From assembly GCA_002049455.2 (NCBI GenBank), contig KV918825.1:62001-126000 (forward strand): a stretch of DNA of 64,000 nt, given 5' to 3'. The stretch is from Porphyra umbilicalis. Its lineage: Eukaryota; Rhodophyta; Bangiophyceae; Bangiales; Bangiaceae. The notes beneath the pieces are model-generated. The model searched no databases. It had not been told where the DNA came from and worked only from the letters and a program-made list of their open reading frames with translations. The translations under genes were made by a program, and so were the position numbers. Shown here piece after piece: positions 1-64,000 of this stretch (position 1 is the stretch's first letter; every line of letters begins with the position of its first letter).

Positions 1-2033
1 TCTGCGTCGACATGTCCACTCGCGTGGAGCGCGGAACGGCCAAGGCCTTCTTCCACGATGAGTATCACGCTCTGTACCGCCGTGCGCCTTACGGCAATCA
101 ACTGGTTATTCCAAAGTCTCTACGCGAACGCGTGTTGACCCTCGAGCACCACGCAACCGTGGCCGCCCATCCTGGTATGAACTGGATGTATTACACAATG
201 CGTAAGGCATACTACTGGCCTTCAATGGTGACGGAAATTCATTCGACCATCACCAAATGCACAACATGTGCGCAAAACCGCCTCGCCTTGCGGCGACACA
301 CCACGCCCTTGACCCTGTTCCAGGCTACCGAGCCTCTCACGGAGCTATCCGTTGACATCTTGGGGCCCATCCCGGCCTCCAAGAAGGGCAACCGCTTCAT
401 CTTGGTTATCACCGACTGCTTCGCCAAGCTCACCAAGTGCGTCGCCTTGCGGCGAATCACGGCTATGTCAGTGGCGTCAGCCATCATCGACGCGTGGGCG
501 TCAGCCTACGGGCCACCGGACCGGATCCTATCAGACCAAGGGCCCCAGTTCATGTCGAACTTCTTCATCGCTGTGATGAAAATGCTTGGCATTGAAACGG
601 TTCGCACCACGGCGTATCATCCCCAAACCAATGGTCAAGTCGAACGGTACAACCGTACCATGGTTACTCAGCTGCGACACTACGTCGCCGACGATCCATC
701 ACGATGGGATGAGCTACTCCTGGTAATCACCATGGCGTATAATAGCCAAACACATCGGTCGACGGGCATCGCCCCATTTGAGCTCGTTATCCCAAGGCGG
801 ATCCCCAACCTCACGGTTCGCAACTTGCCCCCGGGCACTCCGCTTACCAATAAGGGAACGCTCAAGGATGGGTCACCCCTAGCTCGCAAGCGCGAGTTCA
901 TGGCCCGCCTGCGCAAGCAGATCCCCATCGTGGTCGAGGCCTTGCGTAAGACGCAACAACGTTACAAACGTAACTTCGACCATCGGGTCGCAACCCGCAA
1001 TGCGGACGTCAAGATCGGCGACTACGTATACACGACCAACCACGATCGGCAAAACAAGCTGCAAAGCAAAGCCATTGGACCCTTCGTGGTCATTGACTCA
1101 GACGCGGACGCCTCCACGTTTGTCATTGACATCGACGGCGAGGAGAAACGCGTCAGCACTGACCATGTCACCCCAGCTCCTCGTCCAACGACGACGGACA
1201 CGGTTCCACACCCACTGCTAGATGGTCTAGACCAACGCAAGTCACCCCCGGCAACTGCCGATGAGTATGTGATCGACAAACTCCTAGGCTTACGCCAGAC
1301 GGGTGACAGCTATAGCGCTAAGGTGCGCTGGTTCGACTACGGGTCGAAAGACGACACCTGGGAACCCCTGGTGAACCTCCCCCGCAACCTGGTGGTGCGT
1401 TTCCTTCGACAGAAGAAGAAGCATGTACCGGGGTACGAGTGGCAAACGCCAACGCGACGAAGTCGCCGACAGGCCGGGCTCACAACCGTGGCCAACATCG
1501 ACATGGACTCCACGTGGATACCCACTATCCAACATGTCCATGTTACCGGTGACGGAGTTATCCATGCCGACGTCTCGTGGACAGAGTCAAGTACAGACAT
1601 TGCAATTAAGGAAGTAATTCCTGTTGCGTGGCTCAAGTCCACTCTGCCGTCCATGACGCGCAACTTTGCGTATGAGCTGCAACTTGCCTTGCGGCATTTC
1701 CCTCGGCTGAACCGTGTTTACAGTCCGTACACATATGTGTGGCCGAAGTCCGCGCAGACGACACTGATCGGCAGCGATCCCTCTGTACCAGTGCTCACCA
1801 ACGGGTTTCTTGTACCCCCGGTACAGCACTTGGACTCAGTCCTTCGACGTTTGGTGACAACCACAGAGGAAGCAACCGTGGTCATACCACAATGGACCAA
1901 CACAAGTTGGTACTTTACCGCCATACGCGCATGTTTCGAGTACGAAGTGCTTTTATCAGCAGATGCAAGGGATGCAAATCCCACACCATGGACCATGCTG
2001 GCCTGCCACTTCCTACATCGCTATGATGACTGA
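1..2033 (+). mobile_element. Ty3/gypsy chromovirus fragment: integrase and chromodomain end of pol
   Basis: Fossil LTR-retrotransposon part cut by the left window edge. The frame is open to base 1 and the first ATG is at 12. Numbered from that ATG, the protein has an HHCC zinc-binding module (H46 or H47, H53, C83, C86). It continues with an integrase core carrying D115, D175 (LSDQGPQF) and E211 (HPQTNGQVERYNRT), so the last spacing is the usual D-35-E. A chromodomain follows at about residues 417-465 (VRWFDYGSKDDTWEP). In chromoviruses this domain directs integration toward particular chromatin. About 200 further residues without a recognised domain follow before the stop. Protease, RT and RNase H lie off the window, and I could not identify a 3' LTR downstream. 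The visible frame is unbroken. Confidence 0.93.
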
Positions 2034-2339
2034 CAGGAAACTGCGAAGTAGATACGCCGAGTGTGCGCGCGAGCGCGGTTGCGGACGCAATTGTCGTACA
2101 GACTCTGGTCAGCAATGACCAGGATCCCATCGACCACCTCGGTCGGGCCAACGTGCGCGTAGAACGAGCCGCGAGGCTGAGGCTGACATACATCTCCGGG
2201 TCGGTGGACCAATCGACATCGGGTCCGTCACCCGCAACGGCGTGAGCCACGTGCGCCTCGCCGTTAGCGTTGCCGCCATCCACCGCCGTCGCTGCGGGGT
2301 CAATCATGCTGGTACCTGGGTATACACCCTTACCGCCTC

Positions 2340-4118
<1,779 letters not shown>

Positions 4119-4743
4119 CCGGCCGGCTGTATAGCCGCGAGCGCGCACGGGGGCACGTACAGCCACACTGCCTTGGCGGGGGGCACGTGGGACGGGAAAA
4201 GGGGTGCCGCCGCCGCCACCGCAGCGGCGGCGGCCCGCCGGCGTCGCGCGACCCCCACGGGAAGGGCCGTCACTCCGCCGCGCAGCGCACCTGCGCACGG
4301 TGGACGGGGCGGTCGACATGGCGCACGGGCGGGAGGGTGGGACCGACCGCGCGTGACGGGGCGCCCTGAACCGCGCCGCTCGATTGCGTGAGAAGCCGCC
4401 GACGAGCCGCCCTAAGAACAGGCGGCCCGCTGGCACGATCACCCGCGGGACATCGTGGACGCCCCATACCCCGGAAGCCGCTGCGCGCGGTTTCCGGTCA
4501 CAATTTGGGGTTGTGGGGGGGGGCCGGGTGGCAGGGGCTGTCCGAACCCTGTGACCCCGGTTGCAGGACAGTCCTTGTCAGCCATGTAGCTTCATTCGCT
4601 TTTAGCGTCATCGCGAACCTTCCAACACTGACACGCCCTCAGATCCCTGAGGAAACGAATGCAGACTGCCACCTCTGAAACTGAGAGCAAGTCCCTGCAT
4701 CTGAGTATATGTGTGCATCACTACACTTCGAGCGCTCCCTGTC
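4119..4743 (+). repeat. Dispersed repeat R1, forward copy
   Basis: About 620 bp that realign, by eye at roughly 80 percent identity, with the reverse complement of 40200-40835. The copies share blocks near the left end (CCGGCCGGCT), a GC-rich middle (CCCGCCGGCGTCGCGCGAC) and an AT-richer right end (CCCTCAGATCCCTGAGGA, then GTGTGCATCACTACACTT). Similarity stops at about CCCTGTCT. I see no LTR pair, terminal inverted repeats or coding domain, so the class is unknown. Confidence 0.8.
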
Positions 4744-5086
4744 TTCAAGGTCAGAGAAATTTGCAGGCTACCCGGCCCAGGCAGCACTGCCTGGTCGTAG
4801 CGGTTCTGATGCATCGCGCGTTTCCAGTCCCATTTCGATAACCGTGGGAACCAGGGTCGAGAAGGACAGATTGAAGTGCTCCACCTGCCTCAAATCCCTC
4901 TAAGAGCGTGTAAGATGCCGGGTATCTTGTTGACCGTCTCTTTTGAAGAGTGAACCGATCAGGCACTGCCATTGGCAGACGCATGATGGGTTGCAGAAAA
5001 AGTTCTCAGTTAACTCGACTGGCCAATAACTTGAAAACCAAATTTTCTTCGAGCACGCAACGGCCGACCGGGCGATCCGTCAAACG
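4744..5086. other. Unassigned spacer
   Basis: About 340 bp between repeat R1 and the Copia remnant. I see no gene or repeat. Confidence 0.4.
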
Positions 5087-6179
5087 CTATGTCTTGTACT
5101 TGCGGATGGAGTCCATCTCCTGGTCCATTGTGGCCCGCCACTTGGTCGATTCTTGTCCTTGAACTGCTTGCCCATACGTCTTGGGAGCCTCGTGAGCAAC
5201 GAGGCTCACTGGGCGCCAGTACTCGACCGGCGGCCGCCACGATCTGCCACTCCGACGCAGCGTGTCTTGAGAGCCGGTAGAACCTTGATTGTCGTTTGCC
5301 GACGCGTCCGAGCCATCATCGTGCTGGTCGTCTCCGCCGTCATCTTCAGCGTCGACGCTTTTGTCGTCGCTGCCAGCATCCAAGCCTGTCTCGACTTCGA
5401 CGAATTATTCCACGGGTGAGTCCTCTGGAACATCTGCAACCTTGCTTGAGGTTTTTCCGGAGAATACGACGCTTCGCGCCTTGACGACCTTGCCGTCGTC
5501 GAGGATGACCTTGTACGCCTTGCTGCCGTCTGGATAGCCCACGAAAATGCCCTTTGCCGCCTTGTCTCCGAACTTGCCGTAGATGTGGCTCTTGTGCAGT
5601 ACCACCCAGCATGTTGACCCAAACACCCACATGTGGCTTACGTCGGGCGTGTTCCCGGTCCATAGCTCATGAGACGTCTTGCGGTCGGGTAGCGCCCGGC
5701 TGGTGACGCGGTTCTTGATGTTGACCGCCCTCTTGATGGCATCCGCCCAACGATCCTCATCGACGTCCTTGTGTCGGATCATCGTACGTGCCATCTCCAC
5801 GAGACCTCGGTTGAGCCGCTCAGCAACTCTGTTCAGCTGCGGCGTGTCGGGCACCTTCGTCCGGTGTGTCGTGCCGTTCTCATCGTGAAGTGCCTTGAAT
5901 GCGAAAGACACGTACTCGCCGCCGTAGTCGGACCGAGGCACCTTGATCTTGTTGCCGGTGTGCAGCTGTGCCTTGGTTAGCCACTTCTTGTACTCCGCGA
6001 GAAGATCGCTCTTCTTGTCTCTTCTTGTGCAAGTAGACCACGTCCGTCCAGCGGGAGAAGTCGTCGGTTAACGTGCCGAATTAGAATGCTTTGCCACGAG
6101 AGGGCTCTGACATGGGTCCACCGAGGTCCGAGTGCACGATCTGGAGCCGCCTGGTCACACGATCGTCTGCTGCACTAAA

Positions 6180-6870
6180 GGTATATCTCATGCACTAAAA
6201 CCTGTCCCAAAAACGATTTGGGATCGTCGGAACTGGTCCTCCAGGATCCAAAGTCCCTCAGATGACAGATATGCGAGTTTCGGCGGTACTCCGAAAAAAA
6301 GGGGCTGTGAGTGCGAGAAGCGCCGGAATGCGCGTGGGTCGCGCGACACGGGTGAAGCGCTGCGTCCGGTTTCCAGCTCAGCAATAGCCGTTGCAACAAT
6401 TATCCAGCCGATCATTACAGTCCACTCAAACTGATCGGGCGGGTCAAGCCGGCTGGCTTGCATGAGACGAAAAAAAGAACATGCATTCAAACAGTAGCTT
6501 CCGCTTCAAAATCTGTGCGACCAGATACGGCCGAGTCCAAGGGCCGGCGCTTCACTTTCGGTCCCGACCGCCAGCGCTTCCGCAATGCTCAGTTTCGACT
6601 TCTTCAAAGCTGTAAGGCTCGTCATGTACATGCTTACATCTTTCCCTGGTCGAGCACGCCTCACATTCCCATCATGGAAGCATGGCGTCAACGAGAGCGC
6701 AAAAAGTACCGCAAAACCGGCACCCTACTGTTTCTGCACGCGCGACAAAGCTCCAAAACACAGCCCACACATCGGAACAGCGCGCATTGACTGAAAGCTT
6801 GCGAGTTGGTGGTACTTTCAATAGCAAAACATTGGGCATTGGGTGTGATGATGTCCGTCTCTGGCGGGCT
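6180..6870. other. Unclassified insert inside the Copia element
   Basis: Roughly 0.7 kb without Copia similarity separates the GAG-pre-integrase and integrase regions. It is less GC-rich than its surroundings. Edges are approximate. CACTAAA occurs twice near the left edge (about 6172 and 6193). I found no terminal repeats or coding domain. Confidence 0.5.
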
Positions 6871-8058
6871 TGAACATGCGTCGCCGCCAGAGGTTTTAAT
6901 GCGAGAGATCCAACTTTAGGCATAGGCGTCATTGCCGCCTTGCCGTACACGCACGGCTCGCAGATGTCCTTGACCACCATGGAAGTGCACTTGATTCCGT
7001 CTACGTCCTTGTTCTTGATCATTCTCTTGACGCCGGCCACATTCACGTGGCCACGACGCTCATGGAAAAACTGCAGAGAGGCTCCCGCAGCAACATCCGA
7101 CATAGGGCCATGTCCAGGTGGTAGAGCCCGTTCTTACGCGTGCCGCACGCAGCAATCCTCTCTTTAATATTGATGATGGACATACCGCGCTTTAACGACA
7201 CTTCCGCACCGCGTTCCTCCATCATGCCGACCGACATGAGGTTGAAGCCCATTGAAGGAACATGAAGTACCTTCTCCAACTTGATCTTGCGTGTCTTTCC
7301 CTGAACGATGACACTGAGGAAGACAGTTCGACGCCCGCCATGGCAACAGAACCCTTGTCACCCATCGTGATGCTTCGTTTCGTGATCATCTGGTAGTCGT
7401 CGAAGCACGCGCGCGTCCAGCACATGTGTGCGGACGCCGTAGAGTCGACAAGCCACGACTTGGAGATGTCATCGCTGTCAGCCGCATTGCCGACAAGACA
7501 GATGGCGTCGTCGCTGTCGCTACCGTCATCAGCCGCAATCGCGGCCACCTTGTCCTTGCTCTTGTTCCTGGCCTTAAGGACGGGGCAATCGTGATAGATG
7601 TGCCCAAGCTTGTGGCAGTACTCGCACTCGATCTTGGAGAGGTCACCACGGCGGCTCTGACCTTGATTGTTGGCGCCGACGAGTGCCATGTCACCAATAC
7701 GCTTGATCGCCGGTGACTTGTCCGCCTGACGCCGCTCCTCCTGAAGCAAGCGGCTCTTGACAAAGTCGAGGCTTAGCTCGTCCTCGCCCTTGGCGTCTAG
7801 AGCCACCAGCAGGTTCTCATACTCTGACGTTAGCCCGTTGAGAACGCTCATGGCGACATCCACCTTCATCACCTCGCCGCCCATGGCCTTGAGGTTCTCG
7901 CCGAGGCTGCGCACGCGGTTGATGTAGCCAAGCATGCCCTCGCCGACATTCATTGCGACTGTGTAGAACTCGCGTCGCGCCTTCATTTTGTTCATCAAAC
8001 TCTTGCGATGGAAGACGCCTTGCAGGGTCGAACACATTTCCGCCGTGGTCTTGCACCC

Positions 8059-8650
8059 TGTAGCAAAACAGAACGTGGATCAAGTCATAGGGGGGAGGGA
8101 AGCATCCCGCACGTTCCCCCTCCGAACGTGCACTGCTATAGGGCCATCGGACCCGGGAATTCAGGCCGCCAGAGGTGATGACACAAGGCACGGTTTACTT
8201 GCCGGCGACGACGGTGCCTCCCACCGTCGTCGCCCTTCGTCCTAAATGGGCGGAAACCGCTACGTGGGCCCGATTCCCCAAATGGGAATTGGCCCGCGCC
8301 GCCGACCAACCAATACAACTAAGTACACTGCACGACAGGTCCCCCAATGCGGTAAGAAGACACGAGGGGGAACCGGGACCGGGCGCCCCTACCTGACGTG
8401 GCGGCCGGTGGCGCGCCCACGCGGGAGCGCTCGCCGCCCGACGTAACCGCCGCCCCGCGCGGGCCCGCCGGCCGCGGCTGCGCGCCCTCAGGCCGGGTTG
8501 CACGCACCGCACCTTCCCAACCCCAGTGTGGGCGCGATGCCCATGCCCCGAGGGGACAGCAGGCCCGTGTGCCGGTGGGGATCGTGTCCGCCCGACCCCG
8601 GCTCCCCCCGCGCCGTGCCCCAGCACCACCCCCGACCAGGTGGTGCTACA
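8059..8650 (-). repeat. Solo Ty3 LTR (family C) inserted in Copia gag
   Basis: 592 bp with short inverted ends, TGTAGCA on the left and TGCTACA on the right. The flanking 5-mers are CACCC (8054-8058) and AACCC (8651-8655), a near-perfect target duplication. Copia gag coding is recognisable on both sides, so the LTR landed in that element. It shares the conserved hairpin block (8204-8234) and overall layout with the LTRs at 15491-16141, 26405-27052 and 56685-57237. Those LTRs belong to minus-strand elements, so this one is given the same orientation. Confidence 0.8.
8204..8234. promoter_or_regulatory. Conserved LTR hairpin (copy C)
   Basis: A 13-bp perfect stem, GGCGACGACGGTG against CACCGTCGTCGCC, with a 5-nt loop. 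The same hairpin is present in all four LTRs of this group in the window. Confidence 0.65.
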
Positions 8651-8870
8651 AACCCCAGCACGTGCTCCAGCTGGTCGACCCAAGGGTGAGCCCGATGATG
8701 GCGCTCGCTTTCGTGTCTCGACGCTTCCGCACCGCCAACCCGCGGGTCTCCGCGTCCGTCGGCTTGCCGTCTTCGTCAAGCATGTCGTCCAGGTCGCGCA
8801 GCGCCAGGATCATCTTGATCCACTGGCCCCACCCGCGGAAGTTCCTCTCCGTCAACTTGCCAATCTAGGC

Positions 8871-10459
8871 CAAGGTCGGCCCACGTTTCATGCACGTAGC
8901 GTTATTCAGCATTTGAATGCAACAAAGAAAGAAGGACGGGGGCCACTTATCTATCCGGCAAAAAACATTTTACCATTCGAAGTAGGGGCTCTGGTCACCC
9001 CACTGGGGCCTGGAAATGGAAAAAGTTTTTTGCACACTTTGACAGTGAACCTCTGCAAGTGGGTGTGCCAGCAACATTCCCTCTCACGCTCTTCCTGCCG
9101 GCCGATCAGGTTCCAATTTTTGGCAACTGGTACGAAGCTGGGTCATGGAGAACACGGATATGTAGCGTTCTTGTTTGTGAACTTCTCATACGGAATTGGT
9201 CCTTGTTGTTCTCTTTTTTTTTCATACCGTCTTTCATCGGCTGATGCGTTAGGAGTTTAGTTAGAATCATCTGTCTTATATTGATGTGGATGCGGGGGCT
9301 ACAGTTCTAATATAGCAATTTTGTAATTCTTAATTTGTTGCAGTCGTTGCGCAATACACGGAATAGAATGCACAGGATCAGGTTGGATGAGGTATATGTC
9401 CGCCTGACAGTGTGACGTCAGACCTGGCGTGCGGCCACTGGCGTCTCGCTGCGTTGGTGGACGTTCTTATGTCAGACGCGCGATTCGCAGCCGTCCCGTT
9501 GCTCTGAATTTGAGGCCCGAGGGCGTGGCCACTAAGAGCGGTACCAACAACGTTCCGCATCCACAAAATATGGGCCCACGTGTCCCACGTGGCCCCACGT
9601 GGCGCTCTATGTGAAAAAACGCAGCCTAAGTGATCACCGACAACGTCAGCGAGCCGGATCTGTCCACAAAGGCACTAGAAACGATTTAAAAGATTGGGAT
9701 AAGTCCAACCGGATAACAGGCGGGGAGTACGGAAGCGCTCGCGAATGCCGGCGCGTTCTCCACTTAGAAGGCCGATATGTGGATCCCGAGCGCCCGTTCG
9801 CGACTGTGTCGAGAAGTTTGACATGAATCTGAGTGCTGTCATGGACGGAACGAAGCCAAACGAAGCCAAACGACGCTCAATGATGACCGCGATCGTGGCC
9901 ACGTGTGGCGTCGTTTGATCGCACAGCGTGATTTGATCCGGCGCGGGGGCCAGCGAGAGGTGACTGAATGACCGGTCACGCGCAGTACGACCAAGCCCAG
10001 GTCATCTATCATTTCGCGTGGGGCACGAATTTCGAGCAGGTCGCTTTGTGCTGCCATGTGGCGGCTTCCTCGACCCCTGCTGAGTGTCTTCAACGGCCTC
10101 TTTCTCGGTGGGTCACATTGAAAGCGTACGTTGCTTGACACCGCGTCTCGCGAGGCCAAAAGAGAGACGTGGACGCACAAAGTAGGTCGCATGCGCTGTG
10201 GGCCGCGCACCTTCGGAGTGGACCTGATATGACTGCGTCACGGCCCTCTGGGGACCGGTTGTGCTCAGCACACTGGGTTGCGTCCACGCACGGATTATTT
10301 GTGGAACCGCGCCGCGCCACGCGTCATGTGGGCGTGCGATGCCGGGCCCCGCACTGTTGGCGGACCAGCCATCGGGTGCCTGGGACCGGTGGTCGTGTCT
10401 GCACCCCCACCAGCATGCCTAATTTGGGGGGGGGGGCGGCAGCAGTAGCGTCTGGCGAC
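8871..10459. other. Unassigned spacer
   Basis: Base composition is more balanced than in the neighbouring arrays. I recognise no coding domain. It contains a cluster of three CACGTG palindromes (9577-9601) and a G tract near 10426. Boundaries of whatever carries the downstream transposase are not visible here. Confidence 0.4.
9577..9601. promoter_or_regulatory. Triple CACGTG (G-box) cluster
   Basis: CACGTG occurs at 9577-9582, 9586-9591 and 9596-9601, about one helical turn apart. CACGTG is the palindromic core bound by many bHLH and bZIP factors. No gene can be assigned to it with confidence, so function is inference. Confidence 0.35.
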
Positions 10460-11000
10460 TCTTTTTTATATGCCGTGCGCCGGGCGCGTCCGCATGACGC
10501 GCACCGCCGCCGCCCACCGCCCCCCGCCTCCGTCCGCCGCCGCCCATTGCCGCCCACCGACCGACGTCGTGCCCACCGTCGTGTGTCACCGTCGTGCGCC
10601 ACCGTCGTGCGCCACCGTCGTGCGCCACCGTCGTGCGCCACTGTCGTCACGACCATCTTCTTTGCGTTAACTCGACGCGCACCGCCGCGCACCGCCGCCC
10701 ACCGCCGCCAACCGCCGCCCACTGCCACCTACCGACCGACGTCGTGCCCACCGTCGTGCGCCACCGTCGTGCGCCACCGTCGTGCGCTACCGTCGTGCGC
10801 CACCGTCTTCACGCCCATCTTCTTTGCGGTAGCTTGACGCGCACTGCCGCAGACCGCCGCCCACCGCCGCACACCGCCACCCACCGCTGCCCACTGCCAC
10901 CCACCGACCGACGTGGTGCCCACCGTCGTGCGCCACCGTCGTGCGCCACCGTCGTGCGCCACCGTCGTGCGCCACCGTCGTGGCACCCATCTTTGTCGCA
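10460..11000. repeat. Higher-order tandem repeat upstream of the Harbinger transposase
   Basis: Three long units anchored on ACCGACCGACGT at 10556, 10731 and 10903 (spacings 175 and 172 bp). Each contains a variable run of the 13-bp subunit GTCGTGCGCCACC and ends with a relative of CATCTTCTTTGCG (about 10652, 10817 and 10988). The last unit stops about 40 bp before the transposase ATG, so the array occupies the promoter position of that gene. Confidence 0.85.
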
Positions 11001-11036
11001 GTAACATTTGCTTGGCCAACGTGTGGCCGACAGGCA

Positions 11037-12485
11037 ATGGACGAGGCGGGTGAGGACGAGCTGGAGCTTTCGGCGGTTCTGGGCGCACGAGCTTGCTTTG
11101 GAGCGCGCCGTGCACGGCTAGCCGTATGTGTGGGTCATGTGCGCAAACGTGCGGGGGGCTCTCGACGCGGGCGCCGACCTGATCGGCAGCGTGATTTTGG
11201 CCTGGATGCGTTTTCCATTCTGCGTGACTATTTCGGTGTAGACGGGCAGCCGCCTGTGTACGGCGAGGACGAGTTTGAGGACCGTTTCCGGATGCCGCGT
11301 CCAGTTTCCAACCGCTTGTTCCGTGCCATCTACGACCAGCCGTTCTGGAGGCGTAGTGTCAACGCTACCGGCCGCCCGCAGGCTCATGCCATCCAGAAGG
11401 TGGCGGCTGCTTTACGAGTGCTGGGGTACGGCGAGTCGTTCGATCGCGCGGATGAGTACTGCCGGCTCTCCCGCTCTACCATTGACGACGCCACCCACCG
11501 CCTCCCGGACTTCATCATCGACAAGTGGGAGTCGACGTACCTTCGTCGCCCGACGGACGTGGAGCTGGAGCACATTCTGACGCGAAATGCGGCCCGCGGT
11601 ATGCCGGGCTGTATGGGCTCCATCGACTGCACACATTGGCAGTGGCACAAGTGCCCAAAGGCCCTTTGCAGGCAGTACCCGGACCGCAAAGGTAAGCGCT
11701 CTGTCGTTGTTGAGACGGTATGTGATGAGCACCTATATATCTGGCATTTGTTTGTTGGCTGTCCTGGGGCGTACAACGACATGAACGTGCTGGTATCGTC
11801 TTCGCTGATGCTTGACGTGAACGCGGGTGCTTGGCCACCAAGGACGTACAAGTACACACTGAACGGCCGCTCTCGTCGCTTGCTCTTTTACGCGGCCGAT
11901 GCGGGCTACCCTCGGTATGCTCTGTCTGCTCTCCCGCACCCGAAGCCTGACGGTCCCAAACTGCTGGTGTACAATCGCCTCCAAGAGGCGGTGCGCAAGG
12001 ATGCAGAACGTCTTTACGCGGTATGGTGGTCCCGGTGGTTCATCATGAAGTATCCGGCCCGATGCATGTCGGTTTTACGCCTGATCAAGACGGCAAAGAC
12101 AACTGCCATCCTGCACAACATGGCCGTCGAGCACAAGCGGCATGGCTTCATTGCTGCAGTGCGCGGGAGCGCTGCCGCGGCCGACGGCGGCTCACGTACT
12201 GGCGACGGACAATTGGTGGCCTTCACCAAGGATGCGGGGCCGCAACAATATTGTGTGTGGGGCGAGGCGGTGGCCGCCGCGACAACTCATGAGCCCGAGG
12301 CTGCAGACGACGGTCGAGGTCCTATCGTTGGGCCAGCGAGGTACATGCACATGGCCGAGGCCGAGGCCAAGAACACCGACCGTCACTTTTCGTTGCTCAA
12401 CGACTTTTCGGAGCACGTTTGGGCAGACCGCGGTAGACTGCGAGCGCCCTATGTACGCTTGCCGCTGTCTGGGGCACACGAGTGA
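11037..12485 (+). CDS. PIF/Harbinger DDE transposase
   Basis: Nuclease-type transposase of the PIF/Harbinger superfamily (plant transposon protein family), 482 residues in one open frame. I start it at the ATG at 11037 because the in-frame extension upstream translates the tandem repeat. A helical DNA-binding-like segment lies at about residues 119-160. The catalytic triad is visible: D197 in GSIDCTHWQW, D248 in GCPGAYNDMNVL and E324 in KDAERLYAVWWSRW, with spacing normal for the family. Other family landmarks are LYIWHLFVG and YAADAGYP. The roughly 100 residues after about 385 are less typical. Family members cut and paste DNA, normally with a Myb/SANT-like partner. A Myb-like gene lies at 27053-28851 and 15218-15490, but no link between them can be shown. 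I could not find terminal inverted repeats or a TWA target duplication. Length and motifs suggest an intact enzyme, or a domesticated gene. Confidence 0.9.
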   Translation: MDEAGEDELELSAVLGARACFGARRARLAVCVGHVRKRAGGSRRGRRPDRQRDFGLDAFSILRDYFGVDGQPPVYGEDEFEDRFRMPRPVSNRLFRAIYDQPFWRRSVNATGRPQAHAIQKVAAALRVLGYGESFDRADEYCRLSRSTIDDATHRLPDFIIDKWESTYLRRPTDVELEHILTRNAARGMPGCMGSIDCTHWQWHKCPKALCRQYPDRKGKRSVVVETVCDEHLYIWHLFVGCPGAYNDMNVLVSSSLMLDVNAGAWPPRTYKYTLNGRSRRLLFYAADAGYPRYALSALPHPKPDGPKLLVYNRLQEAVRKDAERLYAVWWSRWFIMKYPARCMSVLRLIKTAKTTAILHNMAVEHKRHGFIAAVRGSAAAADGGSRTGDGQLVAFTKDAGPQQYCVWGEAVAAATTHEPEAADDGRGPIVGPARYMHMAEAEAKNTDRHFSLLNDFSEHVWADRGRLRAPYVRLPLSGAHE

Positions 12486-13069
12486 GGTTGCTGGGGGCTG
12501 AGGTGTCGATGACCACGCCGAGCTGTGAAGCAAAGGTTTTTTTTCCCGCTAGTCGGGTTTTTTTTCCCTTCGACATGCTTGTTGTCCCTCATCGTCCAGT
12601 TCTCTGAGTGGGGGGGGTAGACTGCCAACAATGTGTACCTCTAAAGCCCCTGGCTCACCTCTCTCCAGGCCTACGAGACGTCGGCAGATTTGCTGTTCAT
12701 GCCTCCCAGAGGCAGCTGGCCATGGTCACTGGAACTCGGCGCGCAGGCAGAGCGTGTTCTGCAAATATGAAACAGCTGTGCGCCAAAGGACTCTGAGACT
12801 CTGTACAGATGTTTTATTATTATTTTATATATAAATGATATGATGCGAGTGGTGCCGCCTACCGCGAGTGGCGCCGCCTCCCGCCGCCGCTCTCGCAGCT
12901 ACCAAGATGCAACAGACAGCGCCTAGAAGGACGGCGTAGGTCTTGAGACACTGCCGTGGTGAGGAGAGAGCCAGACCCACACCCCCCTTCCCCTCTTCCG
13001 GCACCCCCAGCCAACTACACCGCGGTACTGCGACAACACGGAACCAGCCGCCCCCAAAGCCTTCACCGA
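12486..13069. other. Unassigned 3' flank of the transposase
   Basis: Two T8 tracts at 12537-12565 surround CCCGCTAGTCGGG, which can fold as a short stem. An AT-rich patch (TATATATAAATGATATG) lies near 12828-12845. No clear AATAAA or transposon end was found. Confidence 0.4.
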
Positions 13070-14480
13070 CGACACATGCCGACGCCCCAAACGCTGCCAC
13101 CGACAACACGCGCCGCCGTCGCCGAAGCCGCCACCAAAACTGGCCGCCGCCGCCCTCAACGCCCAAACCGACAACGCACGCCGCCGCTCCAAACGCGACC
13201 ACCGTAAGGGCCAGCCGCCGCGCCCAGCGCCGCCGCCGACAGCACTCGCCGCCGCTGCTACCGCCGCCACATGCAACGGCCGCCGCCGCCCTCAACGCCC
13301 AAACCGACAGCGCACGCGACCACCTCAATCACCAACACTGAAAAGGAAAGCCGCCGCACCGAGCACCGCTGCCGACAGTACTCGACGCCGCCGCCAATGC
13401 CGCTACCTCCAACAGCCGCCGACTCGCCCAATGCCCCCACCGAGAACTTACGCTGCCGCCCCAAACGCCACTACCGACAAGGCCAGCACCCGCACTCCGC
13501 GCCGCCGCCGACAGCACTCGCCGCCGCCGCCGACGTCGCCACCTGCAATGGCAGCCGCCCCCCCCAATGCCCCCACCGAGACATCACGCCGCCGCCCCCA
13601 TCGCCGCCTTCGACATGGCCAGCCGCCGCCTCCAGCGCCGCCGCCGACCGCACTCGCCGCCGCCGCCACCGCCACCTCAAGAAACGGCCGCCGCCGCCCT
13701 CAACGACCAGACCGACAACGCAAGCCGCCGCCCGCAAAGAGACCACCGTCAGGGACAGCCGCCGCCCCCAGCGCCGCCGCCGGCAGCACTCGCCGCCGCC
13801 GCCAACGTCGCCTCTCGAACCAGCCGCCGCCGCCCTCAAAGCCCAAACGGACACCGCACGCCACGCCCTCAAACACCAGAACCGACGAGGAAAACCGCCG
13901 CACCCAGCGCCGCCGCCCACAGCACTCGACGCCGCCGCCAACGCCGCCACGTGCAACGGCCGCCTCTCTCCCCAAGGCCCCCACCGAAAACGCACGCTGC
14001 CGCTCCCAACACCACCACCGCCAGCGCCAGCCGCCGCCCCCAGCGCGGCCACCAACAGCACTTGCCGCCGCCACGAGCGTCGCCACCTGCAATGGCCGCC
14101 GCCGCCCTCAACGCCCAAACCCTCAATGCACGCCAGGCACCTCACCCAACACCATCATTAAAAAGGCATGCCGCCGCCCCCAGCGCCGCCGCCGACAGCA
14201 TGCGCCGCCGCCGCCAACGTCGCCATCTGCAACGGCTGCCGCCCCCCCCAAGGCCCCCACCGAGAACGCACGCCGCCGCCCCCAACGCCACCATCGAGAA
14301 GGCCAGACGCGAAGGCCAGCCGCCGCACCCAGCGCCGCCGCCGGCAGCCCTCGCCGCCGCCGCCAACGCCGCCACCTGCAACGGCCGCCGTCGCCGCCAA
14401 CGCCCTCACTGACGACGCACGCCGCCGCTTCCAGCGCCGCCACCGACGACGGACGCCACCTCCTTCAACGCTGGCACCTG
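13070..14480. repeat. Degenerate satellite, unit about 137 bp
   Basis: About ten copies of a 133-140 bp unit, anchored on versions of CCGCCGCCCTCAACGCCC at about 13149, 13286, 13425, 13555, 13690, 13829, 13967, 14105 and 14245. Because 138 bp is 46 codons, several frames stay open for hundreds of codons on both strands. I treat these as by-products of the array, since their translations are repeated Pro/Arg/Ala without a recognisable fold. Confidence 0.8.
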
Positions 14481-15217
14481 AGATGAACGCTGGCAAACTC
14501 AGCACCACAGAAGATGCACGGTGGCAAGCTCAGCACCCCCACCAAGCAGGCCTGCCACCGCCCCCCGAATCGCCACCTGCAACGCTTCGTGTCATTGGGG
14601 GGGGGCAGGCGGAGAGGCAGGGATCAAGTGTTGTCGTGGGGGGAAGGGAGTGGGAGGGGGAGGGGCAGCGACGCCACGCGGGAGAGGGGCGACACAACCA
14701 TGCGGCGCTGGCGCCGGTACGAGAGGAGGTGTTCAAAATGCGGGGATCCACTGCTTCTACATCCGTACTCTTCAAATATCCCGCAGTCTGAAGTTTTCGC
14801 TCTCCAACTGCTACAGAAGTGTTCCAAATGGGCGTTGAGGACGCCGCCGAGGCCGCTTTCGGACGCACACGCAGCATTCGGAGTGCGAATTATTTCGGCG
14901 AAGTGCTGTCAATTTGGCAGTAGGTTCGTCTTTTGATTTCCCTGTATTGAGAATCTGTAAACCAGAGTGGGCAGTGGCGAGTCTGTCGAGGGGAACAAGT
15001 CACAGAGGAAAAAACGTATTGTCTCTGCTGTGCATGCATGGTATGTGCAGTACCGCACAATAGTACCACACAACCGTGATATCGAAGAGCAAGGCACCAC
15101 GAACAGCTACAGAGTTCTTCATCAATATGAGCTACGCAGAGCTCAAACATCAAAGCAGATAGCATACAACCAAAAAAAATAGAAAGCAAGGAAGAGAATC
15201 ACCAGTGTACGCTGGTA
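14481..15217. other. Unassigned spacer
   Basis: The first part is G-rich (GGGGG runs 14597-14660). From about 14750 it is of balanced composition. No gene is recognised. Confidence 0.4.
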
Positions 15218-15490
15218 TCAGAGGGTCGGAAAGGCATTTATCGTGTCGTGAGTCGCGGCCGTGAAGGCGACGGCGGTCGTCTTCGCGTCATCCACGTCAT
15301 CGTGCTCGTCACCGTCTTCTCCATCGCTGGATGAACCCCAGTCCATAGTGTTCAGAACGCGCTGGTCGATATTGAGGCCGTTGGCGCGCGCTCTCTCCAT
15401 GAATAGCTGCTGCTTGGAGACAATGGAGGAGCGGCCTCGATTAGAGGCCGTACGAACAGACGGCGGCAGCGGCGGCCGGCAACTAGAAAC
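15218..15490 (-). pseudogene. Displaced 3' end of the Myb/SANT-like gene
   Basis: This segment encodes an acidic, disordered C-terminus (WGSSSDGEDGDEHDDVDDAK) ending in a stop at 15218. It is in the same frame as the gene part at 27053-28851 once the Ty3 element and one copy of its GAAAC target duplication are set aside, so it is the last 90 or so codons of that gene. The distance is caused only by the 11.6-kb insertion. Alternatively it is a separate small frame, but the frame match at a perfect target duplication makes that unlikely. Confidence 0.75.
15486..15490. repeat. Target-site duplication GAAAC (left copy)
   Basis: Direct 5-bp duplication abutting TGTAGTAC of the left LTR. The identical copy is at 27053-27057. 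Five bases is the usual size for Ty3 integrases. Confidence 0.92.
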
Positions 15491-16141
15491 TGTAGTACCA
15501 CAATCTAGAGGGTTACCTCAGAAGGAGGGAAGTAACGGCCGTCTCAGCCGCTCGCGCGACACCCGCTATGGGACTCGAGGTCCGGGAAGTCGGGCCGATC
15601 GAAACGCCAAGACATCGAGACACGGTTTACTTGCCGGCGACGACGGTGCCTCCCACCGTCGTCGCCCTTCGTCCTAAAAGGGCGAAAACCGTCGCCCGGG
15701 CCCAATTTCCCCAAATGGGAATTGACCCGGGCCGTCACCAACCAATGCAGATGATTCCCTCCATGCATGTCAAGTCCCCCGAGGCGATCATTACATACGA
15801 GGGGGAGAAACCGTCCCGCGCGCAACGCGCTGCACCCGCCGCGTGGCGCCCGGTCGGCCGTCGCCTGCCGCGCCCTCTCGGGCGCGCCAGCGCCCGCTCG
15901 GGCGCGCCAACCCGGCCTCCCGCGGGGCCCGCGTGCCGGGCGCGGCGGATCGGGTGCGCTCCCTCAAGTGGCCCGAGCCGGGCAGCGGGGCCGCCCCCTC
16001 GCCCCGCCATCCCGCGTCGCCAACCCGTCGGCCACTACCGCCGCTGGCGTCGCCCCCACGCGTCGGGGACCGACGTCCCCCGCCGTCGCCGTCGTCCCAG
16101 CGGTGGCCCCCTGGCGCCTAGGGGGGCCCCGTAGTACTACA
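15491..16141 (-). repeat. 3' LTR of element A
   Basis: 651 bp, bounded by TGTAGTAC and GTACTACA (8-bp perfect inverted ends). It contains the conserved hairpin at 15636-15666 and a second imperfect palindrome at 15695-15731. In element sense it is the downstream LTR. The antisense accessory gene starts 15 bp inside its inner edge, so this LTR is the obvious place for that gene's promoter (inference). Confidence 0.95.
15636..15666. promoter_or_regulatory. Conserved LTR hairpin (element A, 3' LTR)
   Basis: A 13-bp perfect stem (GGCGACGACGGTG / CACCGTCGTCGCC) with a 5-nt loop. It is followed at 15695-15731 by an imperfect palindrome centred on CCAAATGGGAATTG. Identical stems are at 26549-26579 and 8204-8234, and one with a single change at 56814-56844. 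Confidence 0.65.
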
Positions 16142-16150
16142 TTCCCTTCG
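16142..16150 (-). promoter_or_regulatory. Polypurine tract of element A
   Basis: On the minus strand, CGAAGGGAA immediately precedes the TGTAGTAC of the 3' LTR. This is the expected position of the plus-strand priming tract. Confidence 0.6.
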
Positions 16151-16156
16151 GCTGAG

Positions 16157-18742
16157 ATGGAGCCGTCCCCGGCGACGCCTCCCGATAGCCCCGTCGGGGC
16201 TCCGTCCTCCGCGCCCCTGGCGAGCCCGCCCCCGGTGGCCGCCGCCCCGGGGCCGGCGCCGGCGGGCGTTGCGCCGCCCGCGTCGGGACCACCCGTTCGC
16301 CGCCCAACCGTCCCCGCCCGCCCGTCGGTGCCGCCGGGTATGCGGCTCCCGTACGACCCGAACGGCCGGGAGTGGCGCAAGCCGCCCCGCCCAGTGGGCG
16401 CCGCCGTCGCGACCAGCGCCGGGGCCGGGTTTGCGGCTTGCCCGGCGGCCGCCCCCGGCGGGGGTCCCGCGGTCGTGCCGGAGGAGCGACCGCCGTTGTT
16501 GGGGCAGTCGGCCCCCGCGTTCCCGCCGCGCCCGGCGCCGCCCGACGTCCGAGCGTGGCTTGCCCCGCTGGGGCCGGCCGTGGCCTCGGCCGACTGGCCG
16601 CTCGTCAGTGACGTCTTCCTCTTGGCTCATCCCCACGACGCCGGCGAGGCCGCTGCCGTGTGGCGGGCCTTCAAGGAGTTCGCCAAGGTGGCGGGGTACG
16701 GCACCCGGCCGGCGGCCGAGCGCGACTTCGCTTCCTTCGTCCGCTCCGTCGGGGACAGCGCGGCGTGGCTACGCTGCATGTTGCGGTGCAGCCCGGGTCG
16801 GGTGCCCTTGGTCCCGCATCCCGCGGCCGAGCCCCCGTTCGTCGCCGGCGAGGAGGAGTACGCCTACCTCGAGGACTGGCACACCCGCCTTCGCCACCGC
16901 CCTGCGGTCCCACTCGGTCACTCCTTGGCGCTCGCCAACTTCGGGGGCGTGGGCCCCCTGATCGCATTGGCGTCGGTGGGCCCCGCGACCGCCCCGGCGG
17001 ACTTGGCGTTGGAGGCCGCGCGCCGCGCGCGCGGCGAGCTCGTAAGCGCCCGACGGGCGGAGCACGGGGCCATCTTCCTGTCCGTCCGCCCCGGCATCGC
17101 CTTGACGCCGGCGCGTGCTCCCTTGCCGCCGGCAATGGCCACGCGGTGCGCGACGCCGCGGCTGCTGAAGTACGAGTACCTGCCCGTCGTGCACCAGCAG
17201 CAGTCGCTGCTTCAGGCGTTCCCGTGCCACCCTATCCAGGGCACGGCCTACGTCATGCTGACGGCCGCCATCGTGTCGGGGATGCTGCGTGCATACCGCG
17301 AGACGCACCGCGTCTTCGAGCCGTCGCCGTGCTACTACGACTTGACGCGGAAGTTCAAGGTCGACGACATCGCGCCGGGCGACAGCGGTGCCGCGGACGC
17401 CATTGAGGAGTACGATGCCATCGTGAGGGCTGTGCCCTGGGCGGCAGTCCATGACCTGCTGCTCTACCACCACGACACCACTCGTCAAGCCCCCAGCACC
17501 CTGCTGCCCCACCAAGTGGGTACTGTGGCGGACGGCCGGCGCCACTACGTTCGCGTCGTGAACGTCTTGCGGACGCCGCAGACCCCGTTGGGGGTCATGC
17601 TCGCGGAGCCGCGGCTCGCGGACGTCGCCCCGCGGGCGTTGCCCGTGACGACGGAGCCTTGGGCGATACCGGCCGGCTTCACTTCGCCCGACCCGGACGC
17701 CGTCCCGCCGTCGACGGAGGAGGCGGCCGCGTCGGCCGCGTGCCGCGCGCGGAAGCGGCGCCACGCCGACATGGCGCGTGGCGGCCCGGCTCCGCCTGTT
17801 CCCCGCCACCCGGGGCCCCGGGACCCCGAGGGGGAGGAGGAGGAGGTCAGCGCCGGTGACCCCGGGGGTCCCGACGCCTACTTCCGCGGCTTCTCCTCGT
17901 CGACCCGTGTCGGCAACGCCGAGTGGGGCCCGCGAGAGGCGGGCCGCGAGGACCGAGCCGGCACGGCTCATGGCGAGCACTGGGACGCGACGTGGCGCGG
18001 CGACCGCGCCGACACTGCCGGTGACCGGCGCGGGCGCGGGTGGGCGTCCGAGTCGGGCGGCGGCGCCGCTGCCCCCCGTCGCGACCACGACGACCGCTGG
18101 GGGGACGGCGGCCACGGCCGCCGTGCCGACGTGCGGGACAACCGCGTGTGGTCGGCGGCCGGTCCGGGTGACGACCGCGGCTGTATGGCCGACGGCCGTG
18201 ACGGGCCCGCGTGGCCCTCCGACGGCGGCCAGGGCCGCGACGGCGCCGCTAGCGGCGGGGGCTACGGGCGGTCCGCGTACCGCCCCGCCGGCGAAGCCGC
18301 GGCGCCCGCCGGTCCGCGCCCCGCGCGTTGGGATGCCGCCCCCGCCAACGACGGCCCCGCCATGGCGCCGATGGAGCTCGGGGTTGCCGGTCCCATCGTG
18401 ACCCCCGTTCCGGGGCAACCAGACGTCGCCTACGATTGGTGGCTGTCCGCATCGTGGACGCCCCCTACCCCGGTGACGGCCACGGAGTGGCGGGACTCGC
18501 TGACGTCCGGGCAGGTTTTCGCCTCGTTCGGGTACGACCCGTCCATCAACTGGTCCGAGGTGGGGCCGTGCGAGATCACCGCCGCGATGGTCGAGTACGC
18601 CCGCATCGGGCTCGCCGCCGACGTCCCCCCCTGCCTGGAGCCCCCGCGGACGCGGCCGAAGCGGTTCCACGCCGCCCTGCGGCGCGTCCTACGTAAGGCG
18701 GGTCGCCCCGTTCACGTATGGGAGTTTCGTCGTCGCGACTGA
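16157..18742 (+). CDS. Antisense accessory gene of Ty3 element A, unknown function
   Basis: 861-residue open frame on the strand opposite gag-pol, between the 3' LTR and the integrase end. I chose the ATG at 16157 because the frame upstream runs into the LTR. Residues 1-125 are Pro/Ala-rich. About 128-470 looks globular and helical, with aromatic and acidic residues that the surrounding by-product frames lack (DVRAWLAPLG, PRLLKYEYLPVV, AAIVSGMLRAYRETHRVF, AVPWAAVHDLLL). A basic patch RKRRH near 533 could be a nuclear signal. About 540-740 is Gly/Arg/Asp-rich and probably disordered. The C-terminus (YDWWLSASWTPPTP to the end) is again ordered-looking. The element at 56685-64000 has a diverged relative at the same place and orientation. 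AATAAA follows 67 bp after the stop. No known family is recognised. Antisense extra frames are known in a few plant Ty3 lineages such as Grande, but I see no similarity I can name. Confidence 0.75.
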   Translation: MEPSPATPPDSPVGAPSSAPLASPPPVAAAPGPAPAGVAPPASGPPVRRPTVPARPSVPPGMRLPYDPNGREWRKPPRPVGAAVATSAGAGFAACPAAAPGGGPAVVPEERPPLLGQSAPAFPPRPAPPDVRAWLAPLGPAVASADWPLVSDVFLLAHPHDAGEAAAVWRAFKEFAKVAGYGTRPAAERDFASFVRSVGDSAAWLRCMLRCSPGRVPLVPHPAAEPPFVAGEEEYAYLEDWHTRLRHRPAVPLGHSLALANFGGVGPLIALASVGPATAPADLALEAARRARGELVSARRAEHGAIFLSVRPGIALTPARAPLPPAMATRCATPRLLKYEYLPVVHQQQSLLQAFPCHPIQGTAYVMLTAAIVSGMLRAYRETHRVFEPSPCYYDLTRKFKVDDIAPGDSGAADAIEEYDAIVRAVPWAAVHDLLLYHHDTTRQAPSTLLPHQVGTVADGRRHYVRVVNVLRTPQTPLGVMLAEPRLADVAPRALPVTTEPWAIPAGFTSPDPDAVPPSTEEAAASAACRARKRRHADMARGGPAPPVPRHPGPRDPEGEEEEVSAGDPGGPDAYFRGFSSSTRVGNAEWGPREAGREDRAGTAHGEHWDATWRGDRADTAGDRRGRGWASESGGGAAAPRRDHDDRWGDGGHGRRADVRDNRVWSAAGPGDDRGCMADGRDGPAWPSDGGQGRDGAASGGGYGRSAYRPAGEAAAPAGPRPARWDAAPANDGPAMAPMELGVAGPIVTPVPGQPDVAYDWWLSASWTPPTPVTATEWRDSLTSGQVFASFGYDPSINWSEVGPCEITAAMVEYARIGLAADVPPCLEPPRTRPKRFHAALRRVLRKAGRPVHVWEFRRRD

Positions 18743-18808
18743 GGGCATCGCCCTGGCCCCGTAGGTGTGGCGCTTAGTCCGACGGCGTTCGGTCGTCTTC
18801 CGCCGTAG

Positions 18809-18814
18809 AATAAA
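18809..18814 (+). terminator. AATAAA poly(A) signal of the antisense gene
   Basis: A canonical hexamer 67 bp past the stop of the 861-residue frame and on its strand, in a very GC-rich stretch where AATAAA is unlikely by chance. It suggests the antisense transcript ends before the integrase coding region. Confidence 0.6.
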
Positions 18815-21800
18815 GCCGTGGGCTTGTCCTTAGTCCCACTCAGCGTCCGCGGCCCGTTGTGGCCCCGCCACGTCTTGGCATAGTCCCCCAAAAACCCCAG
18901 AAAAATCCATCCCCCCCCCCCGCCGCGCCCGGCCACCGCGCCGACCCAAGGGGTCAGGCACGGATGGCCGGGGGCGGCGCGGCGGCGCCGCCCGAGGCGG
19001 CGCCGCCGTCGGCAGCCGAGGCGTGCGGGGCCGCCGGCGGCGGGTCGGCGGACGTGTGGGGCAGCCCCAGGCGTGCGGCGCGGCGCAGGTAGACGCGCAG
19101 CGTCTCGTGCGGGGCGTCCGCGGCGTCCATCCAGGTGGGCTGCGGTTATCCGGTCCAGTAGACCTGGACCCGGAGGGTGCCGTCGGGCAGCGTCGCGTGG
19201 TCCGCGATGCGGTCCACGGCATACCGCTGGCCGTCGGCCTTCGCCCCGTGGAAGGAGCGCGCGGCCCGCAACGCGGGGTGTTGGGCAGGGGATTCGGCGG
19301 CCGTGCCCGAGGCGCGGACGACGTGCGCCACGTTCTCCCGTCGGTGCTCCCCGTCCACGTCCAGGAGGACCGTCGGGCCGTCCGTGGAAACCACGCGATA
19401 CGGTCCGCGGGCGACGTGCGTCAGTTTGCCGCCGGCGCCCTCCTCCTTGGCGTGGTCACGCAGCCACGCGCAGCCCCCCACGGTGAGCTTCTCCGCGCGC
19501 AGCGGGAGGCCCGTGTCGTGGTCGCGCTTGTAGCGCCCCTGCGTTGCCTTTAGCGTTGCCCGCATCTGCGGGATGAGCTGAACGAGGCGGGTCAGCAGGG
19601 AGGCTTGGGCGCGCTTCTCGGCGGCGGTGCCGCGTTGCGCCGTGATGGGGTACGCCCCGGACCTCGGGATGTTCTTGAAAGCCCAGGTGGATACCCCCAT
19701 GGGGTTGACCAGTTCCAGCGGGGCATTCCCGGTGCTACGGTGGGGGCGGCTGTTGTACGCCAGCGTCAGGGCCCCAAGGAGTTGGTCCCAGGACCGCGGA
19801 TGCTCCGCCACGTAGTGGTTTAGGATCGTATGCATCGTGCGGTTGAACCGCTCCGTCTGCCCGTTCGTCTGCGGGTGTGACGGTGACGTCACCTTAGGCT
19901 CGATGGAGAGCAGGTTGCAAACCTGGCCCCAGAAGTGGCTGGTGAACTGGGGTCCCCCGTCCGAGAGCAGCCGGTCCGGCGGGCCATCAGCGCCCACCCA
20001 GTAGTCCTGGACGGCCGAGGCGTAGTCCACCGCCGACGTACCGTCCATCGGGATGGCGCGCACCAGCTTGGTGAACCGATCGGTGATCACCAGGATGATT
20101 CGATGGCCGGCGGCCGTTCGGTCGAGGGGCCCGTAGAGGTCCACAGCAATGTCCTGGAAGGGCATGGTGGCGGGGAACAGGGTCAGGGGCGATCGCCGTG
20201 CCAGCGGGCGCACGCGCTGCCGGGCACAGCTGTCGCATTTCTTAACATAGGAGACGACGTCGGCCGCCATCCCCACCCAGTAGTAGTACCGCCGCATCGC
20301 CGCGTACATGCGGGATTCCCCGGGGTGCCCGGCGAGGGTCGCGTCGTGCTCCAGGTGGAGGACCTGCTCCTGCAAGGAGGTCGGGACCACCACCTGGTGG
20401 GCGCCATCGGGCGCCGCGCGTCGCCGGAGGACCCCATCGGGATCCTCGAAGAACGGGATGTGCCGCCCGTCATTCAGGGCTTTCAAGATCTCCTTGCAGT
20501 ACCCGTCGTCGGCTTGGGCCGAGAGCACCGCGTCGCGGTTGATGCCACGGACCGTTGGGCCGCCAACGTAGTTGGCGGCGTCGAGCCCCCGGACCGTGTT
20601 GGCTCGCACAGCGAAGACAGGGACCGCGTCGTCGAACGCGGTCTCATCGCTGGCCCCGGACTCCAGGCGGGAGATGCTGTCGGCCATGTAGTGTGTCATC
20701 CCCGGCTTGTAGGCGACGTCGAACTCCAACTCGCTGAGGCGAAGGCGCCAGCGCGCCAAGCGGGGATTCCCCGAACCCTCAATGTTGAGGATCCACCGTA
20801 GGCAGTCGTGGTCCGTGCGCACGAGGAAACGATCACCCTCGAGGTAGGGGCGGAGCTTGAGCGACGCCCAGACGACTGCCAGGCACTCCGTCTCCGTGAC
20901 CCCGTAGGGGAGCTCGTTCGTTGCCAGCCGCCGGCTGATGTACGCGACCGGCTTGAGTTTCCCGTCGTCTTGCTCTTGCAGCAGGGCGGCGCCCACCTGC
21001 GTCCCGCAGGCATTTACGTCGAGGACGTACTTCCGCCCGCGCCGCGGGAGTGCGAGGACCGGCGGGGTCGTGAGGGCCTCCTTGAGCCGGTCGAACGCCT
21101 GCTGCTGCAATGGCGTGGCAGGGGGCACCAGGACGGGGGCCGTGGACCCCATGAGGTCCGTCAATGGCGCTGCCATCCTTGCGAAGTTCGGCACGAACCG
21201 GCGGAAGACGTTGCACATCCCCACGAAGCCCCGCACTTGCGTGCGGGTCGTGGGGAAGTGCGCCTCGCGCAAGGCGCGCGTGTGCGCGTCCATCACACCG
21301 AGCCGGCCCGGCTTGATTTCATGCCAGAGGTACTCCACGGTCTTCCGAAAGAACCGCACTTGGGCAGGCGGAGTGTCACTCCCGCGTCGCGAAGCAGGCG
21401 CAGAACGCGGTCGACGTGGCCGACGTGCTCCTCCTCCGTCTTGGAGTACAGATGACATCGTCGAGGTAGATAAGGCAGCTTTGCCACTTCACCCGGAGAG
21501 GATGATGTCCAGCGCCCGCTGGAACGTGGCCGGGGCGTTCGTTGGCCGAACGGCATCCGTTTGTACTGGTACGCGCCCTCGTGGCACACGAAAGCCGTCT
21601 TCTCCCGATCTTCGGGTGCGATGGCAACCTGCCAGTAGCCGGCGTTGCAATCCAACGTCGAGAAGATGGTCGGCTCACCGAGGCTGTCGATGCATTCGTC
21701 CATCCGGGGCAGCGGGTACGAATCCTTCTTGGTGACGACGTTCAGCAGTCGATAATCGACGCAGAAGCGGAGGGTGCCATCCTTCTTGGGGACGAGCACG

Positions 21801-24800
21801 ACCGGGAAGCCCCATTCCGAGACGTCGGTTCGATGACGTCCGCCTCCAGCTGCCGCTTGACCTCGGCCGTCTCGGCCTCCCGCGCCGTGTGCCCCGCACG
21901 GCGCGGTGCGAAGCGGACGGGCCGGGCGCCGGCGTTGAGGTCGATGCGGTGCTGGGTGGCTTTGATGACGCCGAGCGCCTGGCCCGTCCACATTGCCTTG
22001 TGCTGGTCCAGCATGCGGCGGATCCGGGTGTGCAGCGTCGGGTCGACGTCCGGCAGGTCCACGTCCTCCACTTGCGGGGGGGACGCGGGTGGCGCCGCGT
22101 TCGCCGGGCGCTTTCTTCGCCCGGGTCCCGGGGTCGCGCGGGGGTCGCAGCCGCACCGCCTGAGGCCGTCGCTGGGTCCGGGCTCCGCCCCGGCGCGGGG
22201 TCGTCTCCGGTGCTTGACACCGCCGCCACGACGCCTTCGGCGGCCGTGGCCGGCGGGAAGGCCGGGGCGGCCGGTGTACCGGGAGGTGCCCCGGGGGGCA
22301 CCTGTACGACCCCTGTCGTCAGCAGCTCGACGTAGCCGACGTTGGCCTTCTGCCGGAGGATGACCTCGCGCGCGCCAAAGTTGGTCACGATGACCGGGAA
22401 AGATAGCCCCGGCACGATATCGTGTACGCCGTTGGCGATGGTGACCCCATGCGTTGTGAAGAGGCGCGAGGCGCCGATCACCTGACCCAGGCCGCCCCAC
22501 ATGGTCCGCACCCAGACGACCGTGGCCGCCGACGGCGGAAGCCGCGTCTTGTGCGTCGCACGAAGGACGCAGAGACGCCCATCGAGCGGTCGCCATCGTC
22601 CAACGGTCCCCGTAGGATCGCCGTGACGGACCCGTCCGTCCAACGGATGGACCTATCCTGAGGCAGGATGGCGTGGGCGTTGTCGTCGATGAACGTGCAG
22701 CCCAAGATGACCGGGACCGACAGGTCGTCGACGATGAGGAAGGGGACCGGGACGATCCGTGCGCCCGTCTGAAGCCACAGCGTGACGGTCCCGCTAGTGC
22801 GTAACCGTGCGTTGTTGGCGTCTCGCAGACGTACCTGTTCCTCCTCCTTAGAGGTGACCACCTGGCGGAGCCATTCAGGAGCGAGGGCGTCCCGGCGGAC
22901 CAAGTTGGGGCCCGCCCCCGTGTCGACGACGACGCCGAACGCGCGGAGGGACAGCTTGTCCAGCCCCAGAGAGGCCACGATGCGGTAGTTATGCAGATGA
23001 AGAGCAGCACTTCCCCGTTCCGGGGCGGGGTACCCGGCGCGTGCGTGGTGTCCGCGACGGCGGCGGCGTGCCGGAGAAAGCGGGTACGTTCGCGCCGGGC
23101 GCGTCCCCGAGGCGCCGCCGGGGCCCTGGCCCGGTGCGCGCCCCGTTGGCGGGTAGGTCCGCTGGGATACCATCCCCGCCACTCCACGGCCGGGGGTCGG
23201 AGTGGCTCAGGGCCAGACCGACGCGGCGACCGGCGGAGACGAAGAGACGGCCTCAGCGGCCACCGGCGTCGCCGGGACGGGGCAGTGGTCCGGCTCGTCC
23301 GCCGTCGCGTGGCTGACCCCCCCGGGCCGCGCGAGGATGCGGGGGCAGAAGGCGGGCGCCGGCGGGAATCCCGCAGCGGCCCGCCGCTTGCGTACCTGGC
23401 GCAGGCGGGTCGCCGTGATGTAGCAGTGCCGGTGTGCCTTGAGACGGACGACGTCCGTGGGCAGCCCCTAAGGGGGCTGCCCCTTACTCGTTTCCCTGGG
23501 CGTGGCGGTGTGGCCGTTCCCATGACTCGCGCCGTCGGCGCCCGCGATCCACTCCTCGGAGGAGCTCTCCCCCTCGTCGCCCGCTACGTCCGGGTACGCC
23601 CGGTCATCCGTTTCCACGGCGTGGACGAAGGCAGCCGTGCCCGGCGGGACGGTCCCATGGTTGGCGCCGGTCGGCGGTACCGGTGGAACCGGCGGTCCCG
23701 CGCCCAGGGGCAGGGGTGCCGGCGGCGCCGGTCCCCGCCCGTTACGGTGTGCCGCGACTGCTTCGCGCAGCGCGCGCCCGTGGGCCCGCACCTCGGGAGA
23801 CTGGGCGGGGCACTCCCACACCCAGTGCCCCAGGTGGCCACAGAACGAGCAGGCCCCCCGCCGACGTGGCGGGGGCCCCGCCTCGGGTGCCCCACTCCAT
23901 CCGCCGCCACGCGGTGGAGGCGCCCCGCCTCGGGGAAACCGCGGGGGGCGATCCGAGTGCGGGAAGACGGTTCCCGGCCGTGGAGGCACCGGGGTGCCCG
24001 GCGCCAGGGTACCGCGCCCACGCCCCGCCCCCGTAGGCACGGGGTACAACTCCGGGCGCCCGCCCCACGCGGGCTGCTGTTGCCAGCCCGACGCGTGCGG
24101 GAGACTGTCCACCGGTAGTACCGGGACGTCGCCCGAGGATCCATACTCAACGGGCGTCCCCGACGCGGCCAACACCGCGGCCCACTCGGCCCGCTCCGCC
24201 TCGGTCCCGTAGTCCGTGACGGACAGAGCAGCCGCGGCCGAGGCGGCTCCCACCGGGAGAGCGACGGATGCCGCCGGCCGGGCCCAACGGGCCTCCCGTT
24301 CTTCGCCGCCGACCGACCGGGAGGCGCTCCCCTTGGGCTTGGCTTGGAGCTTGACCCCCCGGGCCTCCCGGGTAGCTGCTCCCGTCTTGGCAAGGAACTT
24401 GCGCAGCTTGGGGAAGGTCCGGCCCTGGGTATTGAAGTTCCGCCCCAGGGCCCGGACTTCCCGTCCAACGCCCTTGAGTAGGATACTCTTCAGCTCGGCC
24501 TCTTGTAGGACCGAGCCCAAGGCACGGTTAGCATCGAGGATGCGGTTCGCAAACTCGTGTTCGTCTTCCCACTTCTCTTGGGATGCTTGCATGAGGGCCT
24601 GGAGGTGGTCCACCAGGTCGTCCCCGTCGAGGTACTCGTTGAGTAGGGCGTGGACCGCACGCTCGTACGTGAGCTGCCGCGAGGAGTGGGTGTCCTTGGC
24701 GCGCTGGAGCACGCCGAGCACCTCGCTCGTGACGAAGTACTGCAGCAGTGTCACTGCCGTACCCTCGTTCAGCCCGCTGCCGTCGCACGCCGTCTGGAAG

Positions 24801-26384
24801 GTCCCAAGGAACGCCACCAACCCCAACGGGGTATCGCCCGCAAACTGCCGCGAGGTGTGCATCAAGGCCTTGACGTCCGCGCGGATGCCGCGAATGGAAT
24901 TGCCTCGCGGGAGGTGTAGGCGGCCCCCTCGCTGTGCGAGTCGGTACCGTTCCGGCGCCAGGAGCCCCTTGAAGCGGGGGTCGACCACCGTGTCCTCCCG
25001 CTGCTCCCGCCGGAAGGCGCGCAGCGCCTCTTGAACCAGGGCCCGGTGTGGCCGCTTGTCGGCAGCCCGTGCCCGCCGTCGGCGGCGCGTTGCTCCGGGG
25101 TCACTGCCGGTGGCGGAGGAAGAGGTCGAGCCGTCGCTGCTGTCCGTCGACTCCGCCCTACTGGCGGCGGATGACGAGCTTGACGGACTGTCGTCGCTCT
25201 CGGTCGACGAGGGGGGCCCCGACGAGGGGGGCGACGGCGCGCGTCGGGCGTGGCGCCGCCGTCGGTGGCCCTTCGAGGGGGCGGCCTTCAGGTGTCGGCG
25301 CTCGGCGCCCCTCCGGGACCGAGACCGCGCAGGGCGCGCGCCCGGCGATGCAGTCACCGTCAAGGCGGCCCCGGTCCGGGTTGTGCCCCCCGTCCGGGTA
25401 CGCTCCCTGGACGTGCCTGACCCGGGTTCCGGGGGTGCCGGTCCCCCCGCGCTCGCGGTTCCGGGGGAAGGGCCCTGGGCCGCCGCCAGGGCCAGGGCCA
25501 CGGCCGCGCCCCGCCCCGGGACCGGGGTCCCGTCCGATGCCGCGGTCGACGCTTCCTCCGCGGCGTCGCGGAACACCTGAGCCAAGTGGCGCAGGTGCCC
25601 GGGGTCGGCCACCGACCGAGGTGGTCCTGGGGCCGCGGCTCCGCCGATCCCCTGCAGGCTGGGCCCCGACCCGCCCGTCGCCGACGGCGCGTCCAGGGAC
25701 CAGTGGTCCGGGTGGTCCTCTGCCACCGGGCCCGGGCCACCTCCTCCGGGGTGACCCCGAACGCTCGCTGTAATTCCCGGCGCTGCCGCTCGTCCTCCTC
25801 GAGCGACAGCGCGTCCATTGGTCGACGCGGCCCCCGGCTCGCGGGGGTCCCGCCAACTAAAGTTCCCGATGAACCGCCCACCGCGTCCACTCGGGGAGGG
25901 CCAAAGGGCGGCGCCCCTTCCAGGCGCTGCCCGTCCAGGGGGGAAGGGTGAACCCCCGCACCCCCTGCCTGGGGCTCCATCAGCGTGGACGTCCGTCCCG
26001 CGCCGGGAGGAGGACGAGCCCCGGTGGTCGGCGTGCGGCCGGGGTCCTCGGGCGGGGAGTTCGACTCACCCGCCACCGTACCGCCGCCGCCAACCGGGAC
26101 CGCCCTTCCACCCCCCACGGGGGCCACGGCGCCCAAGGCCGGTGTTGCCCCGGGGTCTCCCGCCGGTGGCGCGTCCGTCACCCGGCTGGTGCCAGGCATC
26201 TCAAACGGAGGAGCGCCCCCGTCAAGCGGGGAAGTGAGGAAGATCCGCGAGCCATGGAAGCGGGGCCCGCGTATCGATCGGATGTCCTCCTGTCACCGCA
26301 CCGCAATACAACCAACGAGGGTCCCCCGATTCTTGGTACCGAAAGAGGTGTCGATCCGCGACGCGCACAGTGTGCGTACCGCGG

Positions 26385-26402
26385 GTCTCACCCGGAGCGC
26401 CA
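26385..26402 (-). promoter_or_regulatory. Primer-binding site of element A
   Basis: Two bases inside the 5' LTR, the minus strand reads TGGCGCTCCGGGTGAGAC. Starting with TGG right after the LTR is typical for pairing with a tRNA 3' CCA end. Which tRNA is not decided here. Confidence 0.75.
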
Positions 26403-26404
26403 AA

Positions 26405-27052
26405 TGTAGTACCACAATCTAGGGGTTACCTCAGAAGGAGGGAAGTAACGGCCGTCTCAGCCGCTCGCGCGACACCCGCTATGGGACTCGAGGTCCGGGA
26501 AGTCGGGCCGATCGAAACGCCAAGACATCGAGACACGGTTTACTTGCCGGCGACGACGGTGCCTCCCACCGTCGTCGCCCTTCGTCCTAAAAGGGCGGAA
26601 ACCGTCGCCCGGGCCCAATTTCCCCAAATGGGAATTGACCCGGGCCGTCACCAACCAATGCAGATAATTCCCTCCATGCATGTCAAGTCCCCCGAGGCGA
26701 TCATTACAGACGAGGGGGAGAAACCGTCCCGCGCGCAACGCGCTGCACCCGCCGCGTGGCGCCCGGTCGGCCGTCGCCTGCCGCGCCCTCTCGGGCGCGC
26801 CAGCGCCCGCTCGGGCGCGCCAACCCGGCCTCCCGCGGGGCCCGCGTGCCGGGCGCGGCGGATCGGGTGCGCTCCCTCAAGTGGCCCGAGCCGGGCAGCG
26901 GGGCCGCCCCCTCGCCCCGCCATCCCGCGTCGCCAACCCGTCGGCCACCACCGCCGCTGGCGTCGCCCCACGCGTCGGGGACCGACGTCCCCCGCCGTCG
27001 CCGTCGTCCCCGCGGTGGCCCCCTGGCGGCTAGGGGGCCCCGTAGTACTACA
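26405..27052 (-). repeat. 5' LTR of element A
   Basis: 648 bp, TGTAGTAC to GTACTACA, about 98.5 percent identical by eye to the other LTR (about six substitutions and three single-base indels). Its conserved hairpin is at 26549-26579. Confidence 0.95.
26549..26579. promoter_or_regulatory. Conserved LTR hairpin (element A, 5' LTR)
   Basis: The same 13-bp stem and 5-nt loop as the copy in the other LTR. Confidence 0.65.
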
Positions 27053-27057
27053 GAAAC
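27053..27057. repeat. Target-site duplication GAAAC (right copy)
   Basis: Matches 15486-15490 exactly and follows the terminal CTACA of the LTR directly. Confidence 0.92.
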
Positions 27058-28851
27058 GCCGGCGCGGCCGCCATGGCTGCGCCCACAAGTCTCTTTTCCC
27101 GTCGAGACTTGCTCGTGCTCGCCGCTCGCGCCAACGCTCTCATCCGCGAGCAGCCTTGTGTTCCCGTGGCCCGAGTCACTGCTGCTGCCTTGAGCTGCAG
27201 AAGCTGCTAGGGCCACAGCTGCATCCGCGGCGTCCTCGATAGAGGTGGACGGCAAAGGCAGCGTCGAAGGCGGTGGCGGCGGTGGCGACACGATGTGGTA
27301 CTCCTCTTCGGCCTCCTCTTCGGCCGTCTCCTTGTCGGTGTGCGCATGACCATGAGGGGCGGGTGACGTATCCGACTCCGTCTCCGTGACGGAGCCCGCC
27401 TCCTCCTCGTCCATCTCAGACGTGGACCGCGAGCCGCGGCGCTCGACTCGCGCACGGCCACCTCGGGCGCCACGAGCGAGACCTCTGCGGCCGCGTGTGC
27501 CTCCTCGGAGACCGCGGCCGCTCCAATCACGACCACGTTCACCCCCGCCTCGACCACCTCTACATCGGCGCCCACGGCCGATGGCGGCAGCTGCAGCGGA
27601 TTTTGCATCAATCTCTCGTTGCATGGCCGCTTCGTCATTTGCGTCCGGGGTGTTGGCGTTGTTGGCCACGGGGTGGCCATCAGGTTCCTCGCGCAGGCGG
27701 CGACTAGCCTCACGCGCCCTCCAAGCGCGAACCTCCTCCGTGTCGGCAGCCATGGGCGATGACCAAAAAGCAACGGTGCTGCGCTCAGCTGCCGATCGCG
27801 CAATGGAGTTGAGCGCCGCCGTGTGCGCGACTGACTCGCGCTGAAGGGCGGCCTCAATGCGAGAGAACTCCTTGGCGGCCTTGGTTCCAATAGGCCGCTC
27901 TTGAAACGCACCCTGACATCGCTGCTTCTTACTGCGGTCATACGTAGAGCTCTGAGGCTCGTCAAAGGGGTCGTCCTCAACGGTGTCCTCCTCTGCATCA
28001 TCGTGCGCGACACGTCGGGGCCGCCCGAGCGCCTCCATCGTGGCGGCGCCGCTGAAGCGGTCCAGCTGCTTGAGAATGTTCCAGAGGCAAAGAGGCTGGT
28101 TGTCGAGCTTTGCTGCTACTTCCGGCTTAAAGCCCTCGTAGGGGCTCAAGCCGTTGAGCTTGGCCAGGGTGGCGTTGAAAAGGTCCGCCATCGTCGGGTT
28201 GCCAGTACGCCTGTAGTTCACGATCGCCATGTTGGAGTTCTTAAACCGGTCGACCATAGGGAAGATGTTGTAGCTAAGCTCCTTGTGGATGGCAGAGGTA
28301 GAGCGGGAGCGGCGTCGCTCCATCCGCGGCATTTCAGTCTGTAGTCGCGCGCGGAAGCGGCTGCAGATGTCCTCCTTGAAAGTCTCGAGGCGCTGGTCGA
28401 TGCCAACCTCCGCATTGAGGGTCGCCTCCACGTACGCTACGCAGAAAAACTCGCGCTCATCTGGAGTCCATGACACACCGCGGACGCCACGAAGACTACC
28501 AGCGGCCATAGCATTAGGAGGCCGTTGGGGCGACAGCGATGGGCTTGGCCGCAGGGGAAGGATCTCATCGTCGCCCACCAACGACCCATCATTGGTCGCG
28601 GCATCACGAGGGGCAGGAGAACGGGTGGTCCTGGTGGCGCCGGCCATGTTTTGGCCGCCTTGGCCTCCTGCAGGACGAGAGGGCGGGGGAGTAAGGGTAG
28701 AACCGGCCATGTCTTGGCCGCCTTGATCTGGAACACAAAGCACAGCGGCAGCGCAGTCACGAGCCACCGCTACTGGCGTCTCGGCGAGGGAGGTCGAGGC
28801 GGCGGCGGGCGGCGGGGGGGCAGCGGTCCCAACAGGAGCGGCTCCCACCAC
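27053..28851 (-). pseudogene. Myb/SANT-like (NAM-associated type) gene split by Ty3 element A
   Basis: 5' part of a minus-strand gene, about 600 residues before the Ty3 insertion. The frame opens at 28851. A second good start at 28509 (MAAGSLRGVRG) lies just before the domain, so the first 114 residues, which are Pro/Ala-rich, may not be translated. The domain at about residues 128-255 starts WTPDEREFFCVAYVEATL and contains GIDQRLETFKEDICSRF, a basic SRSTSAIHKEL helix and a late CLWNILK. This is the order seen in Myb/SANT-like proteins that accompany PIF/Harbinger transposases and in the plant proteins derived from them. The rest is disordered: a Gly/Arg box, an acidic Ser/Glu box and a proline run. 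The remaining 90 or so codons are at 15218-15490. Its role would be DNA binding, and whether it was a transposon or a host gene is open. Confidence 0.75.
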
Positions 28852-28880
28852 TCAGGCGGCTGAGGCTTGTTGACGTCCAC

Positions 28881-29576
28881 CTACCGCAATCCACGCACGC
28901 CGTCGTTGTCTGGCCACATTTGCACTTGTATCCAACGAGGAGCGGTCCTCGCCTCCGCCGCCGCGCGCTCCTCTGCGAGCCGCCAGTCGTGCTGCTCCCA
29001 GGCCTTGCTCACAACGTTGCCGTCCTCGTCCGGCGGCAGCTCGATGACAGCATGCGACGCCCAGGGGCACGGGCACCACGGTGGACACGTCGGGTAGTGA
29101 GGACCGACGGTGATGGAAAGACGGCAAACGAAACGCAGCCGGCGCTGAGCCCGACGCTCCGCGGTGCGGCCTAAGAAGCCAGGTTGGCTTCCAATCCAGC
29201 GCCAGCCCCAGCCCGGATGCGGCGAGGGCCGGCGCGCCCACGGGCACGGGCACCGGTCCGGGCAGATTGAGACGTTGGAGCTCACGGACTGCGCGCGCTT
29301 GCACTGGGTGCAGATGCTTTGTACGCCCCGTTGGAGCTGGGCTTTTATGATTGCTCGAGCAGGCGGCCCATGTGCCGGGCGAGTTGTGTAGGCAGGGGTG
29401 GCCGTGTTTGAAGTTGAAGTCGGCCCCTCAGTAGCCCCGAAGTCAGCAGGCGTGGACGGTGTAGCCATGGGCTCCACAGGAGCACCGGACGGCTTGGCCG
29501 TGGAGTTGCCGGCCATCGTGGGCGTGGGGGATGATGAGGGGGCGGGTGGTGCGGCTAGGGGCGCCGAATCCGCCAT
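28881..29576 (-). CDS. Hypothetical Cys/Pro-rich protein
   Basis: 231-residue open frame whose stop lies 29 bp upstream of the Myb/SANT-like frame on the same strand. The first 80 residues are Pro/Ala/Thr-rich. The centre holds CTQCKRAQ followed by two copies of a Cys motif, CPDRCPCPWA and CPPWCPCPWA, spaced as if to bind zinc. The C-terminus (WEQHDWRLAEERAAAEART) looks helical. I recognise no family. It may be a separate gene, or the upstream exon of the Myb-like gene. The ATG at 29576 is the first in frame. Confidence 0.4.
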   Translation of the reverse strand: MADSAPLAAPPAPSSSPTPTMAGNSTAKPSGAPVEPMATPSTPADFGATEGPTSTSNTATPAYTTRPAHGPPARAIIKAQLQRGVQSICTQCKRAQSVSSNVSICPDRCPCPWARRPSPHPGWGWRWIGSQPGFLGRTAERRAQRRLRFVCRLSITVGPHYPTCPPWCPCPWASHAVIELPPDEDGNVVSKAWEQHDWRLAEERAAAEARTAPRWIQVQMWPDNDGVRGLR

Positions 29577-29825
29577 CGTGGGATGCCGCAGCGTCGGTCG
29601 CTACTTGTGTGCCGAGCTTCGTCCGCCGTCCGCGTCGTGCCCAGGTCGTAAAACAAGTCGCCGGTACAGCGCCAGCAGCAGTGCGCGCTACAAAACAGGT
29701 CCCAACCAGAGGTGCATGAGCTCAGAAAACGCTCGTGCTGCTTCGGGAAGGCGAAGGCGACCACGGCACTGCGGCAACAGAAACGAGTGACGCTGCGCGG
29801 GGCCCTCCGTACACTGACACCCTTC

Positions 29826-29968
29826 GCCCCTGATTCTTGGCCGGTTGATGTCCCTCAAAGCACCCTGTGTGCAAAGGCATGGTGCTAGCGGCGCGTGGCC
29901 CTCATTTTTGGCCTGCTGATGGCCCTCAAAGCAGCCTTCGTGCGGAGGCGTGCTGCTAGCGGTGCGTG
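29826..29968. repeat. 71-bp direct duplication
   Basis: Two diverged tandem copies anchored on TTCTTGGCCGGTTGAT (29834) and TTTTTGGCCTGCTGAT (29905), each ending in GTGCTAGCGGCGCGTGG or a close variant. No coding function is evident. The rest of 29577-30160 is unassigned. Confidence 0.65.
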
Positions 29969-30364
29969 GCCCGCGGTTATTGGGCGATGCGAAACCGCAG
30001 CCCGAAAGGCTCGCCGCGGGCCCCACGCGCGGGGCCCAGAGAAACGGCCACGCGGGCTGCCCTCGACAGCATGGATTGCGCTGAAGGGAGACCGGTTTGC
30101 TGCCTCTTTTGCACCCGTCACTCGGGTCTGTCACGCATGCAGCACGCGGCCGTCACACGGTCAAAAAAAGGCTCACCTGCTGCGGCCTTGGCGCCCATCT
30201 GCATATGGAAGGGAGAAATCGGCCGGTTCGGGTAGTCAGCCGTCTGATATGAGGCCTTAACATGGAGCGTATTAGGCCTCAATAGAGAGCGCATGCGTGA
30301 TTCATGGCCCTGGCTACCTGCGTGATTCATGGCCCTTGCTACACCTTGCTTCACTGGGTACATG

Positions 30365-30840
30365 TGAGACACGAGGCAGGGGCGGCTGCCCACGTATCCC
30401 GACGCTAGAACCTCGCCGAGCGGACACCAGCAATGTAAACATTCATGCACGTGCAAGGCCCTGAGTGGGTCTCCGAGCATCTTTGCCTGGCTCTTGATGG
30501 TCCCTCCCGGTCACGCTGGGGGACCGTGATGGTCCCTCCCGGTCACACTGGGGGACCGTTTGGCTGACACTGGGTGCCCTGCTTCAGCAAGGGCTCAACG
30601 CCGCTGTCCCACCCACAACGTATTTGGGGCCACTGGGTCTCAGATCGAGTCGGTCCACCAAAACTCGGATTCGGCCACCGCCTGTGGTCCGGTCGTGGAG
30701 GCAGACCACCCCACTTGATCCGACTATTTTTGGATTGCGACGCGTGTTGCAACCGCATCACACGCCAGCCGAGATTTGTGATGTTTCTTCTGATCTACCG
30801 AAATTGTATCCTATCACCTGATTTGTTGATTGCAAACCGT
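30365..30840 (+). repeat. Direct repeat R2, first copy
   Basis: About 475 bp, starting GTGAGACACGAGGCAGGGGC and ending GATTTGTTGATTGCAAACCG. It realigns with 34411-34912 at roughly 97-98 percent identity. Weaker similarity extends left to about 30160. It contains two copies of a 32-bp unit (30496-30559) with a GGTCCC/GGGACC hairpin. Confidence 0.85.
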
Positions 30841-30989
30841 GGAAAACACGGCAGCGCGGTAGCGCGTTGGCGGGGTCCTGCTGATTTCTTTCTGATGACT
30901 TGGTCGCGTCTTGGCTTCAACAGCATCACCCCGCCGGCGTTGCGGCCGAAGATGCGCAGGTGCTGTCCTTGGCTCGCACTGCCACCGCC

Positions 30990-31900
30990 CGTATCGCGGG
31001 GCGGCAGCACCTCCGCGTGTTGCAGCGCTTTCCCCGCCACCGGTATCGCGTGGCGGCAGCCCTTCGCGGGCTGCGGCGCTTCCCCCCTTCCCCCGTCGCC
31101 TGTGAGACAGCGCACACAGGTCCCCCCCCGCCAGCGGCGCCCTCGCGCCGCGCCAACAGCGTGTGCTGCAAGCGGCAGTGGCCGCATGCGGCGCGGCCCG
31201 CCGCCGCCGCCGTCGCCGCCGCCGCTGCTGCCGCCGCCATGGCCGCCGCCACCACCGCAGCCACAGCCGCCTTCGCTCGTCGCGCTGCCGCGCGGCGGTA
31301 CCTCTACTGTGCCGCTCATGCCACCGCCTTGCGCCCCTCCCCCCCCGCACTAAGCCCCCCCCCGAACCACGCGCTCTTTGTCCGCGCAGCACGCACTCCC
31401 GCCGCCAGCCCGCCAGCGGCACAACCACGCCGCGCCAACAGCGCGGGCGGCAAGCGACAAAGGCCGAGTGCTGCGCGGCCTGCAGCCACCGCCCACAGCG
31501 GCAGCCACTGCGGCGACAGCCCCCGCCGTCGCCGCCGCCGCTGCCGCCCCTGCCCCCGCCGCCGCCACTCGTCGCGCTACCGCATTGCGGTGCCTCTGCT
31601 GTGCCGCCGTGCCACCAGTTTGCGCCCCCCCCCCCCCCCGCACCACGCTCTGCTTCTCCGCTCACCGCGCGCTTCCGCTTTGTCCGCCCGCCCGCCATCG
31701 GCACCACCGCGCCGCGCCAAACGCTTGCACGGGCACGATGCAACCACCAACTGCTGCGGTGCGCCCGGCCGTCACCGTGATCGCCACAGCCGCCACCCGC
31801 ATGGCTAACGCGACGTGCCGCGCGGCAGCGGCCTCGAACTGGCGCCCTGGGACTTGCGCACCTGGGCGGCGCCGACAGCAATGGCGCCGACGCTCACAAA
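30990..31900. repeat. 282-bp GC-rich tandem repeat
   Basis: Units are anchored on CCAGCGGC-type boxes at 31131, 31413 and 31695, exactly 282 bp apart. Each has a GCCGCCGCC run, a TCGTCGCGCTGCCGCGCGG-like block and a C tract. Because 282 is divisible by three, long frames stay open on both strands. None looks like a globular protein. The first copy is partial. The stretch 31901-32651 shows no gene, apart from a short local duplication near 32230-32300. Confidence 0.75.
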
Positions 31901-32651
31901 TGGCGACGCGTCGTTTGGCAGGTGGCCGGCCACCTGGGCGCGCGGGCGACAGCCACAGCGGCGGTGCTACCCGCCTCGCGCGTCGCCCTCCGCCACCGCG
32001 ACGGGCAACCCTGTGGCCGGTCGTCACTTGCGCACGGAAAGGGCAACCAGGTGGCCACCACGTCTACAGGGCGACCGCAACACCGCATGAAAGAGGGAAA
32101 ACAACGTAAACCATATTGTTTATGGCGCCGTACACCGCCGCTTTCCTCCTCAGTGCCCAATCAACACAAACGCATTGCAAAAAACAAACGTACAAGAGGG
32201 TTCGCGCCTGGGTCTTCGTACGAGGCCCACAAAGGGCGGTCGCGTTCCCCCCATCTCCCAGAAAGGCAATGGTCGCGTTCCCTCCACCTCCCATAATGCC
32301 AATAAGAACACGATACGCGTCAACCCGAGCTGGTGCCTGCCCGCCACCGCGACAAAACCAAACAACATGCAAGCAGCGATAGGAACGCCAACCGTGGGCC
32401 TCGGTACGAGGCCTGGAGAGCGCGGAACCTCCTCTCCCGCTGTCCTCCTCTCGCCTGACACACCAGGGCGGTCCACACATACCATGCGCTGCCGCGGCTC
32501 GCCCCGTCGGCGGTCAACCCTCCCCACGTACCCCCATGCGCGCGCAAAAGAACTCGAAGCTCGACACAAAGAGACGTCTGTCGGCCTAGTGCTGGCCGCC
32601 GCAGCCGGCCCGGCCAGGGCCCTGCTTCTCCATGCGGTAGTCGCCCTGGTC

Positions 32652-33851
32652 CTAGTGCCGAAGTTGGCTCGCGTCCTGCTGCCCGCGATCACGTGCGTCT
32701 TCGGCCGTGCTCGCGGCCGTGCCAAGCTTGAGATTGTCCCGTGCGAGGGAGATGCCGACGAGAATGACGTCACTGTACACACTGTCGCTCGCCGCCGCCG
32801 CCCCCAGCTTCGTACGACCGGCCGCAGAGGCCGCTCCATCACGTCCCGTGACGTGGGTGGCGGCCGTGCCGGCCTCGGAAGGCAACATGGCCGTCGTGGT
32901 GGACGCTACAGCTGCGCGGACGAGGGTTTTCTGACTCTTCTTGTCAAGGGCCGACATCGCCTTATGGCCCGCGGCCGCCCAGCGAACAGCCGTGCGGTAC
33001 GTCTTACCAGCAGAAGCGAGGTGCTTGTCGACTGCGGAAGTCTTGGTGGCGAGAAGGCGCATGACGGTGTAGTGCGGCGCCGACAGGGCGCGGAGGTTGT
33101 CCATCTGCGTCTCAAACGCCGCCTCGCTTGTGCCAATGTCCTCAACGGCCTTCGCGGCCGCCTCGAGCTCGTCGGGCCTCGATGGCTGATGATCGGCCAT
33201 GCTGCCCTGCGTCACGCAGGGGCCGGCGTCCCTGCAGGCCTCGTTCCAGGCCGCGTCGCCCTCCACCTTGACCTTCTTACCGCCCACATTCTCACCTGTC
33301 GGCAGGCCGCCGACGGCCTTGCGCTTGCGGCCATGGTCGGCCTGGTTCGAGGCCGCTTCAACAGGCACGTTGGGAATGAAAATTGCGGGACTATCGTGCG
33401 CGGACAGCAACTTGGTCACCACGAACCCAGGACCACGTGAAACGCACAGTCCGGCGTCGGCCTTGTTGATTGCGGTGCCCCCCCCGTCACCGACAATGCG
33501 TGCCGCCGTCAGGCCGACGCCAGCCTCGTCCCCATCACCGTCAGCGGCCGCGTGCCCGGCCGCTTGAGCAAGAACGTTGACCGCATCCTGCGCATACCTT
33601 GCCCCTTCTTCGAGTGCGACTTGCGCGGCGGCCACAGCCCCCGCCGCAAAAACCGCATCATCATCGGCAGCGGCGTCCCGGCCGCCGGCCGCATCGTCGC
33701 CGGCGCGGGTGGGCGCCGCCGGCATCGGGCCCCCAGTGGAGGCCCCGTCGCCGTGCTCACGAACAGCGCGCTCGACTTTGGCCACGCGCGTGGCCACAAT
33801 AGGGGTGCGCATCTGGCGGGCCTCGGCACCATCGCCTAAGGGCGAAAACAT
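32652..33851 (-). CDS. Hypothetical Ala-rich protein with bipartite nuclear signal
   Basis: 399 residues in a single open frame starting at 33851. The N-terminus (RVAKVERAVREHG) could form a short coiled coil. Residues 40-120 are Ala/Asp-rich. A bipartite nuclear signal is visible as RKRK at 175-178 and KKVK at 192-195. About 225-330 is a helical stretch (DELEAAAKAVEDIGTSEAAF, then MRLLATKTSAVDKHL). No known domain is recognised. The gene sits between the two copies of R2, so it may be cargo of a repeat-bounded unit. Mixed amino acid use, rather than simple repeats, is the main reason for calling it real. Confidence 0.55.
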   Translation of the reverse strand: MFSPLGDGAEARQMRTPIVATRVAKVERAVREHGDGASTGGPMPAAPTRAGDDAAGGRDAAADDDAVFAAGAVAAAQVALEEGARYAQDAVNVLAQAAGHAAADGDGDEAGVGLTAARIVGDGGGTAINKADAGLCVSRGPGFVVTKLLSAHDSPAIFIPNVPVEAASNQADHGRKRKAVGGLPTGENVGGKKVKVEGDAAWNEACRDAGPCVTQGSMADHQPSRPDELEAAAKAVEDIGTSEAAFETQMDNLRALSAPHYTVMRLLATKTSAVDKHLASAGKTYRTAVRWAAAGHKAMSALDKKSQKTLVRAAVASTTTAMLPSEAGTAATHVTGRDGAASAAGRTKLGAAAASDSVYSDVILVGISLARDNLKLGTAASTAEDARDRGQQDASQLRH

Positions 33852-34410
33852 GGCAATGACGAAGCGCGACTGGGTGGGGTGGGGTGGGGCAGAATGTCGC
33901 AGCAGGCACAGCGTGGGAGTGGGGTCCGGCGCGTCTGTGGCAACGGTGGGCGGCGGGCGTTCAGGTCCTTGTGGGCGCCGAGCGGGGTGCTAAAATGCCG
34001 TACAATCACCCCACCAGACCCCTCTCGCACCCCCCACCGCTGTGCGTGCCTGGCTGCTCCTATCGCCTTCTGGGGCCTCGCGTCGCGTGTCTGTTCCGCA
34101 TCTACTCACGCAGCGTGAAAACAAGTCTATGGGCCCCCAAAGGACCGTACTCTGCGGCCATTCCTCTCCTGCCAAAAAACACCCGGCCCGCGCGACCCCC
34201 TACGTCAGCAAAGCAGACAGAGCGGGGTTTGTGTTGTCAGCTGTCTGGCTCTACGCTGCGGCCATTCTTCTCCAGAAAGTAAACAACCTGGCTGCGCGGC
34301 CACCGGCGTCTGCAAGCAAAAAGAGATGCGTTTGTGTGGTCAGCTGTCTGGTATTGAGCCCTCTCCAACGAGCACATGCGTGGGTCATGGTCCTTGCTAC
34401 GCTTCGTGCA
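33852..34410. other. Spacer with local duplication next to R2
   Basis: CTGCGGCCATTCCTCTCC at 34152 recurs as CTGCGGCCATTCTTCTCC at 34256, indicating a diverged duplication of about 104 bp. A further relative lies in the left flank of the other R2 copy near 30165. No gene is seen. Confidence 0.45.
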
Positions 34411-34912
34411 GGTGAGACACGAGGCAGGGGCGGCTGCCCACGTATCCCGACGCCAGAACCTCGGACACCAGCAATGTAAACATTCATGCACGTGCACAGC
34501 CTTGAGTGGATCTCCGAGCATCTTTGCCTGGCTCTTGATGGTCCCTCCCGGTCACGCTGGGGGACCGTGATGGTCCCTCCCGGTCACGCTGGGGGACCGT
34601 GATGGTCCCTCCCGGTCACGCTGGGGGACCGTTTGGCTGACACTGGGTGCCCTGCTTCAGCAAGGGCTCAACGCCGCTGTCCCGCCCACAACGTATTTGG
34701 GGCCACTGGGTCTCAGATCGAGTCGGTCCACCAAAACTCGGATTCGGCCACCGCCTGTGGTCCGGTCGTGGAGGCAGACCACCCCACTTGATCCGACTAT
34801 TTTTGGATTGCGACGCGTGTTGCAACCGCATCACACGCCAGCCGAGATTTGTGATATTTCTTCTGATCTATTGAAATTGTATCCTATCACCTGATTTGTT
34901 GATTGCAAACCG
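34411..34912 (+). repeat. Direct repeat R2, second copy
   Basis: Same sequence as 30365-30840, but with three copies of the 32-bp hairpin unit (34537-34632) and lacking a short internal segment after CCAGAACCTCG. The right edges of both copies coincide at TTGATTGCAAACCG. The sequences beyond differ. Confidence 0.85.
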
Positions 34913-35573
34913 CGGCAAAAACGGCCTCGCGGCAGTGCTTTCGTGGCCTTCGATTGACTCGGCCGAGTCGCACAGGAGACAACGTTTCCCCGCGACGGCG
35001 AAGCCGCCCCCGTGATGAGGCTCGGTGGTTTCGGCTCCGTGAAGGTCTTCGCAGCGTGCCCTCGACGGCGAGGTTGCCGTCGTGCCCTTGACGGCGAGGC
35101 TGCCGTCGATACGGGGGCTTGTCACTGGGAGACTGCGGCAGACCCATCAGGGGGTCTACCGTCATTCCACAGCCGCGCCCGCCACCGCCTCCCGCCATAT
35201 GATACTTCCTGCTATCGTCGAGCCCCCTGTTCAAGTCTCTTGGCGCCAGTACTCGGCCGGCTGACAAAGAAAAACGATTAACAACACAGCAGGCTGTCCG
35301 CCATAGCCGCAGAGATACAACACCAAACAGACTACGAAGAGACGATAGCAGCAAGAATACATATGGCCGACAGCCCTCTCATACAGCAGACGGCCCTCCC
35401 CTCGTACCTCTCCTGCCCTGTGCCCGCTTGCTCCCCTCCCCTAGACGGCTCAAGCCAAAGAAGAGCAGCGCAGTGACGAGAAAGGCGGCCCGGCGTGGGC
35501 CGGCGCAGGCGGCCCGGCAAGGGCCGCTCGTGCACACTTGTCACTACAAGAGAAAGCGCGTTGCAGCGCGTCT
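34913..35573. other. Unassigned spacer
   Basis: The only visible structure is a short GACGGCGAGGTTGCCGTCG-type repeat at about 35067-35110. No gene is recognised. Confidence 0.4.
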
Positions 35574-36032
35574 TCAGGACGCAGTGTCCTCCAAGTGGAC
35601 CTCGACCTCAGCCTCTACCTTGGCCTGCTGGCGGTCGACGTCCAAATCAGTCACACCGCAGTCAGTCGCCGTGCGGTTGCAGGCTTCGGTGGCCTTGTCC
35701 GCCGACACCGGCCCGTCCGCTGCCGTCGACAATCGAAACACCTTGTTGCGGGTGCCGTTGGCAGCCTCGTCCGAGGCCAACATGGCGGCGTAGTTCATGC
35801 GAATGGCCTGCGCCAGCCGGCGCCGGTGTCTTGCAGACTGCGCCTTCTTCGCCAGAATACCAGGGAGACGGCGCGCCCCCTCTCGGGCGGCTGCGCGGGC
35901 ACGCTCGAGGCCGGCCTCCCGGGAACGCTCGAGGCCGGCCGCGCCAGCACGCTTGATGCCGGCCACGCGGGCACGCCGGGGGCCAGCCGCGCTGCTTGCG
36001 CTGGCGGTCGAGTGCGAGTGCGGGTGCTCCAT
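35574..36032 (-). CDS. Hypothetical small basic/helical protein
   Basis: 152 residues from the ATG at 36032. I prefer this start because the frame upstream has poor character. A His/Ser-rich N-terminus (MEHPHSHSTASASS) is followed by Ala/Arg/Glu repeats (AGLERSREAGLERARAAARE) that look like a helix, then RRRLAQAIRMNYAAMLASDE and an acidic C-terminus (VDRQQAKVEAEVEVHLEDTA). The internal repeats correspond to short DNA repeats at 35890-35970. No family is recognised. It could be a chance frame. Confidence 0.4.
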   Translation of the reverse strand: MEHPHSHSTASASSAAGPRRARVAGIKRAGAAGLERSREAGLERARAAAREGARRLPGILAKKAQSARHRRRLAQAIRMNYAAMLASDEAANGTRNKVFRLSTAADGPVSADKATEACNRTATDCGVTDLDVDRQQAKVEAEVEVHLEDTAS

Positions 36033-37862
36033 GGTAGAGACGACGTGGCCTGGTCGGAGGCCTTCACAATGGCGCCTTGCACGTCCGCCGCTGTGCCCAA
36101 TGATCCGCGCGTGCCGTGTCCGGTGGACTGAGAAGTGGGAAGTGAAGAATCTCTTCAGCACAACCCAGGTCCAATTGCGACCGTTCCCTCGGGATGTCAT
36201 CACACCTGGTGGGGCGTGGTCCAACACCGGCAACGTGAGGGCAACCTCACTCGGCCCGAGAACGAGCCCGCCCAGGACCTTTCTGCTATTATCCCAGTGT
36301 GATGGTGGACAGCAAGGCCCCGCAGACCTGTACTTCCAGGGACAGAAACGGGCATCCTGGACGAGTCACCGTCAACTGCGGTGCACGTGCCGTGCCCTCA
36401 GTGGATATTCGAGTGACGTTCTCTGCTTCGTCCATTTCGTCACGGCTGGCCCCACAACGTAGGTGTCGCCGTCGCCTTCGGAAACGAGTCGACCCGAAGA
36501 AAACTGATCAGATGACGGCGCTTCGACCACTCTGAGGCATGTGGTGACCTGAAACGTGTCTGTCTCATGACGGATGATCGCCGGAATGACTGCATATTCA
36601 CGCTAGAACGGACATGTGAACCTGATCCGTGTCATCCAGTTAAGGACGATTGAAGGATGATCAGCCGCTCAAATGACGACTACTGACGGGGTCACGCAGC
36701 GCCCTTCTCGCGGTAATGAGAGATGTCTGGTTCCGTGAGTTCGAAAGTTTGCAACCACCAACGTCGCCTTCGCATTCCGCAAACCAATTTATACAGTAGC
36801 CCCCGTTTTCATCAAATACATTGGGTCTGCCAGATCCTTTGTGGAACCCTTTCGTAAAGAGCTCGCCGTGGCTCGACACCCAATCACAGGCGTACACGAC
36901 GACATACGTGGCGCTCTTAATTTATGTGGAACTGGCGCGATGCGGACGATGTTGGTACCGCTCTAAGGTTGGCATTTACCGAATGTTGGGATGGATGCTG
37001 TTTTCCGATCGGTATACCGACTTATAGAGTTCATACTAATATCCTGGTAGTTTGAAAGTTTATCATCTTTTCGAATCTTTCGCATATGTGGTTGGAGCCC
37101 CACTCGTGTCCATACCCTAACTCGCGCACTGCAACGGCCACAGCATGAACCCGACCATACGAACTTCCCGCCTCTGCACTCCACCCCACCAGCACCACGA
37201 CACCGGCTGTGTCTGACCTGGGCTAGCTCGAATCCATCCCTTCGCCTCCCCACCAATGATTCTCCTGCGTACCACAGCACGCCATTTATTCCCCACCCAT
37301 CCAGGCACATACATCGACAACATACCGCTCGCCCACTCTGCTGCCAACATTCTTACGCAAAGGAAACTTGGCGGTGCGGAAATTTCGAAGCCGCAACATT
37401 ACCTCTTGGGGATACCCAGACACGTTTTGAAATGGCAGTGGGCACGCTTGCCTGGGCAGAGGAGGCCAGCTGGACTGAAGCAAGAGGTCTGTATACCAGA
37501 CACTGGTGGTGCCTTGTGCGATCAATATTGTATGGTGACTGTTTTACTGGTCCATCTTGTCGGCGACCAATGGGACTGGTGAGTGCCTCGCGCGGTGCGT
37601 GGCGTCGGTCGAGCACTCCCAGGATTAAATACGAATATTATTACATTACAGACATGTACCAACCGTTGAGAAGATGGACAATACCGACTATCAATCGGGA
37701 TACCGACCCTTACCGATCAAATGTACCGATATACCAACAATATGGCCACACGGCCTGACAGGCGAGGCGTTTCACCAGAGGTGTCATTTAAATTATTTGT
37801 GGCGCCGGGTCAAGGTGATTTACATCAACCCTTGATTTTTATTCGTATGACGTGATTTTTAT
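36033..37862. other. Unassigned, near-balanced composition
   Basis: 1.8 kb without a convincing gene. TACCGA or its complement recurs near 36977, 37010-37020 and five times in 37680-37735. This hints at a small repeat-bounded unit, but I could not define its ends. Confidence 0.4.
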
Positions 37863-39240
37863 TGATTTAAATCATCGGGCATGATTTAAATCATTTAGGC
37901 TCATTATGCATGAGTACAAGTACATATACCACGTGATAAGGCCTAATAAGGACCACTTACGCTGGTGTTTTCCTTCGTGTCGCGTGCGGTGGGCGTCACC
38001 GACTGGGCGAGGGGTGGAGGGGATGGAGATGGCGACGGGGTGCCGGGGGGGGGTCCGCCGCCGCCCTACCCGGCAGTCACCGCAGTGGCGAAGGTGACCG
38101 CCGCCACCGCCGCCGCCGCCGCCGCCGCGGCGAACCAGTCGGGGCCGCCCGTGACGGCGGTGTGGGTCGCCCTCGGCACCACGATGACGAGGGAGCGCGC
38201 GGGAGTTTCCGAGGCTGCCGCCGTCGACGGCGGCACCATGGCGGCGTTGCTCTCCGCTCTTGCGGCCGCCGTGGCGGGCTGCGCGTCGACGGCGATGGTC
38301 GAAGCCGGCGACCACCTCGCTACCCTCACCGCTGTCGCGTCTGCCATTGGCGCGCATGCCGCCGCCAACCCGTGGATGCGGATCGAAATGGTCGCCCGGG
38401 GGGGTTCTGGCACTCACCGGCGTGCTCGTCGCCCTGCCCCTGTCGCCGCCCGCCGACGGCGCGGCGTCGCGCCCGCCGCCGCAGCCGCCGCCGTCGCCGC
38501 CGGTGCTCGCTGTGCCGGCAGCGGTGGCGGCCGCCCTTCGCGTCGCCACCCGTAGCAGTGAAGCCACCAAAGCCGCCGTCGACGCGCCACTTCCCGCCGA
38601 CGGCGGAGGGCGGTCCGGGTTGGACGTGGTCCGGGGTACGCCGGCGGCGGCCGCCGTGGCCGCGGCGGCGGCGGGCGGCGCCGTGGCGGGCGCCCGCCCC
38701 GCTGCGCTCACCACCACCGCGATGGTGTGGTCCCTCCTCACCGCCAACAACGCGTAGACGGCCGTGGCGGGCGTGTTTTCCCGCGTCCGCTGCTTGGCGT
38801 GCGTCGCCTCCGCGGGCCCTCCGCCCATCGCCGTTGGTGGCAGCGGCGGCGGGGGTGAGGGCGGGAACCCTCCCCCCCTCCCCCCCCTCGTTCCCCTCCC
38901 CGCCCCGCTCGTCGCTCTCCTGCCGCCTGCGGGGACCGCCGCCGCGATTCCGCACCTGGTCACGGCGGCGCTCGCTACGCTCCGCACGGTCGCCGTCGTT
39001 GACGCGGCTTGCGCGGCGCTCATGCCTCCCATCCCCGCCGTCGCGGCGCTGCGCACCCCACCCAGACTCTGTCACCGTCACGCCGGCGGTCGGTGAGAGT
39101 TCAACGATGATCATGACTCTCGCTCGTCGGTGCACACCCGTAGTGTCAGGTCGCATCAGTGTAAGCAGGACAATGCCCATGTGATTTAAATCATGAGACC
39201 CTCCGAGTAAATGATTTAAATCATTAAAATCAGATTGATT
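37863..39240. mobile_element. Candidate DNA element with AT-rich palindromic ends
   Basis: Each side has two copies of a TGATTTAAATCA palindrome: 37863-37874 and 37881-37894 on the left, 39182-39193 and 39211-39224 on the right. Read inward from the outer side, both ends give ATGATTTAAATCATTTA, so they form an imperfect inverted terminal repeat. The 1.3 kb between them is very GC-rich, unlike the ends. It has Ala-rich open stretches on both strands (for example plus 37965-38555) with no recognised domain. No target duplication was found. The interpretation as a non-autonomous transposon is inference. Confidence 0.45.
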
Positions 39241-40199
39241 TAAAAAAATCAAATAAACATCACCTCCCATCTCTGCGTTTCACCCTCCCTGACACAGCAT
39301 CGTGAAAGAATCAAGAAAGCAATCGAATTACGTAATTGTCATGCGGCCACTCTGGACCACGAAAAATAAACTATTGGTCAGTCAACCTAAATGTTATGGA
39401 TTGTATTAACTAAGACTGTTCCGAACACGGCGGCGTCGCAGACAAGCGTGGACTGGGGGCATGACGAAGCGCGGACTGGCGGCACGGCGCGGGTTCCGCG
39501 TTGGTACATTTCGCTCGTGTACCTTGGAGTGTTCGTTTTTCTCGTGGTGGTGTGCAAACTGGATACAGTAAAGTGCCCGGAGCAATAGGAAAAGATGCTC
39601 ATCGTCGAACGGTTTCCATGCAATGCAGAGCGAGCAACGCAGGGGCTCGATGGTGGCGGTTCTGACAAGCACACACGCAACACAATCGTCCTGGGAATCG
39701 CGCCGCCTGTGAGAAAGGGAGGTGGGTGAGCATAGAAACGGGAAACGGCCGGGAGAAGCGTTTTCTTGACGAGGCTGTCTGGCCGCACACCGCTGCGGGG
39801 GGCACCTTGAGGGCGCGATGCTCTGGGGCCTGAATCTCCAGAGAATATTAGGTCCTTAGAACTCATCTGGGGCTCGTACTGATGCCTGTAGGTACCAAGA
39901 GCGGAAGTCATAAAATCCCATGTGAACATATCGCAGACAATCAAGGACAAGCGCTACACATGCACTGAAGAGGGGTTGAAATCGGAGCCAGCTTTGAAAA
40001 GCCTTAAATATTTCAATGTGTGGTGGGACGCGCATAGTTGTGCGGATCAGAGTGAATGCACGTGGAGCACGCACATCCAATCGTTACAAGGACGACTGAG
40101 AGCCGTCCTGAGGAAGCCGTGATAGGCAGTCGTTACAACTTTCGAGTTGTAACGACTGGACAGGGAATCGTCTCCGTATCCGATTATTACCTGGCCTTT
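39241..40199. other. Unassigned spacer with a perfect hairpin
   Basis: Balanced composition with no gene recognised. A 13-bp perfect hairpin lies at 40127-40158 next to repeat R1. Confidence 0.4.
40127..40158. repeat. Perfect 13-bp inverted repeat
   Basis: CAGTCGTTACAAC, a 6-nt spacer (TTTCGA), then GTTGTAACGACTG. A partial copy (TCGTTACAAG) lies upstream at 40081. It lies about 40 bp outside the R1 copy and could be a recombination or transposon end site. Function is unknown. Confidence 0.6.
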
Positions 40200-40835
40200 A
40201 GGACAGGGTGCTCTCAAAGTGTAGTGATGCACACATATACTTAGTACTTAGATATAGGGACTTGATCTCCGTTTCAGAGGTGGCAGTCTGCATTCGTGTC
40301 CTCAGGGATCTGAGGGCGTGTCAGCGTTGGAAGGGTCGCGATGACGCTAAAAAGCGAATAGAATGACGTGGCTGAGAAGGACTCTCCTGCCACAAGGGTC
40401 ACAGGGCTCGGACGGCGTCTGCCCCTCTTCCCCCCCCCACCGCCCCGAGTTGCGCGCGGCGACCGCGCGCAGCGACTTCCGGGGTTCGACGCGCCCGCGA
40501 TGACCCGCGGGTGATCGTGCCTGCGCGCCGTCTTCTGTTGCGGCGGCGCGTCGGCGGTTGCTGACGCCACCTAGCGGCGCTGTTGGAGGCGCCCCATCGC
40601 GCGGCGATCAGTCCCACCCGCCCGCCCGTGCGCCGTGTCGGCCGCCCTGCCCGCCGTGCGCAGGTGCGCTGCGCGGCGGAGTGACAGCCCCTTCTGTGGG
40701 CGTCGCGCGACGCCGGCGGGCCGCTGCCGCTGCGTTGGCAGCGGCGGCACCCCTTTCCCCGCCCCACATTCTCCCAGCCACGGCAGCGTGGCTGTACGTG
40801 CCCCCGTGCGCGCTCGCGGCTATGGAGCCGGCCGG
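40200..40835 (-). repeat. Dispersed repeat R1, inverted copy
   Basis: Reverse-complement relative of 4119-4743, about 80 percent identical by eye over its whole length. It starts at GGACAGGGTGCTCTCAAAGT, opposite the right end of the forward copy, and ends at GGAGCCGGCCGG. Confidence 0.8.
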
Positions 40836-43800
40836 CGTGCCCGGTGTCGATGCGTCGCCGAGCGTGCCACCGCCCTGAAGGCCAGGGTATTGCACGCACG
40901 TGCCTTGAATCCTACATGCATGGTGCGTGGGCCAAGGTCACAGGGACATGAAAACAAAAACCAATGCAGTGCATGAAGAATATAGCCACGTGCCAAGTGA
41001 AGCGCGACGCGGCAAGTTTCAAGTCTAACTAATGCTTCGGAACTTACACATACAGATGGTCTTCGATCACAGCACAACTCCAGGCCAGGGTATTTTCGTG
41101 TACGCGCTTTCAGTTTCATATTCCGGCCCACAGTGTATAAGAACGACGAAAAGCGAACACTTTTGAAGCGAACGGCCGCGTTTCCCAACGGTGATCCCCG
41201 TCCTACTTTCGTTGGGCGGACGACACTTTCTGACGATGCCCGCACTGCGCGGGGCTATCGCTCCCGCCCGCTGCCACGGACGCGGGTCCTGTGCCGACCG
41301 CGGCGCCCGCGCCGACCGTCGAGTGCGCGCCGGTCGGCGCGTCGGTCGCGCCGCCGACGTCGGGCCGACGTGGCGACGCCGCGTCCGACCCCCCCCATTG
41401 CCACGTCGACGCCGGCGGTCGCGCGCGGCAACGCGCGGTGCCCCGCCCACCGACGTCGGGCGGGTGGGTCACGGCGGCCACCCCCCCCCCCCCCCGGTGC
41501 CAGCGGTCATGTGCCCCCCCGCGGCCGTGGTGGGTGGCTGCCTTTCCTGACCGGGGCGCCCGCCCGCCTGCTCCGCCGACGCGGCACGACGCGCGTCCTT
41601 GGGCGGCAGGGGACGCGTCCCCCCCCCCCCTGCCTTCTCATCCCCCCCAGCTGGCACCGCCGCGGCGACGGCGGCGGCAGGCGGCGCGGCCTACCCCCAC
41701 CCCGACGCTGCCCGGTCGGCCGGCGGCGGCGTCGGGCACCCGCCCTCGCCCGTCTTGCACGTGCAAGCGCCCGCGTCGCCCGTGCCGCCGGCTGCCGCCG
41801 CCGCCCGTCGCGGCCGCCGCCCGCTGCCGTGCGCGTCGGTGGCGGGGCGGCCCGGGGGGGTGCGCCTCCTCTCCCTCTCCCCGCGGGGGGGGCGGGGGCG
41901 CCGCCGCCGCCGCCGTCGACGGGCGACGCGCCGGCGGGTGTGTCGGCGGTGGCGGCGGCGGCGGCGGCGGCGATACGCTGCCGCCGCCGCACCGCGCCGC
42001 CGCCCGCCCCCCGTCGTCTGCGGGCGCGTGGTCGACGGCGGCGGCGGCGGGAGCGGCGGGTGCGGGCGCGTCGGGCGGCGGGCGCCCCTTCTCCCGCGGC
42101 GGCCGCGCGGCCGCGTCCGACGGGCTGCTGCCGTCGCGCTGCGGGCGGCTGACGCGCTCTCGCACCGCCACGGGGCGGCTATTGCTCGGGCGGGGGGGGG
42201 GGCGGGGTGGGAGGCCCGCCTTAGGGGGGGAAGGGCGCGTCGACATCGGTGCGCCTGCCGCCGCTGCGGGGGAGTGGCGGCTTTGGGTGGGGGGGGGGGG
42301 GGTGGCGAGGGTGGGGATGGCGGCCGGCAGCCGGCGGCAGCCGCGGGCGCAGGCCCCGCCGACGGCGGCAGCGGCGGCGGTGGCGGCGGCGGCTCCCTGA
42401 TGTCCCTCAGCAGCTTTGGGCGCATCCTGTCACTGCCACCGGCAGGGCCTCCCGCCCCCCGCGCCCCGCCGGTGGGCAGCCGCGACTCGTCGTGCGCCTA
42501 CCCCCCCCGGCATCGGCGGGCTGGAGGTGCCGTCGACGAGCGTGTGGCCACTGTCCGACGCCCGCCCCGCCGGCGACGGTGGCGGCGGCGCCAGCGCTGG
42601 CGCCGGCGCCGGCGACGGCGGGGCGGCCTCCGCCCCCGCCCCGCCGGCGGCCGCGCTCGGCGGGCGGGGGTGCGCCGTCGACACGTTCCCCGTGACGAGC
42701 ACCTTTTCGTGGGGGAGGGACGCGGCGGGCGGCCGGCCGTCGCGGGGCGTCGCTGCCGCGGCGGCAGCGGCCGCCAGCGCCCGCGCGGCAGCGGCAACGG
42801 CGGCAGCGGCGGCGGCAGCAGCGGCGGCGGCGGCGGCGGCAACGCGGCCGCCCCCGCTCGCTGCGTCGGCGGCGGGCACGTTGTCAGAGTCGTTTGTGAC
42901 GACCACGTTGGTCGACGGGGGAGACGGGGGCGGGGTGGGGGCGGCGCACCGCCACCCTCCGTCGGGGAATGCCCCTCTTCGCTATCATCGGCCGCGTCGC
43001 TCGTGTCGGCGCGCGGCTGGCGCGGCCGCCCGCCGTGCAGCGCGCCGCCGGCCGCCGCGGCGGCCGCCGCGTCGACGCCCTCCGCGCACGTGTCGGGGGT
43101 GCCGTCGCCGGTCATGCCGTCACTGGCGGCATCGCCGCGACGGCCGCCGCGGGCGCCGCCGACGGCGGCGCCGCCGGCGCCGCCGTCTTTGCCGTCGTTG
43201 CCATCAGCGGCGCACCCACGCGCCGCCGTGCCGCCCTTGCCGTCAGCGGCGACGCCGCCCGCCGCGCCGCCAGCAGCGGCTGCCGCGGGCGCGGACCCCC
43301 CACCGACCCCCGCCGCCGCTGACGCGGCACCCGCCCACGCGTCGCGCGTGTCGTCGGCGGATGGGAGCGTGCGGCGGTCGTCCGGGCCGCGCGCAAGAGT
43401 GCAGACCCCCTCCCCCTCCCCCTTCCCTCCACGCCTTCCCCCCCCACCGACGCTCGCAGCCGCCCTCGCCCCCTACGCGGTGCCCGCAGCGAGGCTCACC
43501 GCCTACGCCCCCCACTTGTCCCTGCAGCGGCGGGTGACGGGCGCCCCCCCCCCCCTCTTGCTGCTCCTCGCGCTCTCCCCCGCCGCCCTGCACACGGCCA
43601 TGGGGCTCTTTGGCCGCATGGTCGGGTGTTGGGCCGTCGACTTCCGGCTGGGGGGGACGCTCAGCCCGCATCACCGGTGGCTCGTGTGGGCGGTCGCGGC
43701 GGGGGCGTAGGCGTGTGGCGCCGGCGGCGGGTGCGGCAGCGGGTGCGGCGGCGGTGGCGACGACCCTGCGACCGACGGCGACAGAACCGCTCGGGCGCCG

Positions 43801-44131
43801 TGGGGTGGGGTACCGCCGCACCCGCCGCCGTCGCCGGCGCCAGCGCCGGCGCCACCCCCACTGGCCGCCGGCGCCGGCCGACGCGGTCGGCGACGGCGGC
43901 ACCGCGGTCGGCGGCGCCAAGGCGGCTCTGGCCGCCTACGTGCGCGCGGCGGTGGCGCGCCCGTTTCGGGACACAGACCGGTGGCCGCTGGTTCGCCTCG
44001 GCGGGGAGGTTTGGGCGCACCTCGGCCTGCGGGCGGTGCAGGCCGGCAAGGGAGTCATTGCGCACGTGGCGTTGCCGCGGCGGGGGCGAGGGGGGCGACC
44101 GAGCCAACAGAGCGGGGCGGGCGCGGATTAA
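40836..44131. other. Extremely GC-rich block with long Ala/Gly/Pro frames
   Basis: From about 41230 to 44130 the sequence is dominated by CGCCGC/GCGGCG runs and C or G tracts, and several overlapping frames stay open. The longest is on the plus strand (41599-43710, 703 codons) and ends with a stretch that reads like real protein (HTAMGLFGRMVGCWAVDF). Another plus-strand stretch near 43900-44090 (WPLVRLGGEVWAHLGLRAVQ) also looks coding, but in a different frame. This may be a decayed gene or only composition. I call no CDS. Confidence 0.4.
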
Positions 44132-46366
44132 GCGGCGTCGGCGGCGGGGCAGGCGGGGAAGGCGGGGGCGCCGTAGGGGTCGGGGCGCCGTAGAGGTGGG
44201 GGCGGGAGCAGCATTGGCGAGATGAACGGCAGCAAACCTATACTCTTTTTATTGAGAGCTACCAACACACGCCTTAATGTGCCGACCCAAACTGAAGCAG
44301 ACATATACACGTCAAAAGTACCATATAGCGACACGTAGTGCCCAAGAGAGGTAACAAAGCACACGCTGGAGAAAGGAGCATGTCAGCGCGTCTGTGGTCA
44401 CACCGGTCAACTTGTTCCTCAAGAGAAAACGCCATGACGCCACGTGCGGGAAAAGGAACAGCTGCGTCACCGTTCCACGGTCTTGTGGCAAGAAGTAGTC
44501 GGCACAAGTGGAGGGGGAGGGAGGGGGGGAAGGGTAAGGCATGCGGGGGCGCGGGGGGGATGCATGCGAGCGCGGAGAGGGAGACAGCGAACGTACGGTG
44601 GGCGCAGGAGAAGCGCGCCCGGAGACGACGCATTTACCAAGCGGTTGGTAAGGCAAGGTAGGGGTGATAGGCTACCAGGGAGGGAGAGGGAGAGAGCAAG
44701 AGTGGCAGAGGGTGGGGGAGGAGGGAGGGGTAGCGTGCAGTCAGACAGGTGGCGCTGACGTCCGTCTGACATTCAAGTCGAAGACGGGCACATGTGAGGT
44801 GGGTGGTTGCGAGCGTGAGGTGGAAGGCGGCCATACAGCTGCCTGTCGCACTGAGGTCTCGGTAGGAGATTGCTCAGCCGTCGACCTTGTGAGAACACCG
44901 ACGAAACTACGCATTTGTTTTGAGTTGCTCTCAGAAGGCAGACAGTCCTGGACATCTGCCTTTAAGTTTCTGCTGGAAGCCGTCTAAGCTTCCCCATTTT
45001 CGTTCTACTTGGTTTTTTCACGGATGTCTGCCGTTACTCAAACCATGTCCTGGCACGTGCCTGGACCTCCCACGAGAGAGGGCAACAGCGGCGCCGAACA
45101 CAATCGCAATCCGTTCGGGCTTTTTTGCCCGAACAGGAGGCGCAACAGATCAGCGTTTGTTTGCCTGTTCCCGAAGAGGCCATTCTGATCGGCATTCTGT
45201 TGGCCTACACCCTGCAGCGACGCTTGGGCGGGGGGGAGGCAACCGGCAGCGCGGTGGGGTGAGGGCGATTAGAGGAGGGCGGAGGGCGGTGCGGGAGGGG
45301 TCAGCTGTCGGTGGTGCGCGGGCTGGTATGGCCGGCATGGGGGGGCCGGGCGATATTTTAGGGTGTGGGAGGCCCTCGCGCCGGCCCACCAGCGCCGCGC
45401 GCAGGCACCGTGCCGGCGTGACGCCGCACGGTCGCCTCGCGGGCCCGGCGCGGCCGCCGTTACGGGTCGTCGGCGGCCGCCGAGGCGGCAGGACCTGCGT
45501 GCGCCTGCACAGCGCGTTGATGAAATCTCGTGTCAGGTTCCAAGGTATCTGCAACAAGGCCGAACCGTATTGCTGCTCGACCCCTTTGCGTTCAGAGAGA
45601 GATCGAAAATGAGTACATAACTCCTCTTTGCCCAATCTTTAAGGAGAAGTTCACATCCTTCGAGACATATGTTGCGAGACTCGCCGCAATGATCCCTCGG
45701 AGGTCTCGGGGAAGAAGTGGAGCAAGACCCTGACGGAGGAAAGGATGTGACACCGGCCAGCATTGAGGATACATGCCAAAGATGCATTGAAAGACACGGT
45801 CGCTTTATTGTTGCTCGGCGCGGGCACGGGTGGCAGAGCAGACACGAAATCGATAAGAAAGCCACGGTGTGCTACAGAGTCACGCAGACATGTAGCTAAC
45901 TGCACACAGCCGCAAACTCTGACAGAGCTACAGGCCACCGGACAACAGCAAGCTCACCATGTCAGCGACTCGCGGACACCACGCATGCATGTGCGTATGA
46001 CACAAGTTACTCGACTTCGATGCCAGCAACACCCATTGGTTTGCAAAGAAGCAGAAGCCAAGAAAGAGGAAGCCATCGCACATATGCATGGTAAGGATAC
46101 ATGGGGGACGGGCGAGCGAACACGAAAAAGAAGTACGTGGTCAGTTCATCCAACCCATCCACCACCCACCCACCGCGCGCGTCACACTATCCACACTGCG
46201 CCAGTGTGGATCCCCACCCAATCGCCACCACCACTAGTCCAGCGACTGCAAACGTCGTCCGGCCCGTCGTAGAGTGACTCCCCCCCGCCCCCGTGCGAGC
46301 TGGAGAGAATGCGTGGGATGGAGGGGATGCAGATAAGAATACGACAGGAACGAGGGCGGTCGGCAG
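44132..46366. other. Unassigned spacer
   Basis: No recognised gene. GTTCGGGC, T6, GCCCGAAC at 45113-45134 is a perfect 8-bp stem with a T loop. G-rich stretches occur at 44500-44730 and 45220-45350. Confidence 0.4.
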
Positions 46367-46515
46367 GAGGGTGGGCGGGGCGATCGAACAGAGGGTGGCC
46401 GGGGCTTCCGGCCAGGAGGGTGGGTGGGGCGGTCGACCAGAGGGTGGGCGGGGCGGTCCGCCAGGAGGGTGGGCCGAGCGGTCGGCCAGGAGAGCGAGCG
46501 GGGATGTTGGCAGCA
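46367..46515. repeat. 24-25 bp G-rich minisatellite
   Basis: About six tandem units starting GAGGGTGGGCGGGGCGGTC, each 24 or 25 bp, with scattered changes. G-run spacing would permit quadruplex formation, which is inference. Confidence 0.75.
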
Positions 46516-49364
46516 CTTGTGCACTTGGGCGGCAGCCAGGAGCGGGGCTGGGGGCAGCATGGCAGTCACCTGCACACATGCCGAGGGCGCGCATTGGCGC
46601 CGCCCAGCACTTCGAATTATTATTAATCGCCCCGCTATCCCCAAGCACAAGGCTTGACGTTTTCCAGCCCGCTGGTTGGCTGCCCGGTTGACCGGGGGCG
46701 CATCCTGGGTCCCCATTGGTAGCAGACTATCATGCCAACAGGTACTGAACAAAGTCTGGCTGACACAAGCTACGACGGTGAGGCGTCCGAGCAGAGGTCT
46801 CCATGTGCCCGCAAGAATGCATACTGTGTACGCCAAGTCTGCCTTGAACTGGGTGTGAAGGGTGCCGTTTGATCGCGCAAGGAGGACCTGCCCCATGACC
46901 CTGCCAGAGCTCTGCACGGCAATGCCAGCAGCCGTCCCACTCTAGCGACACCGTTTGCGCCCCCATCCTCCCCGACCCCCTCGGCATGTATGTGCAGCCC
47001 CCCTCGCCCCCCCCCCCCTGCCAGCAGGAGAAAGGAGTGGGAGAGGACAGGAAAGGAGGCAAGCACAAGTGTCCGTGGTTGGGCGGTGCCCGCAGCTATT
47101 GGGAGTAGACGAGTACGCACATGGGTAGGGGTGACCAGGTGGGTGGGGTAAGAAGGTCTCTGGGGGTGTCAGAAAGCCTTCTCAGACAGAGCCTTTTAGA
47201 GATCGACACAGCGACATTTGCGAGGATGGTGTCACGAGGTTTGCTGCATGGAAAAACATTTCTCTCACGACCTCTCACGGTTCGCATATATTTTAAGTTC
47301 TCCGTGACCCAATTTGACAACGTGCTGTGTGGGGCGGCGTCACACCGAGCCGGAGCACGCCGCCCTCGACCAGAGCATCGTCGCTTGAATGCTCGACATT
47401 AAATATTTGAGCTTCAAAACAGCCAACCGCTGCTGTAGCGGACGATCGCGGAGCTCCCTACTGGCACGATAATCTGACTCTGCCGAAAAGAAAACTTCCA
47501 GCTGCTGAAGAGCCGGATCGGGAGCGCTTCTCTGCAGGTCAAGTCTCACATTGACATCTGCGAAAACATTTCTTTGGGTAATGAGACGCAGCTCCAATCT
47601 CGAGAGCTTTTTTGTGGTTAGCGGTCGAGGCCCAGGCACCCTAGCGAAGATGATATGTGGATTCAGCCCCTTTGATTGTCTCTTCGAGGTTGGTACTTTT
47701 CTATTCTTCAGTCCAAATACTTTCCTGAATGATAGAGACATTTTCGTGGCAATGAGGAATGGCACTTTAACACAGATATGGAGATTTGGGATCCATCAAT
47801 GTTATCTCAAAAGGCAATTGCCACTCACCGATGCAGCAGCGCGAAGGCGCCGGTCTGGCGCGCTGATCCCAGCGGTTCAAGACGCCGAATACTTGATCTG
47901 AGCGGTCCGACCAGCACATGTCAGGTCGCGGTGTGCTCCGTCGCTCGCGCGACAGAGGCTTGAGTCGTAGGGCCAGATGCTTTACTGGAAGCGGACGTAT
48001 CCTAGACAGTCAAGCTGTCTGTAGAGGCCTGAAGATTGGCCGCCTCGCCTGCCCTGCATCTTGCGACGTTGCGATATGTGTGGCGTTGCTCCCGGGTGTC
48101 CCTGACGTGGGCCTCGTGGTACCTAATATTTGCAGATCTCGAACAGTGAACAAATGATACATCTCCGATGGGCGGACGGAAAGGGGGCTCGGGGGGGCTC
48201 GATTCTAGTTACATACGGAGCCACAATTCTCAAGCCTGTTTATGTAGTTCGGCTTCATGCCACTGGTCCTCAATTCGTGTCCGACGGCAGCCTTCAGGAT
48301 GTCTGTCGCCTCACCATGGTCACGGCTACTACAGCGAGCTCGGCTGCATGAGACCGATCGACAGTGGCGCCGAAGCCCTCTCTGACAGAGAATGAGAGGG
48401 ACGGTCGATGGGTGAGGAGTGAGTGCGTCCTAGGTCGGGGGGGGGTGCCGCATCGTACGAGTGCACAGGCGATGAGGCTGCCGACAGCCGGGAGCAGCAA
48501 CAACCGAGCCCGCCACAAGCGGCAAAGCAAGACAACTCTTGGATGCAAGCCTCAGGTCACAGGAGCAAGCCCTCTTCTGCACCACCAGGGGTTCCCATTC
48601 TGAGCTGAGTGAGGAAGTGAGTGGTCAACAAAGCACCCGACATTGACATCGTTCTACCCCGTCCCCTTGGACTTGCACGCCTGTTTTTCCGCGCCGACGC
48701 GCCCAGCGCCAGCCTACAGCGGTCGTTGCAGTACCGACCCCATTGATATCGCCATTTTCCTGGTTCCAACAGCCCCGGATACACAGCCCCGGCGCCCCGG
48801 GCCCTTCTCGCCACTTCCCCCCCCTCTTTCCTTCTCTCCTCGTCCCTATTCCCTCCCCCCATTCCGCGGCTTGGGGCTCCTGTTCAACCCAGTGTCTTTC
48901 GCGGTCTTCTTTTCCTCCGCTAGTCTGACCATACCGCTTTGAAGAGGCCTTAGAAGGCCAGTGTGATACTAACCATACATCGAAGAAGACTGTGGCGGCT
49001 GTTTGAAAAGCGTTTTGCAGACATCAACAGCGCTCCAACGGGTTCTCACACCCACTACTGGCAGCGTCCACGTTGCGGTGAGCCGGGATACCAATGAAGA
49101 GGACGGTCTGGTGACGAGCATCGTCTGAGTGCCGCTGTACCTCATCTTCGGGATCTTCAATGTGAAAGACCGCCACGTCGCCCACCTGGTCGACACCGCG
49201 CTGCGGCATGTTCTGTGGAAGGAGGAGTGTCACTTTCTAACTGGTTCCATTATAGAGAAAGAAAACCGTTTCATTGCGGAAGCTAGGCGGGCGATGCATC
49301 GCTTGGAGGGGCGTGGGGGGCCGGCTGAGAGCGCGTTTTACTTGGCTGAGCGCCTAGAGAGGCG
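46516..49364. other. Unassigned, with one weak open frame
   Basis: 2.8 kb of near-balanced composition. One minus-strand frame (47340-47765, 141 residues, containing RLELRLITQRNVFADVNVRL) has protein-like composition but no recognisable family. I leave it uncalled at low confidence. A plus-strand stretch at 49129-49371 is similar in quality. Confidence 0.35.
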
Positions 49365-49985
49365 ATGGTAAAGATGTACAGCCTGCATGATCGCTCCAGC
49401 TTCTGCTCAGTTCGTCCCCGAGTCCGAGTGCACACAACTGCTGCCGTACAGGCCGTTGTAAAGGTTGTGGCAGACACGAGCTGTCCGTCTAATCGTCTTC
49501 TTTCTGTGGGCCGGAACATTCTCTTCGTTTACCGGAGCTCGGTTGTAGCTGAGGCCGACCGCACGGTGGAGACGTTGGCCGGCGTGGTGGCAGCCGCACT
49601 TCTACTCGGCTGTGGCTGGAGCCCCTCGGCGGTCTCCCTAGCCAGCCCCATGGCAGCAGGTGGCTCTTCGGCGGGCGGAGCGACTAAGGTGGGTGGCTAT
49701 CACATGATAACTGCGTCCACGGATGTGGCCCCGATCGCCGCCGGGACAACACTCGTCGACGCAGCGGACGTCGAGGGAGCGAAATACGGGAGTAGAGCAG
49801 CACTAGCTCATGTAGCAGCCCCGTTTGCAGACCAAGGCGGGGGAGCTGGCGCTGTCAGAAGGTCGGCCTTCGAATCTGTGATGGGTGGCAGCAAACTGGC
49901 AGGCAACACGGGCAGCACGGTGGCGTCTGTTGACACAGCTGCGGCTGCGGCAGCTGCGGCTCTCGTAGCTGTCGTGGAAACGTAG
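49365..49985 (+). CDS. Hypothetical Ala/Ser/Val-rich protein
   Basis: 206-residue open frame. A hydrophobic segment lies at about residues 68-92 (TLAGVVAAALLLGCGWSPSA) and an Ala run near the C-terminus (VDTAAAAAAAALVAVVET). The first 20 residues overlap the end of another weak frame, so the start is uncertain. No family is recognised. It lies about 0.7 kb upstream of the KDZ-like remnant on the same strand and could belong to that transposon, but nothing proves it. Confidence 0.35.
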   Translation: MVKMYSLHDRSSFCSVRPRVRVHTTAAVQAVVKVVADTSCPSNRLLSVGRNILFVYRSSVVAEADRTVETLAGVVAAALLLGCGWSPSAVSLASPMAAGGSSAGGATKVGGYHMITASTDVAPIAAGTTLVDAADVEGAKYGSRAALAHVAAPFADQGGGAGAVRRSAFESVMGGSKLAGNTGSTVASVDTAAAAAAAALVAVVET

Positions 49986-50699
49986 GGCGAGAGCAAGGAA
50001 GTCGATGCTGGAAAAACGTTGAGAGCAGGCGCGGAGAGGAAATCTGGCTCTGGCGTGGGCAGCCATTAGGGCGTCGACAACGGCAGTGGGTCGGGCGTTG
50101 GCGCGGCGATGGTTGGCAGAGAGCCTGGCGGTGGCGCTGACGGCGGGTCAGCATCGATTGAAGCTGCCGCGCTTTCCCCTGCAGAAGCGGCAGATATAAT
50201 GGCTTTTGGGAACAAATAAGGCGATCGCGATGGCCTTGGCGCTTGTGCCGGGCCTTATATAGACAAGGAGGCGCATGCTCAGCCTGCAGTCGTCCCGCTG
50301 ATCCCTCTTTCCTTTGACGACAGCATCGCAGCTACCGCTGAAATTGCAGCTGACTGCGGCCAGACCGTGACGGCGGAGGGTTGCAAGCGCTGATTCAACG
50401 AGTACTCCCGGTCCGAGCACCAGAATGATGAAGCTGAGCACATCGTCTTCAGGCAAAAAAAGAAGTAAAAGTCTACAGCTGTCCGTCTGTGTCGCTTTAG
50501 GAATTGTGAGTGTTGAAGCGCGTGCGGCCTGCTACCGTGACGGCAAGAAGAAGGACCAAGAGCTTCGAAAGGCAGCGCGGCCGGGATCGGGATCGTTGTG
50601 GGACTCGAGTGGTCAACGAGATTTCGAGGGACTGATGAGCCACAGCGCTTCCGAAGCACTCGGAGCTGACGACCAGCGTGTCCAACGTCTTCTGCCCCT

Positions 50700-51130
50700 A
50701 AGTGATCACCACAGGCGTTATTGTCACGTTTGAGGCTCAAAAAGTCGCCGGGGCGCCGTCGGTCACCTTGGACCGCTTCGCCACGCTCACTAAGGTCGTA
50801 TTTTTTGACGTTGCCTGCGAGCTGGAGTGCGGCGGCATGCACTGCGTGCGCGCCCCCTTCTTTCACCACATGGCGCGCTTGTGCCTTCACAAGGACCACG
50901 CCAAATAGAAAATCTTCTTTTCGGTCTTCTTCTCGGACATGTGGCTGGCGAGCGTCATTGAGGTCTCCACTCAAGTAGCCGAGGTGCTTAGTTCCGTGTC
51001 CATGAAGTCACAGGGCACCTCGCGTCAATGTCTCCGACCGTGCGCATGGAGCAACGCATCTACTAGCTGTATATGGTGAACCTGGCGGTCGCTAACCAGA
51101 TTCATCGCTCCGACACCAAGACGAAGACAA
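50700..51130 (+). pseudogene. Broken KDZ/Zisupton-type transposase fragment
   Basis: The translation TTGVIVTFEAQ..., then KVVFFDVACELECG, RLCLHKDHAK and, further on, STQVAEVLSSV follows the order of the KDZ (Kyakuja-Dileera-Zisupton) catalytic region. That order is a VVxYDxAC box, a downstream H-x2-H box and an NTQVxEQxNS box. A later stretch (VRMEQRIY, then LYMVNLAVANQ) resembles the family's following helix but lies in another frame. A TAG at 50906-50908 and a frame change near 51030-51060 break it, so it is not functional. The upstream and CxC parts are not recognised. The family call is from motif memory and needs a profile search. Confidence 0.6.
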
Positions 51131-51724
51131 AGGATGCTCGCCTCGATAGCTACTATTTCAGCTGAAGCATCTCTAAGTGCCTCCGCCCGGCTTGCATTCA
51201 CTCAGTTAGCGCATCGGTGGCTTCAGTGGCGCCTCATTCTGGCGGTTATGGCGGAGGTGCCTCTGCGCGTAGCTGGAGCATAGAGGGCGGGGACAGTGCG
51301 AGGACCGGTAGAGGGACGGTACCTGGTCTGTCTGACCATGAATAGATGAGTGGGGAGCGTAAGGTTGTCGACTCGATCACTGAGAGGCTGTCACAGCCTG
51401 GATCACTGGCGTAGCTCACTTTAGGCAGGGAGTTCGAGGGAGAAGGCAGCGCCGCGTCGATGGTGAAGGCCCTGTTCGCTGCAAATCTATTGTTGCGTGA
51501 GAGGACTTCAGGTCCCTTTGATGCCCAATGACGGCACTGTTTAGGCAGAATGGTACTCGTGGGCTTAAGTGATGTGATTGAACATATGCGTACGGGAATT
51601 TCTCAAAGAAGAGACGTGCCACAAGGCAGCAAGAGACGGGTATGAGAATCTTCAGAGACACAACAATACCGGACTGAGGGTAAACTCCGAGAGCAGGTTG
51701 GCCGAACTTGGTGTGAAAGACACC
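51131..51724. other. Unassigned spacer
   Basis: About 600 bp downstream of the transposase fragment. I see no gene or repeat. Confidence 0.4.
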
Positions 51725-52080
51725 AGCGTGCCCCATATGCCCACTTTCTACGGTTTTGCCACGACAGTCCACTTTCCTACGTCGCAGTGGTTCATCAGGG
51801 TGATGTAAATCAGCAACAGTCCCGGGCTCGTGTTGGAAAAGGGCTCAGCGCTTCGGAGGGAAGGAAACGATCCATTGCGGGTCCAGGGCCGAGAACGCTC
51901 GATATGCTGACTTTCTCCGGATTTGCCACGACAGGCCACTCTCCCACGTCTTAGTACTTCATCAGAGCAGTACATATCAGCAACAGACCCGGGCTCGTGT
52001 TGGAGAAGGTCGTAGCGCTCCGGAGGGAACGGACTGATTCATTGCGGTTCCTGGGCCGCGAACGCTCGGGGAAGACATAA
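51725..52080. repeat. 167-bp tandem duplication
   Basis: Two copies anchored on CAGCAACAG at 51811 and 51978, both containing CCCGGGCTCGTGTTGGA, CGGAGGGAA and CGAACGCTCG or a close variant. Identity is roughly 80-85 percent. No coding function is seen. 52081-52584 is unassigned. Confidence 0.75.
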
Positions 52081-52584
52081 CAATGATGTCACGCATCGGT
52101 GGAAAAAGCGCCTACGTATTCAAAGGCGTCAGATTGTCGTGCTCCAGCAAGGTGACGACGCATCGTGGCCCGAAATTCCGCCATTTACGCGGCGGGGGGG
52201 GCAGCGCCCACCAGGTATTGTTTTCAATGCTGTGAGACCGGCACACGACTAATGGCGGAGGCGCAGGCTTTGCATACCGGCAGCGGAGTCGGCGCTGGCT
52301 GCGACGTGAACAGATAGGCCACAGGAGGGAGGTAGCTGCACTCCAGGGAGGAGCCACCGCAGCCGCCACATCGGCGGCCGGCAGTAGGAGGTGGGGCTGA
52401 GGGGCTTCCGAAAGCTGCTCCCGCATGTGCCCTTTTTCGACGGCAGCGGCGGCGCAGGTGGCAGTGGTGTCACAGGAGGAATACGGAGGCTGTCGCCACT
52501 CCAAAATAGACAGAGAGAGACGGTCCCGGGGGAAGCGCCCGAGCTGCTTTCGTGGAGATGATCGGCCGGAGCCCTCGAAGAAAG

Positions 52585-53033
52585 TGTGGCGGTTGGGGCC
52601 GACCGGTGGCTGGGCAACACTGGGGGTGGCTTACGTGGCCCTGCGGATCGGGCTCGACGGGGGCTCGACGCCCGTCGTGGGCCCTACGTTGGCCCCGCGG
52701 CGCGGGCGGATCGTGTCCCGGATGGTGCCCTGTGATTGGCCGGCGTGTGCCTGGACATCTTGGCCGCTGATGGTGGCGATTCTGGGATTTGATTTTTCTT
52801 TGCTTGTATTTCGCATTGTTTGGAGGGGCTTGCTTGCCGTACTTTGGATTGCCTGCTTTGGCCGGCCCCGATTGGTGGCCGAGCCACGGGCTCCCGAGGG
52901 TCGTTTGCTTCCACATATTTCCGCAGGTTGGGACCGAAAAGCGGCCTCCCAGCGAAGGAACTCCGTCTGCCCTCTATGGGCGGGGGGGCTGGCGTGTGTT
53001 GGCCCGCGGTGGCCCCGCAAGGGGGCTGCCATG
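52585..53033 (+). repeat. Partial LTR of family E (left arm)
   Basis: Begins TGTGGCGGTTGGGGCCGAC and corresponds to the first 449 or so bases of the inverted LTR at 54395-55069. The match ends at CCATGGGG, where integrase sequence begins. Confidence 0.8.
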
Positions 53034-53039
53034 GGGCGC

Positions 53040-53880
53040 GAACTACCATCCGCAGACGCAAGGAAAAGTCGAGCGGTACAACCGAACCATCGTGGCCCAA
53101 CTCAAGGCGTACGTTGAGGACCACCAGGACACGTAAGACGAGCCAGTCACTGTCCTGACGCTGGCCTAAAACTCCCGGCCACAACAGAGTACTGGGGTAG
53201 CCCCGCTTGAGTTCTTCGTCCCCGAGCGGGTATGAACGTTGGCCCTCGCGCGCCTTCCCAAGGATTCATAGCCGCAGACAACCCCGAGGACGGCCTGCGA
53301 GGCAAGGGAGCAACAACGAGGCCACTTGCGGAACCTCATCACGCAGGTCCGAGCCGCCCTTTTCACGGCCCAACATGGGTACAAGCGGAACTTCGATAAG
53401 CGTATGCGGCCGGTCAACAAGGCCCTCAAGATCGGTGATTGGGTTTTTTTGGACGCCCGTGACACGAACAGACGCAATTCGGACAACAAGATCGGCGACC
53501 CCGTTGAGATTGTCCGCATGGACGGTCTCACCTACACGGCCCTCGAGGACGGGCTGCTGGACACGGTGAGCAGCGACCACTTGTCCTGGGCGCCTCCTCC
53601 GACAGGACAAGAGCCAAAGGTGGACGAGCCGGAAGACCCGGAAGCCGTAGTCCCGAACATGTATGGACCCGATGATCCCGCATTCATCTGGGACCGGTTC
53701 CTTGACCATGTGGTGGACGAGGAGGGAAACCTGTGTCTGCAGGTCCGCTGGTGGGGCTATGAGCCCGAGGAGGACACCTGGGAACGCGCTCTCAAGTTCG
53801 ATCCCCGCAAGGTCAGCCAGCATTGCCGGCGTAAGCATCTCCCGGACCCGAATGGACTGGCGGCCTTCCTGAATTGGTGA
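53040..53880 (+). mobile_element. Family E integrase C-terminal half and chromodomain
   Basis: The integrase end is recognised from HPQTQGKVERYNRT and HGYKRNFDKRMRPVNKALK with the GDWVFLDA box. The chromodomain covers the last 60 residues (LDHVVDEEGNLCLQVRWWGY onward). It is part of a broken element with a few breaks. Confidence 0.85.
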
Positions 53881-54368
53881 CGACTCCAAGGTCTAGGTGG
53901 ACAAGACCCTGCCCTGGCCCTCACCCCAAACGCTTGTCCACCCGACGCAACCCGTCGAGGGGAATCGCTCAGGGCCCGCGTAGCGTCAACCAGCATCTCC
54001 GACCGAAACGTGTCCAGCACAGACCGTAAATAAGTCGGCATGAGGGAGGATCCGCGACGGCCAGGCGGGTCCTCAACACCAGTACGAGGTGGCGGGGGCA
54101 TCACGCGAAGGAGGATACCGGTCTGGCCTCCGGCTGAAGCAGTCCGACGGAGACCGGTCTCTCCGCCACGGCCTGCAGGAGTAACAAGCGACGCGTTCGG
54201 GGGCGCACCACGCCCCCGTCCACCAGCGGGAGGGTCCGGCATGTTGGCCCCACGGCACTCGACTGGTCCCCGAAGGATACCAGAGGCAAGAAAACCAAAA
54301 CTGACAGAAAAGAAGAGGGGTTCGGCCAAAGAAAGAGGAGGAGCGTCCCGACACGTGAGAAACGTTCG

Positions 54369-54387
54369 TCCCTCCCCTGCTGCTCCA
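54369..54387 (-). promoter_or_regulatory. Possible primer-binding site of family E
   Basis: The minus strand reads TGGAGCAGCAGGGGAGGGA, seven bases inside the LTR end GGTACA. Position and TGG start fit. The tRNA is not identified. Confidence 0.45.
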
Positions 54388-54394
54388 CAATTAA

Positions 54395-55069
54395 TGTACC
54401 GGTTTTCCCTACTCTGTCCGGAAACGCAAATCAGACACCCCTGGAGCCCAAATGACGGAGGCCCATAAGGATCCGGCAAGGGGAAGGTGCAATCCACGCC
54501 CGTCCCTGGGAGGGGGACAACGGTATTACGGCAGAGACCCGATGGAGCAAATAACCCAACGCACAGTTCGTTTTTCCTGTGGCCAGGAAAGGGAGGACAA
54601 GACCTCCCCTTAAGAGACCCCATGGAGGCCCCCTTGCGGAGCCACCGCGGGTCAACACACGCCAGCCCCCCCGCCCATAGAGGGCAGACGGGGTTCCTTC
54701 GCTGGGAGGCCGCTTTTCGGTCCCAACCTGCGGCAATATGTGGAAGCAAACGACCCTCGGGAGCCCGTGGCTCGGCCACCAATCGGGGCCGGCCAAAGCA
54801 GGCAATCCAAAGTACGGCAAGCAAGCCCCTCCAAACAATGCGAAATACAAGCAAAGAAAAATCAAATCCCACAACCGCCACAATCAGCGGCCAAGATATC
54901 CAGGCACACGCCGGCCAATCACAGGGCGCCATCTGGGACACGATCCGCCCGCGCCGCGGGGCCAACGTAGGGCCCACGACGGGCGTCGAGCCCCCGTCGA
55001 GCCCGATCCGCAGGGCCACGTAAGCCACCCCCAGTGTTTCCCAGCCTCCGGTCGGCCGCAACGGCCACA
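54395..55069 (-). repeat. LTR of family E (right arm)
   Basis: 675 bp on the minus strand from TGTGGCCGTTGCGGCC to GGTACA. It shows no similarity to the A/B/C LTR group and lacks their hairpin. Confidence 0.7.
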
Positions 55070-56684
55070 CCGACCGCCATCCGATACCAACGGGCGACGA
55101 AAACCGGCGGCTAGCCCGACGGGGCCAGTTCCGACCCGGACCCGGAGCCCGGCAAGAGGACACCCGAGACCCGACCGCCTGCCGGGGCCGCAGGGACAGG
55201 CTTTATCTCGTCCTTCTCGCCGTCATGACCCCGGCCCGCGGACGCCACGCCCGCCGAACCCAAGGACAAAATGGCTACCTTGCCCAGGCCGCCGGTCTGA
55301 CATTTTCCTTGGCACAGAGGTGACCTAATTCTTGCCGCCGGGTTTTCCTTGTTCTTTCCGCCGGGTTGATCTTGCGCCCACCGCCGGGATGCCCTTGTCC
55401 TTGCTGCCGGGGTGTCTTTGTGCTTGCGGTCGGCGGCGGCGACCGTGCCAAACCGAACCTCCCCAAGGTATGTGGGGGGAACGGGGGATATCGGCTTTAC
55501 TGGGTTGCTCTCGGCTTGCGAAGAATGAGGTGGTCTCCAGGAGAACAAGGAAAGGTTGGGGCTCCCACATGACGTCGCGCCGGCACTCGTCGCTTCCTTC
55601 CTCCTCTTACCTGGCCCGGGAACCGGAATGGACTCGCAGTCCGACCGATTGCCCGGCCGGACTGGTGGGACGCGGTCGCGATCCGTGAGGGCGTGCCCTA
55701 CACCCGGAACCGTCGCGCCCGTTCCCGGGTGCGTCACAACCCGCGCGCCACGTTGGCGTCTGTGGCCTTGCATGCTTTCCTGGAACGGTCCAGGACTGGA
55801 AGGGAGCTATTTCGCATAACTGGGCGCCGGGCGACATGCGGACCCGAATAGGGGGCCTCGGGAGGGAGGCCGACCGTCGGGTTCTTCATGGGGGGGCCCT
55901 GATTGGTCGGATGACCCGAGGATTCCCTCCTAGGATTGTGGTTGATCGTGGGTCGTTTCCATTTTCGTATTCATCGCTTGATTCGTATGCTTGACAGAAG
56001 GGGGGTCCACTGATATGGATCCCCGAATCTCCCATCGGGGAGGCTACTGTGTGGGACTCGGGGCCCTCTTAACCCGCTTGCTCGGATAGTGTAAGAGAAC
56101 AGCGGGACGACCGTGGCCCGGCTTACCCACAGAAACACAACTGCGTTCTTGCGACCCGCCTCCCTCTCAGAGCCCTCGGGTGTCTTCCTGGGTGACCATG
56201 TCACCGTTCGAGAGTAGAGCAGGGCATTTGGGCGAGTTCCCTCATCTGAGCAGGTGTCGCTTTCTAATTCTATGAGCTGGGGTGACACATAGTTTCATGC
56301 GACACGTGGCTGGGAGCTCCTGGAGAAGAAAAGCCGCGACACTGGGGTGCATGACGGCAGCCGTGTGAGGTGGCCAAAGGGGTTTGTCGAGAGATGAAAC
56401 GGCTGGTGGACACATCAGGGATGCCGAAGATAGTAAGGAATTGCCTCGGCGACCACAAGCGGGGACGGTGGACTACAACTGCTGGGGACAATCATAGAGA
56501 CGTCAACGAAGAAGACGCCAGCTCTGCTGCAGAAATGTGGAGAAATCGCAGCCCCCGCATCCCCCGTCCTACCGCCGACGTCGCCGTCGCCGCGGCTGCG
56601 GCCGCCGCGTCCCACCCACCCCCCCCCCTGCCGCCCCACGCTCCCCCACCCCCCCCCCCCGCCTCCTGTTCTGAAGCACAACCC
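55070..56684. other. Unassigned, with a 23-bp minisatellite
   Basis: The only defined structure is four 23-bp units of TTCTTGCCGCCGGGTT type at 55329-55420. C tracts occur at 56620-56660. No gene is recognised. Confidence 0.4.
55329..55420. repeat. Four 23-bp tandem units
   Basis: Exactly 4 x 23 bp, each with a CCGCCGGG core and ending CTTG or TTTG. The unit is not a multiple of three, so overlapping frames are unlikely to be coding. Confidence 0.8.
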
Positions 56685-57237
56685 CGTAGCCACAAACCCG
56701 AAGAGGTAAGTATCCCACCGCTGCCGTCCTAAATACGTGTCCCCTATAGGATCACCCGATCCGGGAAGAAGAGCCGCCAAAGGTACAAGGCAAAAGGCAC
56801 GGTTTACTTGCCGGCGATGACGGTGCCTCCCACCGTCGTCGCCCTTCGTCCAAATAAGGGCGGAAACCGACGTGCTGGCGCAATTCCCCTAATGGGAACT
56901 GGTTCGCAACGCCAACCAATCAATACTACTAATTACAACGCAAGACAAGTCCCCTGAGGCGGTACGTAGAGACGAGGGGGATTCTGGGCCACGCACTCCG
57001 CCCTGACGTGGCGGCCCGTGGTGCGGCCACGCGGGGGCGCCGGCTGCGCTCCCCGCCCGCCGCCGACGGGCGAGCCCGGCGTGGCTGGGCGCGCGGCGCG
57101 CGCTTCGCCGGTGTGCCGGTCGTCCCGCGCCCGGTGCCAGCCGTTGAGCCGTGTTGCCCGCGGCTTCCGGGTCTGCTTGCGCCTCCCACGCCGTGCCAGC
57201 TTACCGCCAGCGCCACCCCCCGCCGGGTGGTGCTACA
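56685..57237 (-). repeat. 3' LTR of element B
   Basis: About 553 bp. The right edge is GGTGGTGCTACA, as in solo LTR C. The left edge (near CGTAGCC) is less certain. The conserved hairpin lies at 56814-56844 with one changed base. Confidence 0.7.
56814..56844. promoter_or_regulatory. Conserved LTR hairpin (element B)
   Basis: GGCGATGACGGTG, a 5-nt loop, then CACCGTCGTCGCC. The single C-to-T change keeps a G-U pair if transcribed in the plus sense but gives a mismatch in the element sense. Confidence 0.6.
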
Positions 57238-57249
57238 TCACCATCTTCC

Positions 57250-59410
57250 CAGCAGCCGCCGCCCACGGCGGCCGATGGCACGCCACCCGGCCAAGGCGGC
57301 CGCGACCGCGGCGACGCCCGCTTGGGCGGCCGGCCGTTCCGCGACGGCGGCTGCGGCGGCGAAGGGACCCTAGGGTCCGGCGGCGGCGGCGGCGGCGTGG
57401 GCGGGGGCGCGCCGAGGCACCCCCGTCGGGTCGGTGTCCGCGGCGACGGGAGGGCTTCCCCGCAGCGCGGCGGCGGCGGTGTCTGCGGCGTCCCGTGGCG
57501 TTCTGGGCGTGTCGGGGCGGCGCTCCCGCGTCTCAGCGGCGGCGCAGCCGCCGTCATCGCGCTAGCCGTCGCTGCCGCTGGGGTCGTGGGGGGGGCTGAC
57601 TCCCGGTCACTGTCGGAGTTCTACCGGTGGCGCTTGGTGGCCGAGGCGGCGGCGCATGAGGCCGCGGCTGCCACTTTGGCGGCAGCGCCGGTGGCAGCCC
57701 CGGCGGTTGCGCCAGTGTCGGCGCCGGCGGCGGCGCCGGCGGCGGCGCCAGCGGCGGTGCCGGCGGCCGCGCCCGGAGCGGCGCCGGCGGCGGCCGCGGC
57801 GGTGCCGCGCCCCTAGATCCCGGCGCATGCCGCTGAGTCAGTGCGGCAGCAGGGGTGGGCGCGGCGGCCAGAGCGCGACAATTTGGTGCCGACCTGGCGT
57901 CCGCGACGGCCGACGCCGCCCGGTATGCGGGACCCTGTCCCCCCGTCGCCGGTCTGCTTGTCGCCGCTGGTCTCGCCGGCGCCCGTGCCGGTGGGGATGG
58001 CGGTGGACGTCGCGGAGTCGTGCGGCCTCGATACCGAGGATGTGTGGCTTACGGTGCGGGCGGCTTGTGTCGGCGTGATGCCGGGGCCTAACGATGTCGC
58101 GGCCATTGACGCCGCGTGGGCCCGCATGTAAGCCGTCGGTGAAACGGCCGGTTACCTCGACTCGGACTCCGCGCCCAACATCCTCTCGGCCTTGGCCGGG
58201 CTCGACCTAGCGACGGCCGCCGAATACTTCCGCCGGCTGCTCCGGGTCACCGAGGTGGCCGTGTCTTTGCCGGAGCCGATATTCGACGTGACGGAGCTCT
58301 TCTACGTCGACGGCGTCGCCGGCTACGCCTGGTTAACCGAGCTCCGCTGTCGGCTTCCAACATTGGCCTCCAAGACGTGAGGCGACGCCAACGTCGGGTT
58401 GGGGTACTGGGTGAGGAAGGAGCCCATCCTGACGTCCGTCCCGGGGGCCCGGAACGACTGCACCGCCGAGCGGGACGCCCGCATGCCGGCGAGGTTGGCG
58501 CCCGTGCTTCGTTCCGGGAACGAAGCGATGCGCCTGTCCGTCCGGGATGGCGCCGACCAAGTTTTCCTTCTGCCGCCCGCGCCGTCCGATCCGGACGTCG
58601 TCTTTGCCGCGCCGCGGCTGCTGCCGTGGCACCTTCCCCGCGTTTTCGCGCTTTTGGCGCATCGGCTAGCCACGGCCACGCGGGGCCCCCTCCTTGGCGT
58701 GACCCGCTTGGCGGCGGCCTGCGCCATTGTGAGCGCGTTGCTCGCCACGTACGAGCGCGACCGCCGCTTGTTCCGGCCACCGCCCTTGGCCCCGTGGGCG
58801 GTCGACTGCTTCGGTCCAACTGTGTTGGCGCAAAGGGATGCCCCCAAGGAGGCGACGTTGCGGCTCTTGATAGCGGCGTGGCCACACGTCCCATGGGGCG
58901 CCGTTCGCCGGCGGCTGCCATACGCGTCGCAGGGGAGGAAGCCCCCGCTCATTCCATACGCCCACCGGGGGACGTTGTTGAGCGCCGAGCGCCATTGAAT
59001 TGATGTCCTCCCCCGGGCCGGCACTCCGATCGGGCTCGGCTATTCCGAGCGGGCGTTGCGTGGGGCGTTGCCCATCGAGCTACCCTACGTCGACGTGGAC
59101 GAGGGTGGCGATGGCAACGCCTCGCCCTCGCCGCCCGCGGCCCGTCGCTTGGGTGGCAGCCACTGGGGCGCACCTGCCTCGTCCTCGTGGGGTGCCGCCG
59201 TCGACAAGGCCGCTGCGCGGGGCGCTGCCCCTGCCACCCGCGGCGGCGAGTCGCAGCGGTCCGAATCCGGGGGCGGCAGCGCTGTCGGGCCGTCCGACGA
59301 CTGGGGGCCAGCGTCTTCCGGCAGCGCGGCATTGGGGCCGCTTGTCGCGGGTGTAGCGGTTCTCAGCACCATTACGTTGGTTCATCGTCTGGCCGAAGTG
59401 ACCTCTTGAT
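57250..59410 (+). pseudogene. Broken relative of the antisense accessory gene (element B)
   Basis: Plus-strand coding remnants at the same place and orientation as the 861-residue gene of element A. Shared motifs in the same order: an acidic EYAYLE/GYAWLTE-like box followed by a basic RLRHRP/RCRLP end (58200-58370), then LSVRDG versus LSVRPG, APRLLPWHLPRV versus TPRLLKYEYLPVV, AIVSALLATYERDRRLF versus AIVSGMLRAYRETHRVF, and VPWGAVRRRL versus VPWAAVHDLL (58400-59000). The N-terminal part is Ala/Pro-rich as in the other copy. It is broken in several places. Protein-level similarity with weak DNA similarity suggests the frame was once under selection. Confidence 0.65.
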
Positions 59411-59566
59411 CAGCTCGGTCCGTCGAAGGAACTGCCCCGGAAATCGACCCACAGCCCAGCCTTCCCCCAACGGGAGGAGAGGATCACGGCAAAGCCCAGG
59501 GGGGAATCGTAGTCCAAAGCACAGTTGGTTTTATCAAACTGCAACGGGGACGGCGTCCCCGCTGTC

Positions 59567-59572
59567 AATAAA
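59567..59572 (+). terminator. AATAAA poly(A) signal after the antisense remnant
   Basis: A canonical hexamer about 160 bp beyond the end of the antisense remnant and on its strand, paralleling 18809-18814 in element A. Confidence 0.5.
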
Positions 59573-60457
59573 CCCCTCCCCAACCCGACCGCCGGTGGCC
59601 AAAGTAGCCACCCAAATGCGCCAAACCGATAAATCCCTCCAAAGCGAAAATTTCAAACAAGTAGTAGGGGGGTTTGAAAAATCACTGGGGAAAAGCCCCG
59701 CCCCCGACCGAATCCGATCTCCCCGAGATCTGGACAGATCATTCCCTTGCTGGCCTTGATCGGGATATTTTGGGACGGCCCCCCGGGGGGTGTGCTGTCC
59801 AGAGCTGAGGGGCCACGCCCCTTCCAACTGTAAGACCCCCGACCGCCACACAGCCCCCTCGTCGCGTGACGTGGCGTCCCTGCCCGTCCCGCGACGACCC
59901 CTGGGGAGGGGGTTCCGGCCCGGCCCCCTGGCCGGGTGCCGGCCACAACCGCCACCCCCCCCGCCCCCTTGATCCTCGCCCCAGATGGGTTGTCGAGGTC
60001 GGTCCGCGGACTGGATCGGCCCCACGCCACACCGGCGTGGCGTGGCGCGCGGCCCGCACCGGTGTCTCGCGGCCCCCACACCCCCCGTGACGCACGTTGG
60101 CCCCGCCCCTCCCCGTGGGCCCACACGCACACCCCGGTCTCACCCCCCAACCACGTGCAACTCCGCGGCTCCCGCCCACCACCCCGCGACGTAACCCATC
60201 CGCGCTGGTTGCGACGCGGTGCGCGCCGACTCGTTCCTCCTCCCACCCCACGACGTGCCGTCCACCCCCCCCCCGTGGTGCCCGTCGCTTCTTTCTTCTT
60301 GCTTCTGTGGGTCCTCGGGGGGGTTCCCCCCCCCCCCCCCCCCTCCTCCACCACGCAGTTGCCCCCACCACTTTTGTCGGAGCGAGGACCCGGCGGCCGC
60401 CGACCACAAGATGTCCGCGTCCGCGTCGTCCTCCGCGATGGCCGACAAGAAGATGAC

Positions 60458-61099
60458 ATGACATCCTCCACCGATGTGGGCCCCCTACCCGTGTTGTCCG
60501 ACCCGTCGACGTCGGCACCGGCGTGGAAGCGCGAGGAGGCCCGCATGGACGTAGCGGACACGCTGGCCCACGCAACGTTCCGGGGAATCGACTCGGTGCG
60601 CCCCGCCAACCCGCTCGCCAAGCAGACTGCCGCCAAGCCGCACGCCCTCGTACCGTCCCTCGACGACCGAGCCTCGTCGATCACCGTGGTGCGGCGTAGC
60701 TGCGAGGCGGGGTACCGTCATTCTTACGTCGGCTTCATGAACGAAGCCCCCCGGGACTCGCCGTTGATGCCAACCTTCGTCTACCTCTTGACGTCTCCCC
60801 CGTTCATCGGGGCGTCGGACAAGGAAGACCCCACGACGGTCCAGTCGACGACCGCCCGCAACCACCACCGGGGCGGGCTCACAGGCCACCTAGCAGCCCG
60901 TCATCGAGCGAAATACCTAAGTTGTGCCACGGCGACCCGCTCGCGCTTGAACCTGTCGACTCCCGCGTGGTGCTACGGGGTGGAGGTTCCATACGGCAGC
61001 ATGGCGGAACTCCCGTGGGTCCCCGTGGACACGACGGACGACCTCTACGTGGGGCGGCATACCCCGTGGGCCATCCTCTGTATCGAGTGGGCCCGCTAA
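60458..61099 (+). CDS. Second antisense frame of element B, unknown function
   Basis: 213-residue open frame on the plus strand, ending about 450 bp before the integrase/chromodomain stop of the minus-strand pol. The ATG at 60458 is preferred because the longer in-frame extension translates low-complexity C-rich sequence. Composition is mixed and protein-like (REEARMDVADTLAHATFRGI, RRSCEAGYRHSYVGFMNEAP, PWVPVDTTDDLYVGRHTPWA). It has no counterpart in element A and no recognised domain. It looks whole. Overlapping minus-strand frames are Arg/Gly-rich by-products. Confidence 0.5.
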   Translation: MTSSTDVGPLPVLSDPSTSAPAWKREEARMDVADTLAHATFRGIDSVRPANPLAKQTAAKPHALVPSLDDRASSITVVRRSCEAGYRHSYVGFMNEAPRDSPLMPTFVYLLTSPPFIGASDKEDPTTVQSTTARNHHRGGLTGHLAARHRAKYLSCATATRSRLNLSTPAWCYGVEVPYGSMAELPWVPVDTTDDLYVGRHTPWAILCIEWAR

Positions 61100-61545
61100 G
61101 AGGTGCCGCTGAACAAGGGGAGGATGAAACACGACGGGTGAAAGGGGACCACCCCACGGGGTTGTAGTAGCTCAGAGTGTAGAAGGTGTCGTTTCGTCGA
61201 CGGTGCCGGTCGGCACGTCAGCGACCAGTGAACCCCGCGCAGGTAATTTGCATCCCACTCAAGAGAGCGCCCCTTGTACCAAGAACCGAATGCTGATCCC
61301 AGCTTCCGATCCGCCTCCTGACAGATCCGCACGGGCCAGCCGGCCCGATCCGCCCCCTCAGGACACGTCCACGATGCCCGATCAGTTTGGCCCGACGGCA
61401 CGGCCACGGGGGGGGCCACGATCCCGCCGCGCGACAGTGATGGTCACCACCACGGCCACGTGGCTCCGACCGGGCCACGTGTGGTAAACGAAAATCGGCC
61501 ACGATTCGGAACTTGAAAACCCACGTGTCCCGCATGGAAATCGAC

Positions 61546-64000
61546 TTAGGCGAGGAAGTCGACGACCGACCCGGCTTCTTCGACTCGCAGGCCCACACGC
61601 CGCATGTAATGGTGCAAGTTACGTAGGTCGAACCGACTGGCCAACAAGAGGGTGTCTTCCTTGGGGTCGTACCCCCACCAGCGGGTCCACAGGCGTAGCG
61701 TGTCATCGTCCGCGACTTCGTCGTCCACGAAGGTCTCCCAGACTAACTCCTTGCCCGTGTGTTGATGCCCCTCAGGGACCACAATGTCTTGAGGTACCCC
61801 GAGGTTCTGCAGGAGCGTCTGCGGATCCCCCGGCATGCCCGGCGCTGCCGTCATGTGGTCACTGCTCACCGTGTCAGGGTACCCGTCGATGTCCAACGAA
61901 AACGTGCCCTCTCCGCGGGACAACATGTTGTACGGCCCGGCCGCGCGGGTTCCGAGCTTATACGTGGTCCGCGTGTGGCCATCGACGAACACCCAGTCCC
62001 CCGCGTGGACGTCCTTGTTCACCGGTCGTACGCGGGCGTCGTAGTTCCTCTTGTACCGCCTCTGTGCCAGCGTGAAGGACTTCCGCACCTTGAGGATTAG
62101 GTTTCGCAGCCGCGCTCGGATGCCCTCGCGGACGGCTCTTGGGCTGCCGTCCGTCTCCTCGGGTTCCGGAGAGGTGACGAGGCGTTCCACGGAAAGACTC
62201 CGTACACGCTCGAGGGTGACGATCTCGAGGGGTGCCACCTTGGTACTCTGGTGCGGTCGACTGTTGAAGGCCAACGACAGCATCGACACCAACTCGTCCC
62301 ATCGGTCTTGGTGGTCCTCGAACTATGTCCGCAACTTGCCCACAATGGTCCAGTTGTACCGTTCCACTTGGCCGTTCGTCTGCGGATGGTACGTCGTGGA
62401 GTACAGGTTAGAGATCCCGAGGAGCGAGAAAACCCCTTGGAAGAACGTGGAGCGGAACTGGGGGCCATTGTCCGACAATACCGTCGCCGGAGGTCCGTAC
62501 GCCGCCACCCAGTGGTCCAAAAAGGCCGCCGCGATGGTCTACGCGTCGATCCACTGGAGGGGGATGGCTCGCGTCATCTTGGAGAAGCGGTCCACGATGA
62601 CCAACAGGTGTTCGTTTCCCGCCGCCGTCCGGGGGAGGTGGCCGAGCAGGTCCATACACAGGTCCGTCAGCGGTTCCGTCGGGGGAAAGTTCATGAGGTA
62701 GTTTGTCTTGCGTCGCTTGCCGACGCGGCTCCTCGCGCACTGCGTGCAGTTGGCCACGCAGGCGTAGGCGTCCACCACCATCGACTCCCAAAAAAACCAC
62801 CGTCGCATCGACGTGTACATCTTGTTCGCCCCCGGGTGCCCGGCTTGCGAAGGGTAAGGCTCCCGCATCATAACCCCGTAGCGCATGTGAGTAGGCACGT
62901 AGACTTGCGCGGCCCCGTCCAACGGCGCCGTGCGCACCAACAGGCCGTTCGGGTCCTCGCGGAACCGCGACTTATCGTTGCTGTCCATCGCCGCGCGGAC
63001 CCCTTTGCACCGTCCGTCCTCCGCCTGCCCCTCGAGGAGCTCGGAGAGCGTCCGGGGGCCTAGGAGTCCCACCTTGGTCTCCGGCGGTAACTGCCACGCG
63101 GCCGACGAGTTGGGAAATGCCAGACAAGGTACCGCGTCGGGTATCGCCCCCTCGTCTCCCGCGGGTATTGAGGTACGTGACACCGTGTTCGCCGCGTGGT
63201 GTGACGCCCCGGGGCGCGTCTGTACCACGGGGTCAAACTTTGCCAATCGCAACCGCCACCGCGCCAGCCTCCCGTGGGCCCCGTCCATGTGCAGCACCCA
63301 CTTGAGCGCCGCGTGGTCTGTGCTTACCGTGAAGCGGGTCCCTTCGACGTAGGGGCGGAGAAGGAGGGACGCCCACACAACCGCGAGGCACTCCCGCTCC
63401 GTAGTGTTGTAGCTCCGCTCCGCCGCGTTGAGGGAGCGGCTCTAATAGCCCACGGGCAGCGTGGATTGGTCGGGTTGCTTTTGTAGAAAGACCGTGCCGA
63501 CCTGCCCCGCACTTGCGTCCGTGTCCAACGTGTAGGTCCCTTGTCGCCTCGGGAGGGCGAGGATGGGGGCCTCCGTGAGTCGCCTCTTCAGATTCCTCGA
63601 ATGCCCCCAGGGCCTCGTCGGACAGCGTCCCCCACCGGTCGGGCCTCTTGGAGCTTGTCATGGCGGCCAACGGCCGTGCCACTTGGGCGTAGTCCTTGAG
63701 GAACCTCCGATACACGTTACACATCCCGAGAAAGCTACGTAGGTCCTTCTTGCAGCGCGGGGGAGACGCCTCCTTGAGTCCGCGGATGTTCTTGTCTTGT
63801 ACCTTCAGCTCCCCCCGGCCCACGATATGGCCCAAATACTCCACCTTCTCTTGGAACAAGTGGCACTTCTTGGCCTTCAGGGAGACACCCGCGCCGCGCA
63901 GCGCCGTGAAGACCTCCCGGAGGTGTTCCACGTGTTCCCCCGCCGACTGCGAGAAGACGATGATGTCGTCGAGGTACACGAGGCAGCTCTTCCACTTGAG
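61546..64000 (-). mobile_element. Element B pol: RT end, RNase H, integrase, chromodomain
   Basis: Domain order on the minus strand follows Ty3 pol. RT ends at about 63700-64000 with YLDD. RNase H spans about 63100-63600. The integrase HHCC module (HPGANKMYTSMRRWFFWESM, then CVANCTQCARSR) lies near 62720-62860, and the core and C-terminal region at 62000-62600. The chromodomain is near 61570-61730 (ELVWETFVDDEVADDDTLRL). It is a broken fossil. Confidence 0.88.

Follow-up and report, generated by a model that had tools for sequence, protein, structure and literature searches.

The element and the frame on its antisense strand

At one locus of the red alga Porphyra umbilicalis, an open frame of 861 codons runs opposite gag and pol of a Ty3 retrotransposon. 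Is this frame a gene, and if it is, what could its protein do for the element?

The element, a young one, occupies 15491-27052 in minus orientation within the window, i.e. the whole 64-kb stretch of DNA that was analysed (64,000 nucleotides of contig KV918825.1). The minus strand carries, in Ty3 order, a presumed gag, RT, RNase H and integrase; the arrangement of the three pol domains, the LTRs and a target-site duplication are those of Ty3 elements (Metaviridae). The two LTRs (651 and 648 bp) differ by 6 mismatches and 4 gap columns in an alignment of 655 columns, which includes a few flanking bases. The features discussed below are as follows (window coordinates, strand, feature and what it was recognised by).

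15486-15490, no strand: left copy of the target-site duplication GAAAC; matches the right copy at 27053-27057
15491-16141, minus: 3′ LTR of the element; LTR alignment
16142-16149, minus: apparent polypurine tract between LTR and ATG; motif judged by eye
16157-18742, plus: antisense gene, 861 codons; open frame and comparative selection tests
16529-17749, plus: core, residues 125-531, the most constrained segment; pooled dN/dS 0.36, family B core related
17750-18361, plus: Gly/Arg/Asp-rich linker, residues 532-735; weak constraint, dN/dS 0.76
18479-18709, plus: helical C-terminal domain, residues 775-851; model confident at ~781-850, relative in family B
18809-18814, plus: AATAAA, candidate poly(A) signal; 67 bp past the stop of the antisense gene
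19146-21458, minus: pol piece with RNase H and integrase domains; domain matches
21293-22156, minus: pol piece with RT domain, in a separate frame; domain match
22478-23182, minus: pol piece in a separate frame, its similarity to protease weak and under the curated cut-offs; domain search
23468-25726, minus: presumed gag of 752 aa containing a CCHC-like stretch that scores under the curated cut-off; open frame and domain search
26391-26402, minus: presumed primer-binding site, internal to the 5′ LTR and 2 nt from it; judged by eye
26405-27052, minus: 5′ LTR of the element; LTR alignment
58084-59313, plus: decayed family B relative of the antisense core; three in-frame stops, profile match without frameshift

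The 861-codon frame starts 15 nt beyond the end of the 3′ LTR and has its stop at 18742 of the plus strand. Since RNase H and integrase (19149-21458) and RT (21296-22156) are read from the minus strand, the frame is antisense, with the 3′ LTR on one side of it and integrase on the other. A sequence-only reading of the locus had described just this layout, a long frame opposite gag-pol in a young Ty3 element with a poly(A) hexamer 67 bp past its stop; the positions of frame, LTR and domains confirm the description, the hexamer being AATAAA at 18809. In 21 of 30 copies of the same element family (family A), AATAAA was seen at the same place (69-70 nt). Two CCAAT motifs are present on the antisense strand of the LTR; they are no proof of a promoter.

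Pol of the 15491-27052 copy is spread over several frames and thus looks broken. The end of pol, where the chromovirus branch of Ty3 has a chromodomain, appeared chromodomain-like by eye in family A as well as in a second family, B; Pfam gave no match for such a domain in the separate pol pieces. A segment of the LTR that includes a GC-rich hairpin (15618-15754 and 26531-26667) was found also at 8186-8322 and 56795-56931; it is common to LTRs of otherwise different elements, with 80-81% identity to the 8186 copy.

How much weight should be given to the length of the frame? None of 300 dinucleotide shuffles of 16142-19145 reached 861 stop-free codons in any of the six frames; still, the longest stop-free run per shuffle had a mean of 396 and a maximum of 768 codons, so that length alone is weak evidence in such GC-rich DNA. 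G+C content by codon position (0.76/0.63/0.89 in the antisense frame) resembles that of pol (0.69/0.50/0.86). The evidence that decides for a gene is comparative.

Selection on the frame in family A

The genome search for family A listed 55 rows, or, with two second pieces merged, at least 53 places in an assembly of 83.8 Mb (665 contigs). Eight contigs of this assembly contain 12 matches to the phycobilisome linker family, which together with the high G+C fits a red alga or, less probably, a glaucophyte. From 30 fetched copies we used the 27 full-length ones, and took the median dN/dS over the 201 of 351 pairs with dS of at least 0.1. The antisense frame had a median of 0.52, whereas for the same pairs the other two plus frames of the region had 1.12 and 1.23. 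Values for the minus frames were 1.07 (the frame of a 633-aa sense ORF), 0.53 and 1.41; the minus frame with 0.53 shares its third positions with the antisense gene and contains 15 stops in the window copy. The sequence-only reading had tied its case beforehand to a codon-position bias among family copies, and such a bias is present.

To control for context, each substitution was redistributed among sites of the same trinucleotide context and the N/S ratio was compared with its expectation. For the antisense frame the ratio came to 0.54 of expectation when the two groups of copies were compared with each other, and to 0.62 and 0.72 inside the groups; the figures for the 633-aa sense ORF were 1.18 between groups, 0.97 and 0.92 within. 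Nonsense changes fell below expectation in the antisense frame (ratio 0.54-0.67) and in the sense 633-aa frame (0.56-0.85) alike, therefore they do not tell the two frames apart.

Constraint is uneven along the protein: dN/dS was 0.36 in the core, 0.58 in the C-terminal part, 0.76 in the linker and 0.82 in the N-terminal part. Integrase had a dN/dS of 0.42 in 88 pairs from 18 copies, and the antisense core, measured in 75 of these pairs, had 0.33; the core is about as constrained as integrase in the same elements. Furthermore, distances between copies computed for the antisense gene and for integrase correlate at 0.94 (16 copies), a value reached in none of 2000 permutations.

The frame continues open upstream to position 15767 within the LTR, and this continuation had a dN/dS of 1.02 (25 copies, five omitted). 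As the LTR stretch shows no constraint, the gene most likely starts at 16157; constraint sets in approximately at the ATG.

Fifteen of the 27 full-length copies had no in-frame stop; the other 12 had stops, as is expected of dead copies. With respect to a reference copy (L001), 30 of 36 length changes in the frame but 0 of 42 in the LTR were multiples of three; this comparison is biased, because copies were chosen as unbroken protein matches, and hence is not used as main evidence. From the substitution data we are highly confident that the frame is a protein-coding antisense gene under selection.

Linkage of the gene to the element

An LTR match was present on the start side of the gene at all 30 fetched family A loci, and at 26 of them the match ended 15-18 nt ahead of the first codon. 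Pol on the opposite strand was located within 4 kb downstream in at least 45 of the 53 family A places; this number is a lower bound, since the pol matches listed come from scoring the best 112 of 1240 candidates. Among the matches listed, no family A place had pol on the same strand downstream or any pol within 4 kb upstream. Of the eight places with no near pol, at least five have pol on the opposite strand of the same contig, at a downstream distance of 5.4-11.5 kb. The copies thus show that the antisense gene travels with pol and starts just inside the 3′ LTR.

Two antisense copies (C103:166777-169359 and C9:387992-390574) look intact or nearly so and have pol 8-12 kb away, against the usual ~0.4 kb; perhaps nested insertions account for the distance. 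The C9 copy contains two in-frame stops.

A second family of elements with the gene

We used the longest stop-free part of the decayed relative at 58084-59313 as a query for a second search, which listed 99 rows: 40 with identity of at least 55%, designated family B, and 59 with identity of 27-33%, which is where family A lies. With five short rows omitted, we counted at least 35 family B places. At least 13 of these had opposite-strand pol within 7 kb downstream, and this pol was 54-62% identical to pol of family A; same-strand or upstream pol was seen at none of the 35, among the matches listed. Part of the family A LTR was matched at 23 of 30 family B loci.

The family B core had a median dN/dS of 0.30 (149 of 231 pairs, 22 copies); the frames that do not share third positions with it had 1.22, 2.02, 1.29 and 1.98, and the frame that does had 0.42. 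Profile alignment of the A and B cores gave a probability of 99.3% with 27% identity over 368 columns in global mode, and 98.5% with 29% over 340 columns in local mode. In one family B copy, 1248 codons run from stop to stop without a break, with the three-part order seen in A and the same C-terminal domain at the end; in another copy the C-terminal domain and the core are in different plus frames. These comparisons show retention of the antisense gene in two element families with cores only ~27% identical. As both families keep it, the gene is older than the split between A and B. The proposal that the lineage encodes an antisense accessory protein is supported by dN/dS in both families, and in family A by the context-controlled tests as well.

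The family B copy at 58 kb in the window has, among the matches listed (best 112 of 1240 candidates), no pol of A or B type nearby. The pol at 61546-64000 was considered as its partner and rejected; it belongs to another multi-copy Ty3 family, and the antisense layout in family B accordingly rests on 13 other places. Elements at 3-2033 of the window and at 3-881 of locus L061 represent another Ty3 family as well, with pol ending in a chromodomain match followed by ~190 further residues; no relative of the antisense protein was found in the 4 kb examined of the L061 copy, from the same genome.

Composition, predicted structure and relatives of the protein

The N-terminal 124 residues of the antisense protein are 29% Pro and 20% Ala; the core of ~400 residues comes next, then a linker made of 20% Gly, 15% Arg and 11% Asp. 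An Arg/Gly-rich linker or tail is present in both families, the Gly-rich tail of family B being longer (its fetched part contains 11 RGG). Of the 35 family A proteins that reach the segment after the core, 29 have a basic motif of RKRxH type there. No basic cluster was present at the corresponding place of one family B protein examined, which weakens the reading of the motif as a conserved nuclear signal.

Structure prediction and a remote-homology search had both been suggested in the sequence-only reading. The full-length model had a mean pLDDT of 46.6 and was confident only for the C-terminal helical domain (~781-850) and one helix near 520-540, with the core at low confidence. The best fold match was weak and limited to the C-terminal domain, too weak to be named (an AAA+ lid was among the folds considered). 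No named family or solved structure scored above chance in sequence searches of Pfam, PHROGs, NCBIfam and PDB; in Pfam, neither the whole protein (cut-off E 0.1) nor the core and the C-terminal part (cut-off E 5) matched any family, TRP28 (PF04195) included. A scan of viral contigs found no relative. It had been said that the protein matches nothing recognisable: this holds for named families in the libraries searched, but not for metagenomic sequences. Relatives that carry no family name numbered at least 23 for family A when searched with one sequence and at least 69 with a profile, these with conserved blocks, and at least 19 for family B (each metagenomic search scored the best ~8000 candidates).

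Proposed role and alternative explanations

Considered as a whole, these observations are probably best explained by an accessory protein gene of an algal Ty3 lineage, situated opposite gag-pol and tail to tail with pol. With the gene start so near the LTR, we infer a promoter in the 3′ LTR that would fire inward on the antisense strand. The transcript would end at AATAAA, ahead of pol, and its protein would presumably act in trans for the element. A Pro/Ala-rich N terminus, a constrained core, a Gly/Arg/Asp-rich linker and a helical C-terminal domain would fit best a nucleic-acid-binding factor, one whose targets may be RNA or DNA of the element itself, at the stage of transcription, RNA fate or nuclear steps. 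This accessory or regulatory role is a tentative assignment, held with somewhat less than even confidence.

One could go further and see here an ambisense Ty3 lineage in an alga, independent of those in flowering plants, in which a large antisense protein with an undescribed core and C-terminal helical domain is required in the life cycle; we would call this close to an even bet, and a shade under it. If so, the element might depend for its replication on this protein, perhaps a factor directed at RNA or chromatin.

The main rival of the nucleic-acid-binding role is a structural one, with the antisense protein serving as a second gag-like or particle protein. The succession of disordered N terminus, core and Gly/Arg-rich tail does resemble gag in outline, and constraint like that of integrase would suit such a protein; we consider it unlikely, as comparison with gag of the same element showed no similarity (blastp E 0.11, profile E 0.77) and Pfam searches gave no capsid-family match.

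An ancestor of the lineage could have captured a host gene that still performs its cellular task in the element; the available text of two papers (PMC7264820, PMC11963269) considers captured cellular sequences as a source of such frames. We give this explanation a small chance: the gene predates the A/B split, and the genome matches listed include no recognisable intact host relative, though introns were left unread in these matches, so that one could be missed, and the flanks of unfetched copies were judged by nearby pol alone.

The main product could also be an antisense RNA, pairing with genomic RNA and tuning the element via double-stranded RNA, with the protein secondary. The antisense position is in favour of such a role, which the accessible part of PMC7264820 discusses for plant elements; yet it leaves the codon-level selection unexplained, and we find it quite improbable.

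That the frame is a chance product of GC-rich DNA could be argued from the long open runs in shuffled sequence and from the 633-aa frame on the other strand; with 861 codons never reached by shuffling, conserved blocks shared by the metagenomic relatives and protein-level selection in both families, it is very improbable, and the selection tests have already disproved it, provided that the alignments are right. Least credible of all, and next to impossible, is that the sense frame of 633 aa (16769-18670, minus) is the true gene, a third frame of env type, and the antisense frame its shadow: it is long, and sense extra frames occur at such a position in plants (PMC7264820, available part), but its dN/dS and context-controlled ratios given above are those of an unselected frame, and its product had no more than weak chance matches in the rest of the window, in which the antisense protein found its family B relative.

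Relation to known antisense genes

An antisense accessory gene in a Ty3 element has counterparts in plants, where such extra genes have been reported since the 1990s with no established role (PMC7264820, available text). Grande gene23, RIRE2, Retand and PvRetro13 share with the present gene the place between pol and 3′ LTR and the strand, along with many copies and divergent families; the analogy with Grande, drawn earlier from the sequence, fits the layout. The Grande antisense protein is described, in the same text, as nuclear and transcribed from its own promoter. Retand elements often carry tandem repeats between pol and the 3′ LTR (PMC11963269, accessible part), and tandem repeats also lie between antisense gene and pol in the family B copy that has core and C-terminal domain in different frames (a 115-bp unit repeated ~12 times at 883-2291 of locus L062). 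According to the accessible part of the same paper (PMC11963269), Retand antisense proteins, reported from flowering plants, contain TRP28 (PF04195) in 97% of clusters; the present protein has no match to TRP28 and its host is an alga. By position, then, this is the same kind of gene as the plant ones, with a different protein and an algal host.

Outside plants, Boty of Botrytis cinerea is a fungal Ty3-type element with an additional antisense gene, brtn (PMC7264820 and PMC8365987, as far as their available text goes); the trait shared, by description, is an antisense extra gene in a Ty3-type element. HBZ of HTLV-1 is an antisense retroelement protein with its promoter in the 3′ LTR (available parts of PMC7264820 and PMC11963269), and its likeness to the present gene is an analogy of layout alone. 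Sense env-like frames of plant LTR elements occupy the same interval between pol and 3′ LTR on the opposite strand; the sense frame found here shows no selection.

Titles and beginnings of abstracts, a set covering few subscription papers, mentioned no red-algal retrotransposon with an antisense gene; both the protein family and an algal host for such a gene appear new. Selection at the codon level indicates that the antisense protein is of roughly the same importance to the element as integrase. This selection, on an algal antisense protein outside any named family, suggests that antisense genes in the position between pol and 3′ LTR have originated or persisted repeatedly because their protein is functional. 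Two defined segments, the core and the C-terminal domain, are directly testable for binding and location.

Other features of the window

Upstream of the element, positions 10941-12485 contain a transposase-like frame with matches to Plant_tran and DDE_Tnp_4. A diverged repeat array with 34-bp spacing, strong strand asymmetry and several open frames extends over 13038-14493.
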